Assembly (NCBI RefSeq): GCF_003201595.1 | Contig: NZ_QJJS01000004.1 | Coordinates: 62,001-126,000 of the forward strand | Direction: 5' to 3' | Length of the DNA: 64,000 bases | DNA from: Sphaerotilus hippei | GTDB lineage: Bacteria > Pseudomonadota > Gammaproteobacteria > Burkholderiales > Burkholderiaceae_C | Shown here: positions 1-64,000 of the stretch, piece by piece | How positions within the stretch are numbered: position 1 is the stretch's first letter | Layout of the letters: every line of letters begins with the position of its first letter | The notes under the pieces: generated by a model | Seen by the model: only the letters and a program-made list of their open reading frames with translations | The model's database searches: none | Told to the model about the DNA's origin: nothing | Program-made: the position numbers and the translations under genes

Positions 1-791
1 CGGGCCTGCTGATCGGCGGCGCGCTGATGCTGTTCGTGCACCTGTACTGCCGCTACAAGGGCTGGGGCAAGAACGACGGCGACGGCCGCCTCGGCGTGGG
101 CCGGGCCAGCCTGGACGCGGCCTGGGCGCTGCTGATGCCGGTGATCATCCTCGGCGGCATCTACGGCGGGGTCTTCACGCCCACCGAGGCGTCGGTCGTG
201 GCGGTGTTCTACGCGCTGATCGTGGGCATGCTGATCCACCGTGAGCTGTCGTGGCGCGACCTGCTGCCGGTGCTGCGCAAGTCGGTGATCTCCAGCGCGG
301 TGATCATGTTCATCATCGCCAACGCCGGCCTGTTCGCCTTCATCATCACCCGGGCCGGCGTGCCCGAGGCCATCGGCGAGTGGCTCAGCGAGGTGCTGAA
401 GTCGCCGATGTGGTTCCTGCTGGGCGTGAACGCCGCGCTGTTCGTCATCGGCATGTTCATCGAGACCTCGGCGGCCATCATCGTGCTGGCTCCGATCCTG
501 GTGCCGGTGGCCGTGCACTTCGGCGTGGATCCGGTGCACTTCGGCACCATCATGGTCGTCAACCTGGCGCTGGGCATGATCACGCCGCCCTTCGGCGTCA
601 ACCTCTTCGCGGCCTGCACGGTCGCCAGGATCTCGCTCGACCAGATCGTCAGGCACCTGATTCCCTTCGTGCTGGTGATCATCGGCTGCCTGATGCTGGT
701 CACCTACGTTCCCTCCATCAGCCTGGCGCTGCGTGACCTCGTGTTCGCCGCACCCGCAGCCGCCATCGCGCCCGCCATCGGCCCGCAATGA
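1..791 (+). CDS. TRAP transporter large permease (DctM family), 5' end missing
   Basis: Large membrane subunit of a tripartite ATP-independent periplasmic transporter, which imports small carboxylates using an ion gradient. The frame is open from the left edge, so only about the last 260 of the usual roughly 430 residues are present. The visible part is a run of hydrophobic segments and carries the DctM-type motif GMITPPFGVNLF near the C terminus. The next gene begins at 788 and overlaps this stop codon. Because L-threonate/D-erythronate genes follow directly, the likely substrate is a four-carbon sugar acid (inference). The small permease and binding protein should lie just left of the window. 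Confidence 0.9.
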   Translation, partial: GLLIGGALMLFVHLYCRYKGWGKNDGDGRLGVGRASLDAAWALLMPVIILGGIYGGVFTPTEASVVAVFYALIVGMLIHRELSWRDLLPVLRKSVISSAVIMFIIANAGLFAFIITRAGVPEAIGEWLSEVLKSPMWFLLGVNAALFVIGMFIETSAAIIVLAPILVPVAVHFGVDPVHFGTIMVVNLALGMITPPFGVNLFAACTVARISLDQIVRHLIPFVLVIIGCLMLVTYVPSISLALRDLVFAAPAAAIAPAIGPQ

Positions 792-1729
792 CCCCCATGG
801 ACCCCCTTGCATCGAGAACCGAAATGACGACTCCAGCTTCCCTCCACATCGGCGTCATCGGCCTGGGCGCCATGGGCCGCGGCATGGCCGCCTCGCTGCG
901 CCGCGCCGGCCACCTCGTGCACGTCTGCGACGTGCGGCCCGAAGCCGCACAGGCCTTTGCCGCCGAAGGGGGCGTGGCCTGCGCCAGCCCGGCCGAGGTG
1001 GCCGCGCACTGCGAGGTGCTGGTCAGCGTGGTCGTCAACGCCGCGCAGACCGAGGCCGTGCTGTTCGGTGACGGTGGCGCGGCCGCCGCGATGCGGCCGG
1101 GCAGCCTGTTCATCATGTGCTCCACCGTGGACCCGAACTGGTCGGTGGCGCTGGAGGCACGCCTGGCGGACCTGGGCCTGCTCTACCTGGATGCGCCCAT
1201 CTCGGGCGGTGCCGCCAAGGCGGCCTCCGGCGAGATGACGATGATGACCGCCGGCACGCCCGCCGCCTATGCCAAGGCCGGCGACGCGCTGGAGGCCATG
1301 GCCGCCAAGGTCTACCGCCTGGGCGACCGTGCCGGCAACGGCAGCAAGGTCAAGATCATCAACCAGCTGCTGGCCGGCGTGCACATCGCCGCCGCGGCCG
1401 AGGCCATGGCGCTGGGCCTGCGCGAAGGCGTGAAGGCCGAGGACATCTACGAGGTCATCACCCACAGCGCCGGCAACAGCTGGATGTTCGAGAACCGCAT
1501 GGCCCATGTGCTGGCGGCCGACTACACGCCGCTGTCGGCCGTGGACATCTTCGTCAAGGACCTCGGCCTGGTGCTCGACACGGCGCGCGCGAGCAAATTC
1601 CCGCTGCCGCTGTCGGCCACCGCGCACCAGATGTTCATGCAGGCCAGCACCGCCGGCTACGGCCGCGAGGACGATTCGGCCGTGATCAAGATCTTTCCCG
1701 GCATCACCCTGCCGGGCTCGCCCGCCTGA
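788..1729 (+). CDS. ltnD: L-threonate dehydrogenase (3-hydroxyisobutyrate dehydrogenase family)
   Basis: NAD-dependent beta-hydroxyacid dehydrogenase; in tetronate clusters this member oxidises L-threonate to 2-oxo-tetronate. The N-terminal Rossmann motif GLGAMGRG lies at residues 25-32. DAPISGG at about 135-141 and the GNGSKVKIIN segment with the catalytic lysine near K189 match the family. The start at 788 overlaps the TRAP permease stop in an ATGA arrangement but has no Shine-Dalgarno. An in-frame ATG at 824, with a weak GAGAA upstream, sits closer to the Rossmann fold and is an equally good start. The specific substrate is inferred from the denD-otnK-otnC-otnI neighbours. Confidence 0.85.
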   Translation: MTPMDPLASRTEMTTPASLHIGVIGLGAMGRGMAASLRRAGHLVHVCDVRPEAAQAFAAEGGVACASPAEVAAHCEVLVSVVVNAAQTEAVLFGDGGAAAAMRPGSLFIMCSTVDPNWSVALEARLADLGLLYLDAPISGGAAKAASGEMTMMTAGTPAAYAKAGDALEAMAAKVYRLGDRAGNGSKVKIINQLLAGVHIAAAAEAMALGLREGVKAEDIYEVITHSAGNSWMFENRMAHVLAADYTPLSAVDIFVKDLGLVLDTARASKFPLPLSATAHQMFMQASTAGYGREDDSAVIKIFPGITLPGSPA

Positions 1730-1739
1730 GGAGGCCACG

Positions 1740-2756
1740 ATGCAGATCCTCATCACCGGTGGCAGCGGCTTCCTGGGCGCCCGCCTGGCCCGCACGCTGC
1801 TGGCCCGGGACGGCCTGGCCCTGGCGGGCGGGCGCACGCAGCCCCTGACCCGCCTGCTGCTGACCGACCTGGTGCCCCCGCCGGCCGACCTGCAGGCCCA
1901 GGCTCGGGTCCGGTTCGTGACGGGTGAGCTCAACGCGCTGCTGGCCAGCGGCGAGCTCGGTCTGGACGGGGTGGACGCCGTCGTGCACCTGGCCGCGGCC
2001 GTCAGCGGCGACTGCGAGGCCGACCTCGACCTGGGCCTGCGCAGCAACCTCGACGCCAGCCGTGCGCTGCTGCAGGCCGCGCGCCATGCCGGCCAGGCTC
2101 CGGTGTTCGTCGCGGCCAGCTCGGTGGCGGTGTTCGGCGGCATGCCCGGCCTGCCGCTGCCCGAGCCGGTGGGCGACGACAGCCTGCCCACGCCGCAGGG
2201 CAGCTACGGCATCCAGAAGTTCATGGTCGAGCAGCTGGTGGCCGACTTCAGCCGCCGCCGCCTGGTGCAGGGCCGCTGCGTGCGCCTGATGACGGTGGCC
2301 GTGCGGCCCGGACGGCCCAATGGCGCGGCCTCCAGCTTCCTCAGCGGCATGGTGCGTGAACCGCTGGCCGGCCGACGGGCCGTGGTGCCGGTGGCCGCCG
2401 GCACGCCGGTCGCGCTGGCCTCGCCCGGGCGCACCGTGGCCGGCCTGCTGACGGCGCTCGAGACCGGCGAGGCCGACTGGGGTCCGCGCACCGCGCTCAA
2501 CCTGCCGGCGCTGTCCACCACGGTGGGCGAGATCGCCGCCGCGCTGGAGCGCCTGGCCGGCCCGGCGGCCACCGCCCTGCTGGACTGGCAGCCCGACGCC
2601 CGCATCGCCGCCATCGTCGGCGGCTGGCCCAGCCGTTTTGATGCGGCCCGCGCGCGTGGCCTGGGCCTCTTGCCCGACCCGACCGTCGACGCACTGCTGC
2701 AGTCCTATGTCAGCGACCACCCCGAAGCCGTGCGCCTGCCTTTGATGCCGGTTTGA
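1740..2756 (+). CDS. denD: D-erythronate dehydrogenase (extended SDR family)
   Basis: NAD-dependent sugar-acid dehydrogenase of the extended short-chain family, 338 residues. In tetronate clusters it oxidises D-erythronate to 2-oxo-D-tetronate, which enters the shared OtnI/OtnK/OtnC route. Residues 6-13 contain the TGGSGFLG nucleotide-binding motif; Ser127/128 and the Y156-x3-K160 pair form the SDR catalytic set. AGGAGG lies 5 nt before the ATG. It sits 10 bp after ltnD and 30 bp before otnK in one apparent operon. The general fold could also be a nucleotide-sugar epimerase; context decides for DenD. Confidence 0.85.
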   Translation: MQILITGGSGFLGARLARTLLARDGLALAGGRTQPLTRLLLTDLVPPPADLQAQARVRFVTGELNALLASGELGLDGVDAVVHLAAAVSGDCEADLDLGLRSNLDASRALLQAARHAGQAPVFVAASSVAVFGGMPGLPLPEPVGDDSLPTPQGSYGIQKFMVEQLVADFSRRRLVQGRCVRLMTVAVRPGRPNGAASSFLSGMVREPLAGRRAVVPVAAGTPVALASPGRTVAGLLTALETGEADWGPRTALNLPALSTTVGEIAAALERLAGPAATALLDWQPDARIAAIVGGWPSRFDAARARGLGLLPDPTVDALLQSYVSDHPEAVRLPLMPV

Positions 2757-2786
2757 CACCTCTTTGACCCCATCGGAATCCTGACC

Positions 2787-4076
2787 ATGACCCGACCGCT
2801 GCTCGGCTGCATCGCCGACGATTTCACAGGCGCCACCGACCTGGCCAACAACCTGGTGCGCAACGGCATGCGCACCGTGCAGACCATCGGCGTGCCCGAC
2901 GGTCCGCTGGACGCCACGGCCGACGCCGTGGTGGTGGCGCTCAAGTCGCGCACCGTGCCCGCGGCCGAGGCCGTCGAGCAGTCGCTGGCCGCGCTGCGCT
3001 GGCTGCAGGCCCAGGGCGTGCAGCAGATCTACTTCAAGTACTGCTCCACCTTCGACAGCACGCCGGCGGGCAACATCGGCCCCGTCACCGAAGCCCTGAT
3101 GGACGCGCTGGGCACGGACTTCACCATCGCCACGCCGGCCTTTCCGGACAACAAGCGCACGGTCTTCAAGGGCTACCTGTTCGCCGGTGAGGGGCTGCTG
3201 AACGAAAGCGGCATGCAGAACCACCCGCTCACGCCGATGACGGACGCCAACCTGGTGCGGGTGCTGCAGGCGCAGACGCGGCGCCGGGTCGGCCTGATCG
3301 ACCACACGGTGGTGGCGCAGGGCGAGGCGGCCATCCGGGCCCGGATCGCCGAGCTGAAGTCGCAGGGCGTGGCCATGGCCATCGTCGATGCGGTGAGCAA
3401 CGCCGACCTGCTGCGCCTGGCTCCCGCGCTGAAGGACCTGCCGCTGCTGACCGCCGGCTCGGGCGTGGCCATCGGCCTGCCGGGCAACTTCGGCTTGACG
3501 CCATCACCGCAGACGGCCGAGCTGCCGCCGGCGCGCGGCCGCCGGGCCATCGTCTCGGGCAGCTGCTCGGTGGCCACCAACGGCCAGGTGGCCGACTTCA
3601 TCGCGCGGGGCGGCCAGGCCCTGGCGCTGAACCCGCTGCGCATGGCCGCCGGCGAGCCCGTGGCCGCCGAGGCCCTGGCCTGGGCCGCGGGCCAGCTGGC
3701 CGGCGCGCCGGCGGCGCCCGTGCTGATCTACTCCACCGCCGAGCCCGAGGCCGTGCGCGCCATCCAGGGCCGGCTGGGCGTGGAAGAAGCCGGCGCGATG
3801 GTCGAGCGCGGCATCGCGGCCATCGCCAAGGGCCTGGTCGAGCAGGGCGTGGGCCAGTTGCTGGTGGCCGGCGGCGAGACCTCGGGCGCCTGCGTGCAGG
3901 CCCTGGGCATCGCCCAGCTGCACATCGGCGCGCAGATCGACCCCGGCGTGCCCTGGTGCCATGCGGTCTCGCCCGTCGCGGCGCAGGGCCTGCACCTCAC
4001 GCTGAAGTCCGGCAACTTCGGCACGCCCGACTTCTTCACCAAGGCCTTCGGCCTGCTGGCGGAGGACGCGGCATGA
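2787..4076 (+). CDS. otnK: 3-oxo-tetronate kinase (four-carbon acid sugar kinase)
   Basis: Phosphorylates 3-oxo-tetronate at O4, the third step of L-threonate / D-erythronate breakdown. The 429-residue length and the N-terminal signature GCIADDFTGATDLANNLVR (residues 7-25) are typical of the former DUF1537 kinases. The C-terminal nucleotide-binding part includes the VAGGETSGACVQALG stretch near residues 357-371. The stop codon overlaps the otnC start (ATGA), which suggests translational coupling with the decarboxylase that uses its product. Confidence 0.92.
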   Translation: MTRPLLGCIADDFTGATDLANNLVRNGMRTVQTIGVPDGPLDATADAVVVALKSRTVPAAEAVEQSLAALRWLQAQGVQQIYFKYCSTFDSTPAGNIGPVTEALMDALGTDFTIATPAFPDNKRTVFKGYLFAGEGLLNESGMQNHPLTPMTDANLVRVLQAQTRRRVGLIDHTVVAQGEAAIRARIAELKSQGVAMAIVDAVSNADLLRLAPALKDLPLLTAGSGVAIGLPGNFGLTPSPQTAELPPARGRRAIVSGSCSVATNGQVADFIARGGQALALNPLRMAAGEPVAAEALAWAAGQLAGAPAAPVLIYSTAEPEAVRAIQGRLGVEEAGAMVERGIAAIAKGLVEQGVGQLLVAGGETSGACVQALGIAQLHIGAQIDPGVPWCHAVSPVAAQGLHLTLKSGNFGTPDFFTKAFGLLAEDAA

Positions 4077-4774
4077 ACGGCCCCGCCTTCCTGGACGAAC
4101 GCACGGCCCGCGACGAGATCTGCCGGGTCGGCCGCTCGCTGTTCGAGCGGGGCTACGTGCACGCCACCGCCGGCAACATCAGCGTGCGCCTGGCCGACGG
4201 CTACCTCATCACGCCCACCGACGCCTGCCTGGGCACGCTGGAGCCGGACCGCCTGGCCCGGCTGGACGCCGAGGGCCGCCAGGTCTCGGGCGACCGGGGC
4301 AGCAAGACCATCGTGCTGCACCGGCGCATCTATGCGGCCAGCGCCGCCACCGGCCAGGCCGCACGCTGCGTCATCCACACCCACAGCACCCACCTGGTGG
4401 CCTGCTCGCTGCAGGCCGACGGCGCGGCGGGGGGCCGGCTGGCCGACGACGCCGAGCTGCTGCCCGCGGTCACGCCCTACTTCGTGATGAAGGTCGGCCA
4501 TGTGCCGCACATCCCCTACCATCGGCCCGGCGCCCCGGAAGCGGCCGAGTGCGTGGCCCGGGCGATCGAACGCCATGCCGCCGCCGGCCACCCGATCCGG
4601 GCGGTGATGCTGGCCCGGCTGGGCCCGAACGTCTGGCACGACCACCCCGCGGCGGCCATGGCCACGCTGGAGGAGCTGGAGGAGACCGCCCGGCTGTGCC
4701 TGCTCACCCGCATCCCCCCGCTGGGCGCGCCCCAGATCGACGAGCTGCGCCAGGTCTTCGGCGCCAGCTGGTGA
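4073..4774 (+). CDS. otnC: 3-oxo-tetronate 4-phosphate decarboxylase (class II aldolase family)
   Basis: Decarboxylates 3-oxo-tetronate 4-phosphate to dihydroxyacetone phosphate, the last committed step of the pathway. The 233-residue product is of aldolase class II/adducin type. [10 protein letters not shown] near the N terminus binds phosphate in this family, and the VIHTHSTH segment near residue 100 supplies metal-binding histidines. The start at 4073 was chosen because it overlaps the otnK stop and gives the normal family N terminus; an upstream extension of the frame would run inside otnK. Confidence 0.92.
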
Positions 4775-4802
4775 CCGTGACCCCCTCCGGAGGATCCTGA
4801 CC

Positions 4803-5603
4803 ATGCCCCGTTTTGCCGCCAACCTGACCATGCTCTACAACGAGCATGCCTTCCTCGACCGCTTCGGCGCGGCTGCCGCCGATGGTTTCCAGGGCGTCGA
4901 GTACCTGTTCCCCTACGCCTTCGCCGCGGGCGAGCTCGCCGCCCGACTGGCCGACCACGGCCTGCAGCAGGTGCTGTTCAACGCGCCGCCGGGCGACTGG
5001 GAGGCGGGTGAACGTGGCCTGGCCTGCCTGCCCGGGCGCGAGGCCGAGTTCCGCGCCGGCTTCGAGCAGGCGCTCGAATACGCCCAGGCGCTGGACTGCC
5101 CGCGCGTGCACGTGATGGCGGGCCTGGCCCCGGCCGGCGTCGAACGCGCGGCGCTGCAGGCCACCTACGAGGCCAACCTGGCCTGGGCCGCCGGGCGGGC
5201 CGCCCGCGACGGCCGCGACGTGCTGATCGAGCCGATCAACCCCCGCGACATCCCCGGCTTCTTTCTGAACCGCCAGGACGAGGCCCACCGCATCGTGCAG
5301 GCCATCGGTGCCGCCAACCTGAAGGTGCAGTTCGACCTCTACCACTGCCAGATCGTCGAAGGCGACGTGGCGATGAAGATACGCCAGTACCTGCCCACCG
5401 GCCGGGTGGGGCACTTCCAGATCGCCGGCGTGCCCATGCGCCACGAGCCCGACCTGGGCGAGCTGAACCACCCTTACCTGTTCGAGGTGATCGACGAGGT
5501 GGCGGCGGCCTGCGGCTGGCAGGGCTGGGTGGGCTGCGAGTACCGGCCCCGGCTCGGCCCGCAGCCCGGCGCGACGACGGCGGGGCTGGGCTGGCGCCCG
5601 TGA
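4803..5603 (+). CDS. otnI: 2-oxo-tetronate isomerase (hydroxypyruvate isomerase family)
   Basis: TIM-barrel isomerase that converts 2-oxo-tetronate to 3-oxo-tetronate and so links the two dehydrogenases with OtnK. It has 266 residues, the usual length. Family features visible are [11 protein letters not shown] at the N terminus, the metal/substrate segment LIEPINPRD at about residue 140, QFDLYHCQ, and GCEYRP near the C terminus. A GGAGG motif lies about 9 nt before the ATG. It ends the tetronate operon; a hairpin follows at 5613. Confidence 0.92.
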
Positions 5604-5612
5604 CGGGCGCGC

Positions 5613-5631
5613 CCGGGGGACAGGCCCCCGG
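5613..5631. terminator. Hairpin between convergent otnI and arsC
   Basis: A 7-bp G/C stem (CCGGGGG pairing with CCCCCGG) with a 5-nt loop lies between the otnI stop and the arsC stop on the other strand. There is no T-run on either side, so efficiency is uncertain, but the position fits a shared bidirectional terminator. Confidence 0.5.
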
Positions 5632-5633
5632 CG

Positions 5634-6074
5634 TCAGCGCACGATGCGCTGCCCCCGCTCGTCGACCACGGCCTCGCCATCCTCCTTCGTGAAGGCGCGC
5701 TGCTGGGCCGAGGGCAGCAGGTCGAGCACCCGCTCGGACGGCCGGCACAGCCGCGCGCCCAGCGGGGTGACGACGATCGGGCGGTTCATCAGGATCGGGT
5801 GGGCCACCATGAAGTCGATCAGCTGATCGTCGCTCCATTCGGGGCGATCGAGCTGCAGCTCGTCATGCAGCGTGCCCTTGCTGCGCAGCAGCTCGCGCGG
5901 CGACAGGCCGATCGCGGCGATCAGCGCCACCAGCTCGTCGCGGCCGGGAGGGGTCTTCAGGTATTCGATGATCACCGGTTCGACCCCGCTGTTGCGGATC
6001 ATCTCGAGGGTGTTGCGCGAGGTGCCGCAGGCGGGGTTGTGGTAGATCGTGATGGCAGTTCGGGTATCGGTCAC
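5634..6074 (-). CDS. arsC: Arsenate reductase, glutaredoxin-dependent (ArsC/YffB-type family)
   Basis: Reduces arsenate to arsenite with glutaredoxin/glutathione in the cytoplasm. The GTG start at 6074 gives 146 residues, close to the 141 of plasmid R773 ArsC. Catalytic Cys16 in NPACGTSRNT and Arg64, Arg98 and Arg111 all sit exactly four residues after the R773 positions C12, R60, R94 and R107, which supports real arsenate reductase chemistry. The frame stays open about 40 codons upstream, but that part is Arg-rich and unlike the family. No arsR or arsB is adjacent, so it is an isolated copy. It is divergent from the VOC gene. Confidence 0.9.
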   Translation of the reverse strand: MTDTRTAITIYHNPACGTSRNTLEMIRNSGVEPVIIEYLKTPPGRDELVALIAAIGLSPRELLRSKGTLHDELQLDRPEWSDDQLIDFMVAHPILMNRPIVVTPLGARLCRPSERVLDLLPSAQQRAFTKEDGEAVVDERGQRIVR

Positions 6075-6251
6075 GGTCGGTCTCGAAGTCAGGTCGCAAG
6101 CCACGCACCATACGCCCGAACGGCAGCGTCGACGAGACCCCTCGACCGCATCCGGGATGCGCCGCGCGCCTGCCGCCCGGCTTACGATGCAGGCCCGCAC
6201 CGGTCACAGCCCGTCGGCCGGCCTCGTCGCTGCCCTCCCGGAGACGCCAAG

Positions 6252-7025
6252 ATGCCCCGTTCACCCTGTCCCTTCGTCTGGTACGAGCTGATGACCGCCG
6301 ACGCCGCGGCCGCCGAGAACTTCTACCAGGCGGTGCTGGGCTGGCAGATGCAGGACGCCGGCATGCCCGGCATGCGCTACACCATCCTGTCGGCGGGATC
6401 GACCCCGATCGGCGGGCTGATGGCGCTGGACGAAGCGGCCCGCGCCGCCGGCGCCCTGCCCGGCTGGATCGGCTACCTCGGCGTGGACGACGTGGACGCG
6501 GCGGCACGGCGGGTCGTGGCCGCCGGGGGCTCGATCCATGTCCCGCCCGACGACATCCCGGGCGTGGGCCGCTTCTCGGTCGTGGCCGATCCGCAGCGTG
6601 CACCCTTCGTGCTGTTCCGCGGCGCGACGCCGCAGGCCCCGGCCCAGGCCGAGCCCGGCACGCCCGGTCATGTGGGCTGGCACGAGCTGCACGCCGGCGA
6701 CGGGCCCGAGGCCTTGCGCTTCTACCAGGACCAGTTCGGCTGGACCGCCGACGAGGCGATGGACATGGGCCCGATGGGGGTCTACCAGCTGTTCACCACG
6801 GGCGGCGAGGCGGTGGGCGGCGTGATGACGAAGAGCGAGGGCATGCCACGCCCGTGCTGGCTGTTCTACGTGAACGTCGAGTCGATCGACGCCGCGGTGG
6901 AGCGGGTCCGCACGCACGGCGGGCAGATCCTGCACGGCCCGCACGAGGTGCCGGGCGGCAGCTGGATCGTGCAGGGGCTGGACCCGCAGGGCGCGATGTT
7001 CGCGCTGGTCGGGCCGCGGGCCTGA
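6252..7025 (+). CDS. Double VOC-domain protein (glyoxalase/bleomycin resistance fold)
   Basis: A 257-residue cytoplasmic protein built from two vicinal-oxygen-chelate domains. The first starts at FVWYELMTADAAAAENFYQ and the second, after about residue 135, at GHVGWHELHAGDGPEALRFYQ. Each shows the PGWIGYLGV / PCWLFYVNV strand and a terminal binding strand (APFVLFRG, AMFALVGP). Such two-domain proteins resemble hydroxylase-like CFP30B/27 kDa antigen proteins of unknown substrate. It stands alone between arsC and a diguanylate cyclase gene. No substrate can be assigned. Confidence 0.8.
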   Translation: MPRSPCPFVWYELMTADAAAAENFYQAVLGWQMQDAGMPGMRYTILSAGSTPIGGLMALDEAARAAGALPGWIGYLGVDDVDAAARRVVAAGGSIHVPPDDIPGVGRFSVVADPQRAPFVLFRGATPQAPAQAEPGTPGHVGWHELHAGDGPEALRFYQDQFGWTADEAMDMGPMGVYQLFTTGGEAVGGVMTKSEGMPRPCWLFYVNVESIDAAVERVRTHGGQILHGPHEVPGGSWIVQGLDPQGAMFALVGPRA

Positions 7026-7208
7026 GCGGGGCCCTGGCGCCGTCCACGCGCCGGGCGGCGGCAGGTCGACGCCCGCGGCTGCCTCTTCGTGAGGCAATCC
7101 AGGAAAGATCCAGCACTGGCAAGCCCCGATCACGGCCACCCACATCTTGCCCACAGACTTGCCCACACCAACGGGGGACAAGTCCACCGGAACCCCGGCG
7201 CGGGCTCA

Positions 7209-8375
7209 ATGTTGCGGTCCGCCGGCCGAAAACCGGACATGGATGCGACCGCCGATGCCCCGTTCAGCCTGACGACCTTCCTGCTGGGACCCGCCGGCGG
7301 GGTGCGCACGCGCACGGTGATGAGCCTGATGTCGCTGCTGGTCTTCCTGATGTTCGCGGTGGCCCAGCATGTCGAGGTGCAAATGGGGCTGATCGACCGG
7401 CAGGCCTCCCATGCGCTGACCGTCTTCGGCCTCACCGGCGCGGTGCTGTTCGTGGCGATGATGCGGGCCGACCTGCGGCTGCCGGGCATCCGGGACCCCA
7501 GCATGACGGTGCTGCAGATCACCTTCGCGCTGGTCGCCATCGCCTGGTCCTACGGCATCCACGGGCCCGCACGCGGGGCGGTGATCTCGATCATGCTGCT
7601 GATCCTGGTGTTCGGCATGTTCGCGCTGAGCCCCCGGGAGTCGCGGACGCTGGGCTGGCTGGGCTTCATGCTGCTGAGCGGCGTGATGGCCTACAAGACA
7701 CGGACGGACCCGCAGCGTTACCCCCCCCAGGTGGAGCTGATCCACTTCGGCTCCGCGGCCATCATCGCCGCGGGCGTGGTCACGCTGTCCTCGCGCTTCG
7801 GCCGGCTGCGCACCCGGCTGCTGCAGCAGCGCGCCGACCTGACCGAGGCGCTCGAGCGCATCCACCGGCTCGCCTCCCGCGACGAGCTGACCGGCATCCT
7901 GAACCGCCGCGCGATGATCGAGCAGCTGACGGCGCAGAGCTCGCACATGCAGCGTGGCGCGCGCCCGATGTGCCTGCTGGTCGTGGACCTGGACCACTTC
8001 AAGCGCATCAACGACACCTTCGGTCACAAGGCCGGCGACCTGGCCCTGCAGGCCTTCGCCAACCTGGCCACCCGGACGCTGGACGAGCGGGACGTGATCG
8101 GTCGCTGGGGCGGCGAGGAGTTCCTGCTGATGCTGCCCGAGACCTCGGTCGAGGCCGGGATCGAGCGCACCGAGCGGCTGCGCCAGGCTGCGCTGCGGCA
8201 GCCGCTGACCGACGTGCACCCGTCGCTGGTGATCACCTTCTCGGCCGGCCTGTCGCCCTGCCGGGGCATGCACGACATCGACGCGGCGATCGAGCGGGCC
8301 GACCAGGCCATGTACCGGGCCAAGACGATGGGACGCAACCGCACGGAGCTGGCGCCGCCGATCGCCGGCGCGTGA
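7209..8375 (+). CDS. Membrane-bound diguanylate cyclase (GGDEF domain)
   Basis: Makes the second messenger cyclic di-GMP from two GTP. About six hydrophobic segments make up the N-terminal half. They are followed by a short linker helix and a GGDEF domain (ASRDELTGILNRRAM, then RWGGEEFLLMLPE). The active-site loop is GGEEF, so catalysis is expected. The residues where the RxxD inhibitory site should be read DERD, so normal product inhibition may be absent. ATG 7209 and ATG 7239 are both plausible; a GTG at 7089 would add about 40 residues that look non-coding. The signal sensed is unknown. Confidence 0.85.
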   Translation: MLRSAGRKPDMDATADAPFSLTTFLLGPAGGVRTRTVMSLMSLLVFLMFAVAQHVEVQMGLIDRQASHALTVFGLTGAVLFVAMMRADLRLPGIRDPSMTVLQITFALVAIAWSYGIHGPARGAVISIMLLILVFGMFALSPRESRTLGWLGFMLLSGVMAYKTRTDPQRYPPQVELIHFGSAAIIAAGVVTLSSRFGRLRTRLLQQRADLTEALERIHRLASRDELTGILNRRAMIEQLTAQSSHMQRGARPMCLLVVDLDHFKRINDTFGHKAGDLALQAFANLATRTLDERDVIGRWGGEEFLLMLPETSVEAGIERTERLRQAALRQPLTDVHPSLVITFSAGLSPCRGMHDIDAAIERADQAMYRAKTMGRNRTELAPPIAGA

Positions 8376-8393
8376 GGGCCGGCGCCGCCCGCC

Positions 8394-10367
8394 TCAGGCC
8401 GGCGGCCAGTCGAGAGCGACGACCGTGCCCCGGCCGGCATCGCTGCGCACCGTGAGGCGCGCGCCGATGGCCGCCGCCCGGGCGCGCATCGAGTCCAGGC
8501 CGATGCCGCGTGTGGCCACCACGGCAAAACCGCAGCCGTCGTCGTGCACCTCGATGGTGATCGCGCCGTCGGGCCGGCAGTGGGCGGCGAAGCGGACCGA
8601 CCCGGCCTGCGCATGCTTGAGCACGTTCGAGAACGCCTCCTGCAGCAGCCGCAGCAGGTGCATGCGCTCGGCGTCCTGGCGCAGGAAACGGGCGGGCAGC
8701 GCGTCGCAGTGCCAGTGCAGCGCCGTGCCCCGGGTCTGCAGGGCCGGCGCCATGCGCCAGCGCAGCGTGCCGAGCAGGGCCGAGATCGGATCGTCCTCCG
8801 GATCGCTGGACGGATCGACCGACAGCACGTCGAGCACGCTGCGCAGCTCCTTGAGCGCATCGTCGAAGAGCTCGGCCACCTGGGCCACCTCGAGCGACTC
8901 GCGGGTGCGCAGCATCGCGCTGGCCGACAGCAGGTGGGCACCCAGGCCGTCGTGCATGTCGCGCATGATGCGCCGGCGCTCCTCCAGCACGACGAGCTGC
9001 TCGCGCTGCTGCTGCAGCCGCTCGTAGTCGGCGGCGATGCGCACCCGCTGGGCGTCGACCTCACGCTGGAGCTTGACCGCGGTGCGGGCCTCGAGCCGGG
9101 CGACGCCGACCAGGCGCTCGATCAGGTGCATGCCGAAGGCGATGCACAGCAGCGGCACGGCGACGTAGGACCAGGCCCGGGAGCCGTAGCTCGACACCGA
9201 CCACCAGCTGCCGAGGTCGAGCACGTGGGCCAGCAGCATCAGCGCGAACGACAGCGTCATCAGCAGGCGCGAGACCGAGAACTCGCGCCAGACGCGGTGC
9301 AGCAGCGCGGCCTGGGCCATCAGGGCCAGCGGCAGCGAAACCAGCGCCATCGCGATCAGCCAGTCCTCTCGGTGCACGACCGGCAGGCCGCACAGCACCA
9401 GCAGGCCGCCGGTGTAGAGCCCGCCGATCCAGTAGCGCAGGCGACCGTCCGGGAAGGACGCGAAACAGAGCGCGAACAGCAGCATCGGGGCGATGAAGGC
9501 CACCCGCGAGGCGAAGAAGATCAGGCTCCAGTCGTCCAGGCTCATGTCGATCCAGGCCGTGGAGATGTGCAGCAGGTGACTCACCCAGGCCAGGGCCGTC
9601 AGGGCCAGCCAGAGCGCGGCCCGCTCACCCAGCGTCCACCACAGCATCAGGCCGGCCACGCCGAGGGTGGCCATCACCCAGGCGATGCTGTGGCTGCGGT
9701 CGTGCGCCTGCCGGGCCATCACGGTGCAGGACTCGCGCATCACGTCGCTGTCGCCGAGCAGGAAGGCCCCCAGTCCGGGCGCCAGCCCAGGCGGGGCCCG
9801 CACGCGCAGCAGCAGCTCGTGGGGGCCGGCCGCCAGATCGCCGCCCAGCAGCACGTGCAGCGGTCGCGCGAAACTGAGCGCCGCCACGGCGTCGGGCGTG
9901 TCACGCAGCACGGAGCGGCCATCCAGGCTCACCTCGCTCAGCAGCGGGCTGCGCGGCATGCAGACGCCCAGGCGGCCCGAGCCCTCGATCGCCGAGGGCA
10001 GGTCCAAGCGCACGCGGTAGGTCACGTCGGCCGGTCCGCCGGCGTCCACCGGCACCACGTGGGGCAGCGCACGGGACACGCCGTCGACCTGCGCCGACAC
10101 GATCGGCCGGCAGTCCGGATCCCCCTCGGGACAGCGCAGCGCCTGCTCGCCCTGGCTGCTGCCCACCGGGGGCCGCACGAACAGGGCCAGCAGGACCAGG
10201 CTGATCAGCAGCGCCGCCAGGCCACGCGGCACCATCGGATGCCCGAGCAGGCCCGCCAGCGCCTGTCGCAGCCGGGTGCGCCACCGCCCCCGGCGGCCGC
10301 TGCGCCCGGCCTCGGGAGCCGGACCGGAATCGAGGGCCGCGGGGCGGGACGGCATAATCATCTTCAT
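8394..10367 (-). CDS. Sensor histidine kinase, 7TM-DISM-like input with HisKA_3/HATPase
   Basis: A 657-residue inner-membrane sensor kinase. In order: a first membrane segment at about residues 38-55, a periplasmic domain of about 150 residues, a block of seven hydrophobic segments, a coiled region, then a LytS/NarL-type kinase core. The phospho-acceptor helix contains RRIMRDMHDGLGAHLLSAS (His near 470). The ATPase part has an N-box (EAFSNVLKHA) and the GIGLDSMRARA glycine box. The architecture matches 7TMR-DISM kinases. The frame extends upstream into the response regulator, but ATG 10367 is the first start outside it. The partner is the divergent regulator at 10393. Confidence 0.85.
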   Translation of the reverse strand: MKMIMPSRPAALDSGPAPEAGRSGRRGRWRTRLRQALAGLLGHPMVPRGLAALLISLVLLALFVRPPVGSSQGEQALRCPEGDPDCRPIVSAQVDGVSRALPHVVPVDAGGPADVTYRVRLDLPSAIEGSGRLGVCMPRSPLLSEVSLDGRSVLRDTPDAVAALSFARPLHVLLGGDLAAGPHELLLRVRAPPGLAPGLGAFLLGDSDVMRESCTVMARQAHDRSHSIAWVMATLGVAGLMLWWTLGERAALWLALTALAWVSHLLHISTAWIDMSLDDWSLIFFASRVAFIAPMLLFALCFASFPDGRLRYWIGGLYTGGLLVLCGLPVVHREDWLIAMALVSLPLALMAQAALLHRVWREFSVSRLLMTLSFALMLLAHVLDLGSWWSVSSYGSRAWSYVAVPLLCIAFGMHLIERLVGVARLEARTAVKLQREVDAQRVRIAADYERLQQQREQLVVLEERRRIMRDMHDGLGAHLLSASAMLRTRESLEVAQVAELFDDALKELRSVLDVLSVDPSSDPEDDPISALLGTLRWRMAPALQTRGTALHWHCDALPARFLRQDAERMHLLRLLQEAFSNVLKHAQAGSVRFAAHCRPDGAITIEVHDDGCGFAVVATRGIGLDSMRARAAAIGARLTVRSDAGRGTVVALDWPPA

Positions 10368-10392
10368 ACTTCTCGACGGATGAACCAGACCT

Positions 10393-11058
10393 GTGCCACG
10401 TGCAGCATTGCGCCCGAACGTCCTGCTGGTGGAGGACGATCTCCATTTTGCGCAGTGGGCCAGCGGCGTGCTGCGCAGCGCCGGCGATTTGCGGGTACAT
10501 GTCACGCACGGACTGAATGAAGGCCTGCAGGCGTGGCAGCTGCACCGCGCCGACTGGCAGCTGGCCGTGGTCGACCTGCACCTGGGCACGCTGCGGGGCG
10601 TCGACCTGATCCAGCAGATCGCCCAGGACCGCGCCGACCTGCCGATCCTGGTGATCACCTCGGTCGAGTCCCCGGCCGAAGCGCTCGAGGCGATCCGCGC
10701 GGGTGCACAGGGTTACATCCTGAAGTCGACCATCGACCACGAGCTGCTCAACGTGGTGCGCCAGGTGATGGCCGGCGGCTCCCCCATCACGCCGAGCATC
10801 GCCCGCCAGCTGCTGACCGAGTTCCGCGGCCATGGCCAGGCCGTGGCGCCGAGCGCCAGCGCCGTGCCCGGCGCGATGATGGAGAAGCTCTCTCAGCGCG
10901 AGGTCGAGGTGCTGCGCCTGCTCGCGCGGGGCTACACCGACAAGGAAGTGGCCGCGCAGCTCGAGATCGCCCCCACCACGGTCGACACCCACGTGCGCAA
11001 GATCTACCGCAAGCTGAGCATCAACTCGCGGGTCGAGCTGCGCCGGCTGCTGGGCTGA
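10393..11058 (+). CDS. LuxR/NarL-type response regulator
   Basis: A 221-residue two-component regulator. The receiver domain has the acidic pair (VEDD, residues 13-16), phospho-acceptor Asp61 in AVVDLHL and the Lys in YILKS. A C-terminal LuxR helix-turn-helix follows (LSQREVEVLRLLARGYTDKEVA, then TVDTHVRKIYRKL). The GTG start was chosen because it opens just before the receiver fold. Only 25 bp separate it from the divergent histidine kinase. It sits directly left of the type VI secretion operon, which it might control, but no binding site supports that. Confidence 0.88.
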   Translation: MPRAALRPNVLLVEDDLHFAQWASGVLRSAGDLRVHVTHGLNEGLQAWQLHRADWQLAVVDLHLGTLRGVDLIQQIAQDRADLPILVITSVESPAEALEAIRAGAQGYILKSTIDHELLNVVRQVMAGGSPITPSIARQLLTEFRGHGQAVAPSASAVPGAMMEKLSQREVEVLRLLARGYTDKEVAAQLEIAPTTVDTHVRKIYRKLSINSRVELRRLLG

Positions 11059-11516
11059 GCACTAATTCCTGTTCCGCGTCCTTCCTGCGGCATCCCGTGT
11101 TTCGCGTGATGTCGCGGCGGCGGTTTACCGGGCACATTCGACCCTCATGTGATGAACGTGTCCTGCCGCAACCGGTGTGCGGACAGGCCATGTTCCCGGC
11201 GGATCAGTTCCCGCCGGCTGGACGGGACCGGTGCGTGCCACGAGCCGCTGCGGGCCTCTCCGGTGATCAGGGCCCACCCGTGCGAAAGCCGGGGTCGCAA
11301 AGCCACCGGTCTACCGCCTGAAGAGGCCATGACAGCGGGGTTGCCACTGGAAGATCGATCCCGGTCGTGCGCCCCGCCCACACCGCCCGAGTCCTCCGGC
11401 ACCCGAGCCGCTGACCTGGCCTCCCGGCCTGCCCCGGACCTCTGCGCTCCCGATCGACGCACGTGACCAGCCCCCTGCGCTCGTCAACCTCGTGTGTGTG
11501 AGAAATAGGAGTTCCC
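11059..11516. other. Gene-free stretch upstream of the T6SS operon
   Basis: These 458 bp hold no open frame with family features. They must contain the main T6SS promoter, since all following genes run rightward. AGGAG lies 6 nt before tssB. I see no convincing sigma-70 boxes. The nearest sigma-54-like string (TGACAG, 5 bp, TTGCC at 11330-11345) lacks the GG of the -24 element. Confidence 0.5.
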
Positions 11517-12023
11517 ATGGCAGACAGTCTGCAGAAGTGGGTCGGTCGCAACCGCCCGCCACGTGTCCAGATCACCTATGACGTCGAACTCGGCGACGCG
11601 GTGGAGAAGAAGGAATTGCCGCTGGTCGTGGGTCTGATGGCCGACCTCAGCGGGCAGCCCCTGACGCCGCCGGCCAAGCTCAAGGACCGCCGCTTCGTCG
11701 AGATCGACGGCGAGAACTTCAACGAGATCATGGCCCGCATCGCACCGCGCCTGGACCTGTCGGTGCCCGACACGCTCAAGGGCGAAGGCCAGCTGAAGGT
11801 CGAGCTGAACTTCAGCTCGTTCGAGGACTTCCACCCCGAGGCGATCGTCACCCAGGTGCCGCGCCTGGCCCGCCTGCTCGAGGCCCGCCAGCAGCTGCGC
11901 GACCTGCTCGCCAAGCTCGACGGCAACGACGAGCTCGACGCGCTGCTCGACGACATCGTCAGCAACACCGAAGAGCTCAAGACGCTGCGCCGCCAGGCCG
12001 ACGCCGGCACGCCCGCCGCCTGA
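11517..12023 (+). CDS. tssB: T6SS contractile sheath small subunit TssB (VipA)
   Basis: Small subunit of the contractile sheath; it pairs with TssC to build the tube that fires the Hcp needle. The 168-residue length and the N-terminal WVGRNRPPRVQITYDVE segment are typical. The conserved middle is DLSGQP...RRFVEIDGENFNEIM, and a C-terminal helix (LRDLLAKLDGNDELDALL) follows. It opens the T6SS operon, with tssC 58 bp downstream. Confidence 0.96.
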   Translation: MADSLQKWVGRNRPPRVQITYDVELGDAVEKKELPLVVGLMADLSGQPLTPPAKLKDRRFVEIDGENFNEIMARIAPRLDLSVPDTLKGEGQLKVELNFSSFEDFHPEAIVTQVPRLARLLEARQQLRDLLAKLDGNDELDALLDDIVSNTEELKTLRRQADAGTPAA

Positions 12024-12081
12024 GGCGGCCCGCACGCCATCGTCCTGCCGTCCAAGAACCTGACCAGAAGGGTGAACTCCC

Positions 12082-13584
12082 ATGTCGACCGAACTTGAAG
12101 CTGAAGGCGGCGCTGCCGTCGCCACCCGCCCGGCGCCGAGCGCCGGGGCCAGCCTGCTGGACCGCATCGTCCAGGAAGGCAAGATGGCCATCGACCCGTC
12201 CCAGGGCAGCTACGCGAAGAAGCTGCTGGGCCAGCTGGCCACGCAGATCCTCGACGAGGGCATGAAGACCAGCCCCGACAAGGGCGTGGTCACGGCCATC
12301 AACGAACGGGTGGCCGAGATCGACCGCATCCTGTCGGACCAGCTCAACGCCATCATGCACGACCCGGCCTTCCAGGCGCTGGAAGGCTCGTGGCGCGGCC
12401 TGCACGACATGGTCCACGGCACCGAGACCAGCTCGACGCTGAAGCTGCGGCTGCTGAACGTCTCGAAGAAGGAGCTGCTCAAGGACCTCGAGTCCGCCGT
12501 CGACCACGACATGAGCGCGCTGTTCAAGCAGGTCTACGAGTCCGAGTACGGCACCTTCGGTGGCAGCCCCTACTCGCTGCTGATCGGTGACTACGACTTC
12601 GGCCGCCAGCCGCAGGACCTGGCCCTGCTCGAGCGCCTGTCCAAGGTGGCCGCCGCCGCCCACGCGCCCTTCATCGCCGCGGCCGCCCCGTCGATGTTCG
12701 ACATGGCGTCGTTCACCGAGCTGGGGGTCCCGCGTGACCTGGCCAAGATCTTCGAGAGCGCCGAGCTCGCCACCTGGCGCAGCTTCCGCGAGAGCGAGGA
12801 TTCGCGCTACGTCGCGCTGGTGCTGCCGCGCTACGCGGCCCGCCTGCCCTACGGCGCGCAGACCGATCCGGTCAGCTCGTTCGGCTTCGAGGAAGACGTC
12901 GACGGCACCGACCACTCGAAGTACCTGTGGGCGAACTCGGCCTACCAGCTCGGCCTGCGCATCACCTCGGCCTACGCCACCTACGGCTGGACGACGGCGA
13001 TCCGTGGCGTCGAGGGCGGCGGCAAGGTCGAGGGCCTGACGGCCCACACCTTCAAGACGGCCGAAGGCGACGTGGTGCTCAAGTGCCCGACCGAGGTGAG
13101 CATCACCGACCGGCGCGAGAAGGAGCTCAACGACCTGGGCTTCATCGGCATCGTCAACTCCAAGGGCTCGGACCACGCCGCCTTCTTCGGCAGCCAGACG
13201 GCCAACAAGCCCAAGGTCTACAGCAAGGACAGCGCCAACGCCAACGCCTCGCTGTCCGCTCGCCTGCCCTACGTGCTGGCCGCCTCGCGCTTCGCCCACT
13301 ACCTGAAGGTGATCATGCGCGACAAGGTCGGCAGCTTCCAGACGCGCGGGGAGGTCGAGGCCTACCTGAACAACTGGATCGCCGACTACGTGCTGATCAA
13401 CGAGAACGCGTCGCTGGCCACCAAGGCCCGCTTCCCGCTGGGCGAGGCCCGGGTCGACGTGACCGAGGTGGCGGGCCGCCCCGGCGCCTACCAGGCCACG
13501 GTCTTCCTGAAGCCGCACTTCCAGATGGAAGAGCTGAGCGCCTCGATCCGCCTGGTGGCCTCGCTGCCGGCCCCGGCCGCCTGA
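12082..13584 (+). CDS. tssC: T6SS contractile sheath large subunit TssC (VipB)
   Basis: Large sheath subunit, 500 residues, normal for the EvpB/VC_A0108 family. Recognisable segments include LEGSWRGLHDMVHGTETSSTLKLR (shown here in part; residues about 99-122), SPYSLLIGDYDF, and the C-terminal KPHFQMEELSASIRLVA that handles sheath assembly. It contracts with TssB and is recycled by TssH. A strong hairpin lies between its stop and hcp. Confidence 0.96.
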   Translation: MSTELEAEGGAAVATRPAPSAGASLLDRIVQEGKMAIDPSQGSYAKKLLGQLATQILDEGMKTSPDKGVVTAINERVAEIDRILSDQLNAIMHDPAFQALEGSWRGLHDMVHGTETSSTLKLRLLNVSKKELLKDLESAVDHDMSALFKQVYESEYGTFGGSPYSLLIGDYDFGRQPQDLALLERLSKVAAAAHAPFIAAAAPSMFDMASFTELGVPRDLAKIFESAELATWRSFRESEDSRYVALVLPRYAARLPYGAQTDPVSSFGFEEDVDGTDHSKYLWANSAYQLGLRITSAYATYGWTTAIRGVEGGGKVEGLTAHTFKTAEGDVVLKCPTEVSITDRREKELNDLGFIGIVNSKGSDHAAFFGSQTANKPKVYSKDSANANASLSARLPYVLAASRFAHYLKVIMRDKVGSFQTRGEVEAYLNNWIADYVLINENASLATKARFPLGEARVDVTEVAGRPGAYQATVFLKPHFQMEELSASIRLVASLPAPAA

Positions 13585-13606
13585 GACTGAATCCACGGCA
13601 ACACCC

Positions 13607-13630
13607 GCGGGCCGCCGGACGGCGGCCCGC
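13607..13630 (+). terminator. Perfect 10-bp hairpin between tssC and hcp
   Basis: GCGGGCCGCC pairs perfectly with GGCGGCCCGC across a GGAC loop; no T-run follows. It may slow transcription, stabilise the upstream mRNA 3' end, or mark an RNA processing point, leaving hcp on its own stable segment. Confidence 0.5.
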
Positions 13631-13659
13631 TCCCCCACAGCGCAGACGGAGATCCTCAC

Positions 13660-14139
13660 ATGGACGTGATCATTCTGGAAATCAAGGACGTCAAGGGCAA
13701 CTGCCAGATCGACAAGTACCAAGGGCAGATCATCATCCAGTCGTTCAGCCACGGCGTCAGCCTGCCGCTGCAGATGGACACCTCGAACACCGAGCGCACC
13801 GCCGGTCGACCGATCTTCCAGGAGATGAGCTTCTCGAAGATGGCCGACATGTCCACGCCGGTGCTCTACGCCGCGTGCGTGGAAGGCCGCAAGCTCGGCG
13901 ACGCCAAGATCCACATCGGCCGCAACGAGAACGGCGTGTTCATGTCGGTCATCGAGTACGTGCTGACCAACGCCATGGTGTCGAACATCAGCACCTCGGG
14001 CGGTGGCGGCATTCCGGGCGACAGCTTCTCGCTGAACTTCACGAAGATCACGATGGACTTCACGCAGCAGAAGTCGGATTCCACCAAGAAGGGCACGGCC
14101 AACTTCGGCTGGGACCTGGAAACCAACAAGGCCGCCTGA
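13660..14139 (+). CDS. hcp: T6SS tube protein Hcp (TssD)
   Basis: Forms the hexameric rings of the inner T6SS tube and is expelled with the spike. The product is 159 residues, the usual length. It has the Hcp1-family pattern: IKDVKGNCQIDKYQGQI near the N terminus, SFSHGVSLPLQ, TPVLYAACVEGRKL, and a C-terminal KGTANFGWDLETNKAA. No C-terminal effector domain is fused. The gene is bracketed by two strong hairpins, consistent with its need for high mRNA levels. Confidence 0.96.
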   Translation: MDVIILEIKDVKGNCQIDKYQGQIIIQSFSHGVSLPLQMDTSNTERTAGRPIFQEMSFSKMADMSTPVLYAACVEGRKLGDAKIHIGRNENGVFMSVIEYVLTNAMVSNISTSGGGGIPGDSFSLNFTKITMDFTQQKSDSTKKGTANFGWDLETNKAA

Positions 14140-14147
14140 GGCCGCGG

Positions 14148-14175
14148 GGACACCGGCGATCCCCTGCCGGTGTCC
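14148..14175 (+). terminator. 10-bp hairpin after hcp
   Basis: GGACACCGGC pairs with GCCGGTGTCC around an 8-nt loop, 9 bp after the hcp stop. There is no T-run, so partial termination or 3'-end protection of hcp mRNA is more likely than a full stop; tssE begins 30 bp later. Confidence 0.55.
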
Positions 14176-14205
14176 TGACCCGATTCCCCACTCCGACCGC
14201 GCTCC

Positions 14206-14661
14206 ATGGCCACCTTGCTGCCCCACGCCATCGCGCCGCTGTTCGAGCGCCTGTGTGCCGACGCCGATGCGCCGGTGGACAGCGCCGCGCTCGACGAACG
14301 GGGCCTGCAGGCGTCGATCGGCCGGGAGCTGGCCCGCCTGCTCAACAGCCGCTCGCGGCTGGACTTCGAGGCCTTCGAGCGCCGCGAGCTCACCGTGCTC
14401 GACTACGGCCTGCCCGACTTCAGCGCCCTGAGCACCCGCTCGGGCGAAGACCTCGAGCGCCTGCGACGGGCCGTGCAGCGCGCCATCGCCCGCTACGAGC
14501 CGCGCCTGCAGCACCCCCGCATCCGGATCGAGCCCGCGGCGGGCACCGCCCGGGCCCGCATCCGCATCGAGGCGGCCATCTCGCTGGGCCTGACGCTGCG
14601 ACCGGTGCAGTTCGAGATCGCCGCCGATCCGCATGTCCTTCCCGCTGAAGAGGTGAGCTGA
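14206..14661 (+). CDS. tssE: T6SS baseplate wedge protein TssE (gp25-like)
   Basis: Baseplate component related to phage T4 gp25, 151 residues. The core motif RRELTVLDYGLPDFSAL (residues about 61-77), followed by paired basic residues in the C-terminal IRIEAAISLG...PVQFEI strands, is typical. It overlaps tssF by one base (stop TGA, start ATG), showing tight translational coupling with the wedge partners TssF and TssG. Confidence 0.93.
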   Translation: MATLLPHAIAPLFERLCADADAPVDSAALDERGLQASIGRELARLLNSRSRLDFEAFERRELTVLDYGLPDFSALSTRSGEDLERLRRAVQRAIARYEPRLQHPRIRIEPAAGTARARIRIEAAISLGLTLRPVQFEIAADPHVLPAEEVS

Positions 14662-16436
14662 TGCGTCTGGGCGACGACCTCCTGGACTGCTACCAGCGCG
14701 AGCTGGCCTATCTGCACGACCAGGGTGCCGAGTTCGCCCGCAAGTACCCCAAGGTGGCCGGCCGGCTCGGCCTGGTCGGGGGCGAGTCGAGCGATCCGCA
14801 CACCGAACGCCTGATCGAGGCCACCGCCTTCCTGGCCGCGCGGGTGCACCGCGACCTCGACCGCGACCTGCCGCAGCTGGCCGCGTCGCTGCTCGACAAC
14901 CTCTGCCCGTCGCTGGGCCAGCCGGTGCCGTCGATGTCGGTGGCCGAGATCCGGCTCGACCCGACCCAGGGCAAGGTCACCGCCGGCCTGAAGGTGCCGC
15001 GCCACACGCTGCTGTCGACGCGGGCCGGCGACGGCCAGACCTGCCACCTGCGCACCGCCTGGGAGACCGTGCTGTGGCCGCTGCAGGTGGTCGAGGTCCG
15101 TGTCAGCGAAGGCCGGCTGCTGCGCATCCGGCTGCGCTGCGACGAGGGCACCGACCTGGGCGAACTGGAGCTCGACCGCCTGCGCCTGCACCTGCATGGC
15201 GACGCCGGCAGCACCATGCCGCTGTACGAGCTGCTGGTCAGCGGCGTCAGCGCCCTGGCGGTGCAGACCGGCGACGGCCAGCGCCACGTGCTCGACGCCC
15301 GCCACTGGCGCGAGGTCGGTTTTGCCGACGACGAGGACGTGCTGCCGCGCCCGCCGCATGCCCCGCCGGCCTACGCGCTGCTGCAGGAGTATTTCGCCTT
15401 CCCGCGCAAGTTCCAGTTCTTCGAGATCGGCGGGCTGCGCGGACGGCTGGGCCGCGGCCGCGAATGTGAGCTGTGCCTGACGATCCAGGGCGCGACCGAG
15501 CGGCTCGCCCGCCTCGATGCCCGGGTGCTGCGCACCGGCTGCGTGCCCATCGTCAACCTGTTTCCACGCACCAGCGAACCCGTGCGGCTCGACGGGCAGC
15601 GGCATGAATACCGGCTGGTCGCCGACCGGCACCGCGAGGGCATCACCGAGGTGCATTCGGTGCTGTCCGTGCAGGTCAGCGACCCCGCGGCCGAGCGGCC
15701 GCAGCAGGTTCCCCCTTATGCCGCGCTCGATCCGCAGGATCCGGTCCATGCGGCGGGTGTCTTCTGGGCCGCCCGCCGGGAGGCCAGCGTGCGGGCCGAC
15801 CTGCCGGGCAGCGACGTCTGGCTGTCGCTGGTCGACCCGGGCCTGGCCCCGGCGCGCCCGGACGCGCCGGTGGCCTGGGCGCGGCTGCTGTGCACCAATC
15901 GCCGGCTGGCCGAACAGATCGCCGCGGGCACCCGGCTGCGGGCCGAAGGGCTGTCGAGCGCGCTGCAGGTGCAGTGCCTCTACCCGCCGACGCCGCAGCG
16001 CGACGCCCCGCTGGCGGGCGAGGCGATGTGGCGTCTGGTCGCACTGCTGCGGCTCAACCACGGCTCGCTGGTCGGCACGACCGGCGCGGGCCCGGCCCAG
16101 GGTGCCGAGGCGCTGCGCAGCATGCTGCGCCTGTTCGCCGACGACAGCGCCAGGGACCTGGCGCAGATCCGCGGCCTGCGCTCGCTGCACGCCCGCCCCT
16201 GCACCGCGCGCATCGGCCAGGACGCCTGGCGGGGCCACTGCCGCGGCACCGACGTGCAGCTCGAATTCGACGAGGACGCTTACGTCGGCGGCTCGCCGCT
16301 GCTGCTGGCCGCGGTGCTGGCGCGCTTCTTCGCGCTCTACACCACCCTCAATTCCTTCGTGCGCCTGACCGTGCGGCGCCGCGACGAGACCTGGAAACAA
16401 TGGGCACCGATCAGCGGCCATCAGACCCTGCTCTGA
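14661..16436 (+). CDS. tssF: T6SS baseplate protein TssF
   Basis: Baseplate wedge protein of 591 residues, the usual length for the VCA0110/ImpG family. The N terminus DDLLDCYQRELAYLHDQGAE and the following FARKYPKVAGRL are family hallmarks. The segment YFAFPRKFQFFEI lies near residues 245-257, and the C terminus ends in a FFALYTTLNSFVRL block. It forms the wedge with TssG, whose gene starts inside its last codons. Confidence 0.95.
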   Translation: MRLGDDLLDCYQRELAYLHDQGAEFARKYPKVAGRLGLVGGESSDPHTERLIEATAFLAARVHRDLDRDLPQLAASLLDNLCPSLGQPVPSMSVAEIRLDPTQGKVTAGLKVPRHTLLSTRAGDGQTCHLRTAWETVLWPLQVVEVRVSEGRLLRIRLRCDEGTDLGELELDRLRLHLHGDAGSTMPLYELLVSGVSALAVQTGDGQRHVLDARHWREVGFADDEDVLPRPPHAPPAYALLQEYFAFPRKFQFFEIGGLRGRLGRGRECELCLTIQGATERLARLDARVLRTGCVPIVNLFPRTSEPVRLDGQRHEYRLVADRHREGITEVHSVLSVQVSDPAAERPQQVPPYAALDPQDPVHAAGVFWAARREASVRADLPGSDVWLSLVDPGLAPARPDAPVAWARLLCTNRRLAEQIAAGTRLRAEGLSSALQVQCLYPPTPQRDAPLAGEAMWRLVALLRLNHGSLVGTTGAGPAQGAEALRSMLRLFADDSARDLAQIRGLRSLHARPCTARIGQDAWRGHCRGTDVQLEFDEDAYVGGSPLLLAAVLARFFALYTTLNSFVRLTVRRRDETWKQWAPISGHQTLL

Positions 16437-17503
16437 CCTCCCCGCTGCCGAGCCGGCCGCAGGCCTGCGAGCTGTTCCAGGCGATCAGCCTGCTCGAGCG
16501 CGCGCAGCCGCGGGGGGCCGCGCTGGGCCATGGCAGCGGACGGGGCGAGACCGTGCGGCTGAGCGCGCAGGTGGCCCTCGGCTTCGCGCCCGGCGACGTC
16601 ACCTCGGTCGAGGCCGTGTGGCCCGGGGATCCGGCCGAGGCGGGCCCGACCGGCAGCGGCGTGCCCGCGGGCTGGCGGCTGGGCACGCCGCTGCTGTCGC
16701 TGGCCGGCGCCGACGGCCCGCTGCCGCTGTCCGACACCGAGCTGCTGACGCAGCGCCGGGCCTCGCGGGACCGCGCGCCGCTGGACTTCCTCGACATCTG
16801 GCATCACCGCTGGCTGAGCCTGCTCTACCGCAGCCGCAAGAAGAACCACCTCGGCCTGCAGTGGAACGCACCGACCGAAGGTCCGGTGGCGCGCACGCTC
16901 GACGCCCTCAGCGCCCTCGGCCTGGCCGAAGGCGCGCGGGGCCCGGGCGGCGAGCGGGCCTGGCTGCGCCACGCCGCCCTGCTGGGACCCGCGCCGCGTT
17001 CGATGGCCCAGCTCGAGGCGCTGCTGCAGGACCGGCTGGGCCTGCGCGTGCGCGGGCGGCAGTTCGTCGGCGGCTGGCAGGCGCTGGAGGCCGACGAGAC
17101 CCCTCGGCTCGGACGCGGCAGCACGCTGGGCCGCACCGTGCTGGGCCGGCGGGCCTGGGATGCCGGGGCCGGCATCTCGCTGGAGATCGGCCCGGTGCCC
17201 GGCGCGCGCTGGACGGCGCTGCTGCCCGGTGGCGCCGACCTGGGGCTGGTGCAGTGGCTGGTCGGCCGCCATGCCCAGCAGGACCTGCAGGTGCAGGTCC
17301 TGCTGCACGCCGAGGCGGACGCCGCCGCGCCCCCCGCAAGGCTGGGCCAGGCCCGGCTGGGCTGGACCAGCTGGCTGGCGCGCAGCGCCCCGGCGCCGGC
17401 CTCGGCCAACCCGTCGGCCGCCCCATCGGCCACGCCGTGCCCGGCCCCCCCCGCACCGGTGCGCCTGCGCCTGGGTGCGGACCGCGCCCGGGCTGGCCTC
17501 TGA
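16400..17503 (+). CDS. tssG: T6SS baseplate protein TssG
   Basis: Wedge partner of TssF (VCA0111/ImpH family), 367 residues. The start at 16400 overlaps tssF by 37 bp and gives the expected N terminus with FQAISLLERAQP (residues about 26-37). Other family segments are FLDIWHHRWLSLLYRSRKK, and WTALLPGG followed by LVQWLVGR. A Pro/Ala-rich tail of about 40 residues ends the protein. A much longer frame upstream is only an extension through tssF. Confidence 0.93.
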   Translation: MGTDQRPSDPALTSPLPSRPQACELFQAISLLERAQPRGAALGHGSGRGETVRLSAQVALGFAPGDVTSVEAVWPGDPAEAGPTGSGVPAGWRLGTPLLSLAGADGPLPLSDTELLTQRRASRDRAPLDFLDIWHHRWLSLLYRSRKKNHLGLQWNAPTEGPVARTLDALSALGLAEGARGPGGERAWLRHAALLGPAPRSMAQLEALLQDRLGLRVRGRQFVGGWQALEADETPRLGRGSTLGRTVLGRRAWDAGAGISLEIGPVPGARWTALLPGGADLGLVQWLVGRHAQQDLQVQVLLHAEADAAAPPARLGQARLGWTSWLARSAPAPASANPSAAPSATPCPAPPAPVRLRLGADRARAGL

Positions 17504-17513
17504 AGGACGCAGC

Positions 17514-20243
17514 ATGGACATCGACATCCGCACCCTGCTGGGCCGCCTCAACCCCGAGTGCCGCCACGCGATGACCCAGGCCGCCGAGCTGTGCGTGCGG
17601 CAGACCCATTTCCATGTCGACCTCGAACACCTGCTGAGCTGCCTGCTCGAGCCGCCGGCGCCCGATGTCGCCCGGGTGCTGCAGGCCTTCCAGATCCGGC
17701 CCGAGGCGCTGCAGGCGCAGCTGCAGCGCAGCCTCGACCAGTTCAAGCGAGGCAACGGCCGCACGCCGGCGCTGTCGCCGCATTTCGCGCCCTGGTTCCA
17801 GGAGGCCTGGCTGCTCAGCTCGATGCTGCTGGGCGAGCAGCAGGTGCGCTCGGGCACGCTGCTGCTCGCGCTGCTGGAGGTCGACAGCCTGCGCGGCCTG
17901 CTGGTCGACGCCGCCCCCGGCCTGCTCGACATCCCGCGTGCCGCGCTGCGCGAGCAGCTCGCGCCGCTGCTGGCCCGCTCGGCCGAGGACGCCGGCGGGG
18001 CGACCCGGGCACCGGCACCCGGTGGTGCCGGCACGACCGATGCGGCCGCGGCGGAGGAGCCCGGCGCCCGCATGCCCGGCCTCGGCGAGCCGGGCCGCTC
18101 GACCAGCCCGTCGCTGGACCAGTACACCGTCGACCTGACCGCGCAGGCCCGCGAAGGCCGCATCGACCCGGTGCGCGGGCGTGACGCCGAGATCCGCCAG
18201 ATCATCGACATCCTGCTGCGCCGGCGCCAGAACAACCCCATCCTCACCGGCGAGGCCGGGGTCGGCAAGACCGCGGTGGTCGAGGGCTTTGCGCAGCGCG
18301 TGGTCGCGGGCGACGTGCCCCCGGCACTGGCCCAGGTGTCGGTGCGCACGCTCGACCTGGCACTGCTGCAGGCGGGCGCGGGCGTGAAGGGCGAGTTCGA
18401 GAACCGGCTCAAGTCGGTCATCGCCGAGGTCAGGGCCTCGGCCACGCCGGTGATCCTGTTCATCGACGAGGCCCACCAGCTCATCGGCGCCGGGGGGGCC
18501 GAGGGCCAGGGCGACGCGGCCAACCTGCTCAAGCCGGCGCTGGCGCGCGGCGAGCTGCGCACCATCGCCGCGACCACCTGGGCCGAGTACAAGCGCTACG
18601 TCGAGCGGGACCCCGCGCTGGCGCGGCGCTTCCAGGTCGTCAAGGTCGAGGAGCCCGAGCCCGAGCTGGCCATCGAGATGCTGAGGGGCATGGTGCAGAC
18701 GCTGCAGGCCCACCACGGCGTCGAGATCCTCGACGAGGCGGTGCGCGAGGCGGTGCGGCTGTCGCACCGCTACATCACCGGCCGGCAGCTGCCCGACAAG
18801 GCCATCAGCGTGCTCGACACCGCCTGCGCGCGCGTGGCGGTGGGCCAGAGCGGCACGCCCGAGGCGCTGGAGACGCTGACCCGCACGATCGACACGCTGG
18901 GCGCACGCATCGCCGTGCTGCGCCGCGAGCAGGCCACCGGCACGCCACGCCAGGACCAGATCACCGCGCTGCAGGCCGAGGTGCAGGCGCTGGGCCGCCG
19001 CCGCGACACGCTGCAGGCGCGGCTCGACGAGGAGCGCCGCACGGTGGCCGAGATCATCGCGCTGCGCCGCGCCATCACCCGCGCGCTGGACGAGCCCCCG
19101 GTGGTCGGCGAGGACCCCGAGGGCGATGACGGCGCGGTCGACCCGGCCGTGCAGCTGCAGCGCCTGAACAAGGGGCTCGAGGCCTTGCAGGAGGAGGATC
19201 CGCTGGTGCCGGTCTGCGTCGACGCCGGCACGGTGGCCGGCGTGATCTCGGGCTGGACCGGCATCCCGGTGGGCCGCATGCTGGCCGACGAGCTGCACGG
19301 CATCCTGAACCTGAAGGAGCGCATGGCCGAGCGGGTGGTCGGCCAGGACGATGCGCTGGACACGATCGCGCGGCGCGTGCGCACCTTCCGCGCCCACCTC
19401 GACGACCCCGGCAAGCCGGTGGGCGTGTTCATGCTGGTGGGCCCCAGCGGCGTGGGCAAGACCGAGACCGCCTGCGCGCTGGCCGACCTGCTCTACGGCG
19501 GCGAGCGCCACCTGGTCACGGTCAACATGTCGGAGTTCCAGGAGGCCCATTCGGTCTCCAGCCTGAAGGGGGCGCCCCCGGGCTACGTCGGCTACGGCCG
19601 CGGCGGGGTGCTGACCGAGGCGGTGCGTCGCCGGCCCTATTCGGTGGTGCTGCTCGACGAGATGGAGAAGGCCCACCCCGACGTGCTGGAGCTGTTCTTC
19701 CAGGTCTTCGACAAGGGCGTGATGGACGACGGCGAAGGGGTGCAGGTCGACTTCCGCAACACGGTCATCCTGCTGACCTCCAACGCCGCCCAGGACCTCA
19801 TCACCGACGCCTGCGGCCCGGGACGCCGGCCGGCGCCGGCGGCACTGGTCGAGCGGCTTCGACCCGAGTTGCAACGCCGTTTCAGCCCCGCTTTTCTCGG
19901 CCGCCTGGTGCTGGTGCCCTACTACCCTCTGGGTGATGTGCAGATCCGCCGCATCGTCGAACTCAAGCTGGAGCGCCTGGCCCAGCGCTTCGCCAGCCAC
20001 CACCACGCCCGCTTCAGCTGGGACGAGGCGGTGCTAGCCCACATCACCGCACGCTGCACCGAGGTGGACAGCGGCGCGCGCAACGTCGACGACATCCTGA
20101 CGCAGTCGGTGCTGCCCGAAGTGTCGACCCTGGTGCTCGAGCACCTGTCGATGGCCGAGCCGTTCTCGGCCATCCACATGGCGCTCGACGCCGGCGGCCG
20201 CTTCACCTTCGGCTTCGACGCCGCACCGGCCGGGGCCGCCTGA
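17514..20243 (+). CDS. tssH: T6SS sheath-recycling AAA+ ATPase TssH (ClpV)
   Basis: Unfolds the contracted TssBC sheath for reuse. It has 909 residues in ClpB order: an N domain (residues 1-150, with FHVDLEHLLSCLL); a first AAA+ module with Walker A GEAGVGKT near residue 246 and Walker B ILFIDEAHQLIG; a coiled middle region around 450-530; and a second AAA+ module with GPSGVGKTETA near 642 and VVLLDEMEKAHP. Start 17514 follows the tssG stop by 10 bp. It overlaps the vgrG start by one base. Confidence 0.96.
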   Translation: MDIDIRTLLGRLNPECRHAMTQAAELCVRQTHFHVDLEHLLSCLLEPPAPDVARVLQAFQIRPEALQAQLQRSLDQFKRGNGRTPALSPHFAPWFQEAWLLSSMLLGEQQVRSGTLLLALLEVDSLRGLLVDAAPGLLDIPRAALREQLAPLLARSAEDAGGATRAPAPGGAGTTDAAAAEEPGARMPGLGEPGRSTSPSLDQYTVDLTAQAREGRIDPVRGRDAEIRQIIDILLRRRQNNPILTGEAGVGKTAVVEGFAQRVVAGDVPPALAQVSVRTLDLALLQAGAGVKGEFENRLKSVIAEVRASATPVILFIDEAHQLIGAGGAEGQGDAANLLKPALARGELRTIAATTWAEYKRYVERDPALARRFQVVKVEEPEPELAIEMLRGMVQTLQAHHGVEILDEAVREAVRLSHRYITGRQLPDKAISVLDTACARVAVGQSGTPEALETLTRTIDTLGARIAVLRREQATGTPRQDQITALQAEVQALGRRRDTLQARLDEERRTVAEIIALRRAITRALDEPPVVGEDPEGDDGAVDPAVQLQRLNKGLEALQEEDPLVPVCVDAGTVAGVISGWTGIPVGRMLADELHGILNLKERMAERVVGQDDALDTIARRVRTFRAHLDDPGKPVGVFMLVGPSGVGKTETACALADLLYGGERHLVTVNMSEFQEAHSVSSLKGAPPGYVGYGRGGVLTEAVRRRPYSVVLLDEMEKAHPDVLELFFQVFDKGVMDDGEGVQVDFRNTVILLTSNAAQDLITDACGPGRRPAPAALVERLRPELQRRFSPAFLGRLVLVPYYPLGDVQIRRIVELKLERLAQRFASHHHARFSWDEAVLAHITARCTEVDSGARNVDDILTQSVLPEVSTLVLEHLSMAEPFSAIHMALDAGGRFTFGFDAAPAGAA

Positions 20244-22282
20244 TGCGCACCGACTTCAGGCAGGACGGCGCGTTCATGCAGGTCAGCACGCCCTTCGGGG
20301 CCGACGTGCTGCTGCTCGACGCGATGGAGGCCAGCGAAGGCCTGTCGGAGCTGTCCAGCCTGACGCTGGACATGCGCTCGGCCGACACCGCGCTGGACGC
20401 CAGCCGCATCATCGGCCAGCCGGTCACCGTCACGCTGCAGGTCGGCGAGGGCCCGAAGCGCCACTTCAACGGCATCGTGGTGCGTTTTGTCCACACCGGT
20501 GGCGACCGCGAGTTCTCGCACTACCGCGCCGAGGTCGCGCCCCGGCTGTGGCTGCTGACGCTCAGCCGCGACCGGGCGATCTGGCAGAACCAGAGCGCCG
20601 CCGAGATCGTCAAGGCGGTGCTGGGCCGCTTCGGGGTCGGCTTCGACGACCGGCTCAGCGGCAGCTACGGCGCCATCGAGTACTGCGTGCAGCACGACGA
20701 GACCGCGTTCGACTTCATCTCTCGCCTGATGGAGGCCGTGGGCATCTTCTACTTCTTCAGCAGCTCCGACGGCGACCACCAGATGGTGCTGGCGGACGCG
20801 GCCGGCGCGCACGTCGACTGCCCCGATGGCGCCGCCGTGCGCTTCCTGCCCGCGACCGGGCCGCGCCAGCCCACCGACACCATCACCAGCTTCGAGCTCG
20901 AGCACCGGCTGGTGCTGCAGAAGCACACGCTGAGCGACTTCGACCCGCTGCAGCCCGGCACGGCGCTGAAGACCGAAGCCAGCGGCACGCTGGGCAAGGG
21001 AGAGGTCTTCGAATGGCCGGCCGGGCACCTGACGGTCAGCGCCGGCACCGCGCTGGCGAAGCTGCGGGTGCAGGCCAGCCAGGTCGACAGCCAGGTGCTG
21101 CGCGGCGACGGCCATGTCTACCCCTTCGCGGCCGGCACGCGCTTCACGCTGTCCGGGCATTTCCGCAGCACGCTCAACACCACCCATGTGCTGCGCCGCG
21201 TGCGCCACACCGTGCGTGACGGAGGCTACCGCAACCACTTCGAGGCCTTTGCCGCGAGCCTGCCCTTCCGCGCACCGCTGGACACGCCGCGCCCGCGGGT
21301 GCTGGGCAGCCAGACGGCCACCGTGGTCGGCCCGTCCGGCGAGGAGATCTGGTGCGACCAGCATGGCCGCATCAAGGTCCAGTTCCACTGGGACCGGCTG
21401 GGCCGCAACGACGAGAACAGCTCCTGCTGGGTGCGCGTGATGCAGGCCTCGGCCGGCGCGGGCTTCGGCACGCTGAACCTGCCTCGCATCGGCCAGGAGG
21501 TGGTGATCACCCATGTCGACGGCGATCCGGACCGCCCGCTGGTGACCGGCTGCGTCTACAACGGCACGCACGCCACGCCGGTCACGCTGCCAGCCCACCA
21601 GACCCAGACGGTGCTGCGGACCCGCTCGTCCAAGCAGGGCACGGCCGGCAACGAGATCCGCCTGGAGGACAAGAAGGACAGCGAGGAGTTCTACCTGCAT
21701 GCCCAGAAGGACATGAAGGTCGAGATCGAGAACGACCTGAGCGTGACCCTGACCGAAGGCAGCGAGACCCGCACGCTGGAGAAGGGCGACCGCACCATCG
21801 AGGTCAGGACCGGCAAGGAGGTCCACAGCGTCAAGGGCACGCGCGAGCTGACCGTCACCGGTGACGAGACCCGTGCCAACGAGGCCGGTTTCAAGCACAC
21901 CGTCTCGGGCGACTACACGCTCACCGTCGATGGTGACCTGGTGCTCGACATCGGCGGCACCATCCTCATCAAGTCGGCCAAGAGCATCACGGTGCAGTCG
22001 GGCACGACGCTCACCCACAAGGCCGGCAGCTCGCTGAGCAACGAGGCGGCCACCGCCCTGAGCAACGAAGCCGGCACCGCGCTCACCAACAAGGCCGGCA
22101 CGTCGCTGACCAACCAGGCCGGCACGTCGCTGACCAACAAGGCCAGCCTCGGCCTGGTCAACCAGGCCGGCACGACGCTGGACAACAAGGGCGCCATGAT
22201 CAACAACAAGGCCTCGGCGATGCAGACCGTCGACGGCGGCGGCATGCTCACCCTCAAGGGCGGGCTGGTGAAGATCAACTGA
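20243..22282 (+). CDS. vgrG: T6SS spike protein VgrG (TssI) with octapeptide-repeat beta-helix
   Basis: Trimeric spike at the tip of the Hcp tube, 679 residues. It begins with the gp27-like part. The gp5/OB-fold linker follows near residues 370-450 (TVVGPSGEEIWCDQHGRIKVQFHW, cited as positions 354-377), with the WVRVMQASAGAGFG and DGDPDRPLVTG motifs. The C-terminal needle contains about eight tandem eight-residue units of the type NKAGTSLT (residues about 584-655). It ends in a DUF2345-like GGGMLTLKGGLVKIN. No extra enzyme domain is fused, so effectors probably ride on it through the following genes. Confidence 0.95.
   Translation: MRTDFRQDGAFMQVSTPFGADVLLLDAMEASEGLSELSSLTLDMRSADTALDASRIIGQPVTVTLQVGEGPKRHFNGIVVRFVHTGGDREFSHYRAEVAPRLWLLTLSRDRAIWQNQSAAEIVKAVLGRFGVGFDDRLSGSYGAIEYCVQHDETAFDFISRLMEAVGIFYFFSSSDGDHQMVLADAAGAHVDCPDGAAVRFLPATGPRQPTDTITSFELEHRLVLQKHTLSDFDPLQPGTALKTEASGTLGKGEVFEWPAGHLTVSAGTALAKLRVQASQVDSQVLRGDGHVYPFAAGTRFTLSGHFRSTLNTTHVLRRVRHTVRDGGYRNHFEAFAASLPFRAPLDTPRPRVLGSQTATVVGPSGEEIWCDQHGRIKVQFHWDRLGRNDENSSCWVRVMQASAGAGFGTLNLPRIGQEVVITHVDGDPDRPLVTGCVYNGTHATPVTLPAHQTQTVLRTRSSKQGTAGNEIRLEDKKDSEEFYLHAQKDMKVEIENDLSVTLTEGSETRTLEKGDRTIEVRTGKEVHSVKGTRELTVTGDETRANEAGFKHTVSGDYTLTVDGDLVLDIGGTILIKSAKSITVQSGTTLTHKAGSSLSNEAATALSNEAGTALTNKAGTSLTNQAGTSLTNKASLGLVNQAGTTLDNKGAMINNKASAMQTVDGGGMLTLKGGLVKIN
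22016..22207 (+). repeat. Tandem 24-bp repeats in vgrG
   Basis: Eight consecutive 24-bp units encode the octapeptide series HKAGSSLS, NEAATALS, NEAGTALT, NKAGTSLT, NQAGTSLT, NKASLGLV, NQAGTTLD, NKGAMINN. They are in frame with vgrG, so loss or gain of units would change spike needle length without a frameshift. Confidence 0.85.
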
Positions 22283-22292
22283 GGCCGGCTCG

Positions 22293-23015
22293 ATGCACGC
22301 TGCCACCCACCCCACGATCGACGCCGGCCCGACCGACGCACGGCCCGTCGTGCTCGAGGAGCACGACGACGGCGGCCGGCTGCTGTCGAGCACCGAGCTC
22401 GTCGACGGCCTGCCGCACGGCCGCATGCAGCGCTACGGCCCCGAAGGCCGGCTGCAGATGGAGGCCTGTTATGTGCAGGGCCGCCTCGACGGCCTGCTGT
22501 GCCTGCATGGCGAGCAGGGCGAGATCGTGCAGAAGGCCCAGTACCGGCAGGGCCTGCAGCACGGGCTGACCCGCATCTACGCGATGCAGCGCTGCATCGC
22601 CGAGCAGCGCTACGTCGCCGGCCAGCTGCACGGCGAGAGCGTGATGTTCGACGACGCCGGCCAGCCGTCGGCGCGGCTGCGCTACGTCGAGGGCCGCCTC
22701 GAAGGCCAGGCCGTCTTCCTGCAGCAGGGCCGGGTGGTGCGCAAGGCGAACTACCGCAACGGCCTGCTCGACGGCGAGTCGACCGACCTCGACGCGGAGG
22801 GCACGGTGATCCAGATCGCCCACCACGTGGCCAACGTGCTGCACGGCCCGACCCGGCGCTACTGGCCCGACGGCGGCCTGATGGACGAGGTGGTCTACCG
22901 CATGGGCAAGCCCGTGGCCCCGCCCGCCCGCTTCGACCAGAAGGGTCGCCCGCTCGCCGCCGACGAGGCCACGCCGGGCGTGCTGGCCCGTCTCGAGAAA
23001 CTCATCCGGGGCTGA
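22293..23015 (+). CDS. MORN-variant (YwqK-like) repeat protein downstream of vgrG
   Basis: A 240-residue cytoplasmic protein made of MORN-like units of about 20-24 residues (for example GLPHGRMQRYGPEGRLQMEA at about 40-59, then GRLDGLLCLHGEQGEIV, GQLHGESVMFDDAG, NGLLDGESTDLDAEG). This pattern is often labelled YwqK-family antitoxin. It lies 10 bp after vgrG and 3 bp before the PAAR-like gene, so it probably serves the spike cargo as adaptor, chaperone or immunity protein (inference). No signal peptide is seen. Its partner toxin is not evident in the next two genes. Confidence 0.7.
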   Translation: MHAATHPTIDAGPTDARPVVLEEHDDGGRLLSSTELVDGLPHGRMQRYGPEGRLQMEACYVQGRLDGLLCLHGEQGEIVQKAQYRQGLQHGLTRIYAMQRCIAEQRYVAGQLHGESVMFDDAGQPSARLRYVEGRLEGQAVFLQQGRVVRKANYRNGLLDGESTDLDAEGTVIQIAHHVANVLHGPTRRYWPDGGLMDEVVYRMGKPVAPPARFDQKGRPLAADEATPGVLARLEKLIRG

Positions 23016-23018
23016 ACC

Positions 23019-23405
23019 ATGGGACAACAGGTCTGCACCGGCGCGATGACGCAATGCACCTTCGGGGTCGCGCCGGGTTCGCTGATGGTGCTGCCGGTGA
23101 GCCTGGTGATGACCGGCGCCCCGGCGGCCAACATCATGGACAACAAGCCGCTGGTCAACGTGCTGCCCTTCGGCATGTGCCAGTCCATGGCCAACCCGAT
23201 GGTGGCGGCCGCGTCGGCCGCCGCGATGGGCGCGCTGGTGCCCATGCCCTGCCTGCCGATGACCACCGCCCCCTGGGTGCCGGGCGCACCCACCGTGCTG
23301 CTGGGCAACATGCCGGCACTGAACAACAGCTCCAAGCTGATGTGCATGTGGGGCGGCGTCATCTCGATCAACGTGCCCGGCCAGTTCACCGTGATGGTGC
23401 CCTGA
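23019..23405 (+). CDS. PAAR-like tip protein (DUF4280 type)
   Basis: A 128-residue protein with the DUF4280/PAAR-like pattern: CTGAMTQCTFG at the N terminus, APAANIMDNKPLVNVLPFGMC (residues about 34-54), PMPCLPMTTAPWVPGAPTVL, NMPALNNSSKLMCMWGG. Conserved cysteines and the small glycine-rich beta structure suggest a tip that caps VgrG, like PAAR proteins. No C-terminal toxin extension is present. Its place right after vgrG supports this role; no other PAAR gene is in the locus. Confidence 0.8.
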   Translation: MGQQVCTGAMTQCTFGVAPGSLMVLPVSLVMTGAPAANIMDNKPLVNVLPFGMCQSMANPMVAAASAAAMGALVPMPCLPMTTAPWVPGAPTVLLGNMPALNNSSKLMCMWGGVISINVPGQFTVMVP

Positions 23406-23424
23406 AGCCACGACGGAGCCCACG

Positions 23425-23805
23425 ATGCAATACCGCTACACCCTGACCCGCCGGCTGCTGGCCGTGGGCACCATCAGCCTGCTGCTGCTGCTGACCCTGC
23501 TCTTCCTGCTGGGCGTGCAGATCGGCCGGCTGATGGCCGAGCCCGGCGGCCCGCCGGCCGCACCGGGCCTGGCCACGTTCGCGCCGGTCGTGCCGGAGCC
23601 GCTCGCCGTGCCGGCCCCGCCCGGGGCGGCCGCCCCGGACCAGCGCACCGCCCTGGCGGACCTCTCCTTCGTCGGCGACGCCGCCGGCAAGACCGCCGAC
23701 CGGGCCGCCGACACTGCATCGCGCCGCGCCGTCGAGGCCTGGCAGTCGGCCCGTCCGGCACCGGGTGCGGTCGAGCCGGTCACGGCCTCCTTCACCGAGC
23801 GCTGA
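23425..23805 (+). CDS. Small single-span inner-membrane protein in the T6SS locus, unknown function
   Basis: A 126-residue protein with one strong hydrophobic segment (about residues 10-30, leucine-rich), then a Pro/Ala-rich region predicted to face the periplasm. It ends in a helical, charged stretch (TADRAADTASRRAVEAWQ). I recognise no family. It lies 19 bp after the PAAR-like gene and before the binding-protein gene. It could be an immunity protein for a periplasm-acting effector, or a helper of the transport module. Confidence 0.55.
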   Translation: MQYRYTLTRRLLAVGTISLLLLLTLLFLLGVQIGRLMAEPGGPPAAPGLATFAPVVPEPLAVPAPPGAAAPDQRTALADLSFVGDAAGKTADRAADTASRRAVEAWQSARPAPGAVEPVTASFTER

Positions 23806-23846
23806 TCCATGCGCCGCTCGCCCGCCCTTCTCCTCACGACGCCCGC

Positions 23847-24812
23847 ATGAACTCCCCCCACGACTCCCGGCCCGTGACGCCTGTCGCCACGCCGCTGCAC
23901 CGCCGCCGCCTGCTGGTCCGGCTCGCCGGCAGCGCGCTGTGCACGGCCCTGCCACTGCTGGCCACGCGCGCGGCCGCTGCCGCACCGGCGTCGGCCCCGC
24001 TGGCACCGACCACCGCCCCGGTCGCACCGGCCTCGGCGAGCACGCCGCCGGACCTGGTGCGCAGCGCGGACGGCCGGCTGCTGGCGCCCGACATCGCCCG
24101 CATCGTCGCGCGCGGCGAGCTGGTGGTGGCGATGCTGGGCGTGGACACGCCGCCCTTCTTCCAGAGGGTCGACGAGCAGCTGGTCGGACTCGATGTCGAC
24201 ATGGCGCGCGCGATCGCCCATGAGCTGAAGGTCAAGGTGCGCTTCAACCGCGAGGCGCGCAGCTTCAACGAGGTGGTCGACGTGATCGCGCGCAAGGAGG
24301 CCGACCTGGGCATCAGCAAGCTGTCGCGCACGCTGGCACGGGCGCAGCTGATCCGTTTCTCCGACCCTTACCTGCGGCTCAACCATGCGCTGGTGCTCAA
24401 CCGGGTGGCGTTTGCCAAGCTCGCGCTCGACCGGCCGGTGCAGGCGGTGGTGCGCAACTTCCGCGGCAGCATCGGCGTGATCGCCAAGTCCTCGTTCGCC
24501 GACTACGCGACCCGCAACTTCCCGCTCGCCACGATCCGCACCTACCCCGGCTGGCCGGAGGTGATCGACGCGGTGCACCGGGGCGAGGTGGTCGGCGCCT
24601 ACCGCGACGAGCTGGAGATCAAGCGCATGCTCAAGGGCAACCCGACCGCGGCGCTGACGCTGCGCACGGTCACGCTGAAGGACCTGGAGGACTCGCTGGC
24701 GATCGCCGTGGGCGTGTCCGACCCGGTGCTGCTGGCCTTCGTCAACCAGTACCTCGCGCAGCGCAGCGACAAGCTCGACATCGAGCGGGTCCTGAAGGCT
24801 CTCGATCATTGA
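23847..24812 (+). CDS. Periplasmic amino-acid-binding protein (SBP_bac_3 family), orphan
   Basis: A 321-residue secreted binding protein of the ABC amino-acid type. The N terminus has a twin-arginine-like HRRRLLVRLAG followed by a hydrophobic stretch and an Ala-rich cleavage region, so Tat export is possible. The mature part has VDTPPFFQ, LVGLDVDMARAIA, the substrate-binding LSRTLARAQLIRFSDPYLR and GVIAKSSFADY segments. The Arg in the LSRT region and the Asp in YRDELE are typical ligands for an amino acid. No ABC permease or ATPase gene is nearby; SDF-type transporter genes follow instead, and the whole module lies inside the T6SS operon. Confidence 0.8.
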   Translation: MNSPHDSRPVTPVATPLHRRRLLVRLAGSALCTALPLLATRAAAAAPASAPLAPTTAPVAPASASTPPDLVRSADGRLLAPDIARIVARGELVVAMLGVDTPPFFQRVDEQLVGLDVDMARAIAHELKVKVRFNREARSFNEVVDVIARKEADLGISKLSRTLARAQLIRFSDPYLRLNHALVLNRVAFAKLALDRPVQAVVRNFRGSIGVIAKSSFADYATRNFPLATIRTYPGWPEVIDAVHRGEVVGAYRDELEIKRMLKGNPTAALTLRTVTLKDLEDSLAIAVGVSDPVLLAFVNQYLAQRSDKLDIERVLKALDH

Positions 24813-24828
24813 ACCCCGGAGCCTGAAG

Positions 24829-26109
24829 ATGCGCATCGATGCCAAGACCCTGCAAGCCCTGGTGCTGAACCCCTGGGTCGTGCTGGGCAGCCTCGCCGCC
24901 GGATTCCTGCTGGGCGCCCAGGCGCCCGAGGTGGCCCTGAAACTCGGCTTCGTCGGCGACATCTACGTCGACCTGATGAAGATGATCGTGCTGCCCTTCA
25001 TGGTGTCGGCGGTGATCTTCAGCCTGCAGCGCCTGTTCCAGGAAGGCGGCACGGCCCGCATCCTCGGCCGGGTCGCGGTGGTGTTCATCGCCTTCGCGGC
25101 CGTGGCCACCGTCGTGGGGGCGCTGACGCTGCTGACGATGCGCCCCGGCGCGGACCTGTCGCAGGAGACGCTGGCCACCTTCGGTCACATCGTCGGCGGT
25201 GACGTCGGCTCCAACGACACGGCGATGGAGCTCAACGGCGTCGACCCGGTGCACAAGGGCATCGGCGTGGTCGACGTGCTGGTCAACCTGGTGCCGGCCA
25301 ACATCTTCGCGGCGCTGGCCAGCGGCGACACGCTCAAGTCGCTGGTCTTCGCGATGCTGTTCGGCTTCGCGGTCGGCCAGGTGCCTGCGCGGGTGTCCGA
25401 AGGGCTGACCCGCTCGCTCGACACCATCTACCAGAGCTGCCAGACGCTGACGCGCTGGCTGAACTTCCCGCTGCCGCTGGTGCTGCTGTGCATGAGCGCG
25501 GCGCAGCTGGCCAAGACCGGCGTGGAGCCGCTGGTGGCGATGACGCAGTTCGTGCTGGCCTTCGTCGTCGCGTCGCTGATCGCGCTGGGGGTCGCGCTGC
25601 TGGTGCTGTGGCGGCGCAGTGCCGACGACTTCCCGACCACGCTGCAGGCGCTGCGCGGCCCCTTCGCCCTGGCGCTGGCCACACGCAGCAGCGCCACCTG
25701 CATGCCGGTGATGATCGAGTCGCTGGCCGACCGGCTGGGCTTCGCCCGCTCGCGCGTCGAGCTGCTGGTGCCGCTGAGCGTGTCGCTGCTGCGCATCGGG
25801 CCGATGCTCTACTACGTCTGCGCCACGCTGTTCATCGCCCAGCTCTACGGCCGCTCGCTCGGGGTCGGCGAGGTCGTGCTGGTGATGGCCGCCTCGGTGC
25901 TGGCCGGCTTCGCCTCGGCCGGCATGAGCGGGCTGGTGACGATCTCGCTGACCGGCATGGCCTGCGGCTACCTGGGCCTGCCCTTCGAGGCGGCCTTCAT
26001 CCTGTTCGTCGCGGTCGATCCGCTGTGCGACATGCTGCGCACCCTCGTCATCGTCATCGGCAACACCGCCGCGGTGTCGCTGATCTGTCCCCGTCCCTTG
26101 AAGATCTAG
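24829..26109 (+). CDS. Diverged dicarboxylate/amino acid:cation symporter (SDF family), copy 1
   Basis: A 426-residue membrane protein of the glutamate/aspartate transporter fold. It has about eight hydrophobic segments plus hairpin loops. By-eye alignment to GltPh shows the substrate-contact Asp and Arg of TM8 kept (DPLCDMLRT). The sodium-site Asn and Asp that follow read Ile and Asn. The NMDGT motif of TM7 reads LRIGP, and the HP1 serine string reads RSSAT. Transport of acidic amino acids is therefore plausible, but the coupling ion may differ. It is followed 9 bp later by the racemase gene. Confidence 0.82.
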   Translation: MRIDAKTLQALVLNPWVVLGSLAAGFLLGAQAPEVALKLGFVGDIYVDLMKMIVLPFMVSAVIFSLQRLFQEGGTARILGRVAVVFIAFAAVATVVGALTLLTMRPGADLSQETLATFGHIVGGDVGSNDTAMELNGVDPVHKGIGVVDVLVNLVPANIFAALASGDTLKSLVFAMLFGFAVGQVPARVSEGLTRSLDTIYQSCQTLTRWLNFPLPLVLLCMSAAQLAKTGVEPLVAMTQFVLAFVVASLIALGVALLVLWRRSADDFPTTLQALRGPFALALATRSSATCMPVMIESLADRLGFARSRVELLVPLSVSLLRIGPMLYYVCATLFIAQLYGRSLGVGEVVLVMAASVLAGFASAGMSGLVTISLTGMACGYLGLPFEAAFILFVAVDPLCDMLRTLVIVIGNTAAVSLICPRPLKI

Positions 26110-26118
26110 GAGATCACC

Positions 26119-26817
26119 ATGCCCTGCATCGGAGTTCTTGGAGGCATGGGGCCCGCCGCGACGGTGGACTTCATGGCCAAGCTGGTCGCGTTGACTCCGG
26201 CCCGGAGGGACCAGGACCACCTGCCGATGGTCGTGGCCAACCTGCCGCAGGTGCCGGACCGCAGCGCCGCCATCCTCGGCCGCGGCCCCGATCCGCTGCC
26301 CAGCCTGCAGCGGGGCATCGATCTGCTGAACCACTCCGACGTCGGCGTGGTCGTGATCCCGTGCAACTCCTCGCACCACTGGTACGCGCAGCTCAGCGCC
26401 TCGAGCCAGGCGCCCATCCTGCACATCGCGCAGGCCTGCGTGCGCAAGGTGCCCGACGGCGGGCGCACCTGCGTGCTGGCCACCCGCGGCGCGCTGGCCT
26501 CGGGCTTCTACCAGCGCGAGCTGGCCGCGCGCGGCATCGACTGGGAGATCCCCGACGGCGAGCGGGAACAGCCGCTGGTCGACGAGACCATCCGCCTGGT
26601 CAAGGCCGGCCAGCCCGAACAGGCCGGCCGGCGGTTGCAGCAGATGCTGGCCCATGCCCACGGCCGCGGCGTCGAGGTGGTCATCATGGCCTGCACCGAG
26701 CTGCCGCTGGCGGCCAGCCACGCCGACACCCACGGCCTGCTGCTGATCGACAGCACGCTCGAGCTCGCCCGCAGCACCGTCGACTACGCGCTGCACGCGG
26801 GCTGGAACCACTGCTGA
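26119..26817 (+). CDS. Aspartate/glutamate racemase-family enzyme inside the T6SS operon
   Basis: A PLP-independent amino-acid racemase of 232 residues, cytoplasmic. The N terminus is GVLGGMGPAATVDF. The first catalytic cysteine lies in VIPCNSSHHWY (about residue 82) and the second in VIMACTELPL (about residue 194), so the two-cysteine mechanism is intact. The family interconverts L and D forms of Asp, Glu or broader substrates (YgeA/RacX type). The short spacing to the upstream symporter (9 bp) and the downstream one (20 bp) suggests one transport-and-racemisation unit. Actual substrate unknown. Confidence 0.88.
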   Translation: MPCIGVLGGMGPAATVDFMAKLVALTPARRDQDHLPMVVANLPQVPDRSAAILGRGPDPLPSLQRGIDLLNHSDVGVVVIPCNSSHHWYAQLSASSQAPILHIAQACVRKVPDGGRTCVLATRGALASGFYQRELAARGIDWEIPDGEREQPLVDETIRLVKAGQPEQAGRRLQQMLAHAHGRGVEVVIMACTELPLAASHADTHGLLLIDSTLELARSTVDYALHAGWNHC

Positions 26818-26837
26818 GCGGCCGCGCCCCTGCCACC

Positions 26838-28328
26838 ATGCCCGCCTTCCTGCGCCAGACCTCGCACCCCCTGCTGCTCATGGCCTGTGCCGTGGCCGGG
26901 GCGCTGCTGGGCATGCTCAGCCCGGCCTGGAGCGTGGCCGCGGGGGCGATCGGTCGCCTGGCCGTCAACCTGCTGGACATGGCCGCGCTGCCGCTGCTGG
27001 GCGTGGCCACCGCCTTCGGGCTGCGCAAGCTGATGGCGCTGCCGCAGCGCGGCCGCCGCGCCGGCCTGGTGCTGGCCACCGCCGCGCTGACGCTGTGGTT
27101 GTGCGGCCTGGTCGGTGCGCTGGCAGGCCAGGCGGCGGGCCTGGGCCGCCACCTGGCGCCGCACGAGCTGGAGCGGCTGGGCCAGCTGGTGCAGCAGGTG
27201 GGTGGCCAGGCGGAACAGACTGGCGTGACGCTGCGGCCCGCGCGGCATGAGGATCGTCACGCGGGCGTGCAGGACGACCCGCCCGAGGATCCGACCGCCG
27301 CGCAGCGCTCCACGGTCCGCCTGCCCGACAACGTCTACGCGACGCTGGCCCGTGGTGAGCTGCCCGCGGTCATGTTCTGCGCGCTGGCCTTCGGCCTCGC
27401 CTTCGCGATGCTCGATCGCGGCCGCACCCAGGCCTTCTCGGTGCAGCTGGAGACGATCTACCGCGCCCTCGAGCGGCTGATCCAGCAGGCCAACCACCTG
27501 CTGCCGCTGCTGGTCTTCGGCATGGCCGCCCACCTCGCGGCCCGCACCGACACCGGCACGCTGATCCTGCTGGGCGGGCTGTTCGGCGCGCTGCTGCTGG
27601 CCTCGCTGTTCGTCGGCGGCCTCGCGCTGGCGCTCGTCTGCCGCCAGGCGCGCTGCTCGACCGGGCAGGCGCTCGCGGCGCTGAAGGTGCCGCTGCTGAT
27701 CAGCCTGGTCTCGCCCAGCCCGGTCTCGGCCATCCCGCTGACCATCGATGCGCTGAGCGCCAAGCTGGGTTTCGCCCGCGGCGTGGTGGAGCTGCTGGTG
27801 CCCACCGGCGCGGTGTTCCTGCGCGCGGGGGGCGCGATCCACATCGCCGTGGTCGTGGTCTTCGTGGCCCAGCTCTACGGCCGCAGCCTCGGCCCGCTCG
27901 AGCTGCTGCTGCTGGGGTCGATGGCCGCGGCGGCGGCGCTGACGGTGACCGGCACCGGGCCGTACGGCACGCTGTCGGCCGCGGCGGTGGTGCTGGCCTG
28001 GCTGCGCCTGCCCCCCGAGGCGGTGCTGCCGGTGCTGCTGGTGGTCGACCGGCTGTGCGACGGCGCCCGCAACCTGACCTCGCTGCTGTGCATCGCCGCC
28101 GTCACCGCGGTGGTCAGCGGCGGGCTGCCGTCCGAATCGCGTGAATCCCCCCTGCCGACCGCGGCCGGACCGGTGCGGCTGGTGATCGGCCGTCCGGCCG
28201 CCGCCGCGGCGCTGGCCTGCGTGCTGCTGGCCGGTGCGCTGTCGATGCTGATCGGCGTGGGCGTCGGCCTGCGCCAGGCACGCGGCGGCTCGCCGGCCGC
28301 GGCCCAGAACACGGAGCTCCCTCGATGA
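26838..28328 (+). CDS. Diverged SDF-family transporter, copy 2
   Basis: A 496-residue paralogue of the transporter at 24829. The shared block LGFAR...VELLVP...LLR/FLR...VAQLYGRSLG proves the relationship. A hydrophilic insert of about 50 residues (around 110-160) and an extra C-terminal hydrophobic segment are unique to it. NMDGT reads LRAGG, and TM8 reads DRLCDGARN, keeping the Asp and Arg but losing the following Thr and the sodium-site residues. It could form mixed assemblies with copy 1 or act on the racemase product. The start at 26838 was chosen for the normal N terminus. Its stop overlaps tssJ by 4 bp. Confidence 0.75.
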   Translation: MPAFLRQTSHPLLLMACAVAGALLGMLSPAWSVAAGAIGRLAVNLLDMAALPLLGVATAFGLRKLMALPQRGRRAGLVLATAALTLWLCGLVGALAGQAAGLGRHLAPHELERLGQLVQQVGGQAEQTGVTLRPARHEDRHAGVQDDPPEDPTAAQRSTVRLPDNVYATLARGELPAVMFCALAFGLAFAMLDRGRTQAFSVQLETIYRALERLIQQANHLLPLLVFGMAAHLAARTDTGTLILLGGLFGALLLASLFVGGLALALVCRQARCSTGQALAALKVPLLISLVSPSPVSAIPLTIDALSAKLGFARGVVELLVPTGAVFLRAGGAIHIAVVVVFVAQLYGRSLGPLELLLLGSMAAAAALTVTGTGPYGTLSAAAVVLAWLRLPPEAVLPVLLVVDRLCDGARNLTSLLCIAAVTAVVSGGLPSESRESPLPTAAGPVRLVIGRPAAAAALACVLLAGALSMLIGVGVGLRQARGGSPAAAQNTELPR

Positions 28329-28876
28329 GCCACCTGCCCTTCTTCTCGCGTGCGCCCGCCGCGGGCCGGCTGCTGCGCCTGGCCTGCGGCCTGGCCGCCC
28401 TGGCGCTGGCCGGCTGCGGCACGGTCGGCGGGGTCGCCAGCGTGCTGGCCTCCTCGACCGCCAACGCCTTCAGCGCCCCGCCCGGTCCGGCCTACCTCGA
28501 CTGGAAGGGGCTGCTGGTGGTGGCCGATGCCGATGCCAACCAGAACAGTCCGGTCGCGCTGGACATCGTCTTCGTGCGCGACATGGCCACGCTCGAGCGG
28601 CTCGGCGGCCTGAGCGCCGCCCGCTGGTTCGCCACCCGCACCGAACAGCTGAGCACCGACCCGGACGGGCTGACCGTGCGCAGCGTCGAGCTCGTGCCCC
28701 GGCAGGTGCTGCGCCTGCCGGAGAAGGAGCTCGGCTCGCCGCGCGTGGCCGGCGTGCTGCTGTTCGCCGATTACATGACCCCGGGCGAGCATCGTGCCCG
28801 CCTGCCCAAGCTGCCCGACGGCACCCTGGTGCGCCTGGGCGCACGCACCTTCACGCTGAGCGCCCACGCGCTCTGA
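28325..28876 (+). CDS. tssJ: T6SS outer-membrane lipoprotein TssJ
   Basis: Anchors the TssJLM membrane complex to the outer membrane. The 183-residue product has a lipoprotein signal with lipobox LAGC (lipidated Cys31). A transthyretin-like fold is expected from the strands LVVADADANQNSPVALDIVFVRD (positions about 62-84) and LLFADYMTPG. The start overlaps the preceding transporter stop (ATGA), which physically ties the inserted transport module into the T6SS transcript. Confidence 0.88.
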   Translation: MSHLPFFSRAPAAGRLLRLACGLAALALAGCGTVGGVASVLASSTANAFSAPPGPAYLDWKGLLVVADADANQNSPVALDIVFVRDMATLERLGGLSAARWFATRTEQLSTDPDGLTVRSVELVPRQVLRLPEKELGSPRVAGVLLFADYMTPGEHRARLPKLPDGTLVRLGARTFTLSAHAL

Positions 28877-28890
28877 AACCGACTGCCGCG

Positions 28891-30222
28891 ATGAACTCCC
28901 GCACCCCGACTCCTCCCGAACGCATCCAGTGGCATGAAGGCATGCTGCTGGGTCCGCAACACTTCCAGCAGCTGCAGGCCCGGATCGACGGCCTGGCGAG
29001 CTGGCATCTGCTGGCCGCCGCGCCGCTGGCCTGGGGCCTGCGCCACCTCGAGATCGACACCGGCCTGCTGGCCACCGGCGTGCTGCGGGTGCTGCGGCTC
29101 GAGGCGGTGATGCCCGATGGCAGCGCCGTCTGGCACGACGCCCGCGAGGCCGCCCACGGCAGCCTGGAGATCGACCTCGGCCCGCAGCGCGACGCGCTCG
29201 AGGCGGGGGCGCTCGACATCCACCTGACGCTGCCGTGGGCCCGCTCGATGCGCAACCCGAGCGTGCCCTCGCGCTTCCGGGCGATCGCCGAGCTGCCGGT
29301 CGAGGACGAGGTGTCCGACGGCGAGCCGGCCGATCTGCCGCGCCTGCGCCCGCAGCTGGGCCTGGCCGCGGGCGGGCTGCCCCCCTCGCTGTGGCAGTCG
29401 ATGCGGCTGTGCACCGTGGTCAAGGACAACGAGCTGATCCGCCTGGGCGACGAGCTGCCGGCGCTGCAGGCGCTCGACCGTGAGCACCCGCTGTGGCGCC
29501 GGGCCTGGGCGCTGTGCGGCCAGCTGCGGGGCAAGGCCGCCTACCTGGCGCGCCAGACCCAGCTGCCCTCGTCGCGGCTGGAAGACCGCCTCGCGCTGCT
29601 CGAGCAGCGGGAACGGCTGGGCGCGCTGCTCGCGCCGCTGGCGCCGCTGGAGGCGCTGCTGCAGGCCCAGGCACCCGCGCCGCTGACGCTCTACCTGGCG
29701 CTGTGCGCGGCCCTCGGCCCGCTGGCCACGCTGCGGGCCGGCGCGATGCCGCTGCTGCCGCCGGCCTACGAGCATGCCCGCCCGCGGGCGGCCTTCGAGG
29801 CGGTGTTCGCCGCCCTCGAGGACGCGCTGCAGGCCGTCAGCCAGGAGCACCGCCTGCAGCCCTTCGACTTCCGCGAGGGCCTCTTCGTGCTGGCCCTGCA
29901 GCCCGAATGGATCGGCGCCCGGCTGGTGGTCGGCCTGCGTGGCCAGAGCGAGCGCGAGCTGACCGCCTGGATGGACGGTGCGGTGATCGGCTCGGCCTCG
30001 GCCTGGACCTCGCTGCGCGAGCGCCGGGTGCTGGGCGCCGCCCGTTCGCGCATCGAGGCCGCGCCCGAGCTCGGCCTGCAGGCCAGCAACGGCTACACGC
30101 TGTTCGCCATCGAGGCGAGCGCCCCGCTGGTGCAGCCCGGCGAGCCGCTGCTGATCGCGAACGCCAACGAGTCCCATGCCGCCCAGCGCCCGCATGAGGC
30201 GATGCTGTTCGTGAAGGGATGA
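28891..30222 (+). CDS. tssK: T6SS baseplate-membrane connector TssK
   Basis: Links the baseplate wedges to the TssJLM membrane complex; 443 residues, typical length. The N terminus carries the family hallmark IQWHEGMLLGPQHFQQ. Other segments include RFRAIAELPVEDE, PPSLWQSMRL, and the C-terminal SNGYTLFAIE. It begins 14 bp after tssJ and overlaps the tssL start. Confidence 0.95.
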   Translation: MNSRTPTPPERIQWHEGMLLGPQHFQQLQARIDGLASWHLLAAAPLAWGLRHLEIDTGLLATGVLRVLRLEAVMPDGSAVWHDAREAAHGSLEIDLGPQRDALEAGALDIHLTLPWARSMRNPSVPSRFRAIAELPVEDEVSDGEPADLPRLRPQLGLAAGGLPPSLWQSMRLCTVVKDNELIRLGDELPALQALDREHPLWRRAWALCGQLRGKAAYLARQTQLPSSRLEDRLALLEQRERLGALLAPLAPLEALLQAQAPAPLTLYLALCAALGPLATLRAGAMPLLPPAYEHARPRAAFEAVFAALEDALQAVSQEHRLQPFDFREGLFVLALQPEWIGARLVVGLRGQSERELTAWMDGAVIGSASAWTSLRERRVLGAARSRIEAAPELGLQASNGYTLFAIEASAPLVQPGEPLLIANANESHAAQRPHEAMLFVKG

Positions 30223-30986
30223 GCATGTCCGACGCCGTCAACCCGACCGAAGCCGACGATCCGCTGGACGCCGGCCTGCGCCAGTTCCACGAGGCGCTCG
30301 AGCAGGTGCTCGTGCAGTTCCCCGACACCGGCGAGGCCGAGGCGGGCGAGCCGGCGGCCCGCCAGGTGCTGCGTGACCTGCACAACCTGATCGAGCTGCA
30401 GACGGTCAACGAACGCCGCGGCGGCGGCGGCGGCACGGCCGCGCTGGCCGCGCCGGTGCGCTACCTGAAGGCCGCGCTGGCCGACGAGATCCTGCTGAGC
30501 CGGCCGTGGGCCGGACGCCGCGTGTGGCCGCAGCGCCTGCTGGAGGCCGAGATGTTCCGCACCAGCGTGGCCGGGGACCGGGTGCTGGCCGACATCGAAC
30601 GCCTGCTGGCCGACCGGGAGCCGTCGCAGCGCACGCTGGCGCGGCTCTACCTGTTCGCCCTGGCGCTGGGTTTCCAGGGCCGCCTGCGCGGCCAGCCCGA
30701 GATCGGGCGGCTGGCCGGCCTGCGCACCGAGCTGTTCCAGTTCGTCTACCAGCGCACGCCCGAGTCCGGCGCGCGCGACCGCGTGCTGTCCGAGCAGCCC
30801 TACGCCAGCACGCTGTCGCACCTGGCGCCGCTGCACCGCCGCGGGGTCAGCCGCTGGGCGCTGATCGGCGCGATCGTGCTGGCCGGCCTGCTGGTGCTGT
30901 CGGAGCTGCTGTGGCTGTGGCCGACCTGGCCGCTGCGCCAGGCGCTGGACGGCCCGCGCCCCGTCGCCACCGAGGTGTCACGCTGA
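30219..30986 (+). CDS. tssL: T6SS inner-membrane protein TssL (DotU family)
   Basis: Inner-membrane component of the T6SS channel, 255 residues. The cytoplasmic domain shows VRYLKAALADEILLSRPW and RLLEAEMFRT, typical of DotU/TssL, and ends in a single C-terminal membrane anchor (about residues 206-229). There is no fused OmpA-like peptidoglycan-binding domain, so anchoring to the cell wall must come from elsewhere. ATG 30219 overlaps the tssK stop; ATG 30225 is an alternative. Confidence 0.92.
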   Translation: MSMSDAVNPTEADDPLDAGLRQFHEALEQVLVQFPDTGEAEAGEPAARQVLRDLHNLIELQTVNERRGGGGGTAALAAPVRYLKAALADEILLSRPWAGRRVWPQRLLEAEMFRTSVAGDRVLADIERLLADREPSQRTLARLYLFALALGFQGRLRGQPEIGRLAGLRTELFQFVYQRTPESGARDRVLSEQPYASTLSHLAPLHRRGVSRWALIGAIVLAGLLVLSELLWLWPTWPLRQALDGPRPVATEVSR

Positions 30987-31017
30987 TGTCCCCGAACCGC
31001 CTGCCCACGGAGCCGTC

Positions 31018-34000
31018 ATGTTCCTGAAGGACCACCTTGTCCTCGCCAGTCTCGGCGCACTGATCCTGCTGGTGCTGGGCGTGCTCGCCCTCGTGATCCG
31101 CGCCGCGGCCCGGTCCGAGCCGGCCGCCGCCGGCCCGCGCGCGCCGGTGCGCCTGCGCTCGGACACGCTGCGGGCCTCGTTCCGCCAGGCGGTCGAGCTG
31201 ATCGAGTCGAGCATGGCCAGCCGCGCCAAGCGTTACCAGCTGCCCTGGGTGCTGGTGCTCGACGAAGGCGACGGCAGCAGCGTGCTGCCGCTGGCGCAAT
31301 CGGGCATCGCCAGCGCGCTGGGCACCGATGCCGCCGGCGCCGCCGCCGCCCAGGGCCTGACCTGGCACTTCTTCGACCAGGGGGTGGTCATCGACGTGCA
31401 GGGCGCCTACCTCGGCGGTGCCGACGAAGGGGAGCAGACCGGCGAGCAGCCCTGGGACCAGTTCCTCGGGCTGTGCCGCGAATACCGCCCGGCACGGCCC
31501 TTCGACGCGATGGTCGTCACCGTGCCGGCCGCGCTGCTGCTGGATCACCACGCCGACGCCCGGCTCGAGCTCGCCCGGCTGGCCCAGCGCGCCAACCGGC
31601 GTGTCTGGCTGGCGCAGAACCGCTTCGCGATGCGCTTCGCGCTCTACGTCGTCGTGTCGGGCTGCGAACACCTGCCGGGCTTCTCGGCCTACGCCCGCGC
31701 GCTGCCCGACCTGCTGCGCAAGTCCATGCTGGGCTGGTCCTCGCCGCACGACCTGACGCTGACCTACCGCGCCGACTGGGTCGAGGAAGCGCTGCGGCAG
31801 ACCCGCCGCACGCTGGCCGACTCGACGGCCGAACTGCTGGCCCTGGGCGCGCCGGACACCGACGCCACCGCCTGTTTCCTGCTGCCGGCCCGCATCGACG
31901 CGCTGCGCCCGCAGCTGCAGCTCTTCGTCGACGAGCTGATGCGGCCGAGCTCCTACCACGAGCCCTTCATCCTGCGCGGCCTGTACTTCACCGGCGATGC
32001 CAGCGAGGTGGCCGAACGCCTGGCCCGCAGCGCCGGCCACCCGGCACCGGGCGCGGCCGACACGTTCGACGGCTTCCCCGCCACCCGGCCGGTCGCGCTG
32101 GCCGACGGCCTCATGCCGGCCGAGGTCGACCTCGGCACCCCGGTACTGCCCGCCGAGGCCCGCCAGCCGGTCTTCCTGCGCGACCTGTTCGAGCAGAAGG
32201 TGTTCCGCGAATACGGCCTGACCCGGCCGTCGGGCACGCAGCAGCTGCAGCGCCCGCTGCTCGGGCGGGGCCTGCGCTGGGCCGCCATCGGCCTGGTCGG
32301 GGCCTGGTGCGTGGGCCTGGGCGTGGGGTCGCTGATCCTGCACCGCCAGAGCACCGTGCTGACGCAGGTGCTGGGCCGACTGCAGAGCGACACCGACACC
32401 CAGCTGCGCGCCGGCCTGCGTGGCGAGACGATGCCCGCGGAGTGGCATCGCCAGCGGGCGCTGGGCCTGCTGCAGCTGATGGAGCAGATGGACCGCCAGC
32501 GCCTCTGGTCGCTGTTCATGCCCGGCTCCTGGCCGGTGATCGACTCGCTGCCGCACCGGGTGCGCGACCGGCTCGAGCAGGCGTTCGGCGACATCGCCGT
32601 CAGCACGCTGCGCAACGCGCTGTACGAGCGCACCGCCCGGCTGACCGGCGTGGCGCAGGACCCGAGCACCGGGGCGCTGGTCAGCGGCGCGCCCTGCAGC
32701 GACCCGGCCGGCCTGCCGGGCCCGGCCGCCGGCGCCGCCCCCCACATGACGCTGGGCTTCGAGGACCTGGGCAGCTTCCAGCGCCTGCTGGCCTACACCG
32801 CCGCGGCCGAGCAGCTCGACCAGGCCACGGCCGCGCTGCAGCGCCTGCTCGATCCGGCCCGTCCGGCCGACGGTGCCGACCTCAGCCTGCTGGTGCGGGT
32901 CACGCTGGGCGCGGAGCTGCCGGGCCGGCCCGACCATGCCGCGGCGCTGTTCCGCTCGCGGGCCGCGCAAGGCTCGGGCGTGGCCACGACGGCGATGCAG
33001 CAGGCCCTGCAATGCAGCCTGCGCCGGGTCGCCACGGCGCTGCTGGCCGATGCCTTCGAAGGCAACGATCTGCTGGAAGCCCAGCGTGCGGTGGTCGAGC
33101 AGCTCGAGGCCGCCGCCGGCGGGGAAGGCGACGAGACCGCGGCGCAGACGCTGGCCTCCTGGCACGCGCTGCACGACACGATCCGCAGCCAGCAGGCGCT
33201 GCTGGCGCGTGGCAACGGCACCTGGATGCACCAGACCAGCTTCCAGCCGGGCGCCGCCTGGGACCGGACGCTGGGCCGCATCGCCGCCAACCGGCTGCTG
33301 GGCCCGGACACCGCCCGCGCGCTGCAGGCCGACAGCGAGGCCGCCTTCCAGCGCTTTTCCGTCGCGCTGGCCGAACAGACCGGCGCCGAAGGCGAGACCG
33401 GCGCGGTGTGGAACGACAAGACCCAGCGCTGGGACATGGCACCGGGCCTGACGGCGCTGCACGGCGCGCTGACCGCCCTGTTCAACCAGCCCTACATGAA
33501 CGGCACCAGCGAGCGACCGCTGCCCGGCAGCGTCGAGCCGATGATCAGCTGGGACCTGGCACGACTGGACCAGGCGCTCGCGGTGGGCGAGCAGCGCAAG
33601 CGTTTCCAGGCCGAGCTGCTGGGGCGCTTTCCGCCCGACATGCAGGGCGCGGTGGCCCAGCTGGTCGACGGCCAGTTCGCCCGGCTGATCAGCGACCACC
33701 TCAGCTCGGCGCTGGTGCCGGGGGCCCGACTGGCGCCGCCGGACGCCGGCACGGCCGATGCCGAACGCAGCCGGCTCGCCCGCATCCAGGGGCTGCTGGT
33801 CGAACTCGGTGCGCAGCCGGTGCTCGAGGCGCTGCGCAACCTGCAGCTGCGCGACGCGTCGGCCCGGCTGCGCCAGCTCGACGAGGCGCTGGACCGCTCG
33901 GAGCTCTACGCGCCGCAGCGGGGCAACTTCAGCCAGTGGCGCGGTGAACGCGGCCCGGCGCTGGCCGGCTTCGGGCTGGGGGACGGCGCCGCGCTGGCGG

Positions 34001-35151
34001 CCTACCTCGGCCAGCAGCGCGCCCGCATCGAGACGCTGGGGCGCGAGGCCGAGATGGTGATCGCTCAGCTGGGCGGGCGCAGCGGCCAGAGCCTGCTGGC
34101 CGAGCGCTGGGAGAACATCGCGCGCGACCTGGAGCGCTACCGCCTCAAGAACCCCAACAGCAGCCTGCTCGCGCTGGAGAACTTCCTGCTGACGATGGGC
34201 GGCGACGTCGACGTGAACAACTGCGGCGAGCGGCTGGGCACCCGCCCCGCGCCGGCCACGGGTTCGGCCCGCGGCGGCGACTTCTTCGCGATGCGCCAGC
34301 AGCAGCTCGCCAGCAGCCTGCAGCAGCGCTGCGCCGAGCTGCAGGGCAAGGACCAGCAGGAGCACTGGGGCCAGTTCGCGCGCCAGTTCAACCAGGGTGC
34401 GGCCGGAAGGCCGCCCTTCGTCGTCGGCGGCTGGACGGCCGATGCTCCGGCGCTGGACCTCGACGAGATCGCCGCCCTGCTGCCCGCGTTCGAGCGGGCC
34501 CAGCGCAGCCTGCGCCAGATCGGCACCGAGGGCGGTGCCCCCGGCGCCGGCGCGGCGCGGCGTTTCGTCGACCAGTTCGACCGGATGCGCACCTTCCTGC
34601 AGCCGCTGCTGCCGGCGGGCGAGGCCGCGACGGGCTACGACCTGGGCGTGGAGTTCCGCGCCCGGCCGCAGGCAGAGGTCGAGGGCAACAAGATCATCGA
34701 CTGGGTGCTCGAGGTCGGCCCGCAGCGCCTGGGCTGGCGCGAGCCGCCCCGGCCGCTGCGCTGGGAGCCCGGCATGGCGGTGGCCCTGCACCTGCGCCTG
34801 GCCAAGGACGGCCCGGTCGTGCCGCGCAGCGACGAGCGCCAGCCGGCGCTGGCGGTCGACGGACGCAGCGTGACCCTGCGCTACGCCGACCCCTGGGCCC
34901 TGCTGAACCTGCTGCAGCGCCATCGGGAGAACGAGGCCGCCGGCAAGGCCGACGGCCGCTCGCAGCTGCTGCGCATCGAGTTCCCGCTGCTCGCCACGAG
35001 CGTGGCCGGCAGCGAGACGTCCCCGGCCGCACCAGCCGAGACCCGCGCCCGCGTCTACCTGCGCCTGACGCTCAGCCCGGCGGGCAAACGTGCGCCGCTG
35101 GCCTGGCCCGGCCCGTTCCCGACCCGGGCGCCCGAGCCCGGCGCGCGCTGA
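31018..35151 (+). CDS. tssM: T6SS inner-membrane channel protein TssM (IcmF-like), P-loop lost
   Basis: Large channel protein of the T6SS membrane complex, 1377 residues. An N-terminal membrane segment (about 8-28) and a second one near 420-441 flank the cytoplasmic domain; the long remainder is periplasmic and meets TssJ. At the place of the Walker A motif (after RYQLPWVLVL, residues 72-81) the sequence reads DEGDGSSVL instead of GxxGxGKT. ATP binding is therefore unlikely here. It lies 31 bp after tssL and 23 bp before tssA. Confidence 0.93.
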   Translation: MFLKDHLVLASLGALILLVLGVLALVIRAAARSEPAAAGPRAPVRLRSDTLRASFRQAVELIESSMASRAKRYQLPWVLVLDEGDGSSVLPLAQSGIASALGTDAAGAAAAQGLTWHFFDQGVVIDVQGAYLGGADEGEQTGEQPWDQFLGLCREYRPARPFDAMVVTVPAALLLDHHADARLELARLAQRANRRVWLAQNRFAMRFALYVVVSGCEHLPGFSAYARALPDLLRKSMLGWSSPHDLTLTYRADWVEEALRQTRRTLADSTAELLALGAPDTDATACFLLPARIDALRPQLQLFVDELMRPSSYHEPFILRGLYFTGDASEVAERLARSAGHPAPGAADTFDGFPATRPVALADGLMPAEVDLGTPVLPAEARQPVFLRDLFEQKVFREYGLTRPSGTQQLQRPLLGRGLRWAAIGLVGAWCVGLGVGSLILHRQSTVLTQVLGRLQSDTDTQLRAGLRGETMPAEWHRQRALGLLQLMEQMDRQRLWSLFMPGSWPVIDSLPHRVRDRLEQAFGDIAVSTLRNALYERTARLTGVAQDPSTGALVSGAPCSDPAGLPGPAAGAAPHMTLGFEDLGSFQRLLAYTAAAEQLDQATAALQRLLDPARPADGADLSLLVRVTLGAELPGRPDHAAALFRSRAAQGSGVATTAMQQALQCSLRRVATALLADAFEGNDLLEAQRAVVEQLEAAAGGEGDETAAQTLASWHALHDTIRSQQALLARGNGTWMHQTSFQPGAAWDRTLGRIAANRLLGPDTARALQADSEAAFQRFSVALAEQTGAEGETGAVWNDKTQRWDMAPGLTALHGALTALFNQPYMNGTSERPLPGSVEPMISWDLARLDQALAVGEQRKRFQAELLGRFPPDMQGAVAQLVDGQFARLISDHLSSALVPGARLAPPDAGTADAERSRLARIQGLLVELGAQPVLEALRNLQLRDASARLRQLDEALDRSELYAPQRGNFSQWRGERGPALAGFGLGDGAALAAYLGQQRARIETLGREAEMVIAQLGGRSGQSLLAERWENIARDLERYRLKNPNSSLLALENFLLTMGGDVDVNNCGERLGTRPAPATGSARGGDFFAMRQQQLASSLQQRCAELQGKDQQEHWGQFARQFNQGAAGRPPFVVGGWTADAPALDLDEIAALLPAFERAQRSLRQIGTEGGAPGAGAARRFVDQFDRMRTFLQPLLPAGEAATGYDLGVEFRARPQAEVEGNKIIDWVLEVGPQRLGWREPPRPLRWEPGMAVALHLRLAKDGPVVPRSDERQPALAVDGRSVTLRYADPWALLNLLQRHRENEAAGKADGRSQLLRIEFPLLATSVAGSETSPAAPAETRARVYLRLTLSPAGKRAPLAWPGPFPTRAPEPGAR

Positions 35152-35174
35152 AGCCCCTCCGAGACGGAACCGCC

Positions 35175-36323
35175 ATGAACGCCCCGCTGCTCCACCCCCT
35201 GCCCCCGCTGCTGTTCGACCTGGACGAGCTGCTGGCCCCGATCCCCGGTGCCGATCCGGCCGGGCCCTCGATGCGCTACGACCGCACGATGGCCGAGATG
35301 CGCCGCGCCCGCGAGGCCGACGACCCCAGCCTGCCGATGGGCGAATGGGAGCGCCCGCTGAAGAAGGCCGACTGGCCGGCCGTCGTGCTGCTGGGCACCC
35401 GGCTGCTGGCCGAGCGCAGCAAGGACCTGCAGGTGGCCGCCTGGGTCACCGAGGCCTGGATCCACCTGCACGATCTCGACGGCCTGCAGGCCGGCATCGC
35501 GCTGCTGATCGGCCTGATCGAGCGGCACTGGGACGGCATGCATCCGCGCATCGAGGCGGGCGACACCGATGCCCGGGTCGCCCCGCTGGTCTGGCTCAAC
35601 GAGTCGCTGCCGCTCACCGTGTACCTGCAGGTCGGCGTGACCCAGTGGCCCGACCGCCGTCCCCCGCGCATCTCGCTCGAGGACTGGGACCGCAGCCTGC
35701 GCCGCGACGACGACCCGCCGGCGTCCCCACCGGGCAGCGACGCGTCGAGCCTGCCCACCCGCGACGAGCTGCTGCACGGAGGCCGAGGCCCGTCGACCGC
35801 CCAGCTCAAGGCGCGCCGCCAGCAGGTGCTGATGCTGGCCGGTGAATGGGCCCGCCTCGACAGCATGGTCAACCAGCACCTGGGGGCCGACGCGCCCAGC
35901 CTGGGCAAGATGGCCGAGACGCTGGCGCAGATCGAGCGGGTGCTCAACCAGCTGATCGCCGCCCGTCCGGCCCCGCCGGAGCCTGCCGCGGCCGCACCGG
36001 CCGAAGGCGGGCCCACCGATCCGTCCGCAGGGAGCCCCGACATGTCCGAGACCGCCGCCGACCCGGTGACCCTGCACGCCGACCCGGTCGCCCTCGCCAG
36101 CGGCGGCTCGATCCGCTCCCGGGACGAGGCCTACCGGCTGCTCACGATGGTCGCCGACTACCTGCAGCGCACCGAGCCGCACAGCCCCACGCCCTACCTG
36201 ATCCGCCGCGCGATCGGCTGGGGCGAGCTGCCGCTGCCGCAGCTGATGCAGCTGCTGCTGCGCGAGGAAGGTGACCTGAACCGGCTGTTCACCGTGCTGG
36301 GGCTGACCCAGGCCACGGACTGA
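35175..36323 (+). CDS. tssA: T6SS protein TssA (ImpA N-domain)
   Basis: Coordinates assembly of baseplate, tube and sheath; 382 residues. The ImpA_N domain is clear: LLAPIPGADPAGPSMRYD (residues about 17-34), then DWPAVVLLGTRLLAERSKDLQVA (about 66-88) and HWDGMHPRIEAGD. A Pro/Ala-rich linker leads to a C-terminal domain (SRDEAYRLLTMVADYLQRTE, then PYLIRRAIGWGELPLPQLM). It closes the core T6SS gene set. Confidence 0.92.
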   Translation: MNAPLLHPLPPLLFDLDELLAPIPGADPAGPSMRYDRTMAEMRRAREADDPSLPMGEWERPLKKADWPAVVLLGTRLLAERSKDLQVAAWVTEAWIHLHDLDGLQAGIALLIGLIERHWDGMHPRIEAGDTDARVAPLVWLNESLPLTVYLQVGVTQWPDRRPPRISLEDWDRSLRRDDDPPASPPGSDASSLPTRDELLHGGRGPSTAQLKARRQQVLMLAGEWARLDSMVNQHLGADAPSLGKMAETLAQIERVLNQLIAARPAPPEPAAAAPAEGGPTDPSAGSPDMSETAADPVTLHADPVALASGGSIRSRDEAYRLLTMVADYLQRTEPHSPTPYLIRRAIGWGELPLPQLMQLLLREEGDLNRLFTVLGLTQATD

Positions 36324-36366
36324 CCCCCTCGAGCCCCTCCCGTTCCCCCTGCCTGCGGAGACCGCC

Positions 36367-38019
36367 ATGCCCCCCCCCGAGACCTTCTCGTTCACCCCGC
36401 CGCTGCGCCCGCCGTTCGTGTCCTACGAGCAGTGGCTGAGCAAGACCTCGCAGCGCTTCAAGGCCCGCAGCAGCGACACCCGGGCGGTCGACCTGGCCTA
36501 CCAGCGCTGCGTCAGCGGCCCGAACCGGGGTCCGGCGGCGGAGCGGGCGCTGCTGACCGCGCTCGACCAGTTCCTGACCACCAAGGGGGGCCACTGGCAT
36601 CTGGTGGCGCGCAACCAGGCCAGCGACGGGCTGATGCAGCGCCTGCACGATCACCTGCGTCAGCAGCATGGCGCGGCCGACCACCGGGAGGCCGGCCTGC
36701 GGCGGGTGCTCAGCCACGACGTGCCCGAGTCGCGTTTTGGCGTGCTCTACCTGCTCGGCCATGCACGGATCGACCTGAACCACCTCAGCCTCGCGCTGGA
36801 GGGCCTCGCCTCGACCGGCAACGTGGTCGGGCAGGCGATGGGGCCGCAGTTCAGCACCACGGTGGCCGGCCATGCACTGGGCGGCAGCCACATCTCCACG
36901 CTCGGGGCGGCCACGGCCCGCCTGGGTGCCGGGGCCGCACGCACCGGCCTGCTGGCGGGGTCGCAGGTGCAGCGTGACCTCGTCACGCCCTCGAGCCTGA
37001 CCCTGCCACGGCTGGCCTGGCCGCAAGACCGGCAGGCGCTGCTCGCGATGGACCCGACCGGCCTGGTGGCGGGCTTCGCGGCGCTCGGCCCGGTGATGAT
37101 GCAGATCAGCCAGACGGTGCTGCGGGCGGTGCAGGACTTCCTCGGCTGGTTCCTGCGCAAGCTGCGCGCCAACGAGCGCCTGGTGCTGCAGGTCGCGGGC
37201 ACGCTGGTCAAGCTGGTGGTGGCCAACATCCTGCAGAACGCCGTGCCCTACCTGAGCTCGGCGATCGACATCGGCCAGGGGGTGGTCAAGACGCTGCAGG
37301 CGAGCAAGACCTCGATCGAGACCTGGCTGATGCGCCGCCAGGTGAACCTGATGTCCGGCCACCCCGAGCAGATCGGCGCGGCCATCGAGTCACAGATGCA
37401 GCAGGGCATCGGCACGGGGCTGTGGAGCGCGCTCAAGGGCGGAGCCGGCGTGGCCACCCAGGTCTTCCTGCCGGGCATGGGGGCGCTGGTGGGCGCCATC
37501 ATCAGCGGCGTCGAGTTCATCGTGGTGACGATCAAGCGGCTGTGCGAGCAGTCGGACATCCACGACTTCCTGGACCAGGCCCGCACGCTGTGGACCGAGC
37601 AGCAGCGTTTTGCCACCCGCAACGAGCACGGCCACCTGCGGCCGGACCTGACGCCACGCAGCGGCAGCCTGATCCACGACACCGAAGGCTTCAAGGCGTT
37701 CTTCCAGCAGGGCTGCGACGCCAGCCCGCTGATCCCGATGCTGACGCTGAACTCGGGCATCTGCGGCAGCCTGTGGACGATGATCAAGCTGTCGGACGAC
37801 ACGCTGAGCCCGAAGATGATCGAGCCGGCCACCTTCAGCGCCGGCGACAGCTACTTCACCCGGCTCAAGCAGTTCGGCCAGCGCTACATGGCCGCCTCGG
37901 GCTTCCGTGTCCACTCGGCCAACGCCGACGTGCAGCGTCTGCTGACGCACGCCACCCGCGACCACACCGCCACGCTCAGCCACACGGACCGGGTCCTGGC
38001 CCTGGCCGGCGGGCTGTGA
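36367..38019 (+). CDS. Unknown 550-residue protein ending the T6SS operon; candidate effector or accessory factor
   Basis: I do not recognise a family. The first 130 residues are hydrophilic and helical. The middle holds three long amphipathic or hydrophobic stretches: about residues 238-272, 276-310 and a Gly/Ala-rich block at 352-392 (LKGGAGVATQVFLPGMGALV, then GAIISGVEFIVVTI). The C-terminal 150 residues are hydrophilic with a GDSYFTRLKQFGQRYMAASG segment. No signal peptide or catalytic motif is visible. It starts 43 bp after tssA, on the same strand, and ends at a strong terminator. A membrane-inserting effector is one possibility; an accessory factor is another. Confidence 0.6.
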   Translation: MPPPETFSFTPPLRPPFVSYEQWLSKTSQRFKARSSDTRAVDLAYQRCVSGPNRGPAAERALLTALDQFLTTKGGHWHLVARNQASDGLMQRLHDHLRQQHGAADHREAGLRRVLSHDVPESRFGVLYLLGHARIDLNHLSLALEGLASTGNVVGQAMGPQFSTTVAGHALGGSHISTLGAATARLGAGAARTGLLAGSQVQRDLVTPSSLTLPRLAWPQDRQALLAMDPTGLVAGFAALGPVMMQISQTVLRAVQDFLGWFLRKLRANERLVLQVAGTLVKLVVANILQNAVPYLSSAIDIGQGVVKTLQASKTSIETWLMRRQVNLMSGHPEQIGAAIESQMQQGIGTGLWSALKGGAGVATQVFLPGMGALVGAIISGVEFIVVTIKRLCEQSDIHDFLDQARTLWTEQQRFATRNEHGHLRPDLTPRSGSLIHDTEGFKAFFQQGCDASPLIPMLTLNSGICGSLWTMIKLSDDTLSPKMIEPATFSAGDSYFTRLKQFGQRYMAASGFRVHSANADVQRLLTHATRDHTATLSHTDRVLALAGGL

Positions 38020-38021
38020 AG

Positions 38022-38057
38022 GCGGACTGGTGCGGCGCTCAGGCCGCACCAGTCCGC
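38022..38057. terminator. Bidirectional hairpin ending the T6SS operon
   Basis: GCGGACTGGTGCGGC pairs perfectly (15 bp) with its complement around a 6-nt loop. The hairpin lies 2 bp after the stop of the unknown T6SS-linked gene. The stop codon of the convergent hydrolase gene falls in the loop region, so its last codons are part of the stem. Confidence 0.75.
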
Positions 38058-38743
38058 GGCAGGAAGCGCGTGATCGCTTCACCCAGCGCGCGGGGCCGCT
38101 CCAGCGGAATCATGTGCCCGGTCTGCGGCAGCAGGCAGAGCTCGGCCTGCGGCAGGTGGCGCTGCATCTCCTGCAGATCGGCCACCTCGACGAGGCGGTC
38201 CTGCTCGGCGCCGACGATCAGCACCGGGCAGGTGATCTCCGGCAGGCGCTCGACCAGCGACGGCCGGTCCATGGTCTCGCGGATCTGGGCCACCAGCACC
38301 TCGCCGCCCAGCGTGTCGTACATGCGCTGCATCACGCCGACCACGTCCGCGTCCTGCAGGCGCTCGGGGTGGACGAACTGGGCCAGCCGGGCCGGCGACA
38401 TCGGCGCGAACGGCGCCCGGGCCAGCAGTTCGAGCGTGCGCAGGCGCTGCGTCTTCTCCTGCTCGCCGAGGCCGCGGGCCGACGCCGCGATGATCGTCAG
38501 CGACGCCACCTGCCCCGGGTGGCTCAGGGCGTGCTCCAGCGCCAGATAGCCCCCCATCGAGAACGCCACCAGGTGGGCCGGATCGCCACTCTCGCGGGCG
38601 ATCGTCTGCTGCATCGCCCGGCGGCTGGTCGCCTGCTGCAGCGGCACGAAGCGGGCGCTGCAGCCCGCGGGCAGGTGAGGCCGCAGCGTGGCCCACACCC
38701 GTTCGTCGCACATCGTGCCGGGAATGAAGTCGAGTCGTGTCAT
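38039..38743 (-). CDS. Alpha/beta-fold hydrolase
   Basis: A 234-residue hydrolase with an intact triad by eye: nucleophile Ser in VAFSMGGYLA (about residue 76), Asp in VGAEQDRLVE and His in QTGHMIPLERP. No substrate can be named; the compact form resembles esterases or BioH-like hydrolases. The start at 38743 follows from where the fold begins (TRLDFIPGTMCDERVW). A further 80 in-frame residues upstream lie in an AT-rich intergenic region and are not coding-like. It is divergent from the pectin operon and may be separate from it. Confidence 0.8.
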   Translation of the reverse strand: MTRLDFIPGTMCDERVWATLRPHLPAGCSARFVPLQQATSRRAMQQTIARESGDPAHLVAFSMGGYLALEHALSHPGQVASLTIIAASARGLGEQEKTQRLRTLELLARAPFAPMSPARLAQFVHPERLQDADVVGVMQRMYDTLGGEVLVAQIRETMDRPSLVERLPEITCPVLIVGAEQDRLVEVADLQEMQRHLPQAELCLLPQTGHMIPLERPRALGEAITRFLPRTGAA

Positions 38744-38850
38744 GTGCAGGCCGCCCGCAGGGGCGCAGGAACGAAGTCCGTGCCAGTGTGCCAGCGTGTC
38801 CGTCCGGCTCACGATCGGGCCGCTGGCGGACCCGGTCTCGATGGTCGGCA

Positions 38851-38935
38851 GCAGCCAATCCGTTATCGGGTTTTCACCAATCAAGCGATTCGATAATGGA
38901 ATAGCCTTCGCGCAATTTTTGATTGGAGTCTCGGC
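38851..38935. promoter_or_regulatory. AT-rich promoter/operator region upstream of the GH105 gene
   Basis: This is one of the few AT-rich stretches of the window. It contains the inverted repeat CCAATCAA (38877-38884) and TTGATTGG (38919-38926). A second dyad, TTATCG (38863-38868) and CGATAA (38891-38896), overlaps it. A perfect GTTATCGATAAC occurs at 39067-39078 inside the gene start. These are plausible operators for the uronate operon or the divergent hydrolase; the regulator is not identified. Confidence 0.45.
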
Positions 38936-39006
38936 GATCGGCCTCTTACATTTGCGCCACGGACAGACCTGTCCCTCCCCCACCCACTGTCCCGAGGCCT
39001 GAACCC

Positions 39007-40119
39007 ATGGCGATCTCCCAGCCCAGCCGTCATACCCCCGCAGAACTTCATCAGCTTGTCCGATGTGTTATCGATAACTTAGTGAACATCAAGGATGCCG
39101 ACGGCCGCTTCCTGCTGAAGCTCGACGACGGGCGCGTCATCGACACCAAGGGCTGGAACGACTGGGAATGGACCCACGGCATCGGCCTGTACGGCCTGCT
39201 GCGCTACCAGCGCCTGACGCACGATGCCCGGGCGCTCGACACCATCACGCGCTGGTTCGACGACCGCTTCGCGGCCGGCACGCCGACCAAGAACGTCAAC
39301 ACCATGGCCGCGATGCTGACGCTCGCGCACCTGTACGAGGCGACCGGCGACAGCCGCTACCTGCCCTATCTGGACATCTGGGCCGAATGGGTGATGCACG
39401 AGATGCCGCGCACCGAAGAAGCCGGGCTGCAGCACATCGTGTTCAACAGCGACAACCCGCAGCAGATGTGGGACGACACGCTGATGATGTGCGTGCTGCC
39501 GCTGGCCAAGATCGGACTGGTGCTGAACCGGCCGGCCTATGTCGAGGAGGCCAAGCGCCAGTTCCTGCTGCACATCAAGTACCTGACCGACACCCGCACC
39601 GGCCTGTGGTTCCACGGCTGGACCTTCGATGGCCGGCACAACTTCGCACGCGCCCTCTGGGCCCGTGGCAACAGCTGGATCACGATCGCCATCCCCGAGT
39701 TCATCGAGCTGCTGGACCTGCCCCCGGGCGAGCACCTGCGCGAGATCCTGGTGGGCACGCTGCGCTCCCAGGTGGACGCGCTGTGCCGGCACCAGGATGC
39801 CGAAAGCGGCCTCTGGCACACGCTGATCGACGACCGCAGCTCCTACCTCGAGAGCTCGGCTGCGGCCGGCTTCGCCTTCGGCATGCTCAAGGGCGTGCGC
39901 AAGCGTTATCTGGATCCGTCGTGCCTGCCGCATGCCCGGCGCGCCGTCGAGGGCGTGATCAGCCAGATCGATGCCAGCGGCGAACTGCGCAACGTCTCCT
40001 TCGGCACGGCCATGGGCGACACGCTGCAGTACTACAAGGACGTCGCGCTGACCTCCATGCCCTACGGACAGGCGATGGCCATCCTGTGCCTGACCGAATA
40101 CCTGCACCATTTCATCTGA
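39007..40119 (+). CDS. Glycoside hydrolase family 105/88: unsaturated (rhamno)galacturonyl hydrolase
   Basis: Cleaves the unsaturated uronic acid from the end of pectin-derived oligosaccharides made by lyases, releasing a 5-keto uronate for KduI. The 370-residue (alpha/alpha)6 barrel shows the family motifs DWEWTHGIGLYGLLR, WDDTLMMCVLPLAKIG (catalytic Asp region), LWFHGWTFDG and LWARGNSWITIAIPEF. No signal peptide is seen from ATG 39007, so it acts in the cytoplasm on imported oligomers. It is the first gene of the operon. Confidence 0.9.
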   Translation: MAISQPSRHTPAELHQLVRCVIDNLVNIKDADGRFLLKLDDGRVIDTKGWNDWEWTHGIGLYGLLRYQRLTHDARALDTITRWFDDRFAAGTPTKNVNTMAAMLTLAHLYEATGDSRYLPYLDIWAEWVMHEMPRTEEAGLQHIVFNSDNPQQMWDDTLMMCVLPLAKIGLVLNRPAYVEEAKRQFLLHIKYLTDTRTGLWFHGWTFDGRHNFARALWARGNSWITIAIPEFIELLDLPPGEHLREILVGTLRSQVDALCRHQDAESGLWHTLIDDRSSYLESSAAAGFAFGMLKGVRKRYLDPSCLPHARRAVEGVISQIDASGELRNVSFGTAMGDTLQYYKDVALTSMPYGQAMAILCLTEYLHHFI

Positions 40120-40163
40120 GCTCAAACGTTCCCGACCCGATACCGCAGAACAAGGAGACATCC

Positions 40164-41471
40164 ATGAACGATCACCGCCGCCGCCTTCTGAGCACCGTCT
40201 GCGCCCTCGCCTGTGCCGGTTCCCTGTCCAGCGCCTTCGCGCAGCCGACGACGACGCTGCGCTTCTCCTGGTGGGGAGGCAACGAGCGCCATCAGCTCAC
40301 CCTGAAGGCCATCGAGGCCTTCGAGGCCAGGAACCCGGGCGTCAAGATCAAGGCCGAGTACGGCGGCTTCCAGGGTTACCTGGAGCGCCTGACGACCCAG
40401 ATCGCCGGCAATTCCGAGCCCGACGTGATGCAGACCGACTGGGCCTGGTTGCCGATGTTCTCGAAGAACGGCGACGGTTTCCTGGACCTCAACAAGTACC
40501 GCCCGGTGATGGCGCTGGACCAGTTCACCGACGACGCGCTGAAGATGGGCATGGTCAAGGGCAAGCTGAACGCGCTGCCAGCCTCGTTCACGGCCCGGGT
40601 CTTCGTCTGGAACAAGACGGCGTTCGAGAAGGCCGGCCTGCAGATCCCCAGGACCTGGGACGAGCTGCTCGCCCTCGGCCCCCAGGTCCAGAAGAAGCTG
40701 GGCGACAAGGCCTATGTGCTCGACGGCGACAGCCTGGACATGCTGCTGCTGGCCCACACCTATGCCTTCCAGAAGTTCGGCCAGCCTTACGTGCACCCGA
40801 CCGAACCGAAGGTGGCGATGAGCGCGGCGGCCATCAAGGAGTGGATCCAGGCCTACAAGCGCCTGACCAGCAACCACGTCGGCGTGCCCCAGCCGACCCG
40901 GGCCGCGCTCGGCGGCGCCGACAAGCCCACCGAGCAGCAACCCGACTGGGTCAACGGCAACTGGCTGGGCTACTGCGCCTGGGACTCGGCCACGCGACTG
41001 CGCGTGGCGGCGCTGGCGGCCCCGCAGCAGGCCGTGATCGGTGACTTCCTGACCCTGCCCGATGCCAGGAACTCGGGCATGGTCGGCCGCGCCGCGATGG
41101 TGCTGGCCGCGAGCCGCAACAGCAAGCAGCCGGAGCTGGCGGCCCGGTTCATCAGCTTCATGCTCACCGATGTCGAGGCCGGACGCATCCTGATCAACAG
41201 CCGCGGCATCCCGCTGGCGCAGAGCCAGGTCAAGGAGCTGTTCCGCGAGGGCCGGATCGGTCCGGTCGAGATGCAGGCCTTCCAGCAGATCAAGGCCGTG
41301 CGCGAGGCCGGCAGGATCACGCCGCCGTCCCCGCTGTTCGAGAACGCCCGCATGGCCAAGCTGATGCGCGACACCTTCGACCAGGTGGCATACGGCAAGA
41401 TCAGCGATGACGAGGCCGCCAGGCGCCTGCTCGAGGAAGGCAACTCGACGCTGCAGCGCATCAAGTTCTGA
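40164..41471 (+). CDS. ABC transporter sugar/oligogalacturonide-binding protein
   Basis: Periplasmic solute-binding protein (SBP_bac_1 family), 435 residues with a signal peptide ending near ALACAGSLSSAFAQ. Typical segments are RFSWWGGNERHQLTLKAIEA (residues about 32-51), VKIKAEYGGFQGYLERL and MQTDWAWLPMF. With the two permeases (45692, 46573) and the ATPase (47490) it forms one importer whose genes are split by five intervening ones. The context suggests short unsaturated galacturonides as ligand, comparable to TogB. AAGGAG precedes the start by 6 nt. Confidence 0.88.
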   Translation: MNDHRRRLLSTVCALACAGSLSSAFAQPTTTLRFSWWGGNERHQLTLKAIEAFEARNPGVKIKAEYGGFQGYLERLTTQIAGNSEPDVMQTDWAWLPMFSKNGDGFLDLNKYRPVMALDQFTDDALKMGMVKGKLNALPASFTARVFVWNKTAFEKAGLQIPRTWDELLALGPQVQKKLGDKAYVLDGDSLDMLLLAHTYAFQKFGQPYVHPTEPKVAMSAAAIKEWIQAYKRLTSNHVGVPQPTRAALGGADKPTEQQPDWVNGNWLGYCAWDSATRLRVAALAAPQQAVIGDFLTLPDARNSGMVGRAAMVLAASRNSKQPELAARFISFMLTDVEAGRILINSRGIPLAQSQVKELFREGRIGPVEMQAFQQIKAVREAGRITPPSPLFENARMAKLMRDTFDQVAYGKISDDEAARRLLEEGNSTLQRIKF

Positions 41472-41481
41472 GGGCACGCAC

Positions 41482-42714
41482 ATGTCGACGTTCACCCGCA
41501 AACGTGTGGCACTGGTCGGCCTGGGTCATCGCGGCACCGGCATGTGGGGCCGCGAGCTGCTGGACGCACAGGGCCGCTGGGTCGAGATGGTCGGCCTGTG
41601 CGACAGCAATGCACGACGGCGCGAGCACGCGCAGTCCGTGATCGGTGCCGACGTGCCGGTCCATGCGGACTACACCAGGATGCTGCGCGAGGTGCGCCCG
41701 GACTGCGTGATCGTCTGCGTGCCCGACCACCTGCACGACACTTTCATCGTGGAGGCGCTGGAAGCCGGCTGCGACGTGATCACCGAAAAGCCGATGGCTA
41801 TCAGCGCCGCGCGATGCGCACGCATCATCGAGGCCGAGCAGCGCACCGGCCGGCGTGTGGACGTGGCCTTCAACTACCGTTTCACGCCGACCTCGGTGCA
41901 GCTCAAGCAGCTGCTGGCGTCGGGCGTGATCGGCCCGGTGCAGTCCGTGGACTTCAGCTGGTTCCTCGACGTCCAGCATGGTGCCGACTACTTCCGCCGC
42001 TGGCATGCCCGTCAGGATCGCTCCGGCAGCCTGTTCGTCCACAAGGCCTCGCACCACTTCGATCTGCTCAACTGGTGGCTGGACGACGAGCCGGTGCAGG
42101 TGTTCGCCCGGGCGGCACTGCGCCGCTACGGCCGCAACGGCGTGCAGGGCGGCACCCGCTGCCGGACCTGCGAGCGGCGCTGCGAGTTCCACACCGACAT
42201 CGGCGCCGATCCGTGGCTCGCCGGCCTGTACGAGCAGGCCTCGCAGCTCGATGGTTATGTGCGTGATGCCTGCGTGTTCCGGCCGGAGATCGACATCCCC
42301 GACACGATGAGCGCCTCGCTGTCCTACCGTTCAGGCACGCAGGTGAACTACTCGCTCAACACCTACCTGCCGATCGAGGGATACCAGCTCGCCTTCAACG
42401 GCCTGGAGGGTCGCATCGAGGTGCGACAGCATGAACGCCAGCCCTGGGCGGCCCCACCCGCCGACGAGATCCGCGTGCTGCGCAACGCCGGACCCGCCCG
42501 CACGCTGTGGGTCGCCCACGGTGCCGGGGGACATTTCGGCGGCGATGCGGCCCTGCAGGACCGGCTGTTCCGACCCGCCCCGACCGACCCGCTGGGACAG
42601 CGGGCGGGGGCCCGGGCCGGTGCGCTGGCCGCGCTGTGCGGCATCGCGGCGATGAAGAGCGTGGCCTCCGGGCAGGCCGAGGCGGTGGAGGCCGTCGTGC
42701 AGCACGCCCCCTAG
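41482..42714 (+). CDS. Gfo/Idh/MocA-family oxidoreductase
   Basis: A 410-residue NAD(P)-dependent oxidoreductase. The Rossmann motif GLGHRGTGMWG (residues 13-23) and the EKP-type signature VITEKPMAIS near residue 110 are clear. HKASHHFDLLNWW near 190 carries the catalytic His/Asp region. A short cysteine cluster, RCRTCERRCEFH around residue 230, suggests a structural metal site. Its exact role in uronate use is unknown; it probably converts a sugar or uronic acid side product. Confidence 0.82.
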   Translation: MSTFTRKRVALVGLGHRGTGMWGRELLDAQGRWVEMVGLCDSNARRREHAQSVIGADVPVHADYTRMLREVRPDCVIVCVPDHLHDTFIVEALEAGCDVITEKPMAISAARCARIIEAEQRTGRRVDVAFNYRFTPTSVQLKQLLASGVIGPVQSVDFSWFLDVQHGADYFRRWHARQDRSGSLFVHKASHHFDLLNWWLDDEPVQVFARAALRRYGRNGVQGGTRCRTCERRCEFHTDIGADPWLAGLYEQASQLDGYVRDACVFRPEIDIPDTMSASLSYRSGTQVNYSLNTYLPIEGYQLAFNGLEGRIEVRQHERQPWAAPPADEIRVLRNAGPARTLWVAHGAGGHFGGDAALQDRLFRPAPTDPLGQRAGARAGALAALCGIAAMKSVASGQAEAVEAVVQHAP

Positions 42715-42744
42715 CCGGTCGCCCGGCCCCCCTGAAGACTCCGT

Positions 42745-42771
42745 CGCCATCGACCCTGCCGGTCGATGGCG
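42745..42771 (+). terminator. 11-bp hairpin between Gfo/Idh gene and porin gene
   Basis: CGCCATCGACC pairs with GGTCGATGGCG around a 5-nt loop, 31 bp after the oxidoreductase stop. No T-run follows. It separates the first three pectin genes from the porin, which likely has its own promoter in the remaining 137 bp. Confidence 0.6.
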
Positions 42772-42908
42772 TGGACGGTCGCGCGCCGGTGCCTGCCATG
42801 GCCCGATGCCGGCTGGACCTGGAATCGCACCGCTGGCTCCCTGCGTGAGCCTGTCGGGTCGATCGTTTCATCCGCTTCTCAAGACTCGAGACCACAGGAG
42901 ACACCCGC

Positions 42909-43931
42909 ATGAAGACCCAAACATCCTTCGCCGCCGCCGCCCTGATCATCACCAGCATCGGCAGCGCCTCCGCCCAGTCGGCGGTCAACATCACCGGTCT
43001 GCTCGACATCGGCGTCAAGTACAACGGCAACCCGAGCGCCGGCACGCCGACCTACGCGGTCGCCCGCGGCAACAACAACCGCATCACCTTCTCGGGGGCC
43101 GAGGATCTCGGCGGCGGCCTGACCGCCACCTTCGGCCTGCAGCACCGCTTCGAGCCGGACACCGGCACGCTCGAGAACCCCAGCGGGGGCACCAGCCGGC
43201 CGTTCTGGCAGGGCGAGTCGCGGGTGGGCCTGCGTGGCGGCTTCGGCTGGATCCGGATGGGTCGCGGCCTCACGGCCGTGCAGGATCCGAACGGGGCCTA
43301 CGACGTCTACGGCGTCGCCACCGTCGCTTCGCTGCAGGGCGTGCTGACGGCGGGCTTCAACTCCGACCCGGCGCAGAGCAACGGCGCCGGCGGCGGTCGG
43401 GTCAACAACGGTATCTTCTACCAGAGCCCCGACCTCGGCGGCACGGTGCTGCGCGCCTCGTTCTCGCCGACCGAAGGGGTGGCCGGCTACAAGCACCGCC
43501 ACACGGGCCTGTCGGCCGAATACAAGGCCGGCGCGCTGAACGCGATGGCGGGCTGGGAGAAGAACTCGGCCGGCAACAGCCTGGTCGAGATCGCCGGCAA
43601 GTACGACTTCGGCCGCGCCATCGCTTTCCTGGGCTTCAGCCACCAGGACACGATCGACAGCGCACGCGACCGCACCGGCGTCGCGTTCGGGGCCCGGATC
43701 CCGGTGGGCAAGCTGGTGATCAAGGCCGGCTACGGGCGCCTGAAGACCAAGGACTTCGTCGGCAGCCAGTCCGCCACCGACACGGTGCTGGGCACCGGCG
43801 TCGACTACCTGCTGAGCAAGCGGACCTACCTCTACGCCGACGTGGCGCGGCTGAAGACGGCCGAGGGCAGCACGGCCCTCACCTATCGCCAGGCGACCGT
43901 GGCCGACCTGGGCATCGCACTGACCTTCTGA
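42909..43931 (+). CDS. Outer-membrane porin (Burkholderiales OmpC-like)
   Basis: A trimeric general porin of 340 residues. The signal peptide ends at [12 protein letters not shown]. The mature part starts with [12 protein letters not shown] and shows the [21 protein letters not shown] strand pair (positions 60-81) and the [15 protein letters not shown] turn. It ends with phenylalanine as outer-membrane proteins do (LGIALTF). Placed in the uronate cluster, it probably lets acidic oligosaccharides into the periplasm. AGGAG lies 8 nt upstream. A hairpin follows at 43940. Confidence 0.9.
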
Positions 43932-43939
43932 CCCGGAGT

Positions 43940-43959
43940 GCGCGCCCGCGGCGGCGCGC
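43940..43959 (+). terminator. Hairpin after the porin gene
   Basis: GCGCGCC pairs with GGCGCGC around a 6-nt loop, 8 bp after the porin stop. No T-run. It probably gives partial termination, so that the porin is expressed above the kduI-kduD part of the operon. Confidence 0.5.
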
Positions 43960-43980
43960 CCCATCCCACCTGGAGCATCC

Positions 43981-44817
43981 ATGGACATCCGACAAGCCAT
44001 CCACAGCGAGCACGCCCGGCAACTCGACACCGAGGGCCTGAGGCGCGAGTTCCTGGTCGAGCGGATCTTCCGCAGCGGCGAGATCACGCTGACCTACAGC
44101 CACATCGACCGCATCATCGTCGGCGGCATCCAGCCGGCCGACGTGCCGCTGGCCTTCGGGCCCGAACTCGGCCGGCACACGGGCACGGCCAGCTTCCTGG
44201 AGCGACGCGAACTGGGCCTGATCAACATCGGCGGTGACGCGCTGGTGACGATCGACGGCCAGCGCTTCGAGGTCTCGACGCACGAGGCGCTGTACATCGG
44301 CAGGGGTGCGCTCGAGGTCACCTTCGCCAGCCTCGATGCCACCCGCCCCGCCCGGCTGTACTTCAACAGCGCCCCCGCGCACAGCAGCTTCGCGCACCGC
44401 AGGATCACGCTGGAGCAGGCCTCGCCGCAGACGCTGGGCGACGCGAAGAACAGCAACCGCCGCACCATCCACAAGTTCATCGTGCCCGGCGTGGTCGATT
44501 CCTGCCAGCTCGTGATGGGCATGACCCGGCTCGAGCCGGGCAGCCTGTGGAACACCATGCCCTGCCACACGCACGAGCGCCGCATGGAGGTGTACTTCTA
44601 CTTCGACATGGCCGATGACGCGGTGGTCTTCCACATGATGGGCGAGCCGCAGCAGACCCGGCACGTCATCGTGCGCAACGAGCAGGCCGTGATCAGCCCG
44701 AGCTGGTCGCTGCACTCGGGGGTCGGCACCCAGGCCTACACCTTCATCTGGGGCATGGTCGGGGAGAACCAGGTCTTCCCCGACATGGACCACGTCCGGA
44801 TGCAGGACCTGCGCTGA
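43981..44817 (+). CDS. kduI: 5-dehydro-4-deoxy-D-glucuronate isomerase
   Basis: Isomerises 4-deoxy-L-threo-5-hexosulose uronate to 2,5-diketo-3-deoxygluconate, the step after GH105. The product is 278 residues, the expected length. The cupin metal site is visible in [15 protein letters not shown] (about residues 196-210; two His and Glu) and in the downstream [21 protein letters not shown] (positions 241-261). GGAG lies 6 nt before the start. kduD follows after 74 bp. Confidence 0.95.
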
Positions 44818-44891
44818 AGCCGCCAGCCCTCCCTGACGCGCAAGCGCACGCACACGCACACGCTGCAACCCCCACCCCACACGGAGGCCAC

Positions 44892-45653
44892 ATGGCCAGA
44901 CACGACTTCCAACTCGATGGCAAGGTCGCCATCGTCACCGGCTGCAACACCGGCCTCGGCCAGGGCATGGCCCGCGCACTGGCCGCCGCCGGCGCCGACA
45001 TCGTCGGCGTCAACCTGTCCGACGCCCGGGAGACCGCCCGCCACGTCCAGGACCTGGGCCGCCGCTTCCACGCCGTTCAGGCCGACCTGGGCGACACCGG
45101 CGGCGTCGCCGACATCGTCGCCCAGGCGGTGCAGGCCTTCGGCCAGGTCGACATCCTCGTCAACAACGCCGGCATCATCCGGCGCGACGATGCCCTCCAG
45201 TTCAGCGAGAAGGACTGGGACGACGTGATGAACATCAACCTGAAGACGGTGTTCTTCCTGTCGCAGGCCTTCGCGCGCCAGGTCATCGCGCAGAAGACGA
45301 CGGGCAAGATCATCAACATCGCCTCGATGCTGTCCTTCCAGGGCGGCATCCGCGTGCCCTCCTACACCGCCTCCAAGAGCGGCGTGATGGGCATCACCCG
45401 GCTGATGGCCAACGAGTGGTCCGGCCTGGGCATCAACGTCAACGCGATCGCCCCGGGCTACATGGCGACCGACAACACCGCCGCGCTGCGTGCCGACGAG
45501 GGCCGCAGCCGCGCCATCCTCGATCGCATCCCCGCCGCACGCTGGGGCACGCCGGCCGATCTGGCCGGTCCGGTCGTCTTCCTGGCCTCGTCTGCGTCAG
45601 ACTATGTCCATGGACACACCCTGGCGGTCGACGGTGGCTGGCTGGCACGCTGA
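44892..45653 (+). CDS. kduD: 2-dehydro-3-deoxy-D-gluconate 5-dehydrogenase
   Basis: Classical SDR that reduces 2,5-diketo-3-deoxygluconate to 2-keto-3-deoxygluconate with NADH. It has 253 residues. Motifs: TGCNTGLGQGMA (nucleotide binding, residues 16-27), NNAGI, catalytic Ser in IASMLSFQG, and YTASK. GGAGG lies 5 nt before the start. Downstream come the transporter genes and the kinase that uses its product. Confidence 0.94.
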   Translation: MARHDFQLDGKVAIVTGCNTGLGQGMARALAAAGADIVGVNLSDARETARHVQDLGRRFHAVQADLGDTGGVADIVAQAVQAFGQVDILVNNAGIIRRDDALQFSEKDWDDVMNINLKTVFFLSQAFARQVIAQKTTGKIINIASMLSFQGGIRVPSYTASKSGVMGITRLMANEWSGLGINVNAIAPGYMATDNTAALRADEGRSRAILDRIPAARWGTPADLAGPVVFLASSASDYVHGHTLAVDGGWLAR

Positions 45654-45691
45654 CGGCAGACTCCGGGGACTGACGCCAAAGGAGACACCCC

Positions 45692-46576
45692 ATGTATGAA
45701 AACAAGACCCTGGGTTTCATGTACGCCCTGCCGTTCGTGCTCGGCATGCTGATCTTCACCCTGTTCCCCTTCGTGATGTCGTTCGCGCTGAGCTTCACGC
45801 ACTACGACATCATCAACCCGCCGGAATTCGCCGGCCTGGACAACTACCGCGAGATGGCCGGCGACCCGCTGTTCACCCAGTCGCTCGGGGTGACGATGCT
45901 GTTCGTGGTGCTCACCGTGCCGATGCGGCTGGCCTTCGCGCTGCTGATCGCGCAGGTGCTGAACTTCAGGCTGCGTGGCATCGACTTCTTCCGGTCGGCC
46001 TACTACCTGCCGTCGATCCTGGGCGGCTCGGTCGCGGTGGCGGTGATGTGGCGCTTCCTGTTCTCGCGCAACGGGCTGATCAACATCGTGCTGATCCAGC
46101 TGGGCTTCACGCCGATCGACTGGCTCGCCGACGAGCACTACGCCATCTGGACCATCGTGCTGCTCAACGTCTGGCAGTTCGGCTCGGCGATGGTGATCTT
46201 CCTGGCCGCGCTGCAGAACGTGCCGATCTCGCTGTACGAGGCTGCGCTGATCGACGGGGCCGGCAAGTTCAGCATCTTCTTCCGCATCACGGTGCCGCTG
46301 ATCACCCCGGTGATCTTCTTCAACCTGGTGATGCAGACGGTGCAGGCCTTCCAGGAGTTCAACGGACCCTACATGGTGACCGAGGGCGGCCCGCTGCACT
46401 CGACCTACCTGCTGTCCCTGTACATCTACGAGCAGAGCTTCAAGTTCTTCAACCTCGGCTACGGCAGCGCGCTGTCCTGGGTGATGTTCCTGCTCGTCGT
46501 GGTGATGACCGGCATCGCCTTCTGGTCTTCGAAGTACTGGGTGTTCTATTCGGGCGAGAAGGAGAAGGCACGATGA
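45692..46576 (+). CDS. ABC sugar transporter permease 1 (MalF/UgpA type)
   Basis: Inner-membrane permease of the uronate-oligosaccharide importer, 294 residues with six hydrophobic segments. The ATPase-docking EAA loop reads YEAALIDGAGKFSIFFRITV (about residues 185-204). The N terminus MYENKTLGFMYALPF matches TogM-like permeases. AAAGGAG lies 8 nt upstream. It overlaps the next permease by 4 bp. Confidence 0.92.
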   Translation: MYENKTLGFMYALPFVLGMLIFTLFPFVMSFALSFTHYDIINPPEFAGLDNYREMAGDPLFTQSLGVTMLFVVLTVPMRLAFALLIAQVLNFRLRGIDFFRSAYYLPSILGGSVAVAVMWRFLFSRNGLINIVLIQLGFTPIDWLADEHYAIWTIVLLNVWQFGSAMVIFLAALQNVPISLYEAALIDGAGKFSIFFRITVPLITPVIFFNLVMQTVQAFQEFNGPYMVTEGGPLHSTYLLSLYIYEQSFKFFNLGYGSALSWVMFLLVVVMTGIAFWSSKYWVFYSGEKEKAR

Positions 46577-47469
46577 GCACCATCACCCGGACCGACGTGC
46601 AGGTCGCCGGCGACGAGGCGCTGCGCACGCAGCGCCGCGAGCTGCTGAGCACCCTCGTGCGCTACACCCTGCTGATCACCGTGGGGGTGCTGATGCTCTA
46701 CCCGCTGATCTGGCTGGTGGGGGCCTCGTTCAAGAGCAACGCCGAGATCTTCTCCGAGATCGGCTTCTGGCCCGACCGCCTCGATTTCAGCGCCTACGTG
46801 AAGGGCTGGAAGACCAGCACCGAGTTCACCTTCGCGACCTACTTCCTGAACTCGTTCGCGATCATCGTGCCGCGCATCATCGTCACCGTGATCTCGTGCG
46901 TGATGGTGGCCTATGCCTTCGCGCGCTTCGAGTTCTGGGGACGCAAGGTCCTGTTCGGCATCATGATCGCCACGATGATGCTGCCGCAGATCATCCTGCG
47001 CGTGCCGCAGTACCTGATGTACAAGGAGTTCGGCTGGCTCGACACCTACCTGCCGCTGATCGTGCCCTCGGCCTTCGCCACCGACGCGTTCTTCATCTTC
47101 CTGCTGGTGCAGTTCCTGCGGGCCGTGCCGCGCGACATGGAGGAGGCCGCGCAGATCGATGGCTGCAACTCGGCGCAGCTGCTCTGGTACATCATCGTGC
47201 CGCTGCTCAAGCCCGCCATCATCTCGGTGGTGGTGTTCCAGTTCATCTGGACCATGAACGACTTCATGGGCCCGCTGATCTACCTGTCGACGGTCGAGCA
47301 TTACCCGGTCTCGCTGGCACTGAAGATGAGCATCGGGGCCACCGAGGAGGTCGAGTGGGCCAGCGTCATCGCGATCTCCGTGGTCGCGCTGCTGCCCTCG
47401 GTCATCGTCTTCTTCATGGCCCAGCGCCACTTCATCGAAGGTGCCACGTCCAGCGGCATCAAGGGCTGA
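46573..47469 (+). CDS. ABC sugar transporter permease 2 (MalG/UgpE type)
   Basis: Second permease, 298 residues, six hydrophobic segments. Its EAA loop is MEEAAQIDGCNSAQLLWYII (about residues 190-209). The start at 46573 overlaps the stop of permease 1 (ATGA), and the N-terminal tail of about 30 residues is hydrophilic. It pairs with the gene before to form the channel served by the ATPase at 47490. Confidence 0.92.
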   Translation: MSTITRTDVQVAGDEALRTQRRELLSTLVRYTLLITVGVLMLYPLIWLVGASFKSNAEIFSEIGFWPDRLDFSAYVKGWKTSTEFTFATYFLNSFAIIVPRIIVTVISCVMVAYAFARFEFWGRKVLFGIMIATMMLPQIILRVPQYLMYKEFGWLDTYLPLIVPSAFATDAFFIFLLVQFLRAVPRDMEEAAQIDGCNSAQLLWYIIVPLLKPAIISVVVFQFIWTMNDFMGPLIYLSTVEHYPVSLALKMSIGATEEVEWASVIAISVVALLPSVIVFFMAQRHFIEGATSSGIKG

Positions 47470-47489
47470 ACCCTTCTCAAGGACACATC

Positions 47490-48620
47490 ATGGCAAACGT
47501 TTCACTCAAGGGCCTGGAGAAGGTCTACGGCAACGGGTTCAAGGCCGTGCACGGCATCGATCTCGACATCCACGACGGGGAGTTCATCGTCTTCGTCGGA
47601 CCCTCGGGCTGCGCCAAGAGCACGGTGCTGCGCATGATCGCGGGGCTGGAGAGCATCAGCGGGGGCGAGCTGCACATCGGCGGCACGGTCGTCAACAACC
47701 TCGCACCCAAGCAGCGCGGCATCGCGATGGTGTTCCAGAACTATGCGCTCTACCCGCACATGACGGTGCGCGAGAACCTCGCCTTCGGCCTCAAGCTGGC
47801 GGGCACCGGCAAGGAGGACCTGAAGCAGCGGGTCGACCAGGCCGCCAGGACGCTGGAGATCGAGCACCTGCTCGACCGCCTGCCCAAGCAGCTGTCGGGC
47901 GGCCAGGCGCAGCGGGTGGCGGTGGGCCGGGCCATCGTCAAGCGGCCGGAGGTCTTCCTGTTCGACGAGCCGCTGTCCAACCTGGACGCCAAGCTGCGGG
48001 CCTCGATGCGGGTGCGCATCACCGAGCTGCACAAGCAGCTCAAGCAGAGAGGCCAGCCCTCGACGGTGATCTACGTCACCCACGACCAGACCGAGGCGAT
48101 GACGATGGGCGAGCGCATCTGCGTGCTCAAGGACGGGACGATCCAGCAGGTCGACACCCCGACCGCGCTCTACGAGCGCCCCGCCAACGCCTTCGTGGCC
48201 GGCTTCATCGGCTCGCCCGAGATGAACCTGCACGAAGCCCGGGTGACCGAGCATGGCGGGGGCACCGCGATCGAGGTTGGAGGGGTCGTGCTGCCGCTGC
48301 CCGGGCACAAGGCGGACCGGCTGCGCGGGCACCTGGGCAGCACCGTGCGCTTCGGCATCCGGCCCGAGCACATCGCCTCACGCGAGACGGCGGACCGGCC
48401 GGGCCCGGTCATCGGCGGGCAGATCCGCCTGCAGGAGAACATGGGCAGCGAGATCTTCGTGCACTTCGACGTCGGGGGCGTGCCGCTGGCCAGCCGGCTG
48501 CCCTCGGACCGGCTGGGCCAGCTCGCCGGCAAGGGCCGTGGCGCGTCGCACGACTTCGTCGTGCAGATGGACCGGTGCCATGTGTTCGACGCCACCAGCG
48601 GCGTCAACCTGACGTTGTGA
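47490..48620 (+). CDS. ABC transporter ATPase (MsmK/UgpC/MalK type)
   Basis: Drives the sugar importer; 376 residues with an N-terminal ATPase domain and a C-terminal regulatory OB-like domain. Walker A reads GPSGCAKST (near residue 37), with Ala where Gly is usual. The signature is LSGGQAQRVAVGRAIV, Walker B VFLFDEPLSNLD, and the H-loop VTHDQTEA. The Gly-to-Ala change also occurs in related importers and need not abolish activity. kdgK follows 19 bp later. Confidence 0.93.
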   Translation: MANVSLKGLEKVYGNGFKAVHGIDLDIHDGEFIVFVGPSGCAKSTVLRMIAGLESISGGELHIGGTVVNNLAPKQRGIAMVFQNYALYPHMTVRENLAFGLKLAGTGKEDLKQRVDQAARTLEIEHLLDRLPKQLSGGQAQRVAVGRAIVKRPEVFLFDEPLSNLDAKLRASMRVRITELHKQLKQRGQPSTVIYVTHDQTEAMTMGERICVLKDGTIQQVDTPTALYERPANAFVAGFIGSPEMNLHEARVTEHGGGTAIEVGGVVLPLPGHKADRLRGHLGSTVRFGIRPEHIASRETADRPGPVIGGQIRLQENMGSEIFVHFDVGGVPLASRLPSDRLGQLAGKGRGASHDFVVQMDRCHVFDATSGVNLTL

Positions 48621-48639
48621 TGCCGGAGCAGGTGTCCGC

Positions 48640-49602
48640 ATGAAACCACCAGAGCAAGCCGCGGCCGCGGGCCGCCAGGTCGCCGTGTTCGGCGAATGCA
48701 TGATCGAGCTGCAGGGCGAACCCTTCGGCCCGCTGCGCCAGAGCTACGGCGGCGACACGCTGAACACCGCCGTCTACCTGGCGCGGCTGGGCGCGCGCCA
48801 CGGCATCCGCGCCTGCTACGCCACCGGTCTGGGCGACGACGTCTACAGCCAGGGGCTGGTGCAGCGCTGGCAGGCCGAGGGCATCGACACCTCGCTGGTG
48901 CGCCACCTCGCCGGCCGCCTGCCCGGCATGTACTCGATCCACCTCGACGCGAGCGGCGAGCGCCAGTTCGCCTACTGGCGCGACAGCAGCGCCGCGCGGT
49001 CCTACTTCGATGTGCCGCAGACGCCGCTGGAGCAGGCCGGCGCCGACATCGACACCCTGTACTTCAGCGGCATCAGCCTGGCCATCCTGCCCGACGCGGC
49101 CCGCCTGCGCCTGCTGGATCTGGCCCGGCGGCTGCGCGCCCGGGGAGGCCGGGTGGTCTTCGACAACAACTACCGGCCACGCCTGTGGCCCGATGCCGAG
49201 GTCGCCCAGGCCTGGTTCGCGCAGGCCTTCGCCTGCACCGACATCGCCCTGGTGACCGCCGACGACGAGCGCCTGCTGCACGGGCTGCCGACGCTCGACG
49301 CGGCCGTCGCCCGCAGCCTGGCGCTGCCGGCATCCGAGGTGGTGATCAAGCGAGGCGCGCAGCCGGTCATCGTGCGCCGCGCCGATGGCACGACGGTCGA
49401 GGTCGCCGCCGTGCCCGTCGCGCGGGTGGTCGACACCACGGCGGCTGGTGATTCGTTCGCCGCGGGCTACCTGTGCGCCCGGATGATCGGTCGCGACGTC
49501 GAGAGCGCCGCCAAGCTCGGCCACGCGCTGGCGGCCGAGGTGATCCAGCATGCCGGGGCGATCATCCCGGCGACGGCGACGGACCGGTGGAACCCCGGAT
49601 GA
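48640..49602 (+). CDS. kdgK: 2-keto-3-deoxygluconate kinase (PfkB family)
   Basis: Phosphorylates KDG to KDPG, the end of the pathway encoded here. The 320-residue ribokinase-fold protein has FGECMIELQGEPFG at the N terminus (typical of KdgK), YGGDTLNTAVYLARLG, and the catalytic DTTAAGDSFAAGYL near residue 266. No KDPG aldolase gene is in the window, so that step must come from elsewhere. Its 3' end overlaps the 3' end of the convergent lacI-type gene by 41 bp. Confidence 0.9.
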   Translation: MKPPEQAAAAGRQVAVFGECMIELQGEPFGPLRQSYGGDTLNTAVYLARLGARHGIRACYATGLGDDVYSQGLVQRWQAEGIDTSLVRHLAGRLPGMYSIHLDASGERQFAYWRDSSAARSYFDVPQTPLEQAGADIDTLYFSGISLAILPDAARLRLLDLARRLRARGGRVVFDNNYRPRLWPDAEVAQAWFAQAFACTDIALVTADDERLLHGLPTLDAAVARSLALPASEVVIKRGAQPVIVRRADGTTVEVAAVPVARVVDTTAAGDSFAAGYLCARMIGRDVESAAKLGHALAAEVIQHAGAIIPATATDRWNPG

Positions 49603-50605
49603 CCAGCTGGCTGGCGAACTCGATCGGTGCGGCGGCCGGCACCGGATCGTCGATGCGCTGCAGCAGCAGCCTGACGGCGGCTTCGGCGATCTCGGTGGTG
49701 GACTGGCGCACGGTGGTCAGGCCGGGCTGGGTGTGCATCGAGGGGGGAATGTCGTCGTAGCCGACGATGGACACGTCGTCGGGCACGCGCAGGCCGAGCG
49801 TGCGCACCGCATCCATCGCCCCGAAGGCCATCTCGTCGCTGGCCGCGAAGACCGCCGTCGGCGGCACGCTCAGGGCCAGCAGCTGCCGGGTGCGCTCGAA
49901 GGCCTGGGCCTGGTCGAACCCGCCTTGCACGATCAGCGCCGGATCGCCGGCCAGCCCGGCCGCCTTCAGGCTGTCGAGGTAGCCGCGCTGGCGCTCCGGC
50001 GACTGCCCGGTGTGCGAGGTGCCGGCGATGAAGGCGATGCGTCGATGGCCCAGGCTCAACAGGTGATCCACTGCCGCCTTGGCGCTGTCGTGGTTGTCCC
50101 CGCGCACGATGTCGAGCGTCGTGCCGCTGCGGCTGTAGTCCAGCAGCACCGCGGGCAGGCCGCTGCGCTCGACGGTCTCGATCAGTTGCCGCGACCTGGG
50201 CAGGGCCAGCAGCAGGCCGTCGCACAGGCCGCTCAGCATGTGCTTGATGGCCGGCGGCGAGTCGTCGTCCGGGTCGTGCGCGGTCAGGCCGATGAACAGG
50301 TCCATGCGATGGCGCCGGGTCGCCAGACTGACCGCCGAGACGATCTGCGCCAGATAGGGCGAATGCAGTTCGTTGACCAGCATGCCCAGCACATGGGTGC
50401 GGGTGCGCTTGAGCCCCTTGGCGGCGATGTTGGGGAAGTAGCCCATCTCCTCGGCCGCGGCCAGCACCCTGGCGCGCGTCGCCTTGGCGACATAACCGTT
50501 GCCGCTCAGCGCGCGCGAGACGGTCATGGCGGAGACGCCCGCCTTCTCGGCCAGGTCGTAGACGGTGGTCTGCGCGGGCGCCGCCGCGGCGCGAGCCTTC
50601 TTCAT
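49562..50605 (-). CDS. LacI-family transcriptional regulator of the uronate cluster
   Basis: A 347-residue repressor with an N-terminal helix-turn-helix (TVYDLAEKAGVSAMTVSRAL, residues 14-33) and hinge (NIAAKGLKRTRTHVLGMLV, positions 59-77). A periplasmic-binding-like sensor domain follows (GYLDSLKAAG, FAASDEMAFGAMDAVR, VGYDDIP). It probably responds to a pathway sugar such as KDG or KDPG (inference). The 22-bp dyad at 50626 lies in its promoter region. It is transcribed against kdgK. Confidence 0.9.
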   Translation of the reverse strand: MKKARAAAAPAQTTVYDLAEKAGVSAMTVSRALSGNGYVAKATRARVLAAAEEMGYFPNIAAKGLKRTRTHVLGMLVNELHSPYLAQIVSAVSLATRRHRMDLFIGLTAHDPDDDSPPAIKHMLSGLCDGLLLALPRSRQLIETVERSGLPAVLLDYSRSGTTLDIVRGDNHDSAKAAVDHLLSLGHRRIAFIAGTSHTGQSPERQRGYLDSLKAAGLAGDPALIVQGGFDQAQAFERTRQLLALSVPPTAVFAASDEMAFGAMDAVRTLGLRVPDDVSIVGYDDIPPSMHTQPGLTTVRQSTTEIAEAAVRLLLQRIDDPVPAAAPIEFASQLVIRGSTGPSPSPG

Positions 50606-50625
50606 GGGTCACTTCCTTGTCGCGT

Positions 50626-50647
50626 GGAAGCGTATTAGACCGTTTCC
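50626..50647. promoter_or_regulatory. Dyad between lacI-type and lysR-type genes, candidate operator
   Basis: GGAAGCG and CGTTTCC form 7-bp arms with one mismatch, 8 bp apart, in the 60-bp gap between the two divergent regulator genes. The position suits autoregulation by the LacI-type protein, although LysR binding is also possible. Confidence 0.4.
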
Positions 50648-50665
50648 CGGCCACGGCCGGACCGG

Positions 50666-51712
50666 ATGGATTTCGATGCAGAATCGACGCCGACCCTTGC
50701 GCTGCGCAATGCCCCTGAACCGAAAGTCCGCATGTCGCTGACACCCCGACTCGTCAACCGCCTGCGGCTCAAGCACTGGTCGCTGCTGAGCGCGCTGGGC
50801 GAGGCCTCCACCCTGAACCAGGCGGCCGCGCTGATCAACGTCACCCAGCCTTCGGCGACGAAGATGCTCTCGGACATCGAGAGCGCCTTCGGCGGTGCGC
50901 TGTTCGAGCGCCATGCACGTGGCATGCGGGCCACCCCGCTGGGCAGCGAGGTCGTGGCCTACGCGCGCCAGACCCAGGCCAGCCTGGAGCGTTTCCTCGA
51001 AGGCATCGAGATCAAGCGGCGCGGCGGGCACGGGCACCTGGTGTTCGGCACCATCATGGGCGCGGCACCCGACCTGGTGGCCCGGGCCGTGGCCGACATC
51101 AAGCGCGAGCGACCGCGACTGAACATCCGCATCCTCGGCGAGACCAGCGACCAGATCGGCGTTCTGCTGGAGCGCCATGACATCGAACTCGCCGTGGGGC
51201 GGTTCAGCGATCCGCTGCAGCACAACAAGTTCGACTTCGCGCCGCTGTCGGACGAGCCGCTGCGGGCGGTGGTGCGACACCAGCATCCGCTGGCCCGGCG
51301 GCGCAGCCTGGACTGGCCGGAACTGGTGCGCTGGCCCTGGGTGCTGCAGACCATGAGCAGCCCGTCGCGCCTGCTGCTCGAGGAGGAGTTCACCCGGGCC
51401 GGCGTGGCCAGTCCCGCGGACGTCATCGAATGCACCTCGGTCTTCGCCACGCTGCAACTGCTGCAGTCCAGCGACGCCGTGGCCGTGCTGCCGGAATCGG
51501 TGGTGCGTGACCATGTCAAGGCCAGGCTGCTCGTGGCCCTGCCCCTGGTCGTCGGCCAGGAGCTGAAGGCCTTCGGGCTGCTGACCCGGCGCGACGAACC
51601 GCTGTCGGAGATCGCCCAGGCCTTCATCACGCACCTGCAGCACAACGCCAGGCTCCAGGCCACCCCGCGGGCGGCGAAACGATCAAAGGCCGCCCGCCCG
51701 CCGGGTGGGTGA
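50666..51712 (+). CDS. LysR-family transcriptional regulator (GbpR-like)
   Basis: A 348-residue regulator. The helix-turn-helix is AALINVTQPSATKMLSDIE, followed by LFERHARGMRATPLG, which is typical of the GbpR/CbbR-like group that controls sugar uptake genes. The effector domain follows (residues about 110-310). The first ATG is at 50666; ATG 50732 (MSLTPRLVNRLRLKHW) fits the usual N terminus better. It is divergent from the LacI-type gene and may be a second regulator of the uronate genes. Confidence 0.85.
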   Translation: MDFDAESTPTLALRNAPEPKVRMSLTPRLVNRLRLKHWSLLSALGEASTLNQAAALINVTQPSATKMLSDIESAFGGALFERHARGMRATPLGSEVVAYARQTQASLERFLEGIEIKRRGGHGHLVFGTIMGAAPDLVARAVADIKRERPRLNIRILGETSDQIGVLLERHDIELAVGRFSDPLQHNKFDFAPLSDEPLRAVVRHQHPLARRRSLDWPELVRWPWVLQTMSSPSRLLLEEEFTRAGVASPADVIECTSVFATLQLLQSSDAVAVLPESVVRDHVKARLLVALPLVVGQELKAFGLLTRRDEPLSEIAQAFITHLQHNARLQATPRAAKRSKAARPPGG

Positions 51713-51723
51713 CGGGCCGGCGT

Positions 51724-52575
51724 TCACTGCACCGCGGCGCGCACCAGTCCGGCCAGCGGCGTGGTGGGACGGCCGATCAGCGCGCTGAGCTGGTGGCTGT
51801 CGTCGAACAGCGCGCCTTGCGCCGCACCGGCATCGGAGTCGGCCAGCAGCGCGGCCAGCGGCTCGGGCAGGCCCGCGCCCAGCAGCGCCGCCTGGAAGTC
51901 GGCCTGGGGCAGGTCCTGGTAGACCACGGAGCGGCCGGACTGGCGGCTGATCTCGGAGGCCAGCTCGGCCAGCGTGTAGGCCTGGTCGCCGGCCAGTTCG
52001 TGCACCCGGCCGGCCTGGTCGTCGCGCAGCAGCACCGCGACGTCAGCGGCCGCGTAGTCGGCCCGGGTGGCCGAGGCGATGCGACCCGCGCCGGCGCTGC
52101 CGATGTAGGCGCCATGCTGCAGCGCCGGGGCGATGCTGGCGAGGTAGTTTTCGGTGTACCAGCCGTGGCGCAGCAGCACATGCGGCAGGCCGGAGGCCTT
52201 CAGCAGCGCCTCGGTGGCGACGTGTTCGGCGGCCAGGCCCAGCGGCGAGCGGTCCGCATGCAGCAGGCTGGTGTAGGCGACCAGGCCCACGCCGGCCTGG
52301 CGCGCCGCGTCGATCACGTGGCGGTGCTGCTCGACACGCTGGCCGACCTCGCTCGACGAGATCAGCAGCAGCTTGTCGATGCCCTGGAAGGCCGGCACCA
52401 GCGTGTCGGGACGGCCGTAGTCGGCCAGGCGGACCTGCACGCCGCGGGCGGCCAGGTCGGCCACCTTGGCCGGGTCGCGCACCGCGGCGACGATCTGGGC
52501 GGCGGGCACGGTCTCGAGCAGCGCCTCGACGACGAGGCGGCCCAGCTGGCCGGAGGCACCGGTGATGGCGATCAT
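51724..52575 (-). CDS. NmrA-like NAD(P)H-binding oxidoreductase (QorB/YtfG type)
   Basis: A 283-residue atypical SDR related to quinone oxidoreductase 2. The N terminus MIAITGASGQLGRLV holds the nucleotide motif. Later segments (LLLISSSEVGQR, YTSLLHAD, LRHGWYTENY) are the usual YtfG pattern. It is divergent from an HxlR regulator across a 93-bp region with an obvious dyad, the same arrangement as ytfG-ytfH and qorR-qor2 in other bacteria. Confidence 0.88.
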   Translation of the reverse strand: MIAITGASGQLGRLVVEALLETVPAAQIVAAVRDPAKVADLAARGVQVRLADYGRPDTLVPAFQGIDKLLLISSSEVGQRVEQHRHVIDAARQAGVGLVAYTSLLHADRSPLGLAAEHVATEALLKASGLPHVLLRHGWYTENYLASIAPALQHGAYIGSAGAGRIASATRADYAAADVAVLLRDDQAGRVHELAGDQAYTLAELASEISRQSGRSVVYQDLPQADFQAALLGAGLPEPLAALLADSDAGAAQGALFDDSHQLSALIGRPTTPLAGLVRAAVQ

Positions 52576-52635
52576 GCGTGTTCCTTCTGTTGTTGAACGG
52601 GTGAAGACAGGGCGCCAGCTTAACCATTACACTCA

Positions 52636-52667
52636 CTTTTTGTAAGTACGCACAAAAAGGTAAGTAC
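52636..52667. promoter_or_regulatory. HxlR-type operator in the qorB-hxlR divergent promoter
   Basis: A perfect 8-bp inverted repeat (CTTTTTGT at 52636-52643, ACAAAAAG at 52652-52659) is overlaid by two direct copies of GTAAGTAC (52642-52649 and 52660-52667) spaced 18 bp apart. The second copy ends 1 bp before the hxlR start codon. It is very likely the binding site of the adjacent regulator. Confidence 0.65.
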
Positions 52668-52668
52668 C

Positions 52669-53097
52669 ATGGACACTCCCGTGACCCTGAGCGAGGCGCT
52701 GCAGCGTGGCAACCTGTTCGCCGAGCAGTGCCCTTCGCGCGAGGTGCTCAAGCACGTCACCAGCCGCTGGGGCGTGCTGGTGCTGGTCGCGCTGATGGGC
52801 CGCACGCTGCGCTTCAGCGAACTGCGCCGCCACATCGGCGGGGTCAGCGAGAAGATGCTGGCCCAGACGCTGCAATGGCTGGAGGGCGACGGCTTCGTGC
52901 GGCGCCTGTCCCATCCGGTCGTGCCGCCGCACGTGGAATACAGCCTGACGCCGCTGGGCGTCGAGGTCGGGCAGCGGGTGCAGGGCCTGGCGGACTGGAT
53001 CGAGGGCAATCTGCCCGCCATCCTGGGCACGCGGGAGCGCCCGGCGGCCGCACCCGCACCCGCACCCGCACCGACCCCATCACCACCACAGGCCTGA
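52669..53097 (+). CDS. HxlR-family transcriptional regulator
   Basis: A 142-residue winged-helix regulator. The N-terminal CPSREVLKHVTSRWGVLVL contains the single cysteine (residue 21) that can sense oxidants or electrophiles in QorR/YodB-type members. The DNA-binding part is LRFSELRRHIGGVSEKMLAQ (positions 46-65). The Pro/Ala tail comes from a CACCCG hexamer repeat. It probably represses the divergent reductase gene and itself. Confidence 0.88.
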   Translation: MDTPVTLSEALQRGNLFAEQCPSREVLKHVTSRWGVLVLVALMGRTLRFSELRRHIGGVSEKMLAQTLQWLEGDGFVRRLSHPVVPPHVEYSLTPLGVEVGQRVQGLADWIEGNLPAILGTRERPAAAPAPAPAPTPSPPQA

Positions 53098-53118
53098 GGC
53101 CCGGGGGCGCCCGGCTCA
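53095..53118. terminator. Bulged hairpin between convergent hxlR and araC-type genes
   Basis: TGAG-gc-CCGGG pairs with CCCGG-CTCA around a 4-nt loop, beginning at the hxlR stop codon and ending at the stop of the convergent gene. There is no T-run; it is a weak candidate for a shared terminator. Confidence 0.35.
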
Positions 53119-54171
53119 GCGACTCTCGCCGGCCGGCTCCAGCCGGCGACGCCGGTATTCACCCGGCTGCAGGCCGTTCCAGCGCTTGAAGGCCCGGTGG
53201 AAGGCGCTGGCGTCGTGGAAGCCGAGCTCGGCGCCGATCTCGTCGATGCTCAGCGTGCCGTGGCACAGGCGGTCGATCGCCAGGTCGCTGCGCAGCTGGT
53301 CCTTGATGCCCTGGTAGCTGGTGCCTTCGGCCTCGAGGCGGCGGCGCAGCGTGGTCGGTGTGGTGCCGAGCTCGGCGGCCACGTCCTGCAGCACCGGCCA
53401 GGTGTCGGAGCCGGCGCAGCCGCGCAGGCGCCGCCGCAGCCGGGCGGTCCAGCTGTCGTGGTTCTTGTAGCGCAGGAAGACCGACTGCGGGCAGTGGCGC
53501 AGGAAGGTGGCCAGGGTCGCGGCGGTCTGCACCACCGGGCTCGACAGCGCCCGGGCGTCGAAGCGCATGCAGGTGAACGGGGCGTCGAAGCCGACGTGCT
53601 GCGAATACATCAGCGTGTACTCGCCCGCATGGGGCGGCCGGTCGTGCGCGAACTCGACCTGCTGCAGCTCGATGCGCCGCCCGGCCAGCCAGCAGGCCAG
53701 GCCGTGCACCAGGATCAGGAAGGTCTCGTCGGCGAACCGCCGCTGCGCGGCACCCTCGATGCGGTTGATCAGCCGCAGCTCGGCCCGGCCGCCCTCGACG
53801 TGCAGCTCACCCCGCACCTCGTCCAGGAAGAGCGCCAGACCACGCAGCATGCGCCGCAGCGCCCGGTCGAGGTTCTCGCAGCCCAGCACGGCCTGGCACA
53901 GCAGCGCGAAGCTGCCGACCTTCATCGCCCGCCGGTCGAGCCCGAAGAACTCGTCGTCCAGCTCACGTGCCACCGCCAGCCACAGCTGGGAGAAGGCCGG
54001 CGCGGGCACACGGGCGGCGGTGGCGCCCAGCAGCGCCGTGGGGATGCCGGCGGCGGCCAGCACCCGCTCGGTGGCCGCGGCATCGAGCCGGGCCACCGCG
54101 GCCTGGACGAAGTACATCGAGACGGTGTCCCGCTCGATGGGGTCGTCCCGTTCGGTCGAGCTCGCCTGCAT
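53116..54171 (-). CDS. AraC-family transcriptional regulator (arabinose_bd N-domain type)
   Basis: A 351-residue regulator with an N-terminal effector domain of the OruR/ArgR-like type (residues about 20-220; [20 protein letters not shown] is positions 76-95). A C-terminal double helix-turn-helix follows ([39 protein letters not shown], cited separately). ATG 54171 was preferred; the frame extends 22 residues upstream into the icmF promoter region. It is divergent from icmF and is a likely regulator of it. Confidence 0.87.
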
Positions 54172-54298
54172 CGGCACGATTATCGGCCAGCGGGAACGGG
54201 TGGCAAAAAACGCCAGCACGCTGGCGGCCGCGGTCATGGCGCCCGCCCCGGCGCCTGCCTACAGTGGTCGGCGAGTGCATGCCCCCAGGAGACAAGAC

Positions 54299-57200
54299 AT
54301 GACCGACCTTTCCGCCGAGTTCAAGGCACTGGCCCAGTACCGCCCGACCCACAAGGTGCGCTTCGTCACCGCCGCCAGCCTGTTCGACGGCCATGACGCC
54401 GCGATCAACATCATGCGGCGCATCCTGCAGGGCATGGGCGCCGAGGTGATCCACCTGGGCCACAACCGCTCGGTCGACGAGGTGGTGACCGCTGCGCTGC
54501 AGGAAGACGTGCAGGGCATCGCCGTCAGCAGCTACCAGGGTGGGCACAACGAGTACTTCAGCTACATGGTCGAACTGCTGAAGGCGCGGGGGGGTGAGCA
54601 CATCCAGGTCTTCGGCGGCGGCGGCGGGGTGATCGTGCCCGAGGAGATCAAGATGCTGGCCGGCCACGGCGTGCGCATCTTCAGCCCCGAGGACGGCCAG
54701 CGCATGGGTCTGGCCGGCATGATCGGCGAGATGGTGATGCGCGCCGACCGCGACCTGACCGGCCATGCACCCACCACCCTGGCCGCCATCCAGGGCCACG
54801 GCGAAGCGGCCTGGCGTTGCCTGGCGCAATTGATCACCGCGCTGGAAAACGGCAAGGCCTCGGCAGCACTCGTCACCGAATTGCATGCCGCCGCCAAACT
54901 GGCCAAGGCCCCGGTGCTGGGCATCACCGGCACCGGCGGCGCCGGCAAGAGCAGCCTGACCGACGAGCTGATCCGTCGCATCCGGCTGGACCAGGACGAC
55001 GCGCTGCGCATCGCCGTGATCAGCATCGACCCCAGCCGGCGCAAGAGCGGCGGCGCGCTGCTGGGCGACCGCATCCGCATGAACGCCACGGGCCCCTGGC
55101 AGAACGGGCAGCGGGTCTACGTGCGCTCGCTGGCCACGCGCGACACCGGCAGCGAGATCAGCGCCGCCCTGCCCGACGTGCTGGCCGCCGCCAAGGTGGC
55201 GGGCTTCGACCTGGTCATCGTCGAGACCTCGGGCATCGGCCAGGGTGACGCGGCGATCGTGCCGCTGGTCGACGTGCCGATGTACGTGATGACGCCCGAG
55301 TTCGGCGCGGCCAGCCAGCTCGAGAAGATCGACATGCTCGACTTCGCCGAGTTCGTTGCGATCAACAAGTTCGACCGCAAGGGCGCGGCCGACGCGCTGC
55401 GCGACGTGGCCAAGCAGGTGCAGCGCAACCGCAATGCCTTCAACGTCCTGCCCGACCAGATGCCGGTGTTCGGCACCATGGCCAGCCGCTTCAACGACGA
55501 CGGCGTGACCGCGCTGTACCAGGCGATCAAGGCACGGCTGATCGAGCGCGGCCTGAAGCTGCACGACGGCCGCCTGCCGCTGGTGAACACGAAGCACAGC
55601 ACGCACCAGACGCCGGTGGTGCCGGCCTCGCGCACGCGCTACCTGGCCGAGATCAGCGACAGCGTGCGCGGCTACAAGGCCCGCGTGCGGGCGCAGGCGA
55701 AGCTGGCGCGGGAACTGCAGCAGCTGCGCTCGACAGCGGTGATGCTGGCGGCCGACGACGCCTCGAAGGATGGCGCGAAGAACACCGTGCTGCGCCTGGC
55801 CGACGAGCGCGCCACGCGCCAGGACCCGGCGGCGAAGAAGCTGCTCGACCAATGGCCCGAGATGCAGCGCGCCTATGCCGGCGACGAGTACGTGGTGAAG
55901 ATCCGCGACAAGGAGATCCGCACCAACCTGGTCCACACCACGCTGTCAGGCAACAAGATCCGCAAGGTGGCGCTGCCGGGCTTCGAATGCCATGGCGAGT
56001 TGCTGAAGTGGCTGATGCTGGACAACGTGCCGGGCAGCTTCCCCTACACCGCCGGCACCTTCGCCTTCAAGCGCGAGGGCGAGGACCCGACGCGCATGTT
56101 CGCGGGTGAAGGCGACGCCTTCCGCACCAACCGGCGCTTCAAGCTGGTGAGCGAGGGCCTGCCGGCCAAGCGGCTGTCGACCGCCTTCGACTCGGTCACG
56201 CTGTACGGCAACGACCCCGACCGCCGGCCCGACATCTACGGCAAGGTGGGCAACTCGGGCGTGTCCATCGCCACGCTGGACGACCTGAAGGTGCTGTATT
56301 CGGGCTTCGACCTGTGCGATGCGGCCACCAGCGTCAGCATGACGATCAACGGGCCGGCGCCCAGCATCCTGGCGATGTTCATGAACGCGGCGATCGACCA
56401 GCAGATCGAGAAGTTCACCCAGCAGAACGGGCGCGCGCCCACCGACACCGAGATCGCCAAGATCCGCGAATGGGCGCAAGCCAATGTGCGCGGCACGGTG
56501 CAGGCCGACATCCTGAAGGAAGACCAGGGCCAGAACACCTGCATCTTCAGCACCGAGTTCAGCCTGAAGGTGATGGGCGACATCGCCGAGTACTTCGTGC
56601 ACCACAACGTGCGCAACTTCTATTCCGTGTCGATCAGCGGCTATCACATCGCCGAGGCCGGCGCCAACCCGATCAGCCAGCTGGCCTTCACGCTGAGCAA
56701 CGGCTTCACCTTCGTGGAGGCGTATCTGGCGCGCGGCATGCACATCGATGACTTCGCGCCCAACCTGAGCTTCTTCTTCTCCAACGGCATGGACCCGGAA
56801 TACTGCGTGCTGGGCCGGGTGGCGCGCCGCATCTGGGCGGTGGCGATGCGCGACAAGTACGGCGCCAACGAACGCAGCCAGAAGCTGAAGTACCACGTGC
56901 AGACCAGCGGCCGCAGCCTGCACGCGCAGGAAATCCAGTTCAACGACATCCGCACCACGCTGCAGGCGCTGATCGCGGTCTACGACAACTGCAACAGCCT
57001 GCACACGAATGCCTTCGACGAGGCCATCACCACGCCCACCGAAGACAGCGTGCGCCGCGCCATGGCCATCCAGCTGATCATCAACCGCGAGTGGGGCCTG
57101 GCGAAGAACGAGAACCCCAACCAGGGCGCGTTCATCATCGACGAGCTGACCGAGCTGGTGGAAGAGGCGGTGCTGGCCGAGTTCGAGAAGATCGCCGACC

Positions 57201-57589
57201 GGGGTGGTGTGCTGGGCGCGATGGAGACCGGCTACCAGCGCGGCAAGATCCAGGAAGAGTCGATGCACTACGAGATGCTCAAGCACACCGGCGAGTACCC
57301 GATCATCGGCGTCAACACCTTCCGCAACCCGCACGAAGACCCGAACCCGAAGCAGATCGAGCTGGCGCGCAGCACGACCGAGGAGAAGGAATCACAGCTG
57401 GCCCGGCTGGCCGATTTCCACGCCCGCCATGCGGCCGAATCAGCGGCCATGCTGAAGAGCCTGCAGCAGGCGGTGATCGACAACCAGAACGTGTTCAACG
57501 TGCTGATGGATGCGGTGCGTTGCTGCAGCCTGGGGCAGATCACCAACGCGCTGTTCGAGGTGGGCGGGCAGTACCGGCGCAGCATGTAG
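54299..57589 (+). CDS. icmF: Fused isobutyryl-CoA mutase (adenosylcobalamin-dependent, IcmF)
   Basis: Interconverts isobutyryl-CoA and n-butyryl-CoA; some relatives act on pivalyl-CoA or isovaleryl-CoA. Of 1096 residues, the N-terminal B12 domain has LFDGHDAAI (lower-ligand His32) and VFGGGGGV. The central G-protein chaperone (MeaI-like) has the P-loop GTGGAGKSS near residue 210, and the C-terminal two thirds form the mutase TIM barrel ([45 protein letters not shown]). The length is normal for IcmF. A frame extending far upstream runs through the araC gene and is not coding. No B12 riboswitch is seen in the 127-bp leader. Confidence 0.95.
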
Positions 57590-57591
57590 AA

Positions 57592-57617
57592 CCGCTGCCG
57601 GACGGCCGGCGCAGCGG
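57592..57617. terminator. Hairpin between icmF and the convergent cupin gene
   Basis: CCGCTG-CCGG pairs with CCGG-(cg)-CAGCGG around a 4-nt loop, 2 bp after the icmF stop and 2 bp before the cupin gene stop. There is a 2-nt bulge on one arm and no T-run; it is probably shared by both genes. Confidence 0.45.
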
Positions 57618-57619
57618 GC

Positions 57620-58111
57620 TCAGCGAGCCGGGAACAGGTGGCGCCAGGCCAGCACCAGCGGGCCAGGGTGCTGCAGCTTGAACACCTTCTTGGCGTGCTC
57701 GGGCACGTGCCAGACGGCCTTCGTGCCGGCGTGGAAGACAGCGGTGTGACCCGGGTCGAGCACGAAGCGCCGGCCCAGGTATTCCACCTCGACCCGACCT
57801 TCGAGCAGGTGCACCGTCTCGTCGAGACCGAAGGTCCATTCGAAGGTCGTCGGGCCGTCACAGGCCCACAGACCGGTGATGCTGCGTCCGTCCGCCGAGC
57901 GGGCGGTCTCCACCGCCCTGAAATTGGGGGTGCCCGATTTCACCCATGACGGGTCGACGTTGAAGGCCGCCATCGGACGGTGCTGCGTCCCGGACGAGGG
58001 AGGCGCCGCCTGCTGCAGGTAGTGCCACGCATCCCACAGCACGGCGGCCGTCAGCGCGATGACCGCACCGATGACCATGGCGACAAGATTCTTCAGGTGC
58101 GGCTGCTGCAT
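57620..58111 (-). CDS. Membrane-anchored cupin-domain protein
   Basis: A 163-residue protein. One hydrophobic segment (residues about 9-26) is followed by a region likely exported to the periplasm. A single cupin domain follows (TFEWTFGLDETVHLLEGRVEVEY in residues about 88-110, then PGHTAVFHAGTKAVWHVPE). It resembles the EutQ/DUF861 cupins, which are normally cytosolic, so the anchor is unusual. Only one clear metal-type His is visible per motif, so activity is uncertain. It may share a transcript with the recombinase gene 106 bp upstream. Confidence 0.7.
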   Translation of the reverse strand: MQQPHLKNLVAMVIGAVIALTAAVLWDAWHYLQQAAPPSSGTQHRPMAAFNVDPSWVKSGTPNFRAVETARSADGRSITGLWACDGPTTFEWTFGLDETVHLLEGRVEVEYLGRRFVLDPGHTAVFHAGTKAVWHVPEHAKKVFKLQHPGPLVLAWRHLFPAR

Positions 58112-58178
58112 GTGCGGATTCTAGGAACGGGCCCGTGGCAGACGAAGCGCCGAGCAGGCCGGCTTTTGCACGCCTGTT

Positions 58179-58194
58179 GTGCCCGAGCGGGCAC
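58179..58194 (-). terminator. Small hairpin after the recombinase gene
   Basis: GTGCCC and GGGCAC (6 bp, 4-nt loop) lie 24 bp beyond the recombinase stop on the minus strand. There is no T-run. Weak candidate. Confidence 0.3.
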
Positions 58195-58217
58195 CGCCAA
58201 CGCCATCGCACGCGCCA

Positions 58218-60287
58218 TCAGGCCTTCCTGCCCCCCCAGAATCGACCGACGGCACGCATGCGACGCTTGTCCTCGGTGCTGACGTAGACCGTCGTGGTCG
58301 CCAGCGAGGCATGCCCCAGGTTCTGCTGGGCGATCTCGATGGGCATGCCTGCGGCGATCGCGTGGCTGGCGTGCGAATGGCGCAGCCAGTGGGTGCTGGC
58401 GCGGGCCAGGCGATCGGCACCACGCGTGTCGCCCCGGGCCTGCAGCACCGCGGCGCAGTCGGTGAAGAAGGCCTTGATCTGGTCGTACAGCGTGCTGGCC
58501 GCGATGCCCTGGCGGGGATCGGCAGGCGAGCACCCCCTCAGCCCCGGCGCCCGCTCGGCGATGTCGCTGGCCTGGCCCAGCAGATGAGCCCCCCGGTTGC
58601 TCGCATGCTCGGGGTCGGCGTCCAGCCCCCTGGACAACAGGTAGGCCGAGAGCTGGCCGATGACCTCGGCGGGCACCGGCACCTGGCGCAGCTTGCGCCC
58701 CTTGCCCACCACCCGCAGCACCCAGCCCTCGAGCGGCTCGTCATCGTCGAGGTCGGGCGGATACTCGACCCAGCTCAGGTCGTCGACGGTGGCCGCCGTC
58801 ACCTCCGACAGGCGCAGCCCGGTCGCATAGAGCAGGTGCACGGCCAAGCCCAGCCGCCGCTGGGCGGACGTGCCGGATCGCTGCTCGAGCCGCTCGCGCA
58901 CGAAGTGCCACTGCGCCACCGTCAGGCTGCGCCCGGCGTTCAGGCTCGGCGCGCCGGCGCGGGGCACCCCGACCGCGGACCAGGGGTTGCCCATCAGGTA
59001 GTTCTGGTCGACCAGGAATCCGTAGAGGTTCTTCAGGATGGTCAGCGCCTGACGCTGCGCCGAGGCCGACAGCGGCCCCTCGAACGGCCGCCACAGCGGC
59101 GACCAGCGTTCGCGCGAGCGCTCGCCGCACCAGCGGCTGCGGGGCTGGGGATCGGCCAGGAAGTCGCGGAACTCGAGGCAGTCCTCATGGTTCATCGACG
59201 ACAGCGCCTTGCCCTTGTGCACGATCGCCCAGAGCAGGAAACGCTCGGCCTCCTTGCGGTAGGCCCGCTGGGTGCTGGACAGGCAGCGCAGCCAGTCATC
59301 GTCCTGTGCCACCCCGGCGTCGCGCTGGCGCCGGCCCGCCTGGAGCCGCGCCTTCTGCTCCGGGCTCAGGCCGTGCTTGGAACGCAGCCACGCCAGGATG
59401 GCCTGGTGATCGTTGTCCGCGCGCAGCAGGCACTGCGCCTGCGGACGGCGGTAGAGCCCCTGGCGCCCGTCGAGCGCGGCCGGCACGATGAACTTCTCCA
59501 GCGGCAGGATCGCCGTGGCCGGGGCGACCACCGCCGCGAGCTCGTGCGTGTAGAGCTGACGGCGAGCCAGATCGACATGCGGCCCGACGGCCAGGCCGAG
59601 GCTGGCCTCGTGGCGACGCAGCCAGTCCAGGATGCGCCGGGCCTTGCCCTGCCCGATGGCGGCGATGCCCGCATGCCAGCCCCGCCCCACGCCGTTGATG
59701 CGCTCGATCAACTGGGCCAGCGTGAACAGGTCGACCGCCTCGAGGCGGCGGGCCAGCGCCGGATGCAGCCAGGCGGCCACCGCGTCACCGGCAGCCGGTG
59801 GACGGGCCACCAGATCCTCCAGCCAGCGCAGCGCCTCGAGCTGCCGGGCAATCAAGCGACCCCGACGCTGCAGGCGCTGGGACAGCCGGCCGTACCGCTG
59901 CTGGTAGGCGGCGACCTGCTCGGCCTGGGACTGATCCTCGAAGCCATGCTCGTGCGCGAACTCCTCGAGATCGGGCAGGCGCTGGGCCGGCTCGGTCAGC
60001 GTCGCCACGTCGATGCGCACCAGCCGGGCCGTGCCAGGGCGATCCTCGCGCCGGGCCGCGGCCGCGAACTCGTCGCGGATCCAGGCGATGGTCGAGCGCA
60101 CCAGACGCTGGTCGGTGGCCTCGCCTTCGACGCCCAGGTAACGCTCCCAGCTGTGCCGCAGGTCCAGGCCCTGCACGACCGCCCGCATGAACGCGAAATG
60201 ATCGGCGCCGAGCTTGCGCGCCCGCGGATCGGCCCGCCGGAGTGGGGCAACCCCGTCAGCGCTGCCCATGGAAAAGTCCTGTCGCAT
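58218..60287 (-). CDS. Large site-specific tyrosine recombinase (phage integrase family with extended N-terminal domain)
   Basis: A 689-residue recombinase, about twice the size of XerC/XerD. Residues 1-330 form the long N-terminal domain found in the Phage_integr_N group. The core-binding domain follows (AYRKEAERFLLWAIVHKGKAL at positions 343-363), then the catalytic domain with all expected residues: Arg in ATGLRLSEV (about 491), Lys in VVGKGRKLRQVPV, HWLRHSHASH, LGHASLATT and the nucleophile Tyr in TTVYVSTE (about 667). It should be active. The dif-like 28-bp site at 60343 lies 56 bp upstream. Such enzymes often resolve or maintain large replicons. Confidence 0.88.
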   Translation of the reverse strand: MRQDFSMGSADGVAPLRRADPRARKLGADHFAFMRAVVQGLDLRHSWERYLGVEGEATDQRLVRSTIAWIRDEFAAAARREDRPGTARLVRIDVATLTEPAQRLPDLEEFAHEHGFEDQSQAEQVAAYQQRYGRLSQRLQRRGRLIARQLEALRWLEDLVARPPAAGDAVAAWLHPALARRLEAVDLFTLAQLIERINGVGRGWHAGIAAIGQGKARRILDWLRRHEASLGLAVGPHVDLARRQLYTHELAAVVAPATAILPLEKFIVPAALDGRQGLYRRPQAQCLLRADNDHQAILAWLRSKHGLSPEQKARLQAGRRQRDAGVAQDDDWLRCLSSTQRAYRKEAERFLLWAIVHKGKALSSMNHEDCLEFRDFLADPQPRSRWCGERSRERWSPLWRPFEGPLSASAQRQALTILKNLYGFLVDQNYLMGNPWSAVGVPRAGAPSLNAGRSLTVAQWHFVRERLEQRSGTSAQRRLGLAVHLLYATGLRLSEVTAATVDDLSWVEYPPDLDDDEPLEGWVLRVVGKGRKLRQVPVPAEVIGQLSAYLLSRGLDADPEHASNRGAHLLGQASDIAERAPGLRGCSPADPRQGIAASTLYDQIKAFFTDCAAVLQARGDTRGADRLARASTHWLRHSHASHAIAAGMPIEIAQQNLGHASLATTTVYVSTEDKRRMRAVGRFWGGRKA

Positions 60288-60342
60288 CAGTCACCTGGCC
60301 GATTGTGGTGCACGCAAGTCCGATTTGTCGATGATTTTTCAG

Positions 60343-60370
60343 CCGCATGATAAGGATAGTAATCATGCAC
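60343..60370. other. dif-like 28-bp dyad, candidate recombination site
   Basis: Left arm CCGCATGATAA, central GGATAG, right arm TAATCATGCAC: two 11-bp arms and a 6-bp centre, the same geometry as XerCD dif sites. Eight of 11 arm positions are symmetric, including a perfect 7-bp GCATGAT/ATCATGC core. It lies 56 bp upstream of the recombinase start, in an AT-rich patch. It could instead be an operator of the recombinase gene. Confidence 0.5.
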
Positions 60371-61660
60371 ATGAAAGCACTCCAAATTCTGCTCGAACAA
60401 CCCGTGGGAGCCAGGAAAGACCGGCAGGCTTCACCACCGCTCGCGGCATGCTCAGACCCTGTCGCCCGACGTGAGGACCGATCGTGAACAGTGGGGCCGG
60501 ATTCGACGGTCATCCCCGATCCACCGGAGATTGGCGCTCAGCATCCGGCATGGGGCCCACACGGCGGCGCCCGACGGGGCGCACCCGGGTCTGCATCAAA
60601 CGGGCTGTCCGCCATTGGCGCCTGCGGCCTCGCGCCCTCCCCGGCAACGCGCGGCTCTGGTGCAAGACCCGGGGCCACACGACGCTCGAATGGCGAGCCC
60701 GGCGGCCCGACGCACTGACTGCGTGGAAGTCCTCGTCCCTTGCAGACCACGCACACGAAGATCCGCTGGAGGGGGATGCGCCTGATCTCTCCTGGTGGAC
60801 ACTCGCCGAAGGCCAGCGCCGATTCTCATCGCGGCAGACACCGCAGCCCCCGGGACACCAGAAGGCAAGCCGGCGACATGGCCGACCGGTGACCTCGAAC
60901 GGCAGCACTCGCTCGTCGCCAGGACGGCTGGCGTAGCCTCACCCAGCTTTTCGCCCAAGGGAGAAGGAGTACCGGTCCCTGCCCATTCACCAGTTCCAGG
61001 GCGAGCGCAGGCCATCGCCATGCCGTTCTGTCAGCGTTCCCGGGAACAGGACCAGACAGAATCTCGGCAACATCCGCGGGACCAGCCACAGCCAAGACAT
61101 GGCCGATCCGGCACCGGCCCCTCTGAGCGTCGCCCACGGGCTCACGACACTGATCGCTCAGCCGGCCGACTCACCCGATGCAGGGCCGGCTTCTGCGGTT
61201 CATGCCACGGCGAGAAGCTCTGGATGTGCGACGATCCGAGGCAAGTCCGAGGCGTGACAGTCGATCAGCAGCACCAAAGTCTGCACACCATCTCTGGGCA
61301 GCGGAAGTCCATCACCGCCGCCACGATGAATGCGTGCGACGGAAAGACCCCCCGCGCAAGCTCCGGCAGCTCTTCCCTGGTGCAGGATGGTGAAGCTCTG
61401 CCGATGGCTTCGCGCTGGCGCTCAGGGCGATCGTGTTGCGTTCATTCGCAGCCAGGTTCATGCGACAACGCCGGGCCCGGAGCGCTTCACGGTGCTTGAT
61501 TCGAAGGACGGTCACTCAGGTCTTCGAAGCACAAGCGCAGGAGGCCGTCCACCGCACGGCCAACAAGGTGGCCGAGCCCGCTGAGGACAGTTCACCGCCA
61601 TGCGCCTGCCCACGGTTTCCGCAACGCCAGGACTGCCGACCCTCGTGAGCCACGTGCATC
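60371..61660. other. 1.3-kb stretch without a convincing gene between the recombinase and parB
   Basis: Open frames here (up to 234 codons) are Arg/Pro-rich, mutually overlapping and match no family I know, so I treat them as non-coding. The stretch may hold replication or partition control DNA. I see no DnaA boxes or iterons. A degenerate REP-like dyad is at 60936-60970; the parS-like palindromes begin at its right edge. Confidence 0.5.
60936..60970. repeat. Degenerate REP-like intergenic dyad
   Basis: CCTCACCCAGCTTTTCGCC followed by CAAGGGAGAAGGAG resembles the widespread betaproteobacterial intergenic palindromes that begin with CCTCACCC and contain TTC-x-CCC-AA-GGG-x-GAA. Only one copy is seen, so it may be decayed or coincidental. 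Confidence 0.3.
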
Positions 61661-61689
61661 GGCAGGGGTGGAACCGTTCCACCCCTGCC
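61661..61689. promoter_or_regulatory. parS-like palindrome 1
   Basis: A 29-bp odd palindrome with perfect 14-bp arms (GGCAGGGGTGGAAC, one central base, then the complement). It shares the core TGGAACSGTTCCA plus GGGG/CCCC flanks with two further copies at 61730 and 61965. It lies 104 bp beyond the parB stop. Best explained as a ParB-binding centromere site. Confidence 0.6.
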
Positions 61690-61729
61690 CACCCTCCACC
61701 GCGGTCCATCGATGTTCTGGAGACAAAAA

Positions 61730-61756
61730 AAGGGGGTGGAACGGTTCCACCCCCTT
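61730..61756 (-). terminator. parS-like palindrome 2, also shaped as the parAB terminator
   Basis: A 27-bp palindrome with 13-bp perfect arms around one base. Read on the minus strand, 37 bp past the parB stop, it is a G/C-rich hairpin followed directly by seven T residues, a textbook intrinsic terminator for parA-parB. It also contains the same core as the other two palindromes, so it may serve both as terminator and as ParB site. Confidence 0.7.
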
Positions 61757-61792
61757 GCTGCGAACAAGCTCCGAGCTGATCGGAGCTGAAGA

Positions 61793-62893
61793 TCAAGGCT
61801 GAGGTTTCTGGAGCATCCGGATGAAATCTTCCATCGCCCGCCCGAGTCGAGGCAGGCTCTCACCCGGCACCACACCCGCATCGATGCTCACGGTGATGGC
61901 GCCCTTGGGCGTCATCTCGATCACGCCGACGGCCAGTCCATCGACCTCGAGCCTGCAGGTCGGCAGGGGGTGGAACGGTTCCACCCCCTTCGTGCCCGCC
62001 TGGCTCAGTTGCTCGAAGACGGCCTTGGCCGTGACCTTGCCTTTCTGCTTCGCCAGATCCCTGGCGCGTTGCAAGACAACCTCCGGATGCGCGGAATATG
62101 CGTCCGCCAGTGGCTTGGCCCAGCGGAACTGCAGGTCCAGCGGAGACGGGAAGGCGTTCACCAGCGCCTCGGGCAGATCGGCCAGCGCGAGGGCCTTGCC
62201 CAGCGCACTCAGGTCGACGCCGATGGCCTCCGCCAGGCGGCGATTGGAGGGGAACAGGCCCTGCTTGAGGGCTCGGCGGTACATGACCCCCTGCTCCCAG
62301 GCCGACAGATCCTTGCGGGCCCGATTCTCGCGGTCCATCTCGACGAAGAGCGTGCGGTCATCCAGGTTCTCGACCACGGCCAGGACCGGCAGGCCCAGCT
62401 CCAGGCAGGCCTGGTGGCGCCGGTGACCGAACACGATCTCGTAGGACGCTGGTGCGTCCTGGGCGGCCGCGATGGCCCGCACCTTGATGGGCTGCACGTT
62501 GCCGCCCGCACTGGCGATCTCGGACTTGAGCTGCTGGAACTCGGCCGTCGAGAAGCTCAACTCATGCCGATTGGCAAACCGGCTGCGGATGACCAGGTGG
62601 GGATCGATGGAGCGTGTCGCCTTCGCGCCTTCCCACTGCTGCAGGTCTCCCAGCGCATCACCGAGCTGGTTCTTCAGGCTGGCCGCCTCGGCCGCCCGCA
62701 GGCGCAGTTCCTCGTTCTCCTTGAGCAGTTCCGAGCGGGCATCGTTGGCGTAGGCCATCATCGCCCCCGGTGCCGTCTTGGGGCGTGGTGCGGCTTCGGC
62801 CACGGGTGTCGCCTCGACGCCCGGCATGCCGGGCAGGCCGCTGAAGTTGAGCCGTGCAGCCTTCACGGACAGCTTGTTCTCTCTCGTTGCCAT
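61793..62893 (-). CDS. parB: Plasmid-type partition protein ParB
   Basis: A centromere-binding CTPase-fold protein, 366 residues. The N-terminal domain has the nucleotide motif FGHRRHQAC, followed by VEMDRENRARKDLSAWEQG. The central helix-turn-helix is RRLAEAIGVDLSALGKALAL (residues about 212-231), and the C-terminal dimer domain is short. A linker at about residues 302-310 (GVEPFHPLP) is encoded by palindrome 3, so the gene contains one of its own likely sites. GGAGG lies 5 nt before ATG 62893, inside the end of parA. Confidence 0.9.
   Translation of the reverse strand: MATRENKLSVKAARLNFSGLPGMPGVEATPVAEAAPRPKTAPGAMMAYANDARSELLKENEELRLRAAEAASLKNQLGDALGDLQQWEGAKATRSIDPHLVIRSRFANRHELSFSTAEFQQLKSEIASAGGNVQPIKVRAIAAAQDAPASYEIVFGHRRHQACLELGLPVLAVVENLDDRTLFVEMDRENRARKDLSAWEQGVMYRRALKQGLFPSNRRLAEAIGVDLSALGKALALADLPEALVNAFPSPLDLQFRWAKPLADAYSAHPEVVLQRARDLAKQKGKVTAKAVFEQLSQAGTKGVEPFHPLPTCRLEVDGLAVGVIEMTPKGAITVSIDAGVVPGESLPRLGRAMEDFIRMLQKPQP
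61965..61989. promoter_or_regulatory. parS-like palindrome 3, inside parB
   Basis: A 25-bp palindrome with perfect 12-bp arms around one base and the same TGGAACSGTTCCA core and GGGG/CCCC flanks as copies 1 and 2. It lies in the parB reading frame between the DNA-binding and C-terminal domains. Such exact symmetry is not explained by coding needs. Confidence 0.6.
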
Positions 62894-62894
62894 C

Positions 62895-63980
62895 TCAGCC
62901 TCCGAACTGCTCGACCTGGTTGGCCCACACCGCCTCGATCTGCTGCTCGATCAGCTCGCACATCCGGTCGTAGGCATCCCGTGCACGAGCGAAGGTCCTG
63001 GCGTTCATCGAACCCCGCGGCAGGTCGTAGACGGTGCCGAATTCGGCCGCCGCGGTGGCGGTCACGGCCGTCTTCGGGATCTCGATGGGCAGCACCTTCT
63101 CGGTGTAGCCCTCGAGCACCCATTGCCGGACGACCGAGCTGGCCGCATCCGTCGATTCGACGCGTGACAGCAGCACGTCGATGAACTCGAAGGTCTTGTC
63201 CTGTCCGCGGCTGCGGATCAGCTGGTTGCACAGGTCGCTGAAGAGATCCCAGAACTGGGCGGAGCTGGCGAAATCCAGCGCCGACGGTGGCAAGGGCATC
63301 AGCACACCGTCGGCGGCCATCAGCGCATTGATGGTCACGTAGGACAGCGCTGGAGGGGTGTCGATGACGATCACGTCGTAATCGGCTCGAGCCTGGTCCA
63401 GCCCGCGGTCCAGGCAGCGCCAGAACTCGAAACCCGGATCCTTGGTCTGGCGAGCGGGCAGGGCGAACTCGGCGCCGAACAGCAGCGGAGCCGCGCAGAC
63501 CAGGTCGATGCCCGGCCAGTAGCTCTTGCGCACGGCATAGCTCAGGTCATCATGTTCACCCGCGAACAGCAGCATGGCCGTGTCCTCCTGCTCGACCTCG
63601 GCGTCGGGCAGCACGCCGAACAGCGTCGTCGCCGACCCCTGCGGGTCGAGGTCGAGCAGCAGCACCTTGTGGCCACGCATCGACAAGCCCTGCGCCAGCG
63701 TCACGGCCGAGGTGGTCTTGGCCACCCCACCCTTGAAGTTGGCCACGGTGATCGTGATGGCGGCAGTGTTGGCCGGGCGCAGATGGGCGCTGCGGAACTC
63801 CCTGACCCACACCTGGGCATCGGCCATGCTCCATTCCCGTCGGTTGCCCGACATCGTGCCTTCAGGAAGATCACCCCGAGTCAGTCGATAGGAGATCTTG
63901 CTCTTGTCGACATTGCACAGCGCTGCCAGCTGTGCGGCGCTGACGGCGGGGGCGCACTTGGTGGCCGAGGGTGGCAGCAT
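62895..63980 (-). CDS. parA: Plasmid-type partition ATPase ParA with N-terminal DNA-binding domain
   Basis: Walker-type partition ATPase that moves ParB-bound DNA on the nucleoid; 361 residues. Residues about 14-62 form a MerR-like helix-turn-helix (AAQLAALCNVDKSKISYRL, positions 18-36), as in type Ia ParA proteins that repress their own promoter. The deviant Walker A is NFKGGVAKTTSAVTLA (near residue 88); Walker B is VLLLDLDPQGSATTLFG. Its stop lies 1 bp from the parB start. The promoter is beyond the right edge. This type is found on plasmids and chromids rather than as the main chromosomal Soj. Confidence 0.92.
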   Translation of the reverse strand: MLPPSATKCAPAVSAAQLAALCNVDKSKISYRLTRGDLPEGTMSGNRREWSMADAQVWVREFRSAHLRPANTAAITITVANFKGGVAKTTSAVTLAQGLSMRGHKVLLLDLDPQGSATTLFGVLPDAEVEQEDTAMLLFAGEHDDLSYAVRKSYWPGIDLVCAAPLLFGAEFALPARQTKDPGFEFWRCLDRGLDQARADYDVIVIDTPPALSYVTINALMAADGVLMPLPPSALDFASSAQFWDLFSDLCNQLIRSRGQDKTFEFIDVLLSRVESTDAASSVVRQWVLEGYTEKVLPIEIPKTAVTATAAAEFGTVYDLPRGSMNARTFARARDAYDRMCELIEQQIEAVWANQVEQFGG

Positions 63981-64000
63981 GGCTTCCCGGATCTGTCCCA

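Follow-up and report, generated by a model that had tools for sequence, protein, structure and literature searches.

RacK of Acinetobacter baumannii, whose gene lies inside a T6SS cluster, makes D-Lys. The closest described counterpart of the locus analyzed here is that of Paraburkholderia phymatum STM815, where the block has already been published as Bphy_5985-5992 of the cluster T6SS-b (SecReT6 i4a) (PMC8356804, 2021). In the accessible portion of that paper, VgrG, a YwqK-like protein, a PAAR-like protein, a small gene, an 'amino acid ABC transporter', a symporter, a racemase and another symporter follow one another in the same order as in our locus, and its authors had already noted that the racemase is lacking from a Janthinobacterium cluster and had proposed sensing. 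The i4a class is taken from this source, our locus being matched to it by gene order. Relative to the same portion, the SBP-SDF pairing outside the T6SS, the swap of the enzyme and the loss of the Na+ site are new, and words beginning with 'formyl' do not occur in the main text. This was the only report on the block found among open-licence PMC papers; in that literature no SBP-dependent SDF carrier was evident from titles, and nothing was found on peptidoglycan editing by a lysine racemase with a T6SS.

The DNA analyzed (the window) comprises 64,000 nucleotides of Sphaerotilus hippei (GCF_003201595.1, NZ_QJJS01000004.1, positions 62,001-126,000). As shown in Table 1, the genes for SBP, SDF1, the racemase and SDF2 form one tight operon within a full T6SS cluster, in which TssB, C, Hcp, E, F, G, H, VgrG, K, L, M and A were identified by Pfam and NCBIfam models. 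The initial annotation had placed the four genes on one strand between the VgrG cassette and tssJ, as part of the T6SS transcript, and coordinates and Pfam matches agree. The intergenic gaps from vgrG through tssK range from -4 to +41 bp, with a 4-bp overlap of SDF2 and the next gene, and consensus scans of positions 20000-31000 found no promoter- or terminator-like site. Identification of the overlapped gene as tssJ stands on its position, orthologues and lipoprotein-like N-terminus; it has no Pfam match, and one of five orthologues scanned matches T6SS-SciN weakly (E 0.036). The MORN-repeat gene keeps its position in relatives.

Table 1. Features of the T6SS cluster and the embedded block in the window.
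Feature	Position	Strand	Description and evidence
c-di-GMP-I riboswitch, 5' of tssB	11261..11348	+	Rfam RF01051, 69.1 bits (gathering score 35)
tssB, tssC, hcp, tssE, tssF, tssG, tssH	11517..20243	+	Pfam/NCBIfam; upstream of block
vgrG (TssI)	20243..22282	+	NCBIfam TIGR03361 5e-165
MORN-repeat (YwqK-like) protein	22293..23015	+	Pfam MORN_2 1.4e-07; between vgrG and PAAR-like gene
DUF4280 / PAAR-like protein	23019..23405	+	PF14107 2.1e-35; NCBIfam IglG PAAR-like 4.4e-18, below cut-off
Small gene, poorly conserved	23425..23805	+	no Pfam match; weak matches in some loci
SBP	23847..24812	+	SBP_bac_3 family, 321 aa, secreted amino-acid-binding protein without ABC partner; PF00497 1.6e-16
SDF1	24829..26109	+	SDF-fold membrane protein, 426 aa; PF00375 2.3e-59
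RAC	26119..26817	+	Asp/Glu-type racemase, 232 aa; Asp_Glu_race PF01177 2.8e-41
SDF2	26838..28328	+	divergent SDF-family protein, 496 aa; PF00375 3.6e-42
Putative tssJ (lipoprotein)	28325..28876	+	position, lipoprotein-like N-terminus, orthologues in same place
tssK, tssL, tssM, tssA	28891..36323	+	PF05936, PF09850, PF14331, PF06812; downstream of block

One T6SS lineage, termed T6SS-b in P. phymatum, carries the block as a constant component. Of 80 loci retrieved through SDF1, 66 contain one or more core T6SS genes within the available sequence, so that the block is not found mostly apart from T6SS genes, in line with the link proposed by the initial annotation. The same link holds at the genome level: the 5 of 399 genomes of the order with a TssK of at least 45% identity are the same 5 that match SDF1. 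SDF2 was found in all 61 T6SS-linked loci with enough sequence and in none of 11 other loci. The position of the block is constant in T6SS loci of several families, and the order SBP-SDF1-(RAC)-SDF2-tssJ recurs in many genera, which indicates that the arrangement is not due to chance. The racemase gene is missing from this position in 19 of the 65 T6SS-linked loci that can be judged. Since SBP, SDF1 and SDF2 stay in these loci, the racemase is not the core of the block.

A SBP gene lies directly upstream of SDF1 in 80/80 loci. The same holds for 5 of 6 distant relatives (30-46% identity) belonging to other orders or classes, the sixth locus being cut by a contig end. In contrast, ordinary SDF genes have a SBP-like open frame nearby in just 1 of 25 cases, on the opposite strand. 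Stand-alone SBP-SDF1 modules also occur, some of them with the racemase gene, and in 7 of 10 genomes with stand-alone SBP-SDF1 modules a TssK family match is absent; the pair therefore does not need a T6SS. The protein itself has an N-terminal hydrophobic stretch (22-40), and its S160, R165 and D254, presumably in contact with the ligand, agree with the ligand residues known from SBP family 3. Unlike in an ABC amino-acid importer, neither a permease nor an ATPase family turned up in the scanned cluster genes, and SBP looks like an orphan binding protein. A dedicated SBP gene adjoining the carrier recalls TRAP and TTT systems, which the pair would resemble in outline if SBP delivers its ligand to SDF1. 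The difference is that the membrane proteins of the block match PF00375 only, with no DctQM/TctAB-type family found.

SDF1 has the SDF domain and elevator fold, and its predicted model displays a complete glutamate-transporter fold. Besides its obligate SBP partner, it differs from SDF/DAACS transporters (GltPh, EAAT; PF00375) in the TM7 motif NxDG, which reads SLLRIG in the window. The N is kept in 25/25 ordinary SDFs vs. 2/96 SDF1 and 0/69 SDF2 rows, the D in 25/25 ordinary SDFs but in no SDF1 or SDF2 row, and a basic residue (Arg/Lys) occupies the motif in 95/96 SDF1, 69/69 SDF2 and 0/25 ordinary SDFs; the SDF1 rows include the SDF2-like protein of one locus (S1_L046) and a second far SDF (L143b). 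Some alignment rows ran past an internal stop (1 SBP, 1 SDF1, 1 RAC and 7 SDF2), and the stop sign, dropped by MAFFT, adds noise to residue, motif and helix counts and to the tree. Because Arg/Lys is fixed inside the former Na+ motif, SDF1 is most likely Na+-independent, acting as an exchanger or receptor for an acidic amino acid. D401 and R404 are kept in SDF1 of the window and variable in far relatives. SDF2 has a long loop after about residue 105. The description of the two SDFs as transporters, correct by Pfam for the family of both, does not fit SDF2 as a plain second transporter, since most of its substrate-site residues are altered and an extra C-terminal membrane helix is predicted by hydropathy in 69/69 rows. 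SDF2 may or may not be a duplicate of SDF1, given the long branches of the FastTree tree.

As the initial annotation had it, the racemase possesses both catalytic cysteines, C82 (62/62 rows) and C192 (61/62). It shares these, its family and the residues R48 and K162 (61/62 each) with aspartate racemases and the cysteate racemase CuyB (PF01177, TIGR00035, NF052483). We take R48 and K162 to be substrate-recognition positions, which suggests that the substrate is more likely Asp or one of its analogues than Lys. The NCBIfam scores were 229.8 bits for CuyB (cut-off 190) and 152.7 for TIGR00035 (cut-off 93.1). Cysteate specificity was not accepted on this basis, as the far copies L141, L112 and L046 also exceed the CuyB cut-off (L145 scores below it), and the name may be too narrow. 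No hydrophobic N-terminus was found by hydropathy and no signal peptide was seen; the enzyme looks cytoplasmic and Asp-type.

One clade, made up of 18 of the 80 loci and one more, carries a formyltransferase-like gene rather than a racemase gene. It occurs in 19/19 clade loci, never together with the racemase, and its product keeps the Formyl_trans_N motif N-x-H-P and D in all 19. The clade also differs in residues expected to hold the alpha-ammonium group of the ligand, with Ser replaced by Ala or Gly in SBP and Asp by Ala in SDF1. SBP residue 160 is Ser in 61/61 scored loci with D401 and Ala/Gly in 18/18 with A401; D254, which should likewise contact the ammonium group, is retained by most A401 loci. 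Across the 80 loci, 52 combine D401 with the racemase, 18 combine A401 with the formyltransferase-like gene and 10 have D401 with neither; other classes were not represented. At the tssM-tssA junction, visible in 58 of the 80 loci, the formyltransferase-like gene was seen in 12/12 A401 and 0/46 D401 loci. Five of ten SDF1 columns that separate the D401 and A401 types fall in the HP1 tip or TM8 (post hoc p 1e-4). The swap is placed on one branch of both the SDF1 and the SBP tree, indicating one event rather than repeated ones. Asp and Ser are kept in 8 D401 loci with room but no racemase next door (in one, a racemase gene lies 5.5 kb 5' of tssB), so the binding residues track the formyltransferase clade and not the loss of the racemase itself. 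Gene calls of three racemase-less D401 T6SS loci (L094, L096, L105) contained no extra gene as a replacement enzyme; four others (L099, L100, L129, L058) are less clear or cut. Taken together, the swap with matching residue changes hints at a link between the T6SS and an amino-acid signal that the cell makes itself. In one further case, the formyltransferase-like gene adjoins a cyclase gene and an SBP gene of another kind, with SDF1 missing, and one D401 locus has a tssM-tssA gap of 1083 bp.

The reading that we prefer, with a probability of roughly 40%, is a relay of SBP and SDF proteins that works without Na+ on an acidic amino acid edited by the operon and is coupled to the T6SS. Its core would be the obligate pair of periplasmic SBP, capturing an acidic amino-acid ligand, and SDF1. 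The cytoplasmic enzyme, an Asp-type racemase in most loci and an N-formyltransferase-like protein in one clade, would edit the amino acid, and SDF1 would exchange the ligand for the product or sense one against the other. An acidic amino acid that the cell itself has brought into the D- or N-formyl form could in this way be exported and then read back, and SDF2, with its T6SS-only distribution, worn substrate site and extra helix, may connect the relay to T6SS assembly or activity. Against the relay, the accessible portion of PMC8356804 reports that citrate gave the highest T6SS-b expression in P. phymatum and that glutamate did not increase it. The single origin of the swap, the racemase-less loci that keep Asp and Ser, the D254 retained with A401, the formyltransferase-like gene apart from SDF1, the stand-alone SBP-SDF1 pairs and the variable D401 and R404 of far relatives also count against it.

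Scavenging is a possible but less probable explanation: SBP and SDF1 would import Asp/Glu-like amino acids, e.g., from lysed prey or plant exudate, the racemase would turn the D-form into usable L-form, and the T6SS linkage would reflect joint expression. Both families are amino-acid uptake families, R404 and D401 are retained alongside the racemase, D-aspartate-bound structures of the SDF family exist (6r7r), and the stand-alone SBP-SDF1-RAC loci fit this function. It is harder to reconcile with the missing Na+-motif residues of both SDFs, the worn site of SDF2, the formyltransferase-like replacement and the T6SS loci, where no catabolic gene travels with the block.

Somewhat less probable again, SBP and SDF1 might form just a receptor, perceiving a dicarboxylate or amino acid from outside the cell (a plant or prey cue turning the T6SS on), with the enzyme merely adjusting or removing the ligand. 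Such a role was suggested for the symporters by Hug et al. and, in the accessible text, is consistent with the citrate effect (PMC8356804). The worn transport motifs, class III cyclase genes adjoining the pair in 3 of 6 stand-alone A401 loci, and the riboswitch and a two-component pair 5' of tssB in the window point in the same direction. However, 7 other tssB-upstream loci yielded no such riboswitch, Pfam detected no signalling domain in SBP, SDF1 or SDF2, and a role for the product itself is suggested by the swap and its matching residues.

That the block is a passenger, kept in the operon for reasons unconnected with T6SS action, is improbable: stand-alone copies do occur, yet its position is constant across several families and SDF2 is found only there. 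Least probable is the racemase-centred reading of the initial annotation, in which, as for RacK, a racemase-made D-amino acid would enter peptidoglycan and block T6SS wall effectors; a racemase with both cysteines does lie in the cluster, but RacK has a signal sequence (according to the accessible part of PMC12502697) and this enzyme shows none, R48/K162 point suggestively to an acidic substrate, the slot is often empty, and SBP, SDF1 and SDF2 are left unexplained. The first interpretation is thus partly supported overall.

A bolder version of the relay, which we regard as doubtful, would make SBP-SDF1 a third type of binding-protein-dependent secondary carrier besides TRAP and TTT, a precursor/product exchanger made Na+-free through Arg/Lys; in the T6SS lineage the exported D- or N-formyl product would be a private signal or permit read by SBP, SDF1 and SDF2, setting when the weapon is built or fired. 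As two natural versions differ in the enzyme and in matching ligand-site residues, the ligand can be guessed and the idea is directly testable. If SBP and SDF1 cooperate, a carrier of the glutamate-transporter type would be served by a binding protein in a novel manner. To the question of what cues T6SS firing, posed by many lineages, the locus may offer an answer in the form of a small-molecule device wired into the operon itself.

As the initial annotation had proposed, the four genes of the block are real and lie on one strand. By Pfam and NCBIfam matches they encode an SBP_bac_3 protein (SBP), an SDF transporter (SDF1), an Asp/Glu racemase and a second SDF protein (SDF2). The intergenic gaps from vgrG to tssK measure −4 to +41 bp in the window, and a scan of the window gave no promoter- or terminator-like sites between these two genes. 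Family matches identified a full T6SS around the block, with the exception of tssJ, which was assigned from its position and orthologues. Because a c-di-GMP-I riboswitch stands before tssB, the T6SS operon of the window may be controlled by c-di-GMP. This riboswitch was not found in seven other SDF1-related loci (L034, L036, L039, L042, L045, L047, and L150), all compared with the upstream side of tssB included (minus strand in L039 and L045).

Features of the window and of three SDF1-related loci (L150, L119, and L112); positions are those of the sequence named
Feature	Sequence	Position	Strand	Remark
GGDEF protein	window	7089-8375	+	directly before T6SS operon
7TMR-DISM-like histidine kinase	window	8394-10658	-	directly before T6SS operon
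NarL/LuxR-type response regulator	window	10393-11058	+	assigned by eye; divergent from histidine kinase; directly before T6SS operon
c-di-GMP-I riboswitch	window	11261-11348	+	RF01051, 69.1 bits; 168 bp 5′ of tssB
550-aa gene	window	36367-38019	+	3′ of tssA; no Pfam match at E 0.001
1566-aa gene, then racemase	L150	7203-12690	+	Limnohabitans MAG; racemase 5.5 kb from tssB
CHASE2 cyclase, ShlB/FhaC-type outer-membrane protein, dCache cyclase, then SBP-SDF1 pair	L119	2335-8995
Outer-membrane efflux protein	L112	992-2569		near SBP-SDF1 pair

The contigs of 84,980 species were scanned with the SDF1 alignment and the best 80 of 105 relatives were kept. The proposed tie of the block to the T6SS was borne out, as core T6SS genes were present in 66 of these 80 loci, with T6SS-linked loci that, going by record titles, belong to Burkholderiaceae, Comamonadaceae, Oxalobacteraceae, Alcaligenaceae, and others. 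Besides the 66, L079 is a short contig with MORN and DUF4280 genes only; L083 is a 3-kb contig. In the same set, SDF2 accompanied all 61 T6SS-linked loci with room for it vs. none of the 11 others. L066, titled an Akkermansia muciniphila MAG, holds a Burkholderiales-like T6SS block with odd residues in its racemase row, and this contig is probably mis-binned. SDF2 orthologues (40–42% identity) were found in three of the 149 other genomes of the family searched, each with the whole block in the same T6SS order. A fourth family genome (G014) has the SBP, a frame-broken SDF1 and the racemase, with no T6SS match within 40 kb of its 48-kb contig. At a cut-off of 1e-50, SDF1 matched five of 399 genomes of the order, always in T6SS clusters and at the same place. 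TssK matched nine of the 399: the same five at 45–100% identity, and four at 34–39% that lacked an SDF1 match. Within the genomes sampled, then, this T6SS lineage always comes with the block.

Judged by gene order, the core of the block is the SBP-SDF1 pair. The SBP gene lies directly upstream of SDF1 in 80/80 loci (best 80 of 105 relatives). Searches of the class (3/274 genomes, own genome counted) and of the phylum (6/299, own genome and genome G204 counted) yielded six far SDF1 relatives, five of them adjacent to an SBP gene and the sixth beginning at a contig end. At one far-relative locus (L143) a further SDF gene is present, itself immediately preceded by another SBP_bac_3 gene. Among 25 ordinary SDF genes taken as a control (flanks of 1.5 kb or less), a single SBP-like open frame was seen nearby, on the opposite strand. 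In L116, L131, and L111 the pair adjoins a TAXI-type SBP (NMT1_3) and a TPR-secretin, which on gene content is a second secretion-like setting; a pentapeptide-repeat protein is also near it in L116 and L131.

One clade has exchanged the enzyme. SDF1 with Ala at residue 401 (A401 type) and SBP with Ala or Gly at residue 160 occur in 18/80 loci (best 80 of 105 relatives) and in G204; Duganella is among the A401 relatives. All 19 cases lack the racemase and have a Formyl_trans_N protein of 200-odd residues with the catalytic N-x-H and D. The 13 T6SS cases have its gene at the tssM-tssA junction; in the six stand-alone cases it is directly 5′ of the SBP gene (four) or one cyclase gene off (two). 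Where the tssM-tssA junction was visible (58/80 loci), the gene was present in 12/12 Ala vs. 0/46 Asp loci, and the swap forms a single branch on both the SDF1 and the SBP tree. L149 lacks SDF1; there, a formyltransferase-like gene stands next to the genes for a dCache-type cyclase and an SBP_bac_3 protein of 574 aa. SBP residue 160 corresponds to the Ser of the lysine/arginine/ornithine-binding protein that contacts the alpha-ammonium group, a contact made in GltPh by D394. The two substitutions, in a clade with a putative N-formylating enzyme, suggest that SBP and SDF1 each lost their contact to a free amino group, the pattern expected if the ligand were an N-formyl acidic amino acid. This reading is limited by SBP D254, which is mostly kept in the clade, and by Ala401, which could also accommodate an amino-free ligand; ordinary DctA-like SDFs have Ser at the position equivalent to 401.

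Gene content marks the racemase as an exchangeable part of the block: it occupies its slot in 46 of 65 judgeable T6SS-linked loci and is missing from 19. C82 is kept in 62/62 rows of the alignment and C192, R48, and K162 in 61/62 each. Copies elsewhere were checked in 24 whole genomes. Six genomes with an in-cluster racemase gave matches of 52–66%. Among seven T6SS genomes with Asp401 and no racemase in the cluster, the best copy reached 54% in one (5.5 kb upstream of tssB) and 37–38% in three; in the other three no copy passed 1e-20. A 38% copy was seen in the genome of the stand-alone locus L075, and three of ten A401 genomes have copies of 38–43%.

Hug et al. (2021; PMC8356804) described the block in the T6SS-b cluster of Paraburkholderia phymatum and 15 other strains, with one Janthinobacterium cluster lacking the racemase, and raised the possibility of dicarboxylate sensing by the symporters; T6SS-b expression in P. 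phymatum peaked on citrate and was low on glutamate and succinate. The parts of that article considered here make no mention of SBP-SDF1 pairing outside the T6SS, Na+-motif loss, a T6SS-only SDF2 or the formyltransferase swap. Its main text does not contain "formyl"; our wider literature search covered open-licence PMC papers.

We consider a ligand relay coupled to the T6SS most likely. SBP would bind the ligand, either an acidic amino acid or the form into which it is edited; SDF1 would exchange this ligand or report on it; the cytoplasmic enzyme would carry out the editing; and SDF2 would couple these parts to the T6SS. A closely similar reading is a pure sensor, and the sequence does not distinguish the two. 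Plain nutrition would have the block serve uptake; this is disfavoured by the loss of the Na+ motif, by the swap of racemase for formyltransferase and by the lack of catabolic genes. The RacK-like wall shield suggested in the initial annotation is unlikely for a racemase that shows no signal peptide and is gone from 19/65 T6SS-linked loci.
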